This document shows, one piece after another, positions 1-64,000 of a stretch of 64,000 nucleotides of DNA. Both the position numbers and the translations under genes were made by a program. The stretch's first letter is position 1. The number at the start of each line of letters is the position of its first letter. Below the pieces are notes generated by a model, which made no database searches, was not told where the DNA came from, and saw only the letters and a list, made by a program, of their open reading frames with translations. The DNA is from Branchiostoma floridae (lineage: Eukaryota; Chordata; Leptocardii; Amphioxiformes; Branchiostomatidae), in NCBI RefSeq assembly GCF_000003815.2, contig NC_049980.1, positions 22,333,249 to 22,397,248 of the forward strand. The letters are read 5' to 3'.

Positions 1-351
1 ACCATCCCTAGCAAATGCCCAAAGAAAAAAAAACTACCACCCATATGAGACCCATGTAATGTGTAAATATGAATGTGTAGACCACAGGAAGAATAGCCTC
101 TTATGAGGCTAATTGTGGATCTAAATAAACTCAAACCCATCCACAAACACCAGTGAGAGAAAACCCAGGCATCTTCTGAACGGAAAACTAACAAGGCAAC
201 ATTCTTTTCATGCATTTCCTGTGACAGCAAATAGTCAAATGAGAACAGATTCAAGGATAACAGATGAATAAGACCAGGTTAGGATCCAGCAGGTTAGAAG
301 TTACACTGAACACCAGGAGGTCCAGGCTGTGCATTTCCAGACCAGCACAAG

Positions 352-400
352 TGTACGGAAACACACCACAGCCCTTACGTCCCAGTGTGTGGGAAGGGTT
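352..400 (+). repeat. 49-bp direct repeat, copy 1 (AP3B intron 18)
   Basis: Nearly identical to 663-711, differing at about four positions. The shared core is cacaccacagcccttacgt. The two copies lie on either side of AP3B exon 18 (437-573). Confidence 0.9.
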
Positions 401-436
401 AGCGTCTGAGGGATAGTTTGACACAGCACAACATAC

Positions 437-3400
437 TTGCTCCCAAGGATTCACCTCCACATTTCGCACGGTCGGATCCGGCGCTGTTTCAGGGTAGTCT
501 GGGAGAGGAGAGTATCCACTGGCCCGCTGGTTGATCATGTGGGACAGGGAGCCCAGCTGCCATTGGTCACGATCTGCAGAAACAAGGATCATCATCAGAC
601 GAAAAAATAGACTAATCCTGACTGTCCATCAGAATTAGCTGGAGATTTGCAAGAAGCAGACATGTATGGAAACACACCACAGCCCTTACGTCCCAGAGTG
701 TAGGAAGGGTTCAATACAACTTCCTGCTTCTTCAAATACATTTATTCACTTGACTTTAACCCTAACAACAGGAGAACATTGCCCACCTTTGAAAGAAGAA
801 TCCAACACAGGCGCAGGTTTGGAGGCCAGGAAGATCTTCTTGGCGTGTTTCCCGAGCGCTCCCTTCTCGCCTGCGGGTGACACGAGCTGGCGTATAAACC
901 GCGCCCGATCCCGGATGTCGTAGTTCTGGTCGTACTTTGCCAGGTTAAGCACGTACTGACATAACAGCTTTGTCTGAAATGTGTTCAGAGAGGCTTTTAA
1001 ATGAAATTCTACATTACAATCATTGTTTACTTATGTTCACTTGGAATAAATGTTAAATTAGAACCCCAAAATATCTGCACACATACTTCAATATCTATGT
1101 TTACAAATCATGTCAATCAAAAATATCTTGTGACAGTGACAGGTCAATGGTTGGGTGACATCACCAAGCAAACTTTAAGTAGTAACCATTACAAATTCTG
1201 GATGGCTACAAAGCAAAAGAGACTAAGAGTACATGTACAACTGCTGTTTACCTGTTTGGGGTTGGTGATACAAAGTTTGGCTGCCAGGTTGAGGATTTGC
1301 AGCTTGACAATGTCCTCCTGTAATGACATAGAAAAGACATCAATGGAGCAAAAGCTCACAGGTGTGCCTCAGTAATACACATGGGTATTTGAATAATTTT
1401 TCCCTTGTTGTTCTGGTGGAAAGGTCCTTGATTACATTTGCCAGCTGCATACAAAGCCTCTTTTGTTTCCAGTGCGTGTAATGCCAGTCTAATCTATGAG
1501 TACAAATTAATCTCAAAAGCAGCAGTACAAGATATACATATAAAGTTTATACCTATACCTGCAGTACAGGCAATCATTACTAGGTGGCACTATACAATAG
1601 GAATGCATTACACATACAAACTGTCCTCCAATAAAGCAGCAGACGAATTTGTACCTCATTGATGAAGTTCTTGGCCATCTTCCTGAGCAGGTCAGGTGCA
1701 ATCTTTGGGACCCGATCGGAGTACTCCCCAACCATCCACAGGATACTGGCACGGGCCATTGGCACCTGCAACAATGAATTCCAGTTTGAGTTCATTTCAA
1801 TCCACAATTAGTTTAAAATCTGAGATATTTTCCTTCATATCGTAACATATCCACTGAGACATTTCAAAATGGCAAATTAATTGTAAATTAGTGAATACAG
1901 AGCAAATGCTTCTAGTAGAACAATGTTGGTCATCTCAGTCTAATGGAAAACTCTTCTTGTTGCTGCAGTGCCCTCAACCATTACTTGAAGGTACTGCAGA
2001 AACATTCTTCCCATATGTCAAGGGTGTCAAAGTTGTCATTTGGGGCTTTTACATGGTAACAAAGAAAATACAGACAATGTTGAAAGACACCCACAGTGAT
2101 GGAGTCTGCCAGTTTTGCCATGTGCTGGATGATCTCAGAGTGGGAGTCTGGCTGCATCTGGAGCAACTTCTTAATGACCACCACGCTCTCAGCCACTACG
2201 TACTCTGTGGACAAAATGGCATTGAAACATCACTGACTGAGAACAACTCAATACATGTATATCACTACTAATAGTATTGCATAATGATTCGCATACACAG
2301 GGGTATTCCAAGATTCTTTGACTTTTATTTACAGTCAAACCTGGACTCGGCAGCCACTGGAGGGACTGAGGAAATTTGTTGCTGAGGACAGGACGGGACT
2401 GTTTAGATGTGGTTGTGACTGGAGGTGATTTACTGCATCAGTTGCCCGACACTTTTCCCTTGTAAAAGATACTGCTATCAATTTTGTGCTATTTGGGGAT
2501 AACTGGAAAGCTAAGTAGACAGTAAATATAATTCCAGGTCACAGAAAAGCCCTTGTAAGTAGATAAGTAAGTAGACACAACAGTCACCATTCCTGTTGGA
2601 CAGCAGGCCGACCAGCCCGTTCAGACACGTCTCCGTCACCTCGGAGATGGAGCTGGCGCACCGCCCGATCGCCTGGATGGTCGCCGCCACAAAGTCCTTG
2701 TCTGAGCTGGTCACATATGTCTGCAAATGGCAATCCAATTTTGATGACATGAAAAACTTGAAATGGCCTGCTGGATGCTTTTCATTGAGGTCAGTAGGAA
2801 AGTTTTAAGGGCCAGACAGAACATGAGAAAAACAGAATATAAAAAAGATCCAGATAGTCCTAATAAAACCATTAACATATATCCTTATACATACATCAAT
2901 GTATTAAAAAAAAAAGATTACATAATGAAAGTTGCTGTATAGTCCTTGTATGTTCATTTGTATCATTTAAGTTACCTACATGTATATTACACACGTTATG
3001 TACACTACAGTCTACATTGTACACGTATATAGCTGAATTACATGTTATCTTTAAACATGTAAGTAGTAAGAAAAACACACAATCATGTTATTTTTGGTGG
3101 GTCTGATGAACTTATTCAAAGACAGACAGCATCAGAATTCAAGTCACGTACACACGATATGATTATCATGCACTTGTCAGACATGCTCAAAATACTGCAG
3201 TTCCTTCAATGAAGGCTAGAGGGCACTATAGACACATACTGAGTGTAATCACAACCCACCTGAAACTCTCTGAGGATGGTGGAGATGCTGGTTTCTGTGG
3301 CCAAGTTGGTGAGAATTTCAAGCTGAAACAAAAACATGATCTTGTAGAGACCAATCTACATGGTTGAAAGGAAAAGCTGACAACAAAGCTTACCATATTT

Positions 3401-6400
3401 TTTATGTGAACAACTAGGTACCCAAGGTAATTACATTATACATGTATATACTTTTACATGATCTTGACAATGAGTCATCCTGTCATAGATGTTGCCTTAC
3501 AAGTACAGCTGAGATTGGCTTTACATGCACAGCTCATGTGCGAAATGTCTGACATATCAAATTATATCATCATTATCTGTCCACATTTAGGTTGGAAACA
3601 ATCCTTGTTTTCCAGTTCTGCATGGCACAGTGCTGGTCCTCAAGTTCTAAACCAACATTCCCACTTCAATGCAAAATGGAATATGGTATTCACAAAATCT
3701 TGACGTTTCCATGTGCCCTACCTTCAGTGTCCTGACGTGTATGGGGTCACTGGGTCGCACAAAGAAGCTCTTCAGGTAGGGCTCAAACATACCCTAGAAA
3801 TGGAGGAAAGAAGACATTGTTACTTGGAAAAACAAATATTCCATCTGGCAAAACCTATATCCTTAGCTGACCAGGTCTGTTCAATGAAAAAATTTGGGGG
3901 GAGGCAGCCAGAAAAATCATCAAGATGAAAAAAAAGACAGAGAGCAAAATAAAAGGGGGGAGGACAGTAGAAAAAAACTGCCATTGCCTACATGTTTTGT
4001 TGCTTTTGCTTACAATTTTGAATTTTAAAAGGAATGGTAACCTCTTCTGGACGGGTCACATGGGCGAGACGGTTGGGTACCACGTATATGTACATGTACA
4101 TGTATATTCATCTCTCTCGAAAATTTTCCCAGCAAATCATATACTATTACATACATTGTAGATGACTGATGTGTTTATTTCCTTCTGACATTTCAATAAT
4201 TATTGGAATTTTCAATTATTGTTTTTTGAGGCATTGTGTTAGAAATTGACATTCTTATTTCAGCACCCATCCAAAAGCAGGCAAAAAATTATCAAGCCAC
4301 AGTCAAGCAAGGAATGTAATCAGAATCAGCAAGCGTCTCCGTTCATCCATTCCTTGATCGCACCGATGCAAAACAACGACACATACTCACTTCACCACAG
4401 AGCCTTACCCAACCTTACTTCCAAGAGGAGTTATTGGCACCCCAGCCAACAAACCTAGCCCGAAAACCCTGCACTCCGCGAGCCTGAGACTGTACAAAGT
4501 AGTATTGAACAGGGGAAAACGGCACGACAACGGCACAAGAAAAGGCAGAGAAAGTAGCATCATGTCCTCACCCTTACCTTCCTGATGGTTGTCAGGGTGG
4601 CCACGTTACTGAGCACCACATGCTGGATCTCTCTGTGGAACAACACATATCAAACATTCAACACATATCAAACATTCAACACTTCTCATGAACTACCTAC
4701 AAACTACAGTTGATCAGTTCATACTGAAGTAGCTGACAGCATGGCACTTACATGTGACTCATTAACAACTCAATGCACATTATAATTACTTTTGCTGCAA
4801 ATTTCTGATCTCACTCTCAAGTAAGGTCTTGGTTCTGGTGCAGAATACCAGTTATGAGCAATTCAAATTTATTCACTTTTGGTCTAGTCTGCACTTGGAG
4901 GAGCCGAACAATGGCCATGGAAGAGCAGGGAGACAATGCACAACATGCATTCCTCAACTGTACAAGGATGCAGGCTAAACTTTTGAAGACCTGTCTACAG
5001 CTATGAAACATAGTCAGAAGTAGAGGAGAAGCAGTTCAAAATAAAAATAGACAAGTCTTGTTGTCCAAAAACCTCATCATGCAGAGAAATACCTCTACCA
5101 TTCTATCATAAAGCACTGAGATGAACAGGTTTGCACCAGTGCACCCATGTGAACATGATGAGACGTACCTGTGACTCCTGAGCAGCCTGACCAGAGCCTT
5201 GGCCACCAGCCCCACCTCACTCTTAGGTGCGATGTGGTGGTACAGCTGGGCTACTGCCATCACAACCTGACATAACATGGGAATTAGTAGGTATCACATT
5301 TATACAGAAATTGAACAGAAAACCCCTCTGCAGTTGCTTGAGGGCTCAAACCTATGTAACTTTATTTCTTATTTCTTGTGCACAAGAGCTACCTTCTACC
5401 CAAGGAATTGTAACCATAGCTCATCCAGTGACCTTTCTGTCTGTGGCCGGAACTTACCAAGCGTTGTTGATGGAAAATGGTTACTGGCTGGATCAAGGCC
5501 TAATTTTTGTGGGTTACAATATTTAGGGTATCCTAGCATGGCTTGTTTCTGCGCCGTTTTAACTGCTCAAAGTATAAAATAATGATATGAATGTGGGAAT
5601 ATAGTGCAGTAAATATCAATTTCATACAGATTGCCTTATCCAGATTATTTCCACTTTTAACACTAATAATATTAACTAGGTTACTGACTGTCTTCGACCC
5701 CCCAAAAAATTGTAAAACGTACAGCAGCATTTCTACTCTGCAGAAGAGGCTTGGTGTTCCTCAGAAGGAGTCTGTGATCGGGGTCCATCATGTACGGTTT
5801 CTTAGGAGGAGTCTTCTCCTTCTCATCATCATCCTCCTCCTCTTCACTATCCTTCTCATCCTCATCACCATAGAAGTTCTTGTCATCATCTGCTACAGCA
5901 TCCTGGGGTACAATATGTTCAGGTCAGCAGTGATATCAAACTTTCAATGAAATCACAGTCAACACCTGCATGCATGCTCCCATCACTTTTTCTGGGTTCC
6001 CAGAGGATGTCAGCCATACAATTGGATCAACATGGCATTACCACTATCAATTTCTGACGGTTCCTGTCAATGATGACCACCTGTTCCATACAAGGTCAGT
6101 GTTTGGTTGGGGTCTAGTTAAGACATTAATGGTTGGATACCTCCTGTTTGTTAATATTTCCAGTAGGTTACCTGTTGGTTCGGATCCAGGAACTGTGTGC
6201 GAGCATATCTGGTCAGCATGTTGATGATGACGACCTGACCCCACTCCTCCACATCCACCAGCAGGTTGCACAGTTTGCGGTAGTTCTTGTGGATCAGATC
6301 GATCCGGTCCGGACACAACTCCTCAAACGCCATCACCGCACTGCCTACCACAAGCTGGGAATGAAGAAAGGGAGGAACAGTAATTATCAGTATCATCATT

Positions 6401-9400
6401 TACACACATCATTCATACAGGCTCAGATCAAGTGTTGATAGCAGGTGGGTGACTGCTAATCTACTGGTTGACAAATCGTAGGTCAAAATGAAAATAAACT
6501 TGTTGGTTGGAGGACTAATTCTATCAGCACATCTTGTGGTACACTGATATGCAATTCAGAGTGTACTTGCTGTTAAAATACCTATCCTTGTTTGTATATC
6601 ATTTTGGGGACTGCATTATCAAGGTATTACTTATTTACATATATGTGTAAATACTTAATTTTTCTGATCAGATCTTCAAGCAGCAATACCTACTTGTAGC
6701 AAGACGGAATTATTACCCTGAGGAAAGTGACAGTCAACGAAACATCAGTATGGAATAAAACAATTGTTTGTGTGCAGAGAACATTGTTATGCAGTATACT
6801 TACTGTTGTTTTGTCTGCTAAGAGCTTCTCAATGACCTGGATTAGCTGATCCTTCTGCTCAGGGTCAAGGCTGTTGAAATAAGAAAGTAGACCTTTGAAT
6901 CAGAGCATCCATGCATACACAAGAAACAGTGTAAGGGAAATATCAATATAATAAAGAATAAGAAAATCTTAACAAATGATGGCCCAGAATCTAGGGACAG
7001 ATGAGAGGTTATAAAATCCAGGAAAAAAACTGAATCAGACTGCTAACCTGATGTTCTACCAGGATATTGACCCACTATACACTTTTTCCATAGTAAGAAC
7101 ACTTTTTCTACATCAAGAACCTGAAGTACAATTGTAATGGCCAAATGGGTATAATTTTGCCTTGCATTCAGGAGGTTGTGGGTTTGAGCTTAGTACTCAG
7201 CATCTGGCAGAGAGGGAGTATGGAAGTTGAACAATGTCACCACTACTGGTGGACTCCTACTGCAGTGACTATACATCGGGCCAGAGCTGCAGAAATGCAG
7301 ATGGCACTGCCAGGTGCACCATAAACAGTGACAGAAGGATCTTCACCTTCTGTTCATCTGAGAATCAAGGAAATGATTTGTTTTGGCCAAAAGATGAACC
7401 AGGTGCTATAAAACTGAGTCATTTGTCACAGCTCTTGAGATAAGATGCAGGCTGTTACAAGTCACAGACACGACACAGGGTTCACTTCAAAGGATACCGA
7501 AACATTAGAGCTCTCTTTATGGATGAACTATTTAGTCAGAGCTCTTCATGTACAGATGGAGCATTTCTTTCAAGTGTTAAACATGTGTGAATTTCTTCCC
7601 CAATATATACCTGCAGCCTAATTTAAGGTGTCCAGAATGCAGGACATGCTATAAATGCTGCAGGACATACAGGACATCAAAGAACAGGAGTTGTCTTTCA
7701 TCTGTCAAAACAGATATTCTTGGAGAAAGGTTTTTGATGTTTAATAAAGATGCATGCAAAACTAGCATAAAGCTATAAGTTACTTTTCAGCGATTCTAGA
7801 GTTACCAGTCCATCATTGGCCTAACCTGTCACCTCTGTCCTGTGACCATAGTGGCTTAACTTGAAGAAATAAAACTGAATACACTTTTTCTTCGAGACCC
7901 ATTCTCCTTTAAAAATATGCCAGATTTTTCATCAAAATATATGAGAACCAAAGAAATGTGGACTAAGAATATCATATAATTTATAAAGTCAGTGTGATCA
8001 GGCCAAGCTTCTACAGGGCTGGAAATGCTGGGTCCATAGTATTCACTTTTGTGCATCAAAAATTAGAGACGTACTCCTAATTTTTAACTGTGGGCACACA
8101 AGTGCATATTTGTGTGGGGTTAATGCATGTAAAGGTGAACTAGTATACAGTATGTTCCTAAAATTCAAATGTCAAAAATATAGACAACCTTTACTGTACC
8201 ACCTGTACAAATCTTTATGTGCATATCACCTGTACATGTATTTATTACTTGTTTAAAATTTTGCTATACAATTTCAGATTCAATTTCTGTACAGAGGCAG
8301 AAAGGTGTGTAGTTATGTTTTGCTGATATTTTATGTTACCTAATATGTTGTGTACCCAAAATAATACCTGTATTCCCAGATGTGAATATTGAGCGTCGCT
8401 CTGCAAGAAAACCCACCTGTAGAGCTTGGGGATGGCGTGAGCAGCAGTTTTCCTGACGTAGGGCGACATGTCCACCACTGAGTCTTTCAGTGCCAGCATC
8501 ATGATGGGGACGATGACAGGCACACGTATACTGGACAGCACACGCAGGGCGCTCGCTCGGATCAACTGGTTAGGGTCCTGGTGTCACAAACAGAAAAGAA
8601 ACAACATTTAGATTTACAGATGAAATCAAACCTTACAGCTGGACAGATTACTTTTGGATATTTTGAGTACTGTTTTTCGCCCTTCTTTTGAATCAAAGTA
8701 ACAGGGCTTTGATCATACACTGCCATGCAAACTGAATCAAATGAATCTAAAAACCTCTGACTTCGAAATGTACCCGAAGGAATAGTACTTCAGATCAAAC
8801 GGTGTATTCTAACTTGTGATGGTGTATTCTAACTTGCGATGGTGTATTCTAACTCGTGATGGTGTATTCTAACTCGTGATGGTGTATTCTAACTCGTGAT
8901 GGTGTATTCTAACTTGTGATGGTGTATTCTAACTTGTGATGGTGTATTCTAACTTGTGATGGTGTATTCTAACTTGTGATGGTGTATTCTAACTTGTGAT
9001 GGTGCATTCTAACTTGTGATGGTGTTTTCTAACTTGTGATGGTGTATTTTAACTTGTGATGGTGTATTCTAACTTGCGATGGTGTATTCTAACTTGCGAT
9101 GGTGCATTCTAACTTGTGATGGTGTATTCTAACTTGTGATGGTGTATTCTAACATGTGATCGTGTATTCTAACTTGTGATGGTGTTTTCTAACTTGTGAT
9201 GGTGTATTCTAACTTGTGATGGTGTATTCTATTATGTCTAACTTGTGATGGTGTATTCTAACATGTGATCGTGTATTCTAACTTGTGATGGGATATTCTA
9301 ACTTGTGATGGGATATTCTACATTGTGAACTGCCCACCTTGAGTGCTCTCTGGAAGGTTGCAATGGACAACAGTGCCAGGTCCTGCTGCTCCTCAGCATA

Positions 9401-12400
9401 CCTCACCAGGTACACATACACCAGCTTCTTCACCTGTCAAACAATAGTCATATCATTGATTACATGTTTTTGTATGTAGTTGATCACAGTTTCTCTGAAC
9501 CTCGCCAGATACACATACACCAGCTTTACCTGCAAAGCAACAATTAAGTATTAAGTCAGTTGCTATAATGTACATGCACTACTTGAATTACTACAGTATT
9601 GTAACTAGGTATCTATTTTCAAGTTGAACAAACTACAAATAACAGTGCCATCATTTAAATTGATTACAAAAGTGCAAGCTGTATCTTAATTTTTTTTCTG
9701 GAAATTGAAATCTGGGTTGTAAGCCCTCATCTCACAACTTCGATTAAAGATTTAGAGTTCTCGATGGAACCTCATCGTTCTTAGGGTAGATTTCATTCAT
9801 CAATCAAAATATTAATTAATTAATTAATCAATCAGTCACAGTCCATCCATATGTTTAGGTACACACATCCATGAACAGCTGCTCCCGCTATACTTAATTT
9901 TCTGACTAATCAAACATTGTTAAGTTTTTATCAATACAACAATAGAAATGGTAACGATCCAGCCATTTAAGCCTAAGGTCCATCTGATTGGCGGTGATCA
10001 TCCAATCACTGTATTTGCCATGCATTGTGACCTTTACTATTGTTGTTCAATAAAGATTGATATTTGATACTTTTATTAACAACCCAGTGTGCCTGGCTAA
10101 GATATGCAAGCCGTAGCATTGCACTAATAGCTAAGAAAAAAGTGTCACGCTTCGTTCTCAGTCTAAGTACTCTAATCAAACCCTGGCAAAATGCTAGCTT
10201 TCAGTTTTTAATGGAAAGAGAAGTTGTCTGTGATGCCGTCTGGCTCGTGCCCAATAATCATTTTCTGTCAGAAGACATTAGACGGCGCCAGATCCAGAAT
10301 TTTGAAAGTTACTACATACCAGCTATGCATTTTAATGCATCTAACCTTGAGAAACCCCTGGCCAAATGCTTGCTTTGGCATGGAAAGAGCAGTTTCTTCT
10401 TCTCTTGTCATGCATACTAACACACAGGACAGCACGTTTCCTTGAATGGCAAGCAAGATTTAGAGGTTTTCTGGCCCTTTACTTGAGGTTTAATGTTTAA
10501 AGGGATTTCCAACTTATCAAGAGCCTATCAAGCTGAGCAAGAGCTAATCTTCTTACGATCATCGATGATCAGGGTGATATTATGCTCAAAGAGGCTCCCA
10601 CAATTCCAAAGATGAGACCAAAGTGATAACATCCTCTCTGAAGTGTGGGGCCCCAATGTGAATCCTGGGCTAGACCTACCTATCCATCTTATGTTCATGA
10701 CCACAGTCTTCCTTGTCAAGGGCACACATTTCTATGGACAGACACTATCTTCTCCCATGGACACCCAATTTCCCAGTATATGGATAAGCGGATTAATCTG
10801 TCTAACAGGACAGGCAGGCTAACAACTTCTCCCCGCCTACCTGTACTAATTCAATATTCCTCTGACAGCTGCTCTTGACCTTTCTATGAGTCTGTCCATT
10901 CTGCCTGCTCTGCTGGAATGATGTATGGGTGTGCCTTTTGGCTACTACAGCCTGTGATCCATTTCACAGGCTGAGTACAAGGCAACTCTTTGATGTTCAA
11001 TTTCCATACCTGTCTAGCAAGCATTAACCAGATTGTGATCTGCAGTTTGAAGTAAGCTGCCAGGGGCCCATAGAAGTAGCAAAGTTGCTTCAAAATACTT
11101 TTAAGTTTTTAGTTCTAGTTTAAAGTTTTTTAAGTTATCTTTTCCTACAAAAAAAAAAAAAAAACAATCGATGATGGTAAAACATCATCATCATCATCAT
11201 CCGGGCGTGCTGGTTAACAAATAATAGAACCCTTGACATCAAACTAATGTAAGTCCATTCTAAAATGTTATCAGCATTTATATGCGACCAAAGGTTTTCC
11301 TTATACAAGTACATGTACATCACATCCCTATGGACTGAAAATTGGTCATCTGCATTTTCATCCAGATGACCACAGCTAGAAGCAAAATTGTTACTTTGCT
11401 ACATAGTACTTTCACTGATGTGGTAAGGTCAGTTTATATACATGTAGTACCCTAAAGAAAAGTTGTGGTAAGGTTTGACTTTTCTTGCTGATCACTTGTC
11501 TATAGAATCAAAGAAATATTGCTACCATATACCATGATTGCCTAGAGCTTGAAATGGCAGTTCCATATCAAAGTAAGGTCTATTCACCATTCACATTTCT
11601 TAGGAAATTGTAGGCATTGGGAAAATATTTGCACTTGGCACTTATGGGTAATTTAATGTAATCTTTTGGTGATGACGGGTACATTGCAAGTTGGCTCTTA
11701 AATTTACCAAAACGTAATTTCACCAACAGTGTTACAGTGCACAAACTATCCTCTCATACACTTAACTTTCTTACTTCAATGCACTGTGAGGATCATAAAG
11801 ATCTCCCAGAGTCATGTTATGTATTGTTAGTTGCTATCCACCTGTATCTGCCTTTCACGCATCAATGACAGCCCAAATGTACTCAGCTATGAAGGGTATC
11901 TGGTCCATTTTCTGACACTGCATTCATCCCAATTCAGTTATAAGTTAACTTTACACTTTCCTACCCTCAAAATGCTGTAAAGCCACTTTCCATATTCTCC
12001 AATACAGTACAGTACTGAGCGCACAATGAGTCAATGAACATCCAGATGTGAGAAAACTCCATAAAATCTACTGCTAACCTGGCAAAGATGGATTCTTCAA
12101 TGTTTTTACTACACATGGGTGACATTGACTACTCTCATGGGCATCACTACAGGTGAAAAGCCATACAGGGGCTGCAATTCCAATTTCATGGACATGGGAA
12201 ATAAATTCACAGCACCTTCTGCCGATCTACTGCAGCAGGGAGTCATATGACTCCTCAACATACAATCTTTAGATTTTATTCAAGATAGCAGACTGATTAT
12301 ACTCGGGTCTCCCAAAGAACATTCTGACATACATACACATGTACAGGCATGGTACCATACAAGTAGAAATTCTAAATCTTGCATAGACATTACGCAAATG

Positions 12401-15400
12401 TAGTGATTTCACTTTACGCAATATAATAGTAGTTACCTAGTATGAATTACATGGAATTCAAATGACTGATTGTATCTCATAAGTTATAGTTATAGAGAGG
12501 CACTGAGGCCCTCCCTGAAACTGATGTGCAATATAGATACCATATGCAGTGAGACAAACGAGGAAATGCAACACACACTTTCAATTATTAGTATCAATTA
12601 CATGTTCGATTTCACTTCCATGGGTGTTAATTAGCATGGTCTCAAAGGAAACATTAAACCCCAAACAAGCATTGTCCATCCTTTGTTCTGTTAACGACAT
12701 TGACACATTTAGATCTGTAAGGGAAAAGCCATTTAAACCATCTTACTGGAAGTAGGTAATGATGAGAGCAGACACAGCCCAGTAAAATATGACCTGCCAA
12801 ATATAGCACAGAAAAGATAGAATTTTCTGAGAACAAATAGATATGATTGACTGATTCAGTTCTTCAGTTTGATTGTAATGTTTACATCAGAAAATCAGCA
12901 GCATTAGACTTAAAGTCAAATAATATATGATAGTTTCCAACAACAAAGCACACAAAATCTAAGAAGACATGCATGTACAGAGATCATGCAACATTTCAGT
13001 CCTGTCACTGCGCAGTAATGACAGGACCTGCCACACAGCACTTGTGGACATGCTGCACAAATCAAAAGCATTTTCCCAAGCACAGGGAATCAACTAATGT
13101 ATCTGGCCAACAAGGAAAAGTGCAAGTCCACAAAAGTGTTATCTAGATACTGCTCGTATAATCCCATCCACGGAGCTGGGAATTGCTGCAAACGGGAAAG
13201 CCATTCGTCTCATCGATTTCTGTGTGCACGGTTCGGTAACAGCGCAATTCAATCAAATTGTCGAGCGCCCGACACTTCAGGGCTGCCCTTTTAATGCACG
13301 TCTAGCCTGCCATTATTGGTTCCTGGGTCTGAGAGATTGAAAGCATGGCCAGTTTTTGTTGAAGTGCAAATGCAACACACAAATGGAATGATATGTTCCT
13401 GTCAGCAGCACGGCGAGGCAATTTTGTGGATATGTGAAGGGAATACATGCTTCAAATCAAAAGGAGGCAGTGGAAGAGATATAAATCCGAAAAATGTCAG
13501 TGCAGAATTAGAGTCATCGTTATTTTCTTCTGTCAGTCCTTACCCTTATTTTTTACCTTACAAAATTCTTTCTTGTACATAAATCTGTTCCCAAACTAGC
13601 CTCAGTTTAATTTTGTTTCCTCTTTAAATCCCTTCCCATTTAAGGTTAATTTTACTGAGACTGTTACAAATGAAGTTACAACACCAGCTATGGCATATCC
13701 GGCATGAATAATATGTGATGTATAGCATCACAGGTTTCAACTTTTTTACCTTTGCTGAGTTTTATGTTTTTGGATCTGTGAGTTTGTTTGTGTGTCTGTC
13801 AACAGCATGACTCCAGAGGTTTTGGATGTTTTTTTATGATATTTGGTACATTAGCAGGGGTTGGCAAAATGTACAAATGATTCTAGCTATAGATATTGGC
13901 CCCCTAGCAGCTTTCTAAGGTACTGCAGCAGGACTACAGGTTTTGATATCTCATGTTTTGTATAATTCCAGTTACTGTCAGCAAACTGCAGGTAGCAGGT
14001 TGGGATTCTACTCCCTTCAGGGGTGTCAGACATTCACCTAATCATATCTGCTCTCCAAAGCATGAAATTATCTTGAAAGCTACAGTCACAGCAACATACA
14101 TCACACGTGTCAGCAACCATTTCTCTATCAGAAAACTCAATTAAATCTTGCTGGTATGTCAGAAGAGATAGATGCATCAAATTTGTCTTTCTGTTTAAAC
14201 ATCATGGCAGAAATGATTATGAAGTAGCAAGTATATATTACCCATCGGCCATGCCACAACAGGCCTGCTACATGTACATACATTTCTGAATTTGTCATGA
14301 GTGAATATCAGAATAGCCTGTGTTTATTGGAAAACATAATAAGGTAATGAAAAGGTAAGAGGATACGTTAATGAAGCATAATGTGTGATTAAGTGACAAC
14401 ATGATGGACAGATAAACAAATTAAGTGCCATCAATAAAAGTATCGAAAACTCAACACCTTAAAATTTTCTACACTTTTCAGGACAAACCTGGAATTATTA
14501 GGGAAGATGTGTGAAAAATGTTGCAACTGAACAGCTTTGAAATCTTTATATCACAAGGTATTTTGGAATTGCAACAAGGTAATACAGTGGGCATCCCAGG
14601 CAGCATTACCGATGTTAGAAGCCATTGAATATCTTTTCTAGAAACTCAAGGTTCCTTTTGGATCATTTTCTTCTTTCCAAAAGGCTCCTAGTGCACATTG
14701 CTCATTATATGACCTGTAACTCAAGATCCCAATTGCCCCATTCTACAGTAAAACACAGGCTTACTTGATCAATCATCATCATCATCATTATCCCTTGATC
14801 AACTACATGTAAGATTTACATCAATAATGTTTTTTCTACAAAAATGCAATCGAGAAATCTTCTTACTTCAATGTTCTTAGACACCACATTCTTCACCACA
14901 GCTGCAAAGAGGTCTGATGCATCCTTGCCTTTTGCCACCATCTGCAAGACAGAAACATAGTTTGAAAATAAATTTCAATGCCCAAGGAGCTTGCAAATTA
15001 AGATGAATACATATTACCATCTTAAGTTGTACCACAAATCAATTGGTAACCAAACTATGCATACCAGTGTGTTGAATATAGAAGGTAATCAGTAGCCATA
15101 TTGTGGAAGGACATGTACATTAGTAACCAAAATTTGCATCCTGGTGTGTTGAATATACAAAGTAATCAATTGTAGAAGGACAAGTATGTGCACTTGTGTG
15201 GTTAGGTGACAGCAATTATAGCCTAAAGTCAAGAACTACCAGTAACACCAATATAAATCAAGACTCAGTTGAAATAAAACTGGTAAGTTACCAGATTGAA
15301 CACAGATTCCCTCTCCAACATTAATTAGGTGCATATTCATATGTTTTCAGATGATCAACAGGTATCACTTTGTTTTGATTCAACATTAGAATATATTATA

Positions 15401-18400
15401 TTATCTTGAACACATAAGCATCTTGACTTTACCAAGCTTAGGGCTAATTTACAAGAGGCACTTTGCATGATGTACATCAATTGTCCTAGGACAGTAATTA
15501 ACGAATGCAAGTGAATCATGAAGTGGATGGCCAAAATGCACAACATGCATACAATGTACATTTGTACACGTATATATGCATAGGACAGGCGACACGCGTC
15601 GCATGGCATTTTATTTCTGTTGCAATATACTAGTACATGTACCATAGTTGCCCTTAGCTGAAATGACATATATTTTAATCACAACAACATGCAGATTCCT
15701 GGGCCAGGGCATAAGATAATCAGAGCTGAAAGCATTTTGTTCCCTGTCCTACTCTACTTTGGGCCTGGTCCCAGAGGAATTCTCAGATTAGATTAGCATA
15801 AGTGAGCCATATGGTAACCTGGTCACCCTCCTTAGGTCTACCTTCACTTCACCTAGAGGTGTTTTTTTACCAGGAACAAAAATATGTCCCAAACATTAAC
15901 AAAACACAAACTGATTGAAATCATTGTATTGGTTGTATCGTTGACATACCACACAAATCAATATTCCTACTCTCAAGAACTTATGTACACTTTTGGCTAA
16001 CGGCAAAAAAAAACATACAAGTCTACAATATAGAAGTAATGACAGGCTTCTATCATCTTTTAAAAATGGCTGTGGCCTGACCAGAAAGTCACATGATGTA
16101 CAAGCATCTTCGTACATTGTAGATCCAATGTTTACTGGCCACGACTGCCTTGGGCCACCAAGAAATAATAAGTTCTGAGCCATTTCACTTGACCCCACGC
16201 CTACTGCAGTACATGTACTTTGCCAGGAGTTTTTTTAAACCAAGTTTCGAGAGCCTGATGTTACCTATAATAATGATAATAACAATAATAACAATAATAA
16301 TAATAATAAAGATAATAATAATAATAATCATCATGAAGATGAGGAGTGTCTCATACTCATAGTAATAACTCTAGTACTAGCAGCATCTCTTCTCCCAATG
16401 TCAGAAACATCAGGCTTTGGCAAGCTTGACTTCACTGACTCAATAGGCTACGCAGCTGTTATGAAGGCTGCTTGGGATATTCTCTACCCCATTTTGGCTG
16501 CAATGGTTTGATCCACTCACACCAGGAAATACATGTAGATCCACTAGTCCCTAGCCTGGTTACCAAACCCCAGCCCGATCTCAAGTATCTTGAGGTTGGG
16601 GTATGGAATCCAGGCTAACTAGTCCCCTGCTCTTTTCGAGAAGTGTGGCGGGTTCTTTAACATGCTCTGAGTGCAACTTTCTCCAAACAAGGGACCTCCA
16701 TTTAATGCCCTACCCGGGGGGAGTCCCTTGCCAAAGCGAAATACTCATTTTCACCTGAGTGAAGTGAGGAAAGTCGTGCAAAATACCTTTCCCAAGGGCA
16801 CAAGATCCGTGACATGGCAGGTTTCAAACCTAGGACCTGAGCCCTACGCACTGCCAATTACACTGTGCAATCTCACCATGTATGATACATTCAGACAGGT
16901 TTCCCAGTGCCATAAAATCTCCAGCATGGATGGCCTGGACAGTAATGAAAAACAGGTGTGGTTGGGAATGGGGACCTGCAGTGCATGGAACCACCTCCAT
17001 TTGTGTCAACAGATCCTCAGGTATTAGCATAGCCTGGTTACCAAACCCCAGCCCGATCTCAAGTATCTATCGTGCACGAAAGATATATCTTGAGGTTGGG
17101 GTATGGAATCCAGGCTAGTATTAGCAGTGATATCCCCTGTTGTCCTACATGTGCAGGGAAGCATCTATTCCATCCAATGTCTAATGAAAAGGAGTTCTGT
17201 TTACAGAATTGATAACATAACAAGTTTGTAGTGACTTTAGGAAATTTAGGAGGAGGAACAACACCCATAATTATGATAATACATATAATACAAGTACAAA
17301 CTGAACATTTAGAATTACCTAACTTCATATTTTGTTGGATATTGTCTAGAGAGAGATGCAAGGATACCATCCACTCTCTGCTTTCAGTGCATGCTGTAAC
17401 TCAACATGACAGTCCTAATTAGAGCACAAACCTGGTCCATCTGATCAAGAAGGTTCTTTGATCTGATAACCCCTGGTTTAATATTTCTTCAGATTGGGGG
17501 TCTAATGTTTGTCTGCCCTGTAGTCCACCCACCACACACATGGAATGCTAACACATGTCCCTGCCACACATGTTCTAAATTCTTCTAATCCCAGGTGGAC
17601 TTTTACTTTAAAAAAAGAGGGTTTCCATTTTCAAGCAGCCCATTAGGAAAGTGGTCTGACAGAAGGGTTGACCACAAGAAGGGGTCTTGGATATCCTTAC
17701 TAACTAGCAACCTAGTTCGAAAACAAATTCAGTCCAGCTACTAGAAAGGAACTTTCAGAATACAAATCCAATGCCAAAGATTTTACCTGTCTCCTCAAAG
17801 AAAAGCGATGGTAGTCTGGTAAAAAGCGTACTATTTTCACAACAGCTTCTGAGAACTGACATCCTTCAACAGCCCCACATACCAGTCCTACCCTCTGGTG
17901 GAGAAACCATGACCCTTGGTCTGCAGGTCTTACACTGTGTGTTTACCTTGCTAAATCTAAATCTTCAGGGAACATCTCACTTGGTAAATGACTAAATGGC
18001 AATCAGGCCACTTTCCCATTACCCTGTCACTGAGGATATCGGATACAATCCCAAGTCATCATTCTCCTACAAGGAAACCAAGTAATCAAACTTTTGGGTT
18101 TTCCTTTTAGTTTTACACTTTAAAAAAAATCCTGAGTCCCTAAGTATGTAATCTGTAAATCATGACACTAGCCACAAAGTTCAGGAGAAAATGGGACATT
18201 ACAATGATACCTAGAATTTCAATCATCATGCCATGCCAGAGTATACATTCTACAGTCACCCTAATGAGTTATACCTTGGGTTGTTTTCCTTCCTGTTACA
18301 GTATATCTAAAGTGTTTTCATTCCTGACCAACCTGACATTTCACACATCTTTATCAGTAGACTGTGGTGGTATGGAGGAAACCCAGTACACATGTTATCA

Positions 18401-20072
18401 TCCTGCCTCATACATGGTCTGACATGCTCAACATTCTCTGCCCCTTAGCCTTCTCGTCCTGCTAACAAATCGAGTGCAGTGTGCTCCAAATAGATCCCAT
18501 GTTTGCAGTCAAATGTTGACATGGACTGTGCAGCTCTAGCCATCTTGCCATGGTCAGTTTTATGCTAGGACAAATTGTTACAAACCTTACTAGCAGTCAA
18601 CCAGGAATCATGTGTTCACAAATTATGTCGGTTGTTGAAATAATTTTAGTGAACTCCAAACTCACTCAGGTGACATTTGGTCACAGTGCATACACACCAT
18701 TAGGGGGACATTTGAGAAGACTCGAAACAGAATCAAATAGCTTGCTATTTGTTCCTTTGTTTATTTGTTCACGAGGTCTTATATGGATACATTTTGGCCT
18801 TTGTCAATCTCGTCCAAAGTGCAGACCAAAAAAATGGAACAGGGATGAAAACTGCCTAAAACATCAATCCATTTTATCCTACTTTAGGATCTTTGCTGAA
18901 GTAAATAGCAAAGGTTGTCTAATATTAATAGTAATAGTAATAGTAATACCATCATCATTATAACAAGATTAAATTTTCTAAACTGCCTGCAGTTTAATGG
19001 GCTGTCACATCTGTCCTGATTTACAACAAACATGATATCACAGCATTAACGTGCACTGATCCATTTCTTGGAAAAAGTAACCACACAACAACAACAAACT
19101 GGACTAACTTAGTAAGTCAATGAAGGAAGACAAATTAGTTTCATTGTGACTAACCCTTTTCCCAGTGACCCAATTACAGTATACCGTATGGCTTAACTCC
19201 CATGGTCAAGATTCAGAAAAATCAAAATTCTGATAGACTCATTGCAATGATCAATGCATACTTGTAATGTTGGAAGGTACTTTGAACTATTGATGTTCTG
19301 TTTATCGAGCCTGGTTTATCATGAAAAGCATACACTGACACAGCCCTATATCCTGCTTGGGGAACGACTGTGTTTTTCCTCACCTTGTTAAAGTGGTAAA
19401 TGTATCTTCTTCTCCTTTCGGTATGATCTATTTTCTAACAATTTATAGTTTAGACAATCGTTTTCAGTTCATAGGATGGGTAAAACAACATGACACTTCC
19501 TAAATTTCAGCCAAGTTTGTCTTGAAGTGAACTTTAGACATGCACGGCACGCGCACATGACAATTTGTTTACTGTCCCAGTTTCCAACCTGACAACGATC
19601 CTGATCTAACTCGGTGGGTACTAAGAAGGCTTCTCGGTGAAAAACAAGTCTAGGGAACAAAAGCTCCCTTCAGACACCAGATCGTAGCTATTGGCCGAAC
19701 TCCTAAACTTTTATTTCTTCACGCTGAGAGGGGGTGGGGGGCGTGAGTGTTTTTCCAAACTTACCCCAACGATTCTTTTCATCGCTTCCAACTTCAGGTT
19801 ATCCTTGTTGCTGTCCAGCATTTGCTTTAGGTCATCATGCCTGTAGACGTCGAGAAAACAAGAAAATATCTCAGCAAACGGTGACGTGACTATGAAGTAA
19901 ACAAGAAAGGAAAACACACAATCAGGCGAATCCGGAACTGGCATGGCTCAACCTACTTCTTGTAATCCGCAGAGAAGAAGCCGCCGGTGGGTTCGGTGCC
20001 GATGTCCGGCTCACCAGTGGAGCCCGCCCGGCTGTCGTTCTGGGCATTGTACGACCCTCCGCCGTTCGACAT
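437..20072 (-). CDS. AP3B: AP-3 complex subunit beta, N-terminal trunk (18 exons, 3' end outside window)
   Basis: Large beta subunit of the AP-3 adaptor, which sorts membrane cargo from endosomes to lysosomes and related organelles. Exons, 5' to 3': 20072-19957, 19840-19765, 14941-14867, 9433-9338, 8577-8417, 6870-6804, 6354-6172, 5902-5723, 5266-5169, 4632-4578, 3793-3722, 3322-3260, 2720-2588, 2204-2095, 1765-1655, 1317-1252, 973-787, 573-437. All introns are GT-AG and the frame stays open for 662 codons. Nearly every exon aligns by memory with vertebrate AP3B1/AP3B2: [16 protein letters not shown] in exon 5, [18 protein letters not shown] in exon 7, an Asp/Glu/Lys-rich insert in exon 8, [11 protein letters not shown] in exon 17 and [11 protein letters not shown] in exon 18. 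This is the adaptin HEAT/ARM trunk. The acidic hinge and the ear should lie below coordinate 1. The start ATG opens MSNGGGSYN and fits the family's short N-terminus. The last donor (caa|gtatgt) is my choice over an in-frame gag|gtgaat 15 bases earlier. Confidence 0.95.
663..711 (+). repeat. 49-bp direct repeat, copy 2 (AP3B intron 17)
   Basis: Second copy of the repeat at 352-400, same orientation, 311 bp away. Together they bracket exon 18. Confidence 0.9.
8801..9328. repeat. 20-bp minisatellite, about 26 units, in AP3B intron 4
   Basis: Tandem units of ggtgtattctaacttgtgat run head to tail from 8801. Most units differ by one or two bases (aactcgtgat, aacatgtgat, gtgcattct, ggatattct). One unit near 9231 carries a 9-base insertion. 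The array ends about 10 bp from the splice donor of AP3B exon 4 (donor bases 9336-9337 on the minus strand), so in the pre-mRNA it follows that donor almost directly. Confidence 0.97.
9496..9535 (-). pseudogene. Truncated duplicate of the 5' part of AP3B exon 4
   Basis: On the minus strand a cag acceptor is followed by gtaaagctggtgtatgtgta, then a run ending in cgaggtt. This copies the opening of exon 4 (9433 downward) with one AAG codon missing and several substitutions. Translated it gives [11 protein letters not shown] against [12 protein letters not shown]. Similarity stops after about 40 bases and no matching donor or second half is present, so this is a decayed partial exon duplication, not an alternative exon. 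Confidence 0.75.
13738..13930. repeat. Dispersed repeat, family A copy
   Basis: Contains the string atgatatttggta followed by a 'gtaggggttgg'-like stretch and then 'tatagatattggcccc'. A related copy lies in SCAMP intron 5 near 39810-39960 (atgatatttggcatgtgg, gtaggagttggg). The shared order of motifs shows one interspersed family. Ends and class are not determined. Confidence 0.55.
16266..16332. repeat. AT-rich trinucleotide microsatellite (taa/ata/aac)
   Basis: Imperfect run of aataat, gataataa and caataata units ending in atcatcatga. Confidence 0.9.
16552..16617. mobile_element. Foldback MITE, TAGCCTGG family, copy 1 (66 bp)
   Basis: Ends are TAGCCTGG and CCAGGCTA. The arms (aaaccccagcccgatctcaag and cttgaggttggggtat) are imperfect inverted repeats that nearly meet. 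The 9 bp on each side are identical: actagtccc at 16543-16551 and again at 16618-16626, a perfect target-site duplication. The loop is 22 bp shorter than in copy 2, which a deletion between two tatct repeats would explain. Confidence 0.9.
16632..16880 (-). repeat. Dispersed non-coding repeat, family B copy
   Basis: Read on the minus strand it has 'cttgggaaaggtattttgca', 'tcactcaggtg', 'attaaatggaggtcc' and 'gttaaagaacccgcc', then 'ctcgaaaagagcagggg'. The last two are shared with 60820-60965 and the first two with 50900-50970, so this is one family with three partial copies here. Its class is not determined. Confidence 0.6.
17030..17117. mobile_element. Foldback MITE, TAGCCTGG family, copy 2 (88 bp)
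   Basis: Same arms as copy 1 with a fuller loop (atctatcgtgcacgaaagat). It is flanked by a perfect 9-bp direct repeat, gtattagca (17021-17029 and 17118-17126). A 9-bp duplication is compatible with Mutator-like transposases, but no transposase is visible and that assignment is inference. Confidence 0.92.
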
Positions 20073-20617
20073 CTTCAGGCCGACCAAACCGAGAGGCGGG
20101 AGGTCAGAAAAACGGCAGGGAAAACTTGCAAACTGGGGTGTATCTCGGACACCTCAGTGGCAGCAGTATCAGGAACCAAGATGGTGGCGAGCAGATGGAG
20201 GTCAGGTGACAGGTATGCAAATGAGTTATGGGCCACGTTGGCGGTCAGAGGTTATTAGTTGATACCATTCATCAGGACATATAGGGGATCTTAACTTATA
20301 GAACTTTAAGTTCCCATTTCATTGATATGATTATCGCGCTATCGTCGTTTGATATTGATAAGTTATATAAAATTTGAATTCTGTGTATATTTTTTTAAAT
20401 TTAATGACATGTATTGATTTATCATATTCCTTGCAGAAATCCCCTTGTACATGGTGGACTATTCTCATTCGAGAAGCCTCTTGCTCGCGATAGATTCATT
20501 GACATTTCCATCATGCCCAAGTTCGATTTGTGACGGCGGGTCAGCCTCCGGTGTCCCCGATAGTCTACCAGTCACGTTCCCGGGCAGGTGGACACTGCTG
20601 GGCCTCCTACGCCGGCC
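20073..20617. promoter_or_regulatory. Shared 5' region between AP3B and ABHD2 (candidate bidirectional promoter)
   Basis: The two start codons point away from each other across 545 bp, so the interval must hold both 5' UTRs and promoters unless distant 5' exons exist. AAGATGGTGGC at 20178-20188 resembles the YY1 core (AAnATGGCGGC). The AP3B-proximal part is GC-richer than the middle, which is AT-rich. No TATA box is obvious near either start. Confidence 0.55.
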
Positions 20618-23600
20618 ATGGAGGTGTTCTTCGGTGCTGCCGTCTTGGTGCTGTGCTACGTCTTCCTCCGCCTGCTCAACCTTAGCAACGGCCCGGCGCC
20701 TCCCACCCTGTACTACCGCCCCTCGGACCTGAACGAATTCCTGCTGCAGACAGTGCCGCTTCTCACCTTAAGGTAATGACATCATCTCGCACTCTTTCCG
20801 ATACGTCTTACTCTACTCTATCAAAAATGTTTTAAAGATTTCAGCATTCTACTTGACTCCGTCTATCGGAAGGCCGCAATCTCAGGCCGAACTTTAATAG
20901 ATCTGACTCACCTCCGATATGAACATGACCATCTCATCCCATACGGAAATGGGAAGTACAGATAACTGACAAGCCTATCTATGAGATCATGCGGTATAAA
21001 GCAGAACTTGTGTTTGCTCGAGATAAGGTCAATCCATTGCATTCTTGGTTGGCAAGGATCGCTGTGACTTCAGCCTATTTAAGCCGCTGATTACATTCTT
21101 TAGCCTTTCGAAATCAGATACGTGTAGTTAAGGGAGTGATAGTTACTAAGTGAAGCATGGTCAATGAGGTATGCATTTTAAAATGTTAACGTATCATTTG
21201 CTTCAACAAAGCTGTAATGTGCAGTCTCGTACAGTAATGTCTTGGAATTTTCCTAAAATGTTACATCATCATTCATAGCTGTACACACCTTACATGGGTG
21301 CATATAACGTTATAGACCAGTATCTGACATAACACATACATGTATGGATAACATATCTGGCTGGCAAGATTTATCAGTTGTCATCACCATTACCAACATG
21401 TTTCCTGTAATGGTATACTACCATTAATGTATCGATAACAACTACAGCTGCATCCCTTTTCACATCAGGATTTTTCATGTGAGCTTTTTGCTATTATGTA
21501 TCCAAATATCACACACACAAACATACATAGATCTATTGATCATGTTTTTGCATCTAATGTTTAGGAGCTTGTTCCAACATCAAATTTAATGTTTCAGCCA
21601 TAACTTAAGTCCAATGTCTCATAGTTCTGTCAAGGTTATTCAATTATGTATTCATACGTGTATCCGGTGATTTTAGGAAAGTATTGATTGAATGCAATGA
21701 AGCAAGCACCTTGGTCTGCTGAAAGGAGATGTTGAATTTTTAATGACATATCTGTGAATGTTATGACAGCATGATTATCCCAGGATCAGTTCACATTCTG
21801 AAGGACACAAGGTCCATTAGCGCTCTTATTTTAGCAGTTGCACACATCCCTCATAATCACTGATATTTCCTAATGTGTAAGCAACCATTCTTCTCTCCTT
21901 TGTGCACTGTATCTGATGAATAGATTTAGCACCTAATGTGTCTCTTGTCATCGTATTTGTATGGATGATTTGTTGCATTGTTGTCACATCATTCACACTT
22001 TTATTGCGCACACATTGCTGCAGTCTCGCTTTGACACTACATATGATATCCCCTCTGGCAGGACATGAGTTATGGCTACGTAGTGCTGGTTGTTGAAGTG
22101 GGTACAGCAGGTATTCTTCTACTTCTACTTCTATGACAAACCCCTAAAGGGGACATAAGCACAGGCCTGAGGGAGTGAAGGTTTTGCCCTAGCACAGCCG
22201 ATGGTGGAGGTTACAACAATGCATGGAAAGGAAACGTTAGAATTTGGGGAAAAAGAAGTGATGTGTTAACACGGATAAATGGAAGTCAAAACAAAAGCAA
22301 TTTAAATAATATGTTTCTTTCTTAGCTGCCATAATGCTTTTGAAGGAGAATGTCCACATCGAACATATTGTGGGTCATCTCAGCAAGGGAGTCGTCATTT
22401 CAGCTAAAAAGTTTAACTCAAGAACTGTTAGGGAAACTCTTCCTGCACCATGCCAGTTTCCAATTCATCGCACTCGGAAATGGCATTTGAAATGAACTGG
22501 ACCTTGAGTACTAATAGCAATTGTTAGCCGCCCATGAAATGGGGTTTTGATAGGACTTCTTTTCGAAATAGGTACCAATTGACCTACTTTGGATGTGACT
22601 GAGTGAGCTGCTTGTTGTGTGACCTACCTGTGTTTTTATGTATTCATGTAGTATATATGATTCATGCATCAATGATGTCCTATACCCATTTGAGGCTTAG
22701 CACAAACCCTGATGTTGCTTCTATTTCTTTGTTCACAGATATACTCCCCCTATCTTGTGGGGCAGGAATGGTCATCTCCAGTCCATCATCCACAGTTTAT
22801 TTGGTCCCAGTCGTTCAAAGGAGTCCCGCACAGGTGAATGCTTCTCAGTCCAGCTGGAAGATGGCTCTACACTCACCTACACCCTGTACGACACGTCCAA
22901 ACCCCACCCCGCAGGAGACATCACCATTGTCGTCTGTCCCGGCTTCGGCAGCTCAAATCGTTCCAAGTACATCCAGGCATTCGTCAGCCTCGTTAGTGAC
23001 CATGGTTACAAGGTGGCCGTGCTTGACCACCTGGGGACTACAGACAACCCGCTGACCGCTCGGCGCATCTTCACCTACGGGGAGACGGGAGAGTTTGGGG
23101 CCATGGTGGATGACGTCATGAGGGAAAACACCACAACACGCCTTATTGTTGTGGGGTTCAGCATGGGGGCCAACATCGTGTGTAAGTACATGGCAGAGGG
23201 GCGGCCACACAACAGAAGGGTGATCTGCTGTGTGTCTGCTGGACAGGGCTATGATGCAGTCAGAGGCAGCAACGTGCTGATGGAATGGACTGGCTTCAGG
23301 AGAGCGTACAACTTCGCCATGGCGCAGGGGCTGAAGACCATCCTTCAACGCCACAGCTACGTCCTCTTCCGTGGCAACAGCGACTTCAACCTCAGTGCCA
23401 TCCAGTCAGCAACCTCCCTGCAGGAGATCGACCTGGCCTACACCCTCCAAGCCGGTGGCTACTCCAGCCTGCACAGTTACTACCGCCACTGCAGCTGCAA
23501 ATTCACTATGCATAAGATAACGGTGCCCACGCTTCTTGTAAATGCCCTTGACGACCCCCTTATCCCCGAAGATATGCTAGATGTCCCGTACAACTATGCA

Positions 23601-23855
23601 ATGAGTCGAGATAATGCAATGTTTGTGCTCACTCGTCATGGTGGCCATCTTGGTTTTTACAGTGGGGGTCTCATCATTCCTGACTCGGAGACCTGGCTGC
23701 ACCGGCTACTGCTACAGTACCTTGATGCAATGTCAACTCTAGCTTTAGACCAGTCCAAAGTAAAGGCTAGCACAGATAGTCTCTTGAGCTCATCCAGTGC
23801 ATTTGAAAATCTGTCTTTGTGTGCCTCCTCCAGTGTAGGGACACCGGTAGACTGA
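20618..23855 (+). CDS. ABHD2: ABHD2-type alpha/beta hydrolase (monoacylglycerol lipase family)
   Basis: Two coding exons, 20618-20772 and 22739-23855, give 423 residues (human ABHD2 has 425). The ATG sits in ggccATGg, and the splice joins AG|A as Arg52. Residues 3-22 form a hydrophobic membrane anchor. ABHD2 signature stretches include YTPPILWGRNGHLQS, EFGAMVDDV, NIVCKYM and CCVSAGQGYDAVR. The nucleophile elbow is GFSMG (Ser193). The acid is in NALDDPL (Asp323 or 324) and the base in HGGHLGF (His355), so the triad looks intact. In vertebrates ABHD2 hydrolyses monoacylglycerols such as 2-AG and is the progesterone-responsive lipase of sperm; that role is not shown here. The resemblance is clearly closer to ABHD2 than to ABHD1/3. 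About 95% of the coding sequence is in one exon. AP3B is divergent upstream and FAM184 convergent downstream. Confidence 0.95.
20773..22738. other. ABHD2 intron 1 (2.0 kb)
   Basis: GT-AG intron (aag|gtaatg to ttcacag|at). AT-rich; I see no exon or clear repeat structure in it. Confidence 0.75.
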
Positions 23856-26800
23856 TCGTACAAGGCATGGTCCCATATGTCACCCACCAGAAGTTTGGCA
23901 TTCTGCAGTTGTATGGGTTGTTCTACCATGGAAGCCTAGACTGTTATTAGCGCCTGTACAGGTCAGCTCCTTGGCCACCCCATGGATTTCTGGCACATAG
24001 AGTTTCCTAGGAGGCATGTTGGCTCTGGGATAACCAACCAGCTGGCCTGTGCAGGTCCTGATAACAGTCTGACTTCCAGGGTAGGGTTGTTGCAGCACCT
24101 GGCCACAGCAACTTCATATTTTGTAGCTGGAAGTTGCTCACTTAAAAAGTGAGATTAGACAGTCTTCATGCTACCTGTAGTGTTTTTGTAAGCTCAAACA
24201 ACAGTAATTCTCAGCCTTTGTAGAAGTTGGTAAATGTTTTCAATCTATAACTTGCTGAAAAACATTATAAATTTACTTTACTAGTGTAAAAGGGTATCTA
24301 GCCATGTTTTCAGTCTTCTATAGTTAGGAACTGAGAGTAAGTAGAGTTGTTGTCATTGATATCAGTCTCTTGAAGCAGTGGCAACATGTATATTCATCTG
24401 TGTCAGTGTTTCAGTGTAACAAATCTGCTCTTGCACTGACTGCCTTGTAGTGCTACTGCTTTAAGATGTCTTCAGAATCAAAGTGACGCTTGTGTCGAGA
24501 TATCGCTTTTATAATTCTGTTTGACGGACTGGCCCATTTCAGCATAAATGATAGAATTTCAGACTATTAAACCCAAATATTCTGTCTTCCTTGTGATGGT
24601 TATGCAGTAGCACAACATTTTTAGCTTTATCAACATGTTAGAAAATGGCTTGGAATCAAGATACAGTCAAATTGAGTAACTATCATGTATAGTAACAAAA
24701 CATGTAAGATTATTATTTTCAGCATAAACAGTAATTTTCGTCATCTCTGATTCATATTCTGAGAATAGAAAAGACATACTGGGGATATTTGTAGTTTACC
24801 CTGAGTAACTGCCATGTATTTTTTCTTAATTTCACTAGCCAACTGCTGCCTACCCCTGTGTCAGGGATCCCAGCAGCAGTGTAATGAAATACTGGATACA
24901 TCAGTTTTTTACATCACATTTCAGACATCTGGCATATCTGGTACCCAATATAGGGATAGCGATAGGTGCTAGAACTCAGAAGTCTTAAGCCTAAAGTTTA
25001 GGCAAGAGGGCTTAAGTTTTGGAACGGTACATTCCCTGCTCTGCACAGTTATAAATTTGTCATCAACCAACTTCAGTTCTCATGTATTCAGTGTCCTTCT
25101 CAGTGCTGATCATTACAAAAAAGAATCTTGAGGCATGTTACAAAAGTCTGCAAAACTTAACTCTTAATTTTCTACAGATCTGAGGTAAATCCTGCATTGA
25201 TTGAGACTATTTTATGTGCCCTGGTGTTACAGTAACATGAAGCAACTTGATGTATCAAAATTGATTTGCTTTGTCTTCCTTTGCAGTCGTCAGTTGTCAT
25301 TTTGCAATTGCTTCTTTGATTACATTATGTTTATCCTGTATTGACAATGCTCTACCTTAGTAGAGGAAGAGCTATTTATGATGAGAACAATGTTTCTCCT
25401 TGCTTGGGGAAGTTGGTGTATAAGCACTTATAACCTGTATTTTGGTAAAGATGAGTTGGAATGTAACTTCCCTCGTTGACAAACAGTGATTAAATGAATG
25501 GTTTTCTCACTGGCCCATATTTTATCAAAAGGTTCTGAAGCAGGTTGCTTAATTTGTATGGCCTTAAAACATTTGGTAAGAGAAATCCAAATGTTGAAAG
25601 TTGAACAAGGATGGACTGTTACCACTTCCACTATTGGGTTGGACAGCTCCAGACATTTTCTAGATTTTTTTTCCAGGAGAACATGACGTATACAAATACT
25701 GAACCTGGGAGATTATTCCTGAATTTGCTGATGGGAGCCCTGTACTCCCGGTGGTGCTAAATGATGTGTTGTTATTCTGGCTCTCTAAGTGAAACTGAGC
25801 TGTAAAAATAGTGAGGCTGAACTTGAAGTGATGATATTTTCGTATAAATTTGCAGTATTTGTACATAAATTGTGTGAGAGATTACTGGCCAAAATGTATT
25901 TGTACATTGTCTCTTCCAGAGAGTTTCTGCTGGTGAAGTTGTTTTCCAGCCTGGATGTGATATTTTTGTATTGTAGGAGGATATCCTCCATAAATAGTTG
26001 TATCAGGTTGGTATGTTACAACTGTGTATTGTGTTCTTTGCTACACAATGGTGACTTCTCAGGTACCTTCCACGAGGTAAAACAGACTCTACTACTCAGC
26101 CATCTTTGGGACCGTAACCTTGCCAAAGTTGCTACTTCACAGAGTGGTAAGACATAGTAGAGTGCATTGTGCCCTGAGGAAGGTAGCAGTGGAGTTACTT
26201 ATCATTGAATGTCAGTAGATTAGCAATTAAAATGTTTTGTATCAAAGAACTCAATTACAATATATAGGACAATATCCTGTTTGTATGTGCGTAATGTCAT
26301 TAGCAGGCTGCTTAAATATATTTTTGTAATGTGTTACCCTATATTTTGGATTTGTGCGTCAGGAGCATTTGCAAGTATAGTCACCTAGTTCATACTATAA
26401 CATGATGATTACTTGTCTTAGAGAGAAACAGTGGACTCAGTTCAGGCGACTTGTCCAAAATTATGATAATGATCACCATGAAAGTTCATCATGTTTGATC
26501 ACAAATTATCAATAGGCTCTTAGATAGATAGCTTATGATATCAATTATTGACTGTACCTTGTTACTTGTGACATTATCTTGATTTTATAAACCAAGTATC
26601 TTGGTTGTTGCATAGATACCAGTATGCATAATATTACCACTTAGGGTTTTAGATTTCTTTATCATATAATTCTATGATAACAGTATGTGCTGTGATAAAA
26701 GATTTAATGTTTAATTATAACTAAATGATGTTTAGTGTGCTGTTCTTTCCTGGTGAATCACCTGTTGTGTATGGTATCCAGTGAGTTTGGAAGTGCTGTC

Positions 26801-29800
26801 TTCCTCTGTATGTCTGATGGCATAGGTACAAATAGGCATTCCATGTTGCTGACCATCAAAAATTCTATTTACATTCACAACAATGATGTACCTGGTTGTT
26901 TATGAGGATAGTATGCATTTTTTGTAAATTTTATTTTTAGATGCATCTTATTATTTGGGGTCTGTGGCATCCCAGATCTGCCAATCTGGCTCAAAGATTG
27001 AATATGGCATCTTTGTCTCCAATCTGTGCCCAACCAACCAAATATCTGTTAAAGGTATGCATTTAACATTTAATATGTATTTGTGACTTACCATGATTTT
27101 ACATTCACAAAACTATTGGAATTGGATGTGATCTATAAGCCATATCTGTCAACCACTATTCAGTTTTTGTTTGAGCTTTAATAGCAAACCTTTTTGGCCA
27201 TTCAGGTGAAACGTCAGCTAAAATCGATGTGGGAAAGCAGCAGCTTGAAGGCATCATAAATGTGACAGTTCCACAGCAGCCAGAATTTTGCAAACATTTA
27301 CTTTACTACAAACCACTGACTGAGCACTTTGCAGTCCATTTCAGGCGGTCTAAACAGGCAAAGCTAAAACACCTTATGCTGCTTTGGGGTGATATGTTAC
27401 ATGCAAACAACTCATAACAATCTGAGGCTTTACTTTGCAAAGTGCCTGCAGGTCTTTCAGACAGGGGCTTTCAAATTGCAGATATCAGTATCCAAAGTGC
27501 TGTAGTTACTCTTAATGCTCAACATCAGCAACATGCCTTTGAAATGTACTAAATCTTTTCTGCATTCTTGCTAAGGTCTAAGTGAACTTATCAGTACAAC
27601 ACAGCCTTGTAATGTTTGCTACCATGCAGAAATTGAGAATAAACTGGTTTGCTTTCTACTATCCTGTCTTGCATTCAATACCTGTAGCCACAGTTGTACC
27701 TTTTAAGAACAAGAACACAACCATGGCCTTGGTTGTCAAAAAAATATGTTGATTTGGAACTGGGCCTGTTGGGCACACAATTTTCATCAGCTGTCTAGAT
27801 TTTAGTTCCCGATACATGTATCACAGCCTGGGTGCCATTCTTGTCTAGTTTATGCTTGCTCACCTTGCACACTTACTCAGAGCAAAAGGAAGAATACAAG
27901 AGGAGTGAACATGAAACAAGGATGGCACCCAGGCTGCATCAGATCTTGAAACCCAATATGTTTGCATATGTCTTTGCTATGTGTGTCTTTGCTATGTTTG
28001 CCTACAATTTTGGATGGCAAATGCTATGAATATGCAATGTACATATTGGTGCTCTCCTGATTCTGTGCTGTATGCTATCCTGTTGCTGTGGCATATACTG
28101 AGGCCACTCCCAAAATATAGTTCCTAATTCAGCCAACCTAGACAGTCTCAATCCTCATCAAAATTCTCCCCACATCCACAGTGGGTGACCTGTTCTCTGT
28201 AGTGCCACAGGTCTGGGCTTTCCCCTCAGGCTTTGGACCTTTTCTCTGACCCCTAGAAAAGTTCATATAAACACTTTCCAGTCACCTACATCTACAAGAA
28301 ACATCTAACCTCCTGTGGATTCATTGAAATGCATGCTGCATCATTTCCCACTTCTTTTACCTTCAGTTTGGAAGTTTTTCTTACTTCAAAACCCTAAAGG
28401 ACCCCTAAGGCACCCTAGACTGAGGGGTCATGTCTGGAGCAGGTCCTAACAGGCCTGTGGACTTGGCCTCCAAGATAAACAGCACCATTCTTGCACATAC
28501 AGCATATTTTCAATACCTTCGCACTTGGCTACTAACCCCCTGGGAACTTGGAAACACTTTATAGTCGTTGCCAACAGCAAATTTAGCATTGATCATACAC
28601 ATCTACTGCTTCACCTGTATCCAATACACTAAAAGTGACACCCTGTGCACATGGCCTTGGGAAATTTTCTGCATGGATTGAAATTTTTTCAACCTGACAA
28701 ACTTCAATCCCCATGACACAGCAACCTTGGAAAGGTTGTGGGCACAACTCTAACACACAAACCCAGATTAGGAGACTCGGTCTGCTGAAGACAGACATGA
28801 TTCATATGCTGCCAATCCTCCCCAACCCAGACAACCATGCCCTGACATGGGGGGAAAGAAAGTCAAGCCATCTGGAGGTCAGCTACTTTGATTCTGGCTG
28901 ACCTTGGGGTCACATACAATATATTATATCAAACACAGACCTCAGCAGGACTAACAACAAAGACTTTTCCAGACTAAGACTATTAAAGATAACAACTATC
29001 TCTGCAACAGTCATCATCTTTTTTTGAAACCTAAGTGGTTCAGGATATAAGTACTACTTTTACCCCCTTGGTGTGTTTGCATGTGTTTCTAAGCAAGCTA
29101 AAGGACTCCATAAGTGACCTTTAAGTGCAGATATCTAAAAAATGTACAAACTGCAAGCTGATATTCTCTCCACAGCAGGATTCTAAATCCTTTTATTTTT
29201 CTTAATCATATCATGATACCAGATTAATCAAAGGAGAATGACAGTGGTCTTCAGCACAATATGCATGTTTAATATGTCAATAAATGATTTTGTGTCATAT
29301 TGATTGTGCACACAAAATAGTTGAAGTGGTCTTGTGGTAAGTACTTTGTACAATATAACTTTGTGAGTTTACCATTCATAACAAATAACATTTTGGCACC
29401 CAAACATTATGTTTACACACAACTTCACAAATACACTTGTGTTAAAAAGAAAGTTGTCTAAAAACTTGGCTCCTTAGTACATAGGACGGACAGGATCTGG
29501 TACATTTTGTATTGTTTACAATATTGGTGGTAGAATATCTGACAAGTACCATATACTACAGTGTCAAAGATACTTCATAGTATGTACACATTGGCACTAA
29601 AGTTCTCGAGGTAAAATATGAAATCAATCAATGCCAATTTGCTAAGCACTGTGACTTACTTCCCTGGCAACATAAAAAGTCAAATGCTTTGAGCAATCAT
29701 TCAGAAAACATGAAAGCTCAAAGGAGTTGTTTGCAAAATGAATTTTGCCCATGGCAACATTGTTTAATTTTGAGTTTGGAGAGGAGTTATCGATCTTCAT

Positions 29801-30338
29801 GTTGCCTAAATGTTTTAAAGACAGAATTCAAGATAAAACTATGTCACCACAGACAAAGTAAATTGGGTCAGATAGCTACATATTTAGTCAACAATTTTAC
29901 CAGACTACAGGATCCCAGTGCTAGTTCTGATGCTTTTTGCAGACTGACAGAACAAAAGGGATTTCAGCAAAAACATAAATCAGACCACCTCTGCTAAGAG
30001 TACAACTGTCAGGGCTTTTCAAGCCAGCTGTGCAAACACTTTTCTTGTGAGAGAATGTTGAACAGGAAATGCACTGTGACCCTGTGCAGTGATATATTAC
30101 TTTAAAGGCCATGTTTTTCACAGTTCCCAACAGCACATTAAAACTTTTCACTTGACTCAAAATCATTGTGTATATTTACACATAGAAAATAAAGCCACAC
30201 AATCAAACTGTCTGAATATCTGTGATGTTACATGAGAACTTTTCAACCATCTCAGACCACTGTTCAGTTTTACATACATTGTGTATATATAAATATATCA
30301 TCACACTCAGACACACAAACATTTGTATCATGTCATGG
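23856..30338. other. ABHD2 3' UTR and convergent intergenic interval
   Basis: No coding exon recognised. Candidate plus-strand poly(A) signals for ABHD2 are ATTAAA at 24566-24571 and AATAAA at 27638-27643. A minus-strand AATAAA at 29197-29192 could end FAM184. Apart from the foldback at 23923-24084 I see no structured element; the sequence is AT-rich. Confidence 0.6.
23923..24084. repeat. Foldback (inverted-repeat) element in ABHD2 3' UTR
   Basis: The left arm (ctaccatggaagcctagact, continuing to caggtcagct) pairs with the right arm, whose reverse complement reads ctaccctggaagtcagactg and continues to caggccagct. The arms are about 45 bp with scattered mismatches around an 70-bp centre. It begins about 70 bp after the ABHD2 stop, so it is probably transcribed. 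No clear target duplication was found. Confidence 0.7.
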
Positions 30339-33300
30339 TCACTGCAAAAACTTTTTTGGCTGCTTGGGGGGAGACGGTACTGGTAACACTTTACCCCCTC
30401 CTGCATGGAAAAAGTCATTTGTGGGGGAGGAAGACCCAGGAAGAGGGTCTAACCTGGGTGGACCGCCTAGTGCCATCAAATTTGGTGCACTTTCGAACCT
30501 CGTTGGTCCACTTTTCTCAGTCTTCTTTCTCTTTGTGGCCAGTGGATTCATCACCCCTACATTTGGCCCCATGGCACTAAACACCTTGTTATAGTTAGTC
30601 TCCCTGTTCACCAGTTCTAGTTGGTAGTACCGCTTCTCCTCAATCAACTTCTTCATTTCAAGTTCACGGCTACTCAGTGCTTCTCTCAAGTTCTTAATCA
30701 TATCTAAGTCTTCAGGACGGGACTCTCTCCTTTGGAATCTGTCCTCTGCCTCTTCAAGTTTGATTTGGAGGGCTGAGATTTTGTCTTTGAGAAGTTCCTG
30801 TGCCCGGTTGAAATCTCCGAGCATGGACTGAGTCTCTCGAAGGTGCTCAGCAGTGAGGTTGTCAATGTCCAATTGGTGTTGCTGTCTCAGTTCGTTCTCA
30901 CGATGGTACATGATTTGATTTGTTTCACTTCGCACACGCAGGATCTCTTGTCCTTTAGCATCAAGCTCTTTCCGCAGGCTGCTGACGCTGGTTTCCAAGC
31001 CGTACATTTGCCGCTGTAGGTTTTCCACATTGGTGGTTTTCTGCTGCAGATTTTCCTGCAGGTCAAAGATTTTGGAGTCACTCTCCTGCTGCTGCCGTTG
31101 GCTGATCTGCATGGCACGTTCCAGCTCCATACGGGCAGCCTGCAGCTGGGCACGGTGACCTCGGTTCAACTCTTCCAGCTCAGCGGCGTGCATGTGAGCC
31201 AGTTCCATTCGTAGGTTGTCCATGTCTCGACCTAACATCTCCTTAACTTTGGAGACTTCTGTCTGCAGTGAAGCCTGTGCCTGTTCCCTGACAGACACCA
31301 GAGCCTGCTGATGCTGCTCCCTCTCAGCAGACAGAGCAGATGCATGGGAAGCACTGAGCTTCTGTTGTAAGGCTTTCAGGTCTTCCTCTTTCTGTCTGGA
31401 CAACTCTGAGGCCATGTTCTGATGCTCAGACTCCATGGCAGAAATCTTCTCCTGGTGTTTTTCTATGATGCTGTCCAGCTCTTTCTGGAGCCTGTCCTTC
31501 TCTTGCTCTGCCCAGCGTTTTGTGGCATCCTTCTCGGCAGCTGATTGAACCGTCATGGCATCATACTGTGTCTTATACTCTGTCAGCTGCCGTGTTAGGT
31601 CATTCAGCTTTGACTGCCAGCTCTTGCGAGCTTCTTCCATCTCCTGCATGCGTATGTCATTGATGTGCTGCACTGCTGCCTTCCTCTCCTCAGTGTACTG
31701 CTGCTCGAGCTGGCGTTTCAGCTGTTCTTGGGCGTTCTGCATCCTTCCGATCCAGCTGTTTTCGAGTTCTGCAGCAGTAGATTTCAGCTGAGCCATGTGA
31801 TCCTGGTGGGCCCGGCTCAGCGCCGTCTGGTGCTCATTCTTGGCTGTTTCCAGGTCTTTCCTCAAGTTTTCAATGGTCTGTTTGGCATTGTTCAGCTGTG
31901 AACGTGCTCCAACAAGTTCCTCTTGCAACTTTGCTGACGTTTCTCTCAGCATGTTGATTTGAGACGTTGCGGTACCCAGGCCACTCTGACTCTCCTCCAC
32001 AAGTTTGCGGAGCCTGTCCGCTTCTCTCTCCGAGAAACTGAGCTTGCTGGAGAGGTCAGAGGTCAACTGGTCTAACTCTGACTCCACAACACTCTTCTCT
32101 TGTGAGAGCTTGCCAACCTCGATAGTCATCTTGTCTTGAAGGTCTCTCTGCAGACTGCTCATTTCCTTCTCCCAGTGTTCACGTGCTGCAGCCATGGCAG
32201 CGAGGTGTTGTCTCTCCAACTCGTTCATCTTGGCAGCGTGCTCAGCAAGAAGTCTGTTCTGTAACTCTTCTGCTTCCTTTTGCAGCCTCATCACTTCCTT
32301 GGCATGCTCTTCCCCAAGTTGTTGCTTCTCGAGGGACAAACTTTCCAGGGACTTCTCAAGAGATGCTATCTGCGAGTTCTGTTTCTGGGTTGTTGTTTGG
32401 GTCTGGTCTTTGAGGCCGTTGCATTGTTCTTCCAGCCACTTTGACCGATCGTTAGTCCTTTGCAACTCCTGTTGCAGATCTCTGATTTTGCTTTCATTGG
32501 TGAGACGCAGCTCCTCCAGGGTACTGAGGAGAGAGGCTTTTTGTATCATGTCCTGCCCCTGGTTCTCACATCTCTGTGCTAGTGAGGCTACTTCACCCTC
32601 TAGTTCCTTTACCTTACCCAGCATGGTTGCTGCCTCGCCCCTTGCAGCGTTCAGATCTTCACTAAGCTTTGTTAATTGTTTGTCCTTCCCTGTCAGCTGC
32701 GTTTTAGTCTGCCAGAGGTCATTGGCATGTTTCCTAATGTCCTCATCACGGATGGCAACCTCCTGTGTGAGCTGAGACACTTTGTTGGTCAACTCTGCAA
32801 TACGCCTGCTCATGTCAGATTTCAACTTCCCTTCATTTTCCTGTGAGCTTAATTGACTGTTCTGTGCTTCACTGAGTTGTCCCTGGAGGACCAATAGCTC
32901 TTTCTCAAACAGAGCCTTCTGCTTTGAAATCTTGTCCTCGTATTCATGAGCCACTTGCCTGTTTTGGGCCTCAAGATTTTCACAATCCTGTCTCAGCTTA
33001 AGGATGTGTTGTTCCATCTCTTGTTGGACCTTCTCCTTTTCTCCTGCGAGTTCTGAGGTCTGTGTACGCTGCTTGTTTAGTATATCATCCACCTGTCTCT
33101 GATACACTGACCTCAACTCCTGCAGGGAGGTTTCCTTATCTGCAATGGCTGCCTGCTGCTGTTGCTGGAAACTTTTAAGTTGTGCCTGGAACTCCTTCTG
33201 TGCTGTTTCCAGCTGCCTGGCCAAGTTTGCCAGCTGCTGCGAGTGTTCTGATCTCAAATGCCGCTCCTTTTCTTCGCTGTTCTGCTTGAATATCTCAAAC

Positions 33301-33674
33301 TCCGTGATGGCCTGGCGTTTGATTCTCTCGTGCTCGGAGATTGTGGACTCCAGTGATTCGATCTGACGCCGCATGTCCAGCTCGCTTCCAATCTTGCTCC
33401 TGTAGAGCTCGATCTTGCCCTGCATCTCCGCCATGAGCTGTTGGAGCTCATCCTTGTGGGCCTCCTTGATCCTGGACACTTCCAGCTCGTGTTCGTCGTT
33501 CTTGGTGTTGAGGGCGTAGATGACTTTGGTCAGCTGGGCGATCTTCTTGGACATTTTCAGGTGCAGTTCGGGAGGAATGTCCCCACCTATCTGCCCGTTC
33601 TGGGCGGTGGGGACGTTCCCGTGGCGGGAGTTCGTGGTGTAGTACTGCCACGACATCCCTGCTCCGCTTGCCAT
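30339..33674 (-). CDS. FAM184A: FAM184-type coiled-coil protein, single exon
   Basis: 1111 residues from the ATG at 33674, chosen because MASGAGMSWQYY matches the short GMSWQ opening of vertebrate FAM184A; the frame stays open 33 codons further upstream, which I treat as 5' UTR. The conserved block LHLKMSKKIAQLTKVIYALN sits near residue 40. From there to about residue 1030 the protein is almost continuous heptad-rich coiled coil (Glu, Gln, Lys, Leu). The C-terminus has the family blocks VGVMNPLA, RFESAPNLMALGG, RLDPLPGSSSP and PPKQPKKFL, then stops. The longer human tail is missing, and a weak donor (ca|gtgacc) at the stop could hide one more exon. The cellular role of the family is not well defined. 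SCAMP is divergent upstream. FAM184A and FAM184B cannot be told apart with confidence, so the symbol marks the family. Confidence 0.92.
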   Translation of the reverse strand: MASGAGMSWQYYTTNSRHGNVPTAQNGQIGGDIPPELHLKMSKKIAQLTKVIYALNTKNDEHELEVSRIKEAHKDELQQLMAEMQGKIELYRSKIGSELDMRRQIESLESTISEHERIKRQAITEFEIFKQNSEEKERHLRSEHSQQLANLARQLETAQKEFQAQLKSFQQQQQAAIADKETSLQELRSVYQRQVDDILNKQRTQTSELAGEKEKVQQEMEQHILKLRQDCENLEAQNRQVAHEYEDKISKQKALFEKELLVLQGQLSEAQNSQLSSQENEGKLKSDMSRRIAELTNKVSQLTQEVAIRDEDIRKHANDLWQTKTQLTGKDKQLTKLSEDLNAARGEAATMLGKVKELEGEVASLAQRCENQGQDMIQKASLLSTLEELRLTNESKIRDLQQELQRTNDRSKWLEEQCNGLKDQTQTTTQKQNSQIASLEKSLESLSLEKQQLGEEHAKEVMRLQKEAEELQNRLLAEHAAKMNELERQHLAAMAAAREHWEKEMSSLQRDLQDKMTIEVGKLSQEKSVVESELDQLTSDLSSKLSFSEREADRLRKLVEESQSGLGTATSQINMLRETSAKLQEELVGARSQLNNAKQTIENLRKDLETAKNEHQTALSRAHQDHMAQLKSTAAELENSWIGRMQNAQEQLKRQLEQQYTEERKAAVQHINDIRMQEMEEARKSWQSKLNDLTRQLTEYKTQYDAMTVQSAAEKDATKRWAEQEKDRLQKELDSIIEKHQEKISAMESEHQNMASELSRQKEEDLKALQQKLSASHASALSAEREQHQQALVSVREQAQASLQTEVSKVKEMLGRDMDNLRMELAHMHAAELEELNRGHRAQLQAARMELERAMQISQRQQQESDSKIFDLQENLQQKTTNVENLQRQMYGLETSVSSLRKELDAKGQEILRVRSETNQIMYHRENELRQQHQLDIDNLTAEHLRETQSMLGDFNRAQELLKDKISALQIKLEEAEDRFQRRESRPEDLDMIKNLREALSSRELEMKKLIEEKRYYQLELVNRETNYNKVFSAMGPNVGVMNPLATKRKKTEKSGPTRFESAPNLMALGGPPRLDPLPGSSSPTNDFFHAGGGKVLPVPSPPKQPKKFLQ

Positions 33675-34453
33675 GACGGCACGTAGAAAGTTGTGTTGTC
33701 CGGTAAGCGGGCGGCTGGTGGAAGGGTGGGGGGTCGCAGGGAACGGTCGGATATACAAACAAAATTCCGTCAACTCACAGCAACTTTTGTCCTGTGAAAG
33801 ATGTCACCTGTCACGACCTGAACGCCTTCTTGACAAGCACATCGTCCATTATTATCACTTGTCTGTGATTCACTGTCCGAGTGGCAACTAATCCAGGTCG
33901 GTTGAGTCAACGTGACCGGGAAATTGGTGAAATTAAATCCCGTTCGAGACGAAAATCACAAACTGTAAACTTTGCTTTCCGTCACCAAGGACAACTGCGC
34001 AGCGCTTCTGCGCACGATCCTGATTGGTGGGAACGGTCGTTCTGGGTCAAGGGACGAGTCCATAAAACAGTCTAGAAGTGTGGGTTTGTGAAAAATGCTC
34101 TGTTTAAGGTCAAATATTATGCATTCAAATTACGTTTGTGATATCTTAAGAGCATTGATAAGATTTTACACAGTGTATAAAATAAGATAAAATAAATCTT
34201 TAGTCTTACTTTTTTTATTATTTATGATTTTTTCAAAGATCTAAAAACAGAATTTCTGCACTACTTAGTTTCTTCCCTATATAACCCGTGACATCATCTC
34301 CGTGAAGTCACGTGACGGTAGTTCTGTCCGCCATATTTCCTCATACATGGCCAATAGTTGCTAAAAAATTGCCTGGTTTTGTGTTTTCAACTAACAAATA
34401 CAGACAACTGAGCGCCAGCAACAGGTAACCGGGACCTCTGTGACACCAGCAAG
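33675..34453. promoter_or_regulatory. Shared 5' region between FAM184 and SCAMP (candidate bidirectional promoter)
   Basis: The divergent start codons are 779 bp apart. The SCAMP-proximal half carries a perfect GTCACGTGAC palindrome and a CCGCCATATT (YY1-like) site 11 bp after it. These lie about 120-150 bp before the SCAMP ATG, which suggests a TATA-less core promoter there. Confidence 0.55.
34307..34316. promoter_or_regulatory. GTCACGTGAC palindrome (E-box / CLEAR-type site)
   Basis: Exact 10-bp palindrome 137 bp before the SCAMP start codon. In vertebrates this string is the consensus TFEB/TFE3 (CLEAR) site of lysosomal genes and also binds USF. Function in this organism is inference. Confidence 0.5.
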
Positions 34454-37400
34454 ATGTCGGACTACGACAGTAACCCGTTCGCGGACCCGGAGGCGGGCAA
34501 TCCTTTCCAGGTGGGTCGTTTTTTTTTCACGTCGACATTTTTCGCAGGAAGTCTTGCCTGCGTGCCGACTGTACTGACAGGTTTTCCTGGGTGTCGTCTG
34601 TACTACGTGTCACCCTGCCTGCGACTTTTCCTCACTCCTCTTGCACACGGAGGACTATTTGTGCAGAAATTATGTAGTTTGATCACCACTGGGAGTTGTG
34701 TAATGTTCATGAATTTGCTGCTCCGAGTAGAGAAAATTTGAGAGGAATTGAAATCGATATATTCGTTTATTTTCCATCTCCCTTGGTGAGGTAAAATTAT
34801 TACAGTAGATGATACAGCGAAGATCAGCATATGCTGACCTTTTCACATTGAATCCCCGAACGATCAGTTTTGACGACATTGAGGAAGCAATGTCGATATT
34901 CTCTTGTTCAATATGCACAGAAATACCAAATAGTTTGTATATCCAAATTATGGAATTTATCAACAACTGAATGTGTCTAGTTATTCATCTAAAGAGCTCC
35001 CAGGTGCAAAATATTGTCGACTCAAACTGAGTCAAAGGAAATTTTCACACGATTATGGCAAGTGTCTGTATAATGTTTTTATTGGCAAATTGTTTTTGCA
35101 CACAAATGTTTTCATATTGTTTGTTTATTATGGTGCATTGTAATGTCAACAGAGAAACCACATTTTCATGCATGACAATGATTAATCCCAATGTATGTGA
35201 ATTGATTTCATGAGAATTACAAAGGTTTCTCTTATTAGCACTGATATTGTCTTCATGATAATGAAAATGACAATGTGTTTGCAGCACCCCTTTTATCACA
35301 CGTAATTGATTGTTTTGTGACTGGAAGTGGTCAAAGAAGCTACTTGTCAAACAATGATGGGAGGTGCAACTAAATAAGGCAACATCTATATACAGTCTGT
35401 TTGGTGCCAAAAACAAATTGACCATTCTTCCTTGTTCATTCCACTCAGCCCCATGAAAATGGAATTATTTTAGCAGTTTGTAAAAATGTGTAAGTTACAA
35501 TATAAATGACTGGTTCAAATAACTGAAGGGACAAAAGGATGTGGTGCTAGGAATATAGGCAACTGATTTTGTGTGTGGATATATATTATAAGAGTCTTAA
35601 GACACGTGTGCAAGGAGTGTAGGCAACTGATTTTGTGTGTGCTAGGAACAAAGGCAATTGATTTTGTATTGCTATCATCTAGTCATGGCATGAGGCTATA
35701 TTTAGAACTGCGTCATGGCATTGGAGAAAGGTATGTAACAACAAAAGAAGTCAGGTGACTGTGAATTAATAGCCCTTTTGGAAAGTGAGCTAGCCATCAT
35801 GGGACCACTATATAAATGTATACAGGGTAAATGTTTAACCAAGGTTCTTCTCAAACATTAGTTTGTTGAGTTCCAGTAGGATTAGTGAAACACATCCTGT
35901 TCCAGTTCAGTGTTGTTGAAGGAAAAACCTAATCAATGCTGTTTACATATTCCGTATAGAAATACGAGTTTCATAAAGATTTGAAGACAAGAGAAGTAAG
36001 AGTTAAAAAGGAATGCATATAGTCTCACCATTTTGAGGATACAAAATGTATTTTCTTTTCAGTTTCCTTGCAGTAGTTGCATACTTGTGTATGACGAGCT
36101 TTTCCTGTCTCAAAATGTGATGGTCCAATGTTAATGAATATTGATATTTGATAAGAGAATATGTATAAATCAAAACTGACCCAGAAAAATTAATGTCATC
36201 ATATATAAACTATGTCTCAAAGCCTAGTGCTATAGTCAAGTCATATGCAAAGCTCACAGTATTGAAATAATGCAGCAACAATGCTTAAGGCATGTACAAA
36301 ATGTACCTTACCAGACATGTTCAAGATATGTAAGATAACACTGTTTTTCAGATCAATGATTTGTGGTTGATCAATAGGCCCTGTCAAAACTTGACTATTC
36401 CTCAGACTTCTGCCTCAATTGATTTTTTTCCAAGACAAGATAGATGCCTTATTCAACTTGTTTTTATTGTGGGAAATGGAATAGATAAGGCCTATCTATT
36501 CCATTTCTCACATTTATCTTGTCTTGAAAATGAAAGAAATCAGTTTAGGCAGCATTCTGTTCTGATAGGCACTTATAGAACCATTGTGTGGTATTGCTTC
36601 ATATTCCAGGATAACTATGATGAGTTGAAATATATGCAAGCTACAATGTCTAATGCAGTAGGCCCCTGAGAGTATTTAGAAGCTTTCACAAAAATAGTGT
36701 TTGGATAAAATTCTTGACATTTTCAAGGTTAATGAAATTTGTTTTTTGGCTGTAGATAACCAACATGAAAATATTGTTTGTCATTGGATGAGAATTTTGG
36801 CTTTGACTGTACAGTCCTCCCCAGACTTCCTCTACCCACAACACTGTGCTCTGAGTAAACACTGAGCCATGTTTGTACCATTTTGATTTCCTCCCTTCCC
36901 TAGGGTCAGATTACGGCTTGGGACAATAAAGACTCTGTCTACCTTTATTGACTCTTGTCCAGGATGCCTTCCTTCTTGTAAAAACACCTGGGGAGAATAT
37001 TTCCTGTAAAACATACCTAGCACTGACTGATGCCACACCCAGCACTTAATGTAAGAACAATCTAGAAACAAAGCTGTAAGGCAGATGCTTTGGCTCTTTT
37101 CTTCAAAATTGAAAAGACATTGAATATATCCAAATAAATATTTAACATTGAATTCCATTGTGATATATGTCTTATAGTCTTTATCTCCCTACAATAAAAT
37201 ATCAAGCATATTTTGCTTATTGACAGCTTGTATTGAGTAATACAATGTAGTTCTACTTGAGGGGCTTTGGTTTTGTTTTGCTTTCTGTTTATCAAATTAT
37301 TGTGATATTTTTGTGTTTGTTAGACATTTTTTTTAATTATCAAACACCCCCATATCCTCTGGGCCTATTCTCTACTAATGAAGAACAAGAACCAGGCACT

Positions 37401-40400
37401 TTGCTGCACATGACTCGGGTATGCACATGCACATGGAGCATGTCCGATTGTCGGGTAATGCCATCATAAATATGCATTTTAAGATGTGATGGCCGTGTGA
37501 TGGTAGATCCAGAAAAAACAAAATGAGGAGGGGCAAGATCATCGCCAAGATTGCTATTTGCCAATTTGTCTATACAGTACTCAAACTAATCTAACATAAA
37601 ACTATATTATTCATTCCAGAACAGTCCTACATTAAATGAGGCTACCACACTAGTTAATTGTACTGCATTCCTGGCATTTACTTGCATCAACATACATGTA
37701 GTCATTGCAGGGAATTTACATTTTTGACAGTAAGGGTTCTGGGACAGCTATCAATGACAGGCTCACAAGAGTAGAAAATGAAACAAAGCTGAGTCTTATT
37801 GTGAGAGGAAACATAGGATGAATTTACGAAGTAAAGATATGCCTTACCGTACGTATGTATATAGTGACATATTCCCTTATTTGAACATATATGTTTGTTG
37901 ATAAAGAGAAGTAGAAAAATGTTAGAATGGACATTGGAAATTTATTTGATAACATATGTCCAATATGACAATATGTTGTTAACAACAGAAATATCCCACC
38001 CAACTGTTTCAGGACCCGTCAGTGACCCAGGTGACTGGTGCTGCCCAACAAAACTTTACGGAGGAGTTCAACCCTTTTGCTGAGCAGGGTCGTACCACTG
38101 TAAGTAGATTGGCTTTTTACCATAAGGTGCCAAGCTTTCCAGTTTGTTATTATCATCGGTGACCTGCTGCTGTCTTATCATACATTTGTTTCTCAAGATA
38201 TTATACTTAAGAAGTCATGCCAAGGTAAATGGTAAAGCATTGTAAATTGTATTTTTTATACATATATTATAAGCAAAGCGACAAGACAAACATCTAGTCT
38301 TCTTATAAGATTGACAAAGGGGCTGTTATGAATAAGGTCTTACCGTTTCCAATAATTCAACTACCTTAACTGTTAAATGATATATGATTTTCCTATACCA
38401 GTATCAGTACCCCTTTTTTGTGATTGACATTTTAAGTGCAAGTTTAGAAGAAGCACTACTGTAAGAATGTGTGTATATACGTGACATTATCATGATTATG
38501 TAAACTTGTTCTTATAAACCGGTAATCTACATGTGCATGGTGTGTAACCATTTTGTATTTCTCCTAAAGTTGGTTGGCCCCTTAACAATAGCTACCTACC
38601 AGTTGGCTATGTGTATACCAGCCACACAGATAAGTGAATAATTGTCCTTCCACTGTTGGATTTCTCACGTATCCCCCAGGCTGCAGGAGGGAAGACCAAC
38701 CCTGTGGTCCCCCCTCCCCAGAAACCCCAGCCAGCTCAGCAGCCTGCCGTCATGAGACCCACAGAAGAGCCTCCTGCCTACTCACCCAGCGCTGCACAGG
38801 TAATTACATAAGAGGGTGTCTTCAGCATTCGCCAACAGTCGGATCATTCTCTTGCTTTTTGACAACATCTTTTTGTATATTTCTTGTTCCCGTACTGTCA
38901 GTCAGTGTAGTTGAAGTTGATTTATTCTAACGGCATTGAATAACATAACATTACAACATATGATCATAATGAGACCAAAGTCCACTTCAGTAAATAAATG
39001 TTCATAAATATTTACCTATGGACATAGTCATCCCTTTGCACTATGACACTTTTGGATCAACAAAATTATCTTAAATTTCATCTATAAAATTATATTAAAG
39101 TTCATCTACAAAATCATTTTTCATCTGTCTTCATTTTACAAGGCTATTCTTAGAGAAAATACTATAATGATGGTTGTAGATCATAAAGAATGCACTGACT
39201 TCTCCATATGTACTTGAAATGTCGTGATTTTTAGGACACTTAGATGTAAACTGATGTATCCCCTGTTTTATTTTACAGCAAGCCCAAGGACCTGCAGTTC
39301 CCACCAATGAAGACCTTATGAAGCGACAAGAGGTACGGAGTAGGATCAACTTAAAGAAAAAGGATTCATGCTTGTAGAATGCTTTTATGATTGCAAGTGA
39401 CTGTGTTCACTGATAGCCCATGGAAACATTCCTAAATTGTATCCTAAATCCCAGTTTGTTCAGGATGTTCTGTGTTTTAGAACATGTGAAAAGTACCACC
39501 GGTAATTGTATTGATGCCACAAAGCCAATAACCTGTCTACATTGCAGGAACTGGAAAGAAAAGCAGCAGAGTTGCAGAGAAAAGAGAGAGAAATGGCAGC
39601 TGGCACATACAACGGTAAGGCCAGACTTTTCTGTCACAAACCAACATTATCTTTTGTTTCCAAGTCTTTAAGAATGAAATGGCAGAGAGTTAACAACTTG
39701 TGAAGAAACCTGCCTCGTGTCACTGCTAAAAGTGATGACAGATGGCATTATAAATAGTTCTATTTCATCCTTAGGTCAAATTTCTAATACTTGTAACTCA
39801 ACAAAATTGTATGCTGTGTGTGTTTCCTGATATTTGTGGTCAACATAGCTGATGAACCTTGAAATTGATTGTTATGATATTTGGCATGTGGGTAGGAGTT
39901 GGGAAGATTAAGGTCAAAGTCAATTTTGGGCACCCTGATGTTTAACCTTGATGTTGTTGTTGTTGTTGACAGCTCGAGCAAACAACTGGCCACCCCTACC
40001 ATCGTGGTGTCCAGTAGGGCCATGTTTCTACCAGGACATCTCTGTAGATATTCCTCTAGAGTTCCAGCGCACTGTCAAAATGATGTACTACTTGTGGATG
40101 TGTGAGTACATGACTATGTATAGAGGATTTTATACATTTGCTGTAGTTTTATTGGCAAAGACTGTGTTAAGTCCAAAAGCTTTTGGGATTCCTGAATTGT
40201 CATTTTCTTTTTTGAAACTGATAAAAAATTTTGTTATTTGATACCGGTTGCTATTTTTCTCAAGAAAAGTTATCAGATCATCAAGTCTTCAGTGTGTATA
40301 TATAGAATACAACACGGTGTATCACACAAGGTACCAGCCCAATCGTGGGTCAGATTGCCTGTCTGCCAGAGGGCGATCCAACCTGCTGGAGGGCTGGACC

Positions 40401-43400
40401 GAGGGTGATGCAGATAACACCATGTCGTCTTTTATTTATGTCATACCCACCTTAGAAAACACACGTTCCGATGCAAAATGTGCCGAAGGTAAAGAAATTG
40501 CCATCCAAACAATTGCAACAGCAGAAATTCCAACCTCCGAATCAGGTGTTTGAATTTGTCAAGTATGTTCAAATTATTATGTGTTATGGAACTCGTTCGG
40601 AAGACCTGTATCAAACGTTATTGCGACACAAGTATGACATAAAACAGTCTTATGTCACTGCAATATAATACCATTGTGATTACGAAGTGAAATCGCATTT
40701 AAGAACAAGTGAAGTTGCATGGTGTATCTCTACAAATGACTTGCATACAATATCACTCAGCTTGCTTCAACATGTCTTTGTGAACATGCATGTCAGCTAC
40801 TTACTTTAGTGCATGGATTTTACTTGTATTTATACATGCATGTTTTTTTGTTGCCTTTATTATTCATGAAAAGATTTGTCCTACCATTTTACCATTCTAA
40901 ATGTGCTATGCCAATTTTGTTTTAATGCTGCATGTTGACAATTGTTAGTTTCTCATCCCCATGTTTACTATAGGTATTGTTTTTACACACCTAACATGTA
41001 GAAAATTTGTATGAAATTCTTGTTTACTTAGTAGTTCTGCTATGTTTCCACTGTACATAGTTTCATGTTTTATTTTGCAGTGATGAGCATGGTCCACAGG
41101 ACATACATGTACCCTTCATACAACACACATGACTAAACTGTGACTGTGACATTGTTCTTGTGATTCAAGTTCACGATCTTAATCAATAAAACTGTGGTCA
41201 GCTTGCACTGTTCTTCCACAAATGACAAGACAAAATCAAATTTTTTTTTGCTGGCAAACAGACTTATTCTTTGGTCTTGAGCATACAAAATGTCAATATG
41301 CTTTGTTGAAGTATGCAGTGAAGAACAGTACAAGTAGGGCAGTTCTTAATGTGATTCTCAGGAGGCTTGAGATACTTGCTTGGGGTTGGGCCAGTCTTCT
41401 TGCATTTACATAACTACTAACATAGGAAGGATGCTGGAAGGAATTTTGAAAAAAGAGTATTCTCTTTAGATTTATAGTAAAATAGCTAAAGACATTTATT
41501 AGATCATATTCGTAGATAACATTTTTGGCATATTTAAACATATGCTGATCTTTTCTGATGCAAAATGATGATAATGAAAGGTTCAGTCTTAAAGCAAACA
41601 CCTCAAGCCTTCCTATTTATAACCATGATGCACCAATCCATCTCCAATCCAATGTCACGCCTTCTCTCCACAGTCCACGCGGTGACGTTGTTCCTAAACG
41701 TGCTGGGAGCGCTGGCGTATTTCTGCACGACGGGGACCAGTTCTGCTGGCATCACCTTTGGCTTAGCCATTTTCTACCTGATTCTGTTCACCCCTTGTTC
41801 CTTCCTTTGCTGGTACCGGCCGCTCTACAAGGCCTTCAGGTAACCATGACAACCCCACAGTGGTGATGATGGACTATAGGAGTTGTGATGTTTTCTACTG
41901 GCTTGTCATAACTGTGTGGATGGACTCATTTGGACTGTCTAAATCACCCTTGGAATTTGAATTATTAACTCAAAATGTACTAGAACTTTGCTAATATTAA
42001 AAGCTGCCTTTCTCAAGTATTTCACAATTGCCACAGTAGCTTCCTCTAGATGAATTGTAGTGAAAGCTTATCAATTGTCACGTAATGCCTTGACACAATT
42101 CATATAGTTTTTGCTACTGGATCCCTGCTAGTTTGTAGAGTTACTCAAACTTTAGGGCAGTTGTAGGAGGCAGGCCAGATTGTATTCAAGCCACAATACC
42201 ATGAAATCAGCTTGAAATGCAACAGAACCATTCCACCAGATGTAATATCAAAAAAAGGGTCAGATGAGAATTTGATGTTCCAAACTTGTGCTGATTCAAA
42301 CAGTTTTGAACAAGCTGGTGGAAGATATTCATGTTTAACCTGTCCTCTTTCAGGGACCAGTCTTGTATGATGCAGTCTAAGAGACTAACATGTAACAGGA
42401 CTTATAGCACAAAGTTTACCAAGCAGAGGAATAAACAAGTCTTATCCCCAATTAGGACCTTGACGACAGGAACAAATGTCTTAAGATATTGACCTGAAGA
42501 TTGACTTCATCATGCAAATCAACACCATTAATTAGCTTTAATTAGTGCATAATCCATTAATTGTGACAGAAAGAAAACAAAGAATCAACAGCAATAATGC
42601 AAAATCTAGTGATCAGAGAGAGTTGGTAGGAAAGAAAGTAAACATCAACATTTTCCCCACGTTCAATTCAGTCCACGTCGTCACCTTACTTCTCAACCTT
42701 CTCATGATGATCGCTAATGTGGCAGCACTTGGGGTGGACCTTACTGCTGGAATCGGCCTTGGGATGGCAATCCTCTTTACGCTACTCTTCCCACCTTGTT
42801 CGTTTTGTTGCTGGTTTCGTCCACTTTACAAGGCCTTCAGGTATTGGGAGATCTCACCCAAATCAGATGAGACCCACAAGAATCAACGAATCAGAACTAT
42901 ATTAGGAAAATCAGCCAATGATGCATGAAATCATAAGGCAAAATGATGCCAGTGTTTTACAGTCCAAATCCACCACACTTTAGAGCATGTTGATCATGCC
43001 TGTCCAATGGAACTGGACTCAGACACTGCTTTTCTGCTCTGTATCTCCTCTTTTTCCCCACTTTTTGGTGCTGACAACACCAAACTGATAAAGATTTTCT
43101 CCCTGACATGGACATCTGGTAACACTCGTGTCTTGTTCAGAACAAAGATATGAACTTTGTTCTCTGTTTTCAAGGAGAGCCTTTGCAACCCACGCCTTAA
43201 ATTGCAGATCCTGAAGTTCTATAGTTATGTACAAGACATGAGGGTAACCAGATTGTCCTTTTGCATGATTCACATTGCAGAGTCACAGGACTGTAGTGCA
43301 GAGAGCTTAGGGTCAATAGCAGACCTCTTACAAATCAAACACACGGAATGCTACACGCATGGTTGTACAACATGCATGATGGAAAAATTCCTCTCTGCCT

Positions 43401-46400
43401 CCTCCAGTCCATAGCATCACCCTGATTCTCAACTCAATTATGCTGATCGCGTACTTCGCCACGGGCATACCCGGCACGTACAACGGAGGGGTGGGCCTTG
43501 GACTATCGTTCTTGTATCTCGCAGTTTTACCGATATGTTCCTTCGTTTGCTGGTATCGCCCCATGTACAAGGCCTTCAGGTGAATCATAACATAAAAACC
43601 CAGGGTTGCAGCAATAAATCGTTTTGATCAGGCTGGCACCTGAAGAATTTCAAGAAAGACATTTTCATTCCTGAATGTTAGCCAGATAGATGGTAATGAA
43701 TTTTCGATGCATAATTCTTTTCAATGAACTGTCTTCTTCTAAAACAAAATCCAAACACATTTCATCTTTATGTCATAAATAGCTATGAAAACAGACAAGT
43801 ACATAGAAACATGTATGGGCCATCCCTCTCTAGTGTTGATGACAACTTCCATACCTAAAATCTTGCTTGACAACATGACAAGATATTAATGAGCGTAACC
43901 CCTCATGTTAATATCTGAAATCTGCTGTAATGAGTGCCAGCCTGCCATGGTATAATTCCCAGTTTTGCACCAAGATTGCTGCTTCTGGACTTAGTGTGTT
44001 TATGGTGTGCCATGTTGCTGTGGATAAGGTTTGCTGTGTTGCTTCACTTTCAACTTCAGCTCTCCTAGCAGGGTTCGTACCATTGGGCAAATTAATTTCA
44101 CTTCACTTGAAAAAGTAGTGGAGGTACTAGTATTCAATATGTTAAGGAAATGGGGTCTTATTATTCACATAAGAGAGAGAATAGCAAAAATCTGAACTTG
44201 TGTGAAACAGCTTTTTTCGACAAAGTTATCAGAAGGGGTACGGACTCTGTAACTATCTAACTCCACTTTGATTAAATCTTCCACCAATTACTAATAATTT
44301 TGCAGCTTTATTTATTGATAGAGAAATCAACCTAGTTATAAGTTTGTATTTTAAGCTGTTTGTTTGATCTGACTGTACTTAAACTGTAGTGTACTGCCTT
44401 GTTCAGATATTTAATGTGTTGTCAATCTGTTTCAAAAGTGACTAGTATACTTTGATATAAAAATAATCTTGTTTGATGTGTTGTTGTTTCTTTATCCAAC
44501 AAAACAAGAAATGTAATGTAATTGAACTTCACTGTTTACTTGTTCTCAAATTCTGAGATAAACAAGTCGTAAAACGATCATCCAGACTTTTATTAAAAGG
44601 AAGAAAAAAAATGACAATTGTTGAGAGATTGCCTGGATATTCCAAGTCTGAACGTTTTTCCTTTGTTTTTTTCCCTACAGGAGTGACAGCTCCTTCAACT
44701 TCTTTGTGTTCTTCTTCATTTTCTTCTTCCAATTCGTGGTCCACATAATCCAGGCTGTGGGCATCAGTGGATGGGGAACTTGGTAGGTAGTCTGGTTCTA
44801 CATTTGTTTTTGTCTTTTTGATGTAAGAATATTCATTCTATCTTTTATTACTCAGTAACAACAATCTGGTAAGCTTGTATATGTCTGAATGAGCTTGTTT
44901 CCATATTGTTATTTCTTTGCTGTAGCCTTGACATTGTAATCAATTCTGCAAAAAATTAGGCTTGTTTTTTTGATGAGAAAAGTCCAGGACCAACATTATT
45001 ATGAACATTCTGATATTAGCATGCCAGTTTGTGTATTTACCACATGTCCTTTTACAGTACAGACATTTGGCACAGCTGCATGTAAATGTGCCTTCTCTTC
45101 ATGATGCTGACTTGGACAACCACAGGAAAAGACACTCAAAGATGTAAAAAAAGATTGACATATCCCAATATGCTAAAAAGTAAAAGTATAGTTGCAGACT
45201 CAGAACTAGACTACGTCTTTGTTATGTTTGACACAGTTACTCAAGTCAAAGCTACTGTCTAAATTGAAAATAGCAGAATGGCTGTTGCAACCCCACCATG
45301 TCATATGCTACATATACCTGAAATACTAACTTAGCTGCCCTGTGGCACTGATGCCTGTTCCATTTCAGCGGTCTAATCAATGGCCTGATGCTGGTTGGGT
45401 CAGGCAGTAGGGATGACGACAAGGGCGACTTAACCATTGGTGTGCTCATGATCACCGTGGGCTGTCTCTTTGCCTCGTGTGGTATCATGGACATGCTCTT
45501 GCTTAAAAAGGTAGAATTTCTGTTTGTGACAAAAGAGCTCCTGTCAGAATGTGACAGGATGTCTGCTTGTGTTCATCTGGCAGGTTGGAATGTACATGTA
45601 GGACATTTCATCCAATCACTCTTCATATATGGCCTCCTTCGGTCAATATTGACCATGGTAAAATCCTAATTGATATCAGCCCTACAGCGTCGACTGTGGC
45701 TCTTCAGTTACACAATATTGAAATTGCAAGACAGTAGGGTTGTAGACACCTACAGATTCGGAAGCGATATAGGCAAAATTTTCCCAGCCAGAAGCAGACA
45801 TCCTCCACACAGAGCATGCCCTCCTCCCCTGTTGTGTCCATTGCATGCATTTTACATGCCTGTACTTTTGTTTACCCCCTCCATGTGTAGTGGTTGGATT
45901 AATGGCATTACGGCAGTCACCCAGAACCCTGGTGTCGGAGCCATCATGCTGATCATAGCCGCCTTCTTCACCATATCTGCTGTTCTCAGCATTATTTTTC
46001 TCAAGAAGGTAGACCCTTCCATTTTTTCTTTTCTGTTCTTGTTTTTTTGGTTTGTCTTGTGTTATGAGAGCCAGGATGGTAGAGCATTTCTGTTTAATCA
46101 CTCAATAAATGCACATGTTAGATGTATTGGATGTCCAATTATGTGGTGACACACATTATCAAGATAAAAGCTTTTTTTTTAAATTCACAAATGGCAACTT
46201 GCTTGATTTTTGTCATAAACTACACCAAAATAAATTGTGATGTGAGACTAGCAGTCCAGTGGGTGTTGCTGTGCAATAGACCTTTACATGGATGCTTGGA
46301 CACAGTGCATTGTGGGTGCTCCAGTAGGCCTCCATAGCAGGCTCCAAGACTAGCCCTTTTGTGAGCTTATTATGTGCAGTTGTTTGAATAATACAGGTAT

Positions 46401-47274
46401 TCTCAACCACCTGACCACACCCCATTAGCAATCAGAAAACCCATATTAATCAGAAAAACAACACATAATGAGCTTAAAGGCATTGATCAGCTTTAAAATT
46501 AAAGGCTGCATGGCCCATGATGCACTTTGTACTTGTATCTGTAAAAAGGTCTAGATCATGTTACCATACATGAAGTGCTGTCTCATGTAGACAAGTGCTA
46601 ATCATTACCTTGTAAATGGCGTTGAATTAACGACAAATGTCTGTTAAGAAAAACGGAGGAAGCTAACAAAAGATCCAAATAACTTCTTATTATGGCTCTC
46701 TTCTGGTATTTCATCACTCTATACTACAATTTTGTTACCAACTTTTTTGTTTTAGTGAACTCATACTCAGCCTTATTTTCTGAAAAAAATGGTCTTGTTA
46801 TTTTTGTGTGCCTTTCTTTTTTTCCCCAGAATTTTTTACTGTTATTTGGTCAGGCGGCAGTTATTTTCAGGATATGTACATGTATGGTAACATTGCTGCT
46901 TGTGGCACTGTGCATGTGAGTATTACATGTGAAAACTTGAGACTTGAATGTAAGTCGTCTGTTTTATTTTAAGGTTCTCCTTTGTGCTATTGTGGCCTTT
47001 TTTCCATGTACATGCAGTTTGGTCCATAACAATTTCACAATCACTAATATATTTGGTGCATTATCTTCTTGACCATGACCTTGGTGTCCGTTGTCTCTAG
47101 GTGCACAGCCTGTACCGTACAACAGGCGCCAGCTTTGAGAAAGCCCAGGCGGAGTTCACCGAGGGTGTTGTGGCGAACCGCGGGGTCCAGCAGGCCGCTG
47201 GGCAGTTCGGCGCTGCTGCGGCGAAGGGCGCAGCCAGGGGCGCCATGTCGGGCGCGTCTGGGAACCAGATGTAG
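34454..47274 (+). CDS. SCAMP: Secretory carrier-associated membrane protein (SCAMP) with two mutually exclusive exon clusters
   Basis: Four-pass post-Golgi and endosomal recycling protein. Constitutive exons: 34454-34510, 38013-38099, 38680-38799, 39279-39332, 39548-39614, 39973-40101, then one of three exon 7 copies, 44681-44782, one of two exon 9 copies, 47101-47274. With 7A and 9B the product is 357 residues (human SCAMP1 338). The N-terminus has three NPF motifs (7-9, 16-18, 39-41), which bind EH-domain endocytic proteins. A proline-rich stretch follows, then a short coiled coil (about 95-125). Exon 6 has the family block [19 protein letters not shown]. The E-peptide [10 protein letters not shown] is at 217-226. 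The conserved tail [19 protein letters not shown] opens exon 10. All introns are GT-AG and in phase. It is closest to the long SCAMP1/2/3 type because of the NPF-bearing N-terminus. Confidence 0.96.
34511..38012. other. SCAMP intron 1 (3.5 kb)
   Basis: Holds a three-copy direct repeat near 35544-35676 (aggcaactgattttgtgtg and variants) and a foldback at 36408-36556. No exon recognised. Confidence 0.7.
36408..36556. repeat. Imperfect foldback element in SCAMP intron 1
   Basis: The core hairpin has 19-bp arms, 36469-36487 (gtgggaaatggaatagata) and 36493-36511, with one mismatch and a 5-base loop. Outward, caagacaagata pairs with tatcttgtcttg, and ttctgcct...tgattt pairs with a match near 36536-36556. 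A roughly 20-bp asymmetric insertion interrupts the left arm. Confidence 0.75.
39810..39960. repeat. Dispersed repeat, family A copy
   Basis: Shares ordered motifs with 13738-13930, including atgatatttggcatgtgg and gtaggagttggg. It lies in the intron just before SCAMP exon 6. Confidence 0.5.
41081..41190 (+). CDS. SCAMP: Possible alternative terminal exon of SCAMP (truncated isoform)
   Basis: A strong-looking acceptor (gttttattttgcag) lies in the intron after exon 6. Joined to exon 6 it would add [18 protein letters not shown] and a stop at 41134-41136, with AATAAA at 41185-41190. The product would be a soluble N-terminal SCAMP fragment with the NPF motifs and no membrane segments. Only sequence features support it. 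Confidence 0.3.
41674..41839 (+). CDS. SCAMP: SCAMP alternative exon 7A (TM1, lumenal loop 1, TM2, E-peptide)
   Basis: 166 nt, entered with one base carried over and leaving two bases. It encodes 54 whole codons opening [16 protein letters not shown] and closing in the E-peptide [10 protein letters not shown]. This copy is closest to vertebrate SCAMPs. Acceptor ctccacag|tcc, donor ttcag|gtaacc. Confidence 0.95.
42672..42840 (+). CDS. SCAMP: SCAMP alternative exon 7B
   Basis: 169 nt with the same entry and exit phases as 7A. It encodes 55 codons opening [19 protein letters not shown] with E-peptide [10 protein letters not shown]. About 30 of 54 aligned residues match 7A by eye. Differences cluster in TM1 and the lumenal loop ([11 protein letters not shown]). 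Acceptor attcag|tcc, donor ttcag|gtattg. No stop or frameshift. Confidence 0.93.
43408..43579 (+). CDS. SCAMP: SCAMP alternative exon 7C
   Basis: 172 nt with the same phases. It encodes 56 codons opening [16 protein letters not shown], with a longer lumenal loop ([15 protein letters not shown]) and E-peptide [10 protein letters not shown]. Acceptor cctccag|tcc, donor ttcag|gtgaat. Intact and clearly divergent from both 7A and 7B. Confidence 0.93.
45369..45510 (+). CDS. SCAMP: SCAMP alternative exon 9A (lumenal loop 2 and TM4)
   Basis: 142 nt that completes the Cys codon split after exon 8 and encodes 47 codons. It opens [10 protein letters not shown], has an acidic loop insert ([10 protein letters not shown]), then a TM4 ending [11 protein letters not shown]. 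The loop is eight residues longer than in 9B. Acceptor tttcag|cgg, donor aaaaag|gtagaa. Confidence 0.92.
45891..46008 (+). CDS. SCAMP: SCAMP alternative exon 9B (lumenal loop 2 and TM4)
   Basis: 118 nt with the same phases as 9A. It encodes 39 codons, [20 protein letters not shown] then TM4 ending VLSIIFLKK. This copy has the usual vertebrate SCAMP length. Acceptor gtgtag|tgg, donor aagaag|gtagac. Confidence 0.94.
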
Positions 47275-50200
47275 TGACCCCCACGGGGAACACTGCACGT
47301 TGTTTCCATCTGATCATAACCACAATGCACTGCTATGATTTGGGCTCTGCTAACCCATCTCCTTCCCAGCATGTTCTAGCATGGCACATTTCTTATTGTA
47401 CCCCCACTTACGACTTACTTCCAGCATATGTACAATTCCAAGAGAAGAGTAAAGATCAGCATACTGTACACCTTCCCAAGACATAACTGTGTTCCTCTTT
47501 TAAGTTATGATAGCATATAGTGAAATAAATGTACTTTCTTTGACTCAACCCAGTTTTAACTGTTTCAAATATAAGTCCCCTTGCAACATAAGCTGACCTT
47601 GCATAATTATCAAAAGTTATGTTTGAAGGCCAGCAGATGTTGCAAAGTAGAATCCTATCAGGGGCCATCTGTGCGAAGGCTTTTACCCAGGTAATGCCCT
47701 CACCATCATATCTCCCTGAAGTTTGTCCTGGCAACCCCCTCAGCTGTGCATTAGGATTGGATAATGAGAAACAGATCTGGTGTCAGGACATGCTTCCCAT
47801 GTAAGCCCCCGGCTGAATCCAGAGTCTGAGTAAGTAGGTGTAGTGTCCACAGGACTAGCACATAGGGCATATTCATGTGATGTCATCGGCGCATCTGCCA
47901 CCTTATTTGCATTGGTGTATAATGTATCTCCTGACACCCAGAATTGACTACCATGATGTGGCCAAATAGGCTTCAATAATACAAAGATTCACATCTTGTC
48001 AGTGACATGCAAAGATGCTCAGACAGAATCACTGAAATGGGCCTCAACATCTTTAGTGGGTTACTTAAAAAAGTAAGATCAAATGAGTGAATACACTCTA
48101 TACTAGTTCTGGTGGCTTACCAATGACTTAATACACCCTGAGGTAAGCAGTTGTACTACTGTACACAGGCCTTCTTATTGTACTGAAGGCAACCATTGGC
48201 AGATTGTGATTATTCTTTTCTTTTTACTAAGAGATGTACAGAAGGAACCTTAGAAAGAAATCTAGAAAATGTATATGTAAGTTTCAAGATGTATATCCAT
48301 CCCTGCATAAATCCTATTTGCAGAAAATGTTGCTCCAAAGAATATAAGTGCTGCAATGCATTCACATTCTGTACATTGGAGATCGAAAACAGTTTTGAAA
48401 AAGAAAACCATGCCATGTCCATGGCCACACCTTTTGATTTTATTTCTTGAATTTCTTAACAGTTAATCATAGCTTTTGCTATTTCTCTTGATAGTTTTCC
48501 CTAGTTTACCTATACTTCTTATTATTCTGCCTTGCTTTCTCTAGTTTCTCAGAGTACATGAAGTGGTGTGGCCCAAAATGTGTTCAGTTTCTTGATGCTA
48601 TCAACACATTCCATCCAGATAGTGGCACTCCTACTGACTAATGCTGATCAAGAAGGAAACTGTAGAGTTATTACCCCTGCTGAAAGCAAAGCTGTTTACT
48701 GCTCAGTACATTTTGTTTCTCCATTGGAAAGTAGGAATTTTCAGGTGTGTTTGCATGTAGAAAGAAATGCTGGTGTAATTACATATAATGCCACATTTAT
48801 ACAGAATTTTCTAATGTTCCTCATCAAATAAAGACTGACAGGAACTTATGTAGTAATTAGTATTTCTGTAGTTTTCTGGATATACATAAACCTGTAGACA
48901 ACAAGTATCTGCTGTAACAAGGTGTCATTTGGTCCTTCCATATTGAAGCTAAGTAAAATGATAGGCAGATAGATATATTCTTTCATAGTGAAACATACAT
49001 GTTATGTCTTTGTAGCATATTGTATGACTAACTCAGATCTTGTAGAAGGGAAGCACTCATCTGTGTATGCCATAGAACCATTGATCAATGTCCTTGATCC
49101 ATGTCTTTCAAATGGGTCAAAGGTCACAAAAAGTTCCTACAAATTTCCAGTGCTCATTTCTATTCCAGAATCTCAGAAGTATTGACAATATGATATGATG
49201 AAAGCTTGTACTACATAATGATTTTTGGCAAGAAGAAAGTGGCCGTTAAGTCTTAGTTTGACCACTTAGTGTGGGTGAGTAAATGTGTTAACCAATTTGG
49301 TGATTATAAGGATATTGCAACTAGTTTTCCCGTGGTCTGTCTAGTAAAGTTTAAAAAATGTGTAGAAATTACTGGAGTTGGGGGCTATTGTAAATGCCTT
49401 TAGCTAAGCATAAAATATTACCCAGACTTGAATCTACTGGAATGAAATCCATTTTTCGGAATCAGTAGAGAAAGTTCTGTTATATGTTAAGTTGCAATGT
49501 TAATAGGCATCCGAAAGAAAAGAATAGACATTTGATGTTGTTTTGTTCCAGTGTTGTGCTCAGTTGCAGTGCTGCTTTACCACCTCGTGTAATTTTCATG
49601 GCACAATACAACATTTCTCCATTTCATGTAGAATTGAAATTAATGCAATGCGAAATTTTGATGTGTACAGCACTGATTGTTCTGTGTTATTTTGCACTTC
49701 AATGGATGTTCCACAGCTCAATGCTTGGTTTTGCCTTCAAAGAATATTTGAAGAAATTATAGACATACAAGTGATATATATCCAACTATTTGTACAAGTA
49801 TGTGTATGTGGTTGCTAATGTACATCTTGGTGCAAATTGTGTACTTATAATAATTTTCAAGGCATAGGATGTTTATTTTACAAGATACTGAAATCAGCTA
49901 TTCAATTCTATAAAGTTCAATAGTTCTGGTGTCTACAAGTTGTCCACCCTTTTGGTAAAGTCCAGATTTGCTAACAACTTATTTGGAAAACTGACTAAAA
50001 GATTCACATTTTACTTGGTGTTATCTTACTTTTCTAAAAGGCTCCACCCTTGATTTCCTTGCTAAAAAATCCATATTTTGTGGACACTAGATTTCTAGCA
50101 TGAGGTTATGATATATGTATCACAATGTTGTAGTTTGTATTTATTAAATCTTGTATACTATTGTTGATTAAGGAGAGATGCGGTACAAATTGCTGTAAAC

Positions 50201-51149
50201 TAGTGTAATTTCTACCAAGATTAAGAGAATGTTAAGAGGACACCGAAGCCAGATGTGCTTTTCATCCTGTAGGTTTGGATATTAATGTTGGTTTCTGAAC
50301 AAACAATAAAGCTGATGCTATGTATATTGAAGGGAAACATCTGTGGTGGTAATTTTATTTTGAGTGAAACTTGTTTGATGCTAATCACAAGAAAATTAGT
50401 TGAAAAATTTTGCGAATTGAAACAGTTTATTCCATTGGAATCTTGAATGATATGGAAAACAGAAATAATTTACCAAACAAAACAAATTATTGTGTGATAC
50501 TTTTTATTTAGGTTTGTAAATCAGGCCTTTGTCCTGTAAAGTGCCTGATATTTTACACCCTCGAAAGTTTGATCAGATCACAACAGCAGATTATTTTCAT
50601 GGAATCACAAAATGTAGGACAATTAGACTTGTTAGAAATTACCAATAATGTGGAGAAAGAGCTGGTGAGCTAGCCTGAGTTAGTTTACCAGTCTCCCATA
50701 CTCTCATCAACCAGTATGAAATTGATAATTTCATTCATCTGTAATTTATGCCAGTTATTGGTTGGTGACGGGGCCCTGGTAAACTGACTAAGATGATACT
50801 CGGGCTAAATGTAATTCACAAAGCAGTGTTTCCTACACTGACAAATAGGGGTGGCAACATTTAAAACATTACACCTTTTTTAATTAGGGTCTGCATTTGT
50901 GACTGATACGTCACTATTCACTTGAGTGAGAAAAGTTGTGTAAAGTGCCTTTTCCAAGTACACACGATCTCAATCAATCAATGCACTCCTCAATTCAGAA
51001 ATTAGATGAAAAACCTCATCTTAATTGTTCTCGTTTAGAATCCTGCTGTTGGTCGAGGGCCATCCGAATGTCAACTCTGTGGGTCACTGCCCAGTGCAGT
51101 AGCCCTTGAGGCGTCGCCAAAAACCGACCGCCTGTTGGAGTTGACACTG
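47275..51149. other. SCAMP 3' UTR and intergenic interval
   Basis: No coding exon recognised. A degenerate inverted repeat spans about 50671-50809, with ends reading tagcctgag and ctcgggcta but no target duplication. A family B repeat fragment lies at about 50900-50970. The rest is AT-rich without visible structure. Confidence 0.6.
47524..47529 (+). other. Candidate SCAMP poly(A) signal AATAAA
   Basis: First canonical signal after the SCAMP stop, 250 nt downstream. Others follow near 48826 and 50306, so a longer 3' UTR is possible. Confidence 0.5.
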
Positions 51150-51302
51150 ATGGATCGAAGGTTTCCGGTCGCCATTTTCAGCCTAGCTTTTCTTCTGCAA
51201 ATTCTCTCAGTCTGCTCTCTTGAATACCAGAGACTTCACTTCTGTGACCCGACATTCTGTATGTCCGATCTTCCTGAGATCCCCTGGATTGCTTTGGGAG
51301 AG
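51150..51302 (+). CDS. Exon encoding a signal-peptide-like N-terminus (gene link uncertain)
   Basis: ATG at 51150 opens 51 codons ending exactly at a good donor (gag|gtaagt). The peptide starts MDRRFPVAIFSLAFLLQILS, a basic start plus hydrophobic core typical of a secretory signal, followed by a Cys-containing stretch (HFCDPTFCMSDLPEIPW). It ends in phase 0, and the acceptor ttgtttcag|ATG at 51952 would join in frame. A possible 42-nt in-frame microexon (ag|tggcgc to tct|gtaagg, about 51518-51559) lies between. I do not recognise the family. Whether it belongs to the finger-protein gene downstream or to another gene is open. Confidence 0.5.
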
Positions 51303-51951
51303 GTAAGTTTGGGATAATTTGTTTCTTTATATAGCACACGAACTTCGAAAGTCGTCGCCCCTCCCCATAAAATACGGAGTCATTAATGAGGGTGACAGAT
51401 AGTTCTGCATTAGCCGGCATAACTTGGTTTTCGAATGAAGTTTGATGGCAATGACCTTAAATCAAAAAGACAGCGTCATAAATTACGAAGTGTATGTCGA
51501 GATGGCACTGACTTGCAGTGGCGCTATCTCAAGGAGGGAGGGGCCAACTTCTGCAATTCTGTAAGGTGACACCAGTCTCTCTACAGTCCCTGTCTACTGT
51601 GGCAGAAGAGAGTTCTCCCTAATTGCCTTCTTAAGACAATGAAGGAAAACACCATATACACTACAGTTTTGTTGGTTTCCACTAGCTTTGGATAGAAAAT
51701 ATTATATGGAGACATTTACCCCTGTAGGTCTTAACAGCTGTCTTGAATTATTTTTGCCCTAGTTCTTTTCTCACAGGTCACTCTTTACCCTGGAGCAGCA
51801 GCTGATAACTAATGATAAAAACTGGTGCAAAAGGAGAACCCTTACCCGATGACATGGAAATCTTTATCAGTACATATCATTATCATAGAATGTTAACGTT
51901 ATGTCTTATTGAAAGTTCAACCTCAAAGGTTTGGTTACATTTTTGTTTCAG

Positions 51952-54366
51952 ATGTTCCCACAAAAGTACTCCAATGGACCTTTCATTCAGAATGGGAAAC
52001 AAAGTTTGCTTGGCGTACCAACATATTGCTATGGATCCACCCAACAGGTTTGGAGCAAAGAGGTAACGCTGTCAGGGACAGCAGCACTAGTTCACCAGCG
52101 GACCATGTTTTTGCCCAGGGTACTGTGGATTCCCAACCTTCACTACCAACCCACACAGCACACACACACACAGCACAGGCAGGACAGTAGAGACGGCAAT
52201 GTTGTGAGCAGTACAAGTGTCAGGAAGAGAAAAAGGTCGGCCAAGTTAAAGAATCTTGCTTTGCCTGTCTGTGAAAAGACTGATGTGCCTTCAGGACTTA
52301 AGAATATCAGGGAAGGCGATGCTGCGAGCAGTACAAGTGTCAGGAAGAGAAAAGGGAGGCAAAAAAGGTTGACTGAGTTTAAGCTTCCTGCTTTGCCTGT
52401 CTGTGAAAAGGCTGATGTTCCTTCAGGACCAAAGTGCAGTAGAGAAGGCAATGTGAGCAGTACAAGTGGTATTCCTCCTGATGTTGAGACATCAGGAAAC
52501 GATATACCACATGACCACTCTTGCAGTGATGACCAGTCAGGAAGTAAAGACGTTGACACTTCAGATCATGCAGCAAAGGAAGAAAAGGACCCACCGACAG
52601 AACAGATTGGGTGTCATAAAAGGAATTTTACAGTCATCATCAACAAGCCATACATTGATGTCATGTCCAAGGCACAAAAATCTCCATTAATAAGCCCTCA
52701 GTTGGAGAAAACAAGGCAATGCATTAAGAAACGAGTCCATTACACTCCAAAGATGAGGGGACGGCACGTGGCAAGTCCTTGGCGCAAACTCCATGGGCAA
52801 CAGAAAATGTACCAAAGCAATAAGTGCACGTTATCAGCACGGTTTTCTAAACTGACGGGCAGAAACATACCAAAGGAGCAGACTGTAGCCAACAACTCTC
52901 CAGGAAAGATGTTTGCAAGCAGTAAACCTATTCCTCCAGTGCATGAGTGGCTGAGTAGCTTCTTTGGAGTGAGTAACAGCTCTGGCAATGGATATGGACA
53001 TTCTAGTACCACAGATGATGACGATAGCTTTGTGCAGCTCCGGTGCATGCTGGGCAGTGTTGATCAGCTGAAGGCTGGCAATGAGGGCAGTCTAAATGAG
53101 GATGTTGGTGATGTGAAGGATTTACACGTGGAGAATGGTGTTCACACAGACACTGGTGAAACAACCAATGATGATAGCTTTGTGAAGCTTCGATCCATGC
53201 TCAGAGCTCATCGGATTGGCAGTGTTGAACAATTGAAGGCTGGTAATGGGAACAGTCTAAATGATGAGGATGGTGATGTAAGGGATTTACACATGGAGAA
53301 TGGTGTTCACATGGACACTGGTGTAACAGCAAATGATGACGATAGCTTTGTGAAGCTTCGATCCATGCTGAGAACTCATCGGATTGGCAATGTTGATCAG
53401 CTGAAGGCTGGTAATGGGGGTGACCTAGATGAGGATGATGGTGATGTAAGGGATTTACACGTGGAGAATGGTGTTCACATGGACACTGGTGGAACAGCAA
53501 ATGATGACAATATCTTTGTGAAGCTTCAAGCCATGCTGGGTAATGTTGATCAACTGAAGGCTGACGATGAGGGCAGTCTAAATGAGGATGATGGTGATGC
53601 AAGGGATTTACACGTGGAGAGTGTTGTTCAGATACACACTGGTGTAACAGCAATTGATGACGATAGCTTTGTGAAGCTTCGATCCATGCTGAGAGCTCTT
53701 CAGACAGGCAATGTTGATCAGCTGAAGGCAGGCAATGGGGGTGACCTAGAGGATGATGATGATGGTGATGTAAAGGATTTCCATCTGGAGAATGGTAGCA
53801 GTGAGGAGCATGATGATGAGTATGATGATAATGTGTTTGAACAACAGTTGGAGATGCAGGAAAATGACATGGACATGTCATGCACAGAGGAGTCCTTGCA
53901 GATGCATATCACTGAGGCTGAGGTCAGAGTTGTTGAACTAAATGATGAAAAGAAACCTCCAAAGAATGTTTGCAAGGACACTTACGCCAATTTGAGCACA
54001 AGTATGAAACATACTGAAAACAACCACAACAATAACAAGGTGGAAAATGCGGGTGGAAGTTCCAGTCCACAGGTGGAGAGCTGGCTCCAGGCAACATACA
54101 AAAGAGGGAAGAATGTGAAACTCAGTGAGGAGGAAATCCCAACAGGCTGTGAGGAGGATGTGGAGCTCATTGACTGGAAACAGCTCCTGTGTCTGCTCTG
54201 CAGGAGAAGGTTTAACTGCAAGGGGGAGCTCCTGAGACACCAACAGTTCTCCAATCTGCACCAGTCCAACCTGGAGGTGAAGAGAAGGGCACTTGAGGAG
54301 GAGCTGAAGGATTTGGAGATGGAGCTAGAGCCTTCATCATCCTCATCAATCTTCCCCAATGCATAA
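51952..54366 (+). CDS. Repeat-rich acidic protein with RBM5/6/10-style C2H2 zinc finger
   Basis: Open frame of 804 residues from the ATG at 51952, which directly follows a tttcag acceptor, to a TAA. Regions: residues 1-75, unlike the rest (MFPQKYSNGPFIQNGKQ); about 80-175, two and a half repeats of an SSTSVRKRK...LPVCEK...VPSG unit, basic and NLS-like; about 350-620, five repeats of 51-57 residues (DDDSFVKLRSML, NVDQLKAGN, DGDVRDLHVENG); then an acidic stretch. Near the C-terminus lies a C-x2-C-x12-H-x5-H finger (747-769, CLLCRRRF...RHQQFSNLH) preceded by DWKQL and followed by a charged helix. That block closely resembles the finger of splicing regulators RBM5/6/10, but no RRM, OCRE or G-patch is present. 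A nuclear, RNA-related role is inference. The 5' end is uncertain; an internal gt at 52062 (gag|gtaacg) could be a donor. Confidence 0.7.
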   Translation: MFPQKYSNGPFIQNGKQSLLGVPTYCYGSTQQVWSKEVTLSGTAALVHQRTMFLPRVLWIPNLHYQPTQHTHTQHRQDSRDGNVVSSTSVRKRKRSAKLKNLALPVCEKTDVPSGLKNIREGDAASSTSVRKRKGRQKRLTEFKLPALPVCEKADVPSGPKCSREGNVSSTSGIPPDVETSGNDIPHDHSCSDDQSGSKDVDTSDHAAKEEKDPPTEQIGCHKRNFTVIINKPYIDVMSKAQKSPLISPQLEKTRQCIKKRVHYTPKMRGRHVASPWRKLHGQQKMYQSNKCTLSARFSKLTGRNIPKEQTVANNSPGKMFASSKPIPPVHEWLSSFFGVSNSSGNGYGHSSTTDDDDSFVQLRCMLGSVDQLKAGNEGSLNEDVGDVKDLHVENGVHTDTGETTNDDSFVKLRSMLRAHRIGSVEQLKAGNGNSLNDEDGDVRDLHMENGVHMDTGVTANDDDSFVKLRSMLRTHRIGNVDQLKAGNGGDLDEDDGDVRDLHVENGVHMDTGGTANDDNIFVKLQAMLGNVDQLKADDEGSLNEDDGDARDLHVESVVQIHTGVTAIDDDSFVKLRSMLRALQTGNVDQLKAGNGGDLEDDDDGDVKDFHLENGSSEEHDDEYDDNVFEQQLEMQENDMDMSCTEESLQMHITEAEVRVVELNDEKKPPKNVCKDTYANLSTSMKHTENNHNNNKVENAGGSSSPQVESWLQATYKRGKNVKLSEEEIPTGCEEDVELIDWKQLLCLLCRRRFNCKGELLRHQQFSNLHQSNLEVKRRALEEELKDLEMELEPSSSSSIFPNA
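52196..52470 (+). repeat. Coding direct repeat (SSTSVRKRK / LPVCEK units)
   Basis: The string agcagtacaagtgtcaggaa occurs twice and a shortened form a third time. Each is followed, in the first two units, by a lysine-rich stretch and ttgcctgtctgtgaaaag. Confidence 0.9.
53008..53800 (+). repeat. Five tandem coding repeats (about 153-168 bp each)
   Basis: Unit starts near 53008, 53161, 53326, 53493 and 53647. Each unit encodes an Asp-rich turn, FVKLRSML, an optional RTHRIG insert, NVDQLKAGN, and DGDVRDLHVENG. High nucleotide identity between units shows recent duplication inside the frame. Confidence 0.93.
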
Positions 54367-55520
54367 AACAGCAAGAATGGTAAAGATTGGCAAGCAGTTC
54401 AACAGAGGAAGCAAGTGGTTGCACCTGTTGATGGGGTTGTCTGGAAAGCTACATGTAGGTTTAGAAATTGATAGAATTTAACCCTATTAATCACTTACAA
54501 TGTTCACTTCTTTTGTGTCAAGTTAAGATTTTTTTAAATTCCTATCTGCCTGTCCAGTCTTATTATTACCATGGCCAAGAATGTTATGTTTTTGCTGTTT
54601 GTGTGTTAGTCTGTCTCTCAGCATAGAACAGCATAACTGGAGATCCATGCATCATAACTAGCAGATATTGGTAAATCTAACATTCAATTCTAAGAGTTAG
54701 ATGAGCTGAATATAGTGTCTTATTCTAAAGGGCCCTTGCACTGGAAATTTTGAAAACTGGTCAGTATGTAGTTTTAGTAGATTGTAAAACTTGTTGATTT
54801 ATAGTTACATTCCATTTTGATTCATATTTAGCATTGTATATAGCATGTAGCATTACATTATTATAAGTATTTGTTATGTCCTTACATATCCGTACCTTGC
54901 AATGTAGTCTCTACTTTGATTGATAAAGAGTAATATTTATTAATGGCATGCCGGCTTACCTTATTTATACTTCTGTAGGTAGAACTGATTTCTTCTGCCA
55001 GTTCATTTAAGTGATGCTGGAGAAGGTGTTGGATGCCAAACTAAACGTCAGAAAGTAATCACTAACTTTTATCCAACTAAAGATTGAATATTTGTCTTGA
55101 AATATTGTTTAGCTGGATGTGTAACCTTCATAAAGGTACATTTTTATACCTTCTTGTTCACTGAAAAAACACTGGCCCCTGCCATGTGGAGGCCGATCTT
55201 TATTAGACTTAAACTGAGTTCTAGCCAACTATAACTAATAAATCTTACGTTATCATTATAGAAAGTCTATAGATTTCATTTTTGTGCTGTTTGTTTTGCT
55301 GCTCTAATTATACTTATCATCTCTGAGAGAGTAGAAGTTGTACTTTACAGTTTGCTGACCATCTGTTGATTACCGTCCTCTTTCACTTCTGCAGTTGCCC
55401 TGTATTATGGTAGGTGTCTCTTCATTCAGATGTGTGTAAATGGGACCTGTCGTGCTCAGTTTTGTAATGTTACACACTGGAGACTCCATAATTTAGAAGA
55501 TTTCATCACTATGTTTGTAA
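54367..55520. other. Probable 3' UTR / intergenic
   Basis: AT-rich with no coding signal. AATAAA at 55237-55242 is a candidate poly(A) signal for the finger-protein gene. Confidence 0.5.
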
Positions 55521-55697
55521 TTCCTGTTAGTCAGGGTGACAACCTGGTGGAACCGTTTGCCTGAGGAAGTCATGGTAACTGCACCTACAGTGAATACCTT
55601 AGAAAATAGACTTGACAAACATATGGAATGCGACCCAGCAGTACATCATCAAATGGCTCTGGATTGTCAACACAAAGCGCGAATGACAGTTCAGTAA
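55521..55697 (+). pseudogene. Degraded 3' end of a non-LTR retrotransposon (LINE) reverse-transcriptase ORF
   Basis: The frame reads VRVTTWWNRLPEEVM, then VTAPTVNTLENRLDKHM. It matches the C-terminal signature of many LINE ORF2 proteins (WN.LP..VV.APTVN.FK.RLDK.W). The frame is bounded upstream by a stop at 55518-55520 and ends at TAA 55695-55697. No reverse-transcriptase core is found upstream, so this is a truncated relic. Confidence 0.75.
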
Positions 55698-56102
55698 CTG
55701 GAAGAGCGGTCTAAACTGGAAGAGGTCTTCCTACCTGGCTGAAAGGATCTACTAATTCAGTAATTGTACCTTATATCTATTTGTACACAGAGTATATATC
55801 AAAATGGCAGTGACAACATCCATAAATCCCATGTTTTCAGCTTCTTTGTGTGATAGCCTTACCTCCCCCTTATAATTGTTCCCTCTCTTCCCAAACTGCT
55901 CTGGATTTTGGGACATCGTGATCTGTTATTGTTCCAATTTGTTCAATACAACGTAATTATTGCCTCATCATATACGGAGATAAGAGAAGGCCTTGAAACG
56001 GCGAATTCTTTGAAGCCATACATACGAGCATCTGCTAATGCGCACCTGTAAGAATGAAATACGTGAGGCAAACAACACCTTTGTTGAGAGCATGGCCTCT
56101 TG

Positions 56103-56214
56103 TAGCCTGGTATACAAACTACCATGGCTGCCGGCTCTCTTAGTCCTGTTGCAAAATAAGACGAAAAGACTTGGCAGCCATAATATAAGTTGGATACTAC
56201 AGTATACCAGGCTA
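56103..56214. mobile_element. Foldback element, TAGCCTGG termini, copy 3 (112 bp)
   Basis: Ends are tagcctggtatac and gtataccaggcta, a perfect 13-bp inverted repeat. Inner arms include atggctgcc paired with ggcagccat. Flanking 9-mers ggcctcttg and ggactcttt match at seven positions, consistent with an aged 9-bp duplication. Its termini are shared with the pair in AP3B intron 2 but the interior differs. Confidence 0.8.
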
Positions 56215-56459
56215 GGACTCTTTGGGGCTGGTTGTCTTCTGTTTCACGTATTGACCTTTTCCAAGAAGGTAATATTTCAGCTATGTAGTTTAAACCTTAA
56301 CAGCATAATAATTAAAGAAGGTGTCGAGGGACTGTTGTTGGTTTTGTGTAGCATGGGTACCATCCGATTGCTACCGGACTCCTTACACTCGCAGTGAGTG
56401 TTTGCTCAAACGAAAGATAAAGTGTTTATGAAGGAATGTACACAAATTGTGATCTTGAC

Positions 56460-56562
56460 AATTTTTTTTACGTTCTGTGTGTTTTGTTGCTTTTTACATC
56501 ATACCTTATCATTTCCGAAGACTGTCCGGCTGGGCCCCAGTTTGGCAAGGTGACCGTAGCAT
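56460..56562. mobile_element. Family C fragment (right arm only)
   Basis: gtccggctgggccccagttt followed by gtgaccgtagcat matches the right arm of the element at 57345-57546. The left arm is absent. Confidence 0.55.
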
Positions 56563-57344
56563 AACCTAGAGTGTTAAGGACGGTCATACCGATTAACTCC
56601 TAGACACTTGTTACGTACAGATGGACCGGAATATAGATAATAACTATGAGACCTTATGTGACAAGTGAGTCGGCTAATATGTTGGGACGCAAGTGATTCA
56701 GCCAGCCAGAAAAGTAATCACATTTTACGAACAGTCATTACATACCCTGGGGAAATCTAACAAACACACCTTCGATATTAGTCATATCATTACTGCTTCT
56801 GATGAAATCATTTTACAGTGCATCAGGGCGTATCGGTGTCAACGGCCCTGTGAACCAAAGGGCGTTTCGGGACACCTTTTCTGTTGTTAATTATATTGTA
56901 TGTGCTTTTTCGCACGATACATAGCTCAGCAAAAGGGCATGGATGGATCTCCATTGTCTTATCTGTAAAACCATCTGTTTCGATTGAATCTCAAGAGAAG
57001 CAACAGGTGACACATTCTCCTATTAAACCGTCTCCACGTGTCATCTCTTCCGTCGGTCAGCAACATACATACATCTATACATATATCTATTGGTTCGGCT
57101 AATATCAATGTACGTACAACCAAGGGAGCCCAGTAAGCCCCTATCTACATGTATTAATATTAGCGCTATCATTCATTAGCCGACGCTCCCAGTAATGTAC
57201 GAATCTGGAGCATCAGATAGATGTACATTTTCCTTTTTACGTTGTTTTATACACTTGTCCTCGTGATTAGCACTCGGGAATGAGTTCATATTGTTAGTTT
57301 TTGACTCTTGTGTTTGAACGACTTGTTAACATGTCCTGGCTAAA

Positions 57345-57546
57345 GCTACGGTCATATTTCTAAACCAGGGCCCGACCGGACAGCCTTTGGGAACGAAAAG
57401 TACGATATCATAGTAAAAGAAAACAAAAGACACAGAACATATGAAAATTAGTCATCAGCATGATATACGCATACCTTGATACACACTTCTTTTTTTCGTT
57501 TCCGCGAACATCCCGGTCGGGCCCGGCTTGGAGATGTGACCGTAGC
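57345..57546. mobile_element. Inverted-repeat transposon relic (family C, copy 1)
   Basis: Outer ends gctacggtca and tgaccgtagc are perfect inverses. Inside, gggcccgaccgg (57368-57379) pairs with ccggtcgggccc (57513-57524). Next, gggaacgaaaag pairs imperfectly with ctttttttcgtttcc. Arms total about 60 bp with gaps. No transposase and no clear target duplication. Confidence 0.75.
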
Positions 57547-57999
57547 ATTACACATTCTTCAACTTTTCCATTCATCACTGATACTCATCCCTAACCCATC
57601 ATATTCTACACCTTTAATTATTTCACTCAAGAACATATAAATCCATATTATACGTGGAATCGATCCTTGAAATGACCCGGAACTAGAACATTCCTTCTCC
57701 TAACGTTACCCGTGACAAAGTTTACAGAAATATACAGTTCAGGCTGTATGGAGAACGAATGGAGACATTTATTGCACTTTTTGCCCCACCGAACAAACAA
57801 GTCGCAACATGCATGGACAAAACATACACATGTTGGTGCGAGTATATATGGTAGTCTAGCATATAGGCATGGCTTCTCCTCGCTTCTTGGTAATGCAGGG
57901 CTGTTTAAGTTAAACTGTTTAAGTCGGTTTATGAAAACGCATGAGGAATACATTTTTCAGTACCATTCATGAGTCAAAAGTGATGAGATTCATAACATG

Positions 58000-58058
58000 T
58001 TTGTTGTGTGTGTGTTTGATTCATGTTTGTTGTGTGTGTGTGTATGTGTGTGTGTGTA
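58000..58058. repeat. GT-rich microsatellite
   Basis: Two runs of (gt)n separated by gtttgattcatg; the unit atgtttgttgtgtgtgtg is itself repeated. Confidence 0.9.
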
Positions 58059-60017
58059 CCGCCAGAACCCAAACACGCAAGCGTCACGGCGCTAAATTGT
58101 TGATCACATGTACACATACAGGCAGTCCGTGAATATTTACTACATAATTCCATAGGAGCGATTACTCATCTCTTAAAAAATGTCCTTCGCATGTTTTCTA
58201 TAGATCGAGCAGCACAATGGGCAATCAATATGGTTAATTACAGAGGGCTGTGTCAAGGCTTATTTCATTACGATGTAATTACATGTGTAGAGGACAGACT
58301 GTTGCCTCGGTAAATAAGAGCGAGCATTGGGATCACAAAAGAAAATTGATATGAACACTTTATGGGTGAGTAGGCTTTGTGTCGCGCCGATTGTTAGGGG
58401 GATTAATTGGAAAACGAACAAAAGGGCCGCCAGGCGAGAACCTGGAGATTCGTGGCGCGCCCGTTCGCGTAGAACTTATGGCGATGATTTGTTATCTAGG
58501 AGAGTAGTGTTTTGTTACTCTCTGACGCGAGCCGCCCGGACACTTTTTGCGTAACTGCTCTTTTCTCACATCATCTGCTGAACGTAAGACTACGAACTGA
58601 GTTGAGCTTTCATTTGTCAAATTCCGTGGCTTCAATAGTCAAAGTTCGGGTGACATTTCAATTGTTGTAATTGATGTTTCATTTCGATAATCGTTTTACC
58701 AATTCCATTGAGTGTTGCACTGGAACAGGTAGTTTTTTCCTAACCAAACCCTGCATTTAGGAGAATGACATAAGATGTCTCTGACATGCAGTTGTTTTGT
58801 CTGTGCTGTAGTTATGTCTGGTTAAAGTGGAGGCAAGTCGGGGGAAAACTAGGACCAGTTCGTATATTTCACCTTCTGTGACCGCAGTTAACAATAGCTC
58901 AATTTCACTGCTACAAGATGACAGAAAATACAAATGTACGTGTAATGGACTTCTGTCCCCAGGGAGTGTCTGGAACCCCCTATGTGCAGAGCATTGGTCA
59001 GACTAAGTCAGAGAGCAATTGAGGTTAAAGTACTTATTTTTAACCTTCTTAGTCAGACCAAGAAGCTCCTTGATCAGACAGGGACAAGCTTTGACTGAAC
59101 TGCTCATAAACCTGTCAATACAGCTCACGATTCTAAATTTGAAACTTTCTTTTCTATCCTGAAATGCCTGATCCATGTGTTGTGTTACTGTTTGTAACTG
59201 TATCGTTATTTGTCTTCGGTGGTTTCATTTTCCAGAAGTGAAATTCCTCCCTTCACCTGTACACGCGACGTCCAGCCTTTCCAGCCATGAAATGAGGTGA
59301 TAAAGATATCAGTAGAAGCCCCCACCCAGAGACAGCCACCACGCCATGTGACTGTACCATCACCTGCTCGCGAACATCTCCGTGTTGCCGACCACTTGAC
59401 TGATGTGATTACCATGAGTGCTTAGGCGTGTAATGGTCCCGCTAGCCTTACTCAAAGGCAGCTCGAGCATTGTTAATTCCAGTAATTGCTCGTTGCAGGC
59501 AGAATATGTCATGAAAATTTGATGACTTGTAATTCATGGCGGTCAGGCATCTTTACTTACAGGAGAGACGCCAACTCTCCCCATCAGCGCCACCAGCCTG
59601 GGCCACCTGTTACGGGTGTCGGGTTCTACATATGCGCATTTCAACAGGAAGACAACGTACGTTCGTCCCTAAAAGAGGCTATAGAATAATAGGATGGATA
59701 TGTAATCGCGTCATACGTCATAAACTGACAGATGTTATCTGAAAGTGTCTACCAAAATAGTTTACAGAACAAACAACGGCCTTCATACAGTTGCTATAAC
59801 ATTTTTATACCGATGTTAGAGTAAAAATTTGGTTATAAATCATGTCGTGTTTATCTAACTACAAGGATTTTCTGCGCAATGCCGCAAATCTGCCCAAATA
59901 GAGCGAATAAATAGAAGACGTAGCCGACCCCAATGGCAACGTTCCTTTCAGGCAGGCAGTTGTTTTCATACAGTGCCAGTGGTTACAGGATAATAGGATC
60001 ATGTCATATATCATAAT

Positions 60018-60170
60018 CGGCACCCGACCGGTCAGTCTGCATGCGGGAACGAAAAGTATGATAAAAAGATACACAGAAGGTAAATGAAATTAGTCATGAG
60101 CGTGATGTATGTATTGTGTATATTTCTTGGTGTACACTTTTAGTTTTCGTTCCCGCAAACGGCCCTGGTA
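60018..60170. mobile_element. Inverted-repeat transposon relic (family C, copy 2)
   Basis: cacccgaccggtcag followed by gcgggaacgaaaagtatgat pairs with a right arm containing agttttcgttcccgcaaac and ggccctggt. The interior shares aaattagtcat and gatgtat-type strings with copy 1. Confidence 0.7.
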
Positions 60171-60278
60171 TAATTATATCCAATCTTAGTGAATCAAAGG
60201 AGTGCTGAATGTCCCACAAACTGTTGTGGCAAATGTTTCTTTCTGCCGTCCTCAATGTGGACGTTTCGTAGCTTCCTT

Positions 60279-60535
60279 CGCAGACTTTAAGCGGGGCATA
60301 CTTTTATTCTATGAGGACTGGTTGGCCAAGGTTCTCTAATGCCGCGATAGCTAGGGAGTTTGACGAGGAAGGGAGGGCGAAATTCCTTCCAGGGCAAACT
60401 CCCTTTCCCGGCATTAGAATGAATGACATCTACTGTCTCGACGGGCTAGGTACAGGTCGTTAACGTACAGGGAAGTAGACAACATAAAACTTAGCCCCAT
60501 AATACAAAATCCCGGAGCCCCGCTCGAAGTCTGCG
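60279..60535. repeat. Nested foldback structure
   Basis: The outer arms, cgcagactttaagcggggc at 60279 and its inverse near 60517-60535, differ at three central bases. The inner arms tctaatgccg (60335-60344) and cggcattaga (60409-60418) are perfect, followed by ggagtttg paired with caaactcc. Likely a MITE; boundaries uncertain. Confidence 0.6.
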
Positions 60536-60819
60536 CAGCACGAACGCAGCCAGTTGTGCATCAGTTCTGCCATACTCAGATACTGGGTGCGAAGGCAGGT
60601 ACTTTCCGCCAGGGCGCTGAGTGGAGAATAGTTTGTTGTGCAACTTGTTGGATTTTTCCAACGGGGCTGATGCTTGTCAAAGTATGGTTACAAAAAAAAT
60701 TAAACGTGTGACGAATATTGTTTAACTTTAAGAACCCTAGTGGTGATTTGGAATGGACTCTACTCACTCGTACCTTACATGTCTATGGTACATCATGTGA
60801 AGTTCTTTATTCAACTGCT

Positions 60820-60965
60820 AAATCTTCCCGACCAGGTTTCGGATGGGACGTAAGGCCGGCGGCGTCTTGCACGAGTGAGCAGTATGGCGTTCTGCAAGTA
60901 AAAGAACCCAACACGTACACTTATCGAGAAGAGTATGGGGTGACCCAGTGTGTATTGCTGGTTAT
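60820..60965 (+). repeat. Dispersed non-coding repeat, family B copy
   Basis: Contains 'ggatgggacgtaaggccg', 'agtaaaagaaccca', 'cttatcgagaagagtatggggt'. It is related to the minus-strand copy at 16632-16880. Confidence 0.55.
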
Positions 60966-61714
60966 GCAAGTCCTAGTGTAGCCACATTGCATGGTTCTTT
61001 CTCACTCTGAGGTCGTCCGTTTTACCTTACTAAACTATAGATGACATGTTCCAGCATCCTCTTCAAACCCTCACGCCACTGGTCTAAATCGCCCTCTTTA
61101 AGAACAACATTTCTTCACGCCCAAGGAATGTGAAACCGCCTCCGGGATGTCCAGGATGTTTCAATCGATGAATTTGTCTCGAGCTTAATTAGTTGCAAAG
61201 TAATTACAGAGTGATTAAAGCCAATCCTAGTCCTATTCATCTCGTGCCCAGGTATGTGCTGACGGGAGGGCATCTCGTTCCACCGCCCCTCCCCCTGCAT
61301 GCCGGGACAATGGCAATTAAGCAGACAGCCGATGGAGAGATTACCACCAAAGGTGATGGTTTGGGGGCATTATTTGTTTGTTTGTTGTCTTGCCTAGCGT
61401 TTCGCTGCCACCTACGAAGAGAAACGCTATTAGAAAAACAATTAAATGAAATGTTTTTGAAATATCTATCAGTTGCCACGGGTTGCGTGAGAAGCCCGAC
61501 CGCAAGGTAATCTGGGTAAAGGTCCCACAGCACTGCGCATACAACACCTGCCAATCTGTCCTCATCACGACAGTAACTTCGCAAGTAGGAAACAAAACAG
61601 ACAATAGCTGCTTTTAAAGGGATACAATTACGAGAATACTGTGGGCCTGTGGAGTTATTTGACATGCGAATGCGTGGTGGACAGTTTGGGCCTCAAAAGT
61701 TCCAGTTACTAGTA

Positions 61715-61888
61715 CAGTAGAAGCCAGTTAATTGCACAACGGATTAACACACACTTCTGTTAATTGCACGGAATCCCCAAATCCCAAACCGGTGCGGTCC
61801 AGCTAGATAACTTCGCATTATTGCACCAGCCGGATAATTGCAAGAAATTCACTGGCAAAAAGGCCGTGCAATCAAGCGGCTTCTACTG
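61715..61888. mobile_element. pogo/Tigger-like MITE (174 bp)
   Basis: Terminal inverted repeats of about 24 bp: cagtagaagccagttaattg at the left, and at the right the inverse of cagtagaagccgcttgattg. It is flanked by TA on both sides (61713-61714, 61889-61890), the target duplication of Tc1/mariner/pogo elements. 'ttaattgcac' recurs inside. No transposase. Confidence 0.8.
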
Positions 61889-61936
61889 TATTTCCTACAG
61901 ATTTGGAACCATATCCGTGTTCAATCCTCTGTAACA

Positions 61937-62094
61937 TTTTGTAATTCGAACCAAAATGTATTGTAATTCGTGTCAAAATGTGTTCGATCTTGTGTAATTT
62001 GGACCAAAATGTGTTTGATCTTGTTTAATTCAACCCAAAATGTGTTCGATCTTGTGTAATTCGAACCAAAATGTGTTCGATCTTGTGTAATTCG
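61937..62094. repeat. 31-bp tandem repeat, about five units
   Basis: The unit is close to ccaaaatgtgttcgatcttg followed by tgtaattcgaa. The first unit is shortened; later ones differ at a few bases. Confidence 0.9.
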
Positions 62095-63861
62095 ACGCCC
62101 AACCGTAAAAAAAGCATAAGATGTTACATTTCTCGGTCCAAGCTTCATCTGGCAATACAATGGTACAAACTCCGACAATCCGTACAAAATCGATATGTAA
62201 TGATGAAATAATCAAAAGCCAGTAAAGTCATGGTGTGTGTCCTTATGTGACCAGTTATATAACGTTATAGCCAGTATCATTAGATCGTGCATTGCAATCA
62301 TTGTATCAAATCATTGCATACTTTGTCCTGTAACGTATTAGAAAGATGATTGCCGCACAGTTAATTGACAGCTGGTGACCATGAAACGTGCTATTTTTGT
62401 GCGACCAGACCCCGTTACGATTAGGTGTCAAATGAATAAACCATACTACAGAGACTCATTCTTGTTACGTAAAGCTTGTCTGTGGCGTTACTTTTAACAC
62501 CAAAGCGTTCCGTCGATGCAAGTTAGCTCTCGCGAATTTCTCTGTGCCATTCAAATCGTAATCAATCTAGCGGCCAGTAGTCAAATTCTATGTCGTGTTG
62601 CAGGCTTGCAGCTACAGCTTGACCAAATTTGACCATTTCCAAACGGATTTTACAATTTAAGGAGCAACCTTTTCCCCACGCCAGTACAAGAACATTCTTT
62701 CTTACTCTTCGATCTGGGTTATTTTATTGAGAGTATCTACTTGCCCCATGGCTTGATTTCCTGTGGCATTTATAACTGCGCCGTTGTCCACACGAAAAGA
62801 GTGGTTGGTAACAACAGTAGAAATATGTCCTGGCCTTGTACAAGTGTGCGTTTTCTTGTCTGACATGTATGTGGCACCGCCGACGAGCCTTGAAGGTAAC
62901 AATCCTCAACTTCCATCATCGGACTCCGGCTTTTTTTATAGAGAGATTTTGATTCATATCATCTCTTAAAGTCGTGCAATGATGGGGAGAACACCTGGCC
63001 TATTACATTTTGTACTGCCGAACATGCCCTTCAGAGCTCGCAGACTCGTCGACCGGCTGGCTCCCTCTGGTGGCCATTACGGACACAATGACCGTGAAAC
63101 GGGAGTAATGAGGGACGGGCACGGACAATGGACAGGGATGGGCGTCCTGGCAGGGCGAGAGGGGGACTGAGAGTCGTTAGCATGCACAGAAATCTTTTTC
63201 GACAGGAGACCTGGGCCCAGCCCCTGTTGGAGAACCTGCCAAGTTTCTAAGCAGATGTGAGGAACTGGCTAAGTTGTGTTTCTGCGTGTTTTCATTTAAT
63301 AAGTCTTGTAATACACCTTTCTAACACTTCGCAGTAGAGGGAAGCGGAACGGGGAGAAGAAAATAAAAGGGAATTCGTAGCTGGAGAGACAAAGACGTAG
63401 ATACGCAGAAAAGGCCACAAAAGACCCATGGAACACACCCGGCCACTACATCTGCGACTCCACGCAGCTTTCTGATAGTGATAGCTACGGAGGCTAGGAA
63501 ACAGTCAGTGCCTACAGGATAGGTGATATTGAGCTGACAACAGGATAGATAGCCTTCAAGCAGATTCATGGCTTCAAGCAGATTGTTTAACTGTTGGCTG
63601 GCGTCCAAGCCTCTAGTCTCATTGTCATAGCACAGTGAGATATAAATGCCTCCAACACACAGAGAACAGAGCTACAAACAACCTGCAACCTTGCATCTGT
63701 TGTCAGATTATGTGAAATGAACATAAGTAGATGAGAACGTGGTGATCGTCCCTGATAGCAAATTTGCCCCCATCCCCCAAAGGAAAATTAACAAAGCTGA
63801 AGACTATAGTGATGTACGACATACGTACGCAAGACCCAGACTACCATATGCATACCGTGTC

Positions 63862-63954
63862 CTAATCTCCAAGCAGATTCCTCCGTGGCATAAGACAGTA
63901 ACATAAGCTGGGGAAGGAGTTTAGCCGGCAGAGGGGTAAAATCTTGGAGATTAG
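63862..63954. mobile_element. Small inverted-repeat element
   Basis: ctaatctccaag at the left and cttggagattag at the right are perfect 12-bp inverses 93 bp apart overall. The interior includes ttagccggcagagggg. No convincing target duplication. Confidence 0.55.
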
Positions 63955-64000
63955 CTGAATGAACCTTGCAATCAATTTCCAGAACGCCGGGATCGTGGAT

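Follow-up and report, generated by a model that had tools for sequence, protein, structure and literature searches.

Our results suggest that the lancelet Branchiostoma floridae very probably produces up to six full-length proteins from one SCAMP gene, through two clusters of mutually exclusive exons (7A/7B/7C and 9A/9B). The sequence-based case for mutually exclusive splicing in this gene is strong. The gene lies in the window, by which we mean the whole 64,000-nucleotide stretch of DNA that was analysed, and its exons are placed as follows.

34454..34510, + strand: SCAMP exon 1, with the start codon, 19 residues, two NPF motifs, phase 0 out and a GT donor (from the translation)
38013..38099, + strand: SCAMP exon 2, 87 nt (exon map)
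38680..38799, + strand: SCAMP exon 3, 120 nt, Pro-rich (exon map)
39279..39332, + strand: SCAMP exon 4, 54 nt (exon map)
39548..39614, + strand: SCAMP exon 5, 67 nt, charged, coiled-coil-like by eye
39973..40101, + strand: SCAMP exon 6, 129 nt, constitutive, 5' of cluster 7; the Pfam SCAMP domain begins here
41674..41839, + strand: alternative exon 7A, 166 nt, TM1-loop-TM2-E-peptide, strong acceptor and donor, top Pfam score of the three
42672..42840, + strand: alternative exon 7B, 169 nt, TM1-loop-TM2-E-peptide, weakest acceptor
43408..43579, + strand: alternative exon 7C, 172 nt, TM1-loop-TM2-E-peptide
44681..44782, + strand: SCAMP exon 8, 102 nt, TM3, constitutive, between clusters 7 and 9
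45369..45510, + strand: alternative exon 9A, 142 nt, TM4, with a lumenal loop that is acidic and 8 residues longer
45891..46008, + strand: alternative exon 9B, 118 nt, TM4, recognised by Pfam
47101..47274, + strand: coding part of SCAMP exon 10, 174 nt, C-terminus and stop

All SCAMP matches in the 513-Mb assembly fall inside this one gene (6 of 6 Pfam matches and 7 of 7 protein matches). A scan of both strands of 33900–48500 with profiles of exons 7, 8 and 9 recovered the known exons (worst E 6e-7) and found no extra copies or tandem gene duplication; the next best matches had E values of 0.54, 0.73 and 0.05. The four isoforms scanned, out of six possible, all match the SCAMP family PF04144 over profile positions 2–172 of 172 with 214–230.6 bits, above the curated cut-off of 27 bits. 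The protein carries NPF motifs, a stretch that looks coiled-coil-like by eye, and the E-peptide, which lies between TM2 and TM3 (PMC13198271).

The first-pass annotation of this DNA had described cluster 7 as three tandem copies of one exon, and most of that description holds. The claimed placement, lengths (all 1 mod 3) and AG/GT borders are correct, as is the phase of each copy, with one base coming in and two going out. Each copy also encodes a SCAMP TM1-loop-TM2-E-peptide segment that Pfam recognises on its own (with border codons, 65.1 bits for 7A, 49.3 for 7B and 49.8 for 7C). In Smith-Waterman alignments the three pairs score 157, 156 and 147, whereas their shuffles average 25–26 and none of 2000 per pair came that high; the pairs share 30, 28 and 27 identical residues out of 54. 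Synonymous sites are near saturation, so by this measure the copies are old. Third codon positions hold most of the changes in all three pairs, and pN/pS lies between 0.39 and 0.44 (Fisher p 8e-7 to 2e-5); judged by these ratios, the selection that had been claimed for the copies is purifying.

Two of the earlier claims about cluster 7 had to be amended. It had been stated that TM1 and the loop vary while the E-peptide is kept. The E-peptide is indeed kept, with 11 of 15 columns invariant in a block whose borders were chosen by hand, versus 9 of 42 elsewhere (p=0.001), but TM2 varies too, with only 1 of 13 columns invariant. The 11-residue E-peptide is present in all three copies and in 7B departs at one residue from the consensus, which we take to be CWYRPxYKAFR. 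It had also been stated that every copy has a good acceptor and a good donor. The AG/GT borders are all there, but the acceptor of 7B is weak: 30.8% of the AGs in the gene score equally high under our splice matrix, whose site frequencies, like the U1 end sequence used below, are general background values.

The second cluster goes unmentioned in the first-pass annotation as given. Here the TM4 exon is duplicated, as 9A (142 nt) and 9B (118 nt), both 1 mod 3, with GT-AG introns and equal phases. The two align with a score of 46 against a shuffle mean of 19.3, which none of 2000 shuffles reached, although this is far weaker than in cluster 7 (147–157). On its own, 9A has no Pfam match and was missed by both genome searches (Pfam and protein), and constraint between 9A and 9B is not significant (pN/pS 0.69, Fisher p=0.086; codon positions p=0.53). 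Exon 9A is the weakest part of the two-cluster case, and the evidence for cluster 9 is weaker than that for cluster 7.

The reading frame ties the two clusters together. Among the 32 exon subsets that we tested, all drawn from the present exon map, the native C-terminus is reached in six, namely all and only those that take a single exon from each cluster, and is missing from the other 26. Any pair or triple of 7 exons ends the protein after residue 228–241, and 9A together with 9B and one 7 exon ends it after residue 311–313. Hence, because of the frame, two or three 7 copies together give no full product, and the claim that any number of 7 copies other than one breaks the frame stands. The predicted full-length isoforms are 357–367 residues long, and we infer that the spliceosome would choose one exon per cluster.

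This mode of splicing is itself of a known kind. Criteria for mutually exclusive exons that arise by tandem exon duplication are given in PMC3228551, and human cases are surveyed in PMC5740500, where 377 clusters (60%) contain exons not divisible by three. As far as these sources describe them, such exons have several properties in common with the lancelet ones: internal position, neighbours of similar length (166/169/172 and 142/118 nt), splice-site type and phase alike within a cluster (all GT-AG here), homology between copies (0 of 2000 shuffles in four of four pairs tested) and a frame break upon joint inclusion, with skipping here also yielding no full product. They differ in that the lancelet case is a prediction from sequence. 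The mutually exclusive splicing proposed by the first-pass annotation survives in all sequence-level predictions tested for cluster 7, and the proposal has to be extended to cluster 9. We found no report of mutually exclusive splicing in a SCAMP in the literature searched, and the word "SCAMP" is missing from the main texts of PMC3228551 and PMC5740500.

One could also argue that 7B, 7C and 9A are old duplicates, dead or nearly so, that stay open by chance, and that only 7A (and 9B) is used. The top Pfam scores do belong to 7A and 9B, the weakest acceptor to 7B, and 9A and 9B lack significant constraint. Yet in 7B and 7C, where most synonymous sites differ from those of 7A, the frame, borders, phase and E-peptide have been kept. 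The pair 7B–7C, from which 7A is left out, has a pN/pS of 0.44 (Fisher p 2e-5), which requires constraint on at least one of the two. Nor is there a direct repeat of more than 30 nt in 40100–47100 besides the exon block, which stops 3 nt beyond the exon ends. We consider this explanation very unlikely. It is less likely still, indeed barely plausible, that several copies enter the same mRNA as cassette or constitutive exons. Tandem homologous exons of repeat proteins are sometimes used in this way, but here joint inclusion runs into the early ends described above for both clusters, and the added hairpins would presumably change the expected four-span topology. For an assembly artefact, in which gene copies or haplotypes were collapsed, we found no supporting point. 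The copies differ at about half of their residues with near-saturated synonymous sites, exons 6, 8 and 10 have one match each in the protein search of the assembly, and the DNA of exon 7B has a single match, so that we regard an artefact as next to impossible.

A separate candidate was a fourth, decayed 7-like copy reading on from exon 6 (40102–40280), prompted by genome matches and a rise of 7.6 bits in the Pfam score. It was rejected, as 84 of 1000 shuffled tails did equally well; the tail alone has no match.

How would one exon per cluster be chosen? The introns between neighbouring copies measure 832, 567 and 380 nt, and steric hindrance is therefore unlikely. There is no sign of U2/U12 incompatibility, every site being GT-AG. 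A G at donor position +5 is found in none of the five alternative exons versus six of the seven constitutive ones (p=0.015, an optimistic value since the pattern was seen by eye before the test). Alternative and constitutive donors cannot be told apart by their computed U1 pairing energies. Most likely, weak donors and regulatory proteins would govern the choice; we propose 7A as the default and 7B as the regulated exon. Early stops would be met by transcripts without any exon of cluster 7, and by those with two exons of the same cluster, and such transcripts would be expected to undergo nonsense-mediated decay.

The best candidate regulators would be Rbfox-type proteins, acting at TGCATG motifs in the following places.

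40716..40934, + strand: five TGCATG (Rbfox-type) motifs in intron 6–7A, at least 740 nt upstream of 7A; a lead only
42922..43378, + strand: three TGCATG in intron 7B–7C (42922, 43262 and 43373), at +82 from 7B and −141 and −30 from 7C; a lead only
45077..45082, + strand: TGCATG 287 nt upstream of 9A, which speaks against a simple Rbfox model
45842..45847, + strand: TGCATG 44 nt upstream of 9B; a lead only

Twelve sites in 6130 nt are more than in any of 300 shuffles, the enrichment has a Fisher p of 0.028, and five sites lie within 300 nt of alternative exons (Poisson 0.031); all these values are optimistic, as the motif was spotted by eye beforehand. Near the alternative exons TGCATG is only the third-ranked hexamer, and it is absent from introns 7A–7B and 7C–8. 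On both strands of the whole window there are 75 sites, where 65.4 are expected. At a cut-off of 1e-5, the part of the query that covers the cluster at 40716–40934 matches nowhere else in the genome. The Rbfox C-terminal family PF12414 is unmatched in this genome but also in all 14 control genomes, hence its lack is no proof of absence.

Alternatively, with the exons still used singly, RNA structures that compete or form bridges may decide which of 7A, 7B and 7C is taken, rather than mainly regulatory proteins. In the docking/selector class of such exons, a single docking site pairs with a selector at every copy, and covariation conserves the pairing. Two segments could form such a bridge.

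40344..40413, + strand: left arm of a possible RNA bridge round cluster 7, in an interspersed repeat
44040..44107, + strand: right arm of the possible bridge; 43980–44140 matches itself only

The best 70-nt-window duplex between introns 6–7A and 7C–8 reaches −64.8 kcal/mol, which none of 60 local and none of 30 full shuffles attained, and the duplex located between the two arms has −61.5 kcal/mol. A common dock in intron 7C–8 reaches −29.7 (shuffle mean −25.3), which 1 of 24 shuffles equalled, but one in intron 6–7A is equalled by 3 of 24. Moreover, the left arm sits in an interspersed repeat (39 other copies among the 40 scored) and is therefore probably an insertion. With one arm in a repeat, the bridging duplex was left out of the evidence for our main claim, and we think it unlikely that RNA structure makes the choice. 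The missing +5 G, the TGCATG motifs and the RNA bridge are all weak leads to regulation.

Returning to one-per-cluster use with selection by proteins, hydropathy gives every one of the six isoforms a hydrophobic stretch at each of TM1, TM2, TM3 and TM4, with the TM1 and TM2 windows merging in 7B. Exon swaps would alter TM1, TM2, TM4 and both lumenal loops and leave the predicted cytosolic ends and TM3 constant and the E-peptide nearly so. Since the variable parts are these spans and loops, a swap would most likely tune selectivity for partners, cargo or lipids in the membrane or lumen. Among sequences of solved structures we found no homologue of this SCAMP.

A bolder reading, to which we give a minor chance, is that lancelets, with a single SCAMP gene, have a six-member combinatorial SCAMP repertoire whose two exclusive clusters are co-regulated, a shared factor such as Rbfox switching both, with the 7B+9A form made in neurons or muscle. 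It draws on the TGCATG sites that follow 7B and precede 7C and 9B. If it were true, splicing in lancelets would do the job of five mammalian genes, and nature would already have uncoupled the E-peptide, which hardly changes, from membrane and lumenal parts that vary. SCAMPs are a conserved family of vesicle proteins; six natural variants on one cytosolic background would reveal which of the parts in the membrane and the lumen determine function. The gene would also be a clean invertebrate-chordate test of splicing versus gene duplication as routes to protein diversity.

Mammalian SCAMP1–5 and the single Drosophila Scamp belong to the same family as the lancelet SCAMP, and mammals diversify by separate genes, unlike the exon clusters proposed here (PMC4235465). 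The text of that paper lacks the word stem "splic"; it lists the Drosophila transcripts RA, RC and RD, of which RD possibly yields a truncated form. In insect muscle myosin heavy chain (PMC2257972), exclusive exons of one gene likewise replace a gene family of other animals, although the protein is another and the splicing is established there. SNAP25 (PMC1794582) is likewise a vesicle-release protein with tandem exons, switched in development, but it has no membrane span and a single cluster, made of two exons. In the passages that name them, this source lists SCAMP1–5 just as a gene family. NALCN (PMC3557258), like the lancelet SCAMP a membrane protein mostly of a single gene, swaps a membrane segment through alternatives of exon 15 or 31. 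It differs in that the segment is a channel pore with two alternatives, confirmed by cDNA in a snail, and the amphioxus genome is described there as having only one NALCN pore type.

As far as sequence can tell, the SCAMP gene of this window most likely carries two clusters of mutually exclusive exons and could yield up to six isoforms from one gene. Our confidence in this reading is high, and was lowered by a trifle because exon 9A was missed in the genome searches. The first-pass annotation had proposed mutually exclusive splicing of 7A, 7B and 7C, tandem copies of the exon that encodes TM1, a loop, TM2 and the E-peptide. This proposal is very probably correct, and the positions it claimed for the three exons are the same in our rebuilt gene map. 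That 9A and 9B, two versions of the TM4 exon downstream of exon 8, would form a second exclusive cluster is less certain.

Coding exons of the SCAMP gene and exons of clusters 7 and 9 (window positions, from the rebuilt exon map)
34454-47274, forward strand, coding exons of the SCAMP gene
41674-41839, forward strand, exon 7A (166 nt)
42672-42840, forward strand, exon 7B (169 nt)
43408-43579, forward strand, exon 7C (172 nt)
44681-44782, forward strand, exon 8, the single TM3 exon
45369-45510, forward strand, exon 9A (142 nt; 48 residues including the first split codon)
45891-46008, forward strand, exon 9B (118 nt; 40 residues)

We combined all 8 subsets of cluster 7 with all 4 of cluster 9, keeping the rest of the gene fixed. 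The native C-terminus is reached in 6 of the 32 combinations, exactly those with one exon per cluster (products of 357, 358, 359, 365, 366 and 367 residues). Joining two or three 7-exons leads to a stop after residue 228–241, leaving out all of them to a stop after residue 171, and one 7-exon with both 9-exons to a stop after residue 311–313; one 7-exon with no 9-exon gives no stop within the mapped coding exons. This bears out the earlier claim that a full SCAMP needs one 7-copy per mRNA. With early stops upstream of later junctions, decay of such transcripts would be expected.

Identical residues among the 54 aligned number 30 for 7A–7B, 28 for 7A–7C and 27 for 7B–7C. Synonymous differences are close to saturation (pS 0.68–0.77) and nonsynonymous change is held down (pN 0.29–0.32; Fisher p = 9e-7, 8e-7 and 2e-5). 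Third codon positions carry most differences in each of the pairs (p = 0.0097, 0.0032 and 0.031), and codons differ at 12 of the 20 invariant residues. Across the cluster, 11 of 15 columns are invariant in the PCSFxCWYRPxYKAF block, compared to 6 of 18 in TM1, 2 of 11 in the loop and 1 of 13 in TM2 (block versus rest p = 0.001, with segment borders set by the analyst). The E-peptide is kept and the loop and TM1 vary, as had been described from the sequence, but TM2 is variable too.

Exons 9A and 9B both take in two carried bases and leave none, and both are 1 mod 3 in length. Their alignment score of 46 was reached by none of 2000 shuffles (mean 19.3). Searched alone, 9B matches Pfam (30.4 bits); 9A alone has no match in Pfam and was missed by both assembly searches, with the Pfam SCAMP profile and with the SCAMP membrane core protein. 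The tests used for cluster 7 gave no significant sign of constraint on this pair: pN/pS was 0.69 (p = 0.086), and the codon-position test had p = 0.53.

All splice sites are GT-AG. Scored with a splice-site matrix and ranked by the percentage of AG or GT in the gene scoring as high, the sites of 7A (acceptor top 0.8%, donor top 1.3%) and 7C (1.0% and 1.0%) are strong. Good sites had been claimed for every 7-copy, which does not hold for 7B (30.8% and 8.6%); 9A (3.6% and 10.3%) and 9B (9.5% and 6.4%) fall in between. G at +5 is absent from all five alternative donors and present in six of seven constitutive ones (p = 0.015); computed U1 pairing energies did not separate the two groups.

What could govern the choice of exon? 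Steric hindrance is unlikely, since the introns between alternative exons measure 832, 567 and 380 nt. One lead is TGCATG. Introns adjoining alternative exons (6130 nt in all) contain 12 copies, and the remaining introns (5134 nt) contain two (Fisher 0.028); none of 300 shuffles reach 12 in the former, and 223 of 300 reach 2 in the latter. Relative to the exons, the motif lies at +82 for 7B, −30 and −141 for 7C, −44 for 9B and −287 for 9A; a further five copies are grouped in intron 6–7A, and introns 7A–7B and 7C–8 have none. As a rule, Rbfox binding downstream of an exon activates it and binding upstream represses it. By this rule 7B would be switched on and 7C and 9B off; the copy upstream of 9A fits poorly. 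Because TGCATG ranks third among hexamers and was spotted by eye before testing, we treat the motif as a lead. An RNA duplex could also span cluster 7, pairing 40344-40413 with 44040-44107 (−61.5 kcal/mol). Its best 70-nt window (−64.8 kcal/mol) was matched by none of 90 shuffles (lowest −57.5). The left arm lies inside an interspersed repeat; the stretch with the right arm matches only its own locus.

Both searches of the assembly (513 Mb, 431 contigs) led back to this one gene, with 6 profile matches (11 candidates scored) and 7 protein matches. The protein search detected 7B and 7C, which are 55% and 51% identical to the query, so an equally similar paralogue should have been detected, although one as diverged as 9A could escape. 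A DNA search with exon 7B matched only 7B. According to PMC4235465, SCAMP genes number five in mammals and one in Drosophila, and PMC1794582 presents SCAMP as a gene family.

Mutually exclusive exons arising by tandem duplication are well described. The SCAMP gene shows the sequence features given for them in PMC3228551, where 90 of 16180 non-exclusive exons (0.56%) on the Drosophila X chromosome share these features. Exclusive exons of one gene take the place of a gene family in insect myosin heavy chain (PMC2257972). The published passages on SCAMP splicing that were compared describe other events: CUGBP2 and SCAMP3 exon 6, an alternative 5′ site in SCAMP3, and SCAMP5 in a list of cancer isoform switches. 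Among the matches listed, titles and abstract openings report no exclusive exons in a SCAMP; subscription papers and genome annotations lay outside this search, and annotations such as RefSeq models may already list these isoforms. Known here from its sequence, the gene makes a case that is clean, can be tested and has a clear biological point.

Going by the known SCAMP topology, an exon swap would alter both lumenal loops, TM1, TM2 and TM4, and 9A has eight extra residues with acidic charge in the second lumenal loop. The NPF part, the coiled-coil-like part, TM3 and the C-terminus would stay unchanged, and the E-peptide nearly so. The swap would thus probably tune partners, cargo or lipid context rather than the E-peptide. 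A contact of SCAMP2 with a transporter has been placed in the E-peptide (PMC13198271, discussion section), which would suggest that this contact is retained in every isoform.

Of 1249 candidates for the interspersed repeat in intron 6–7A (40300-40560), 40 were scored, and 39 of these are other copies, 77–79% identical to it. Shorter opposite-strand matches suggest an internal inverted repeat, and the interspersed repeat may extend to about 40660, where short matches recur. A TM1-TM2-like frame continuing from exon 6 (40102-40280) was rejected, with 84 of 1000 shuffles as good; it has TGA at the position of the E-peptide Trp.

Elsewhere in the window, an open frame at 51913-54363 runs for 817 aa and gave no Pfam hit at a threshold of 0.001; another at 22713-23852, 380 aa long, carries an alpha/beta-hydrolase domain (PF00561, 59.5 bits). 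On the reverse strand, 30342-33674 is an open frame of 1111 aa from ATG that matches Pfam FAM184 (166.7 bits). Its start lies head to head with that of SCAMP, about 780 bp away, so one promoter region may serve both.
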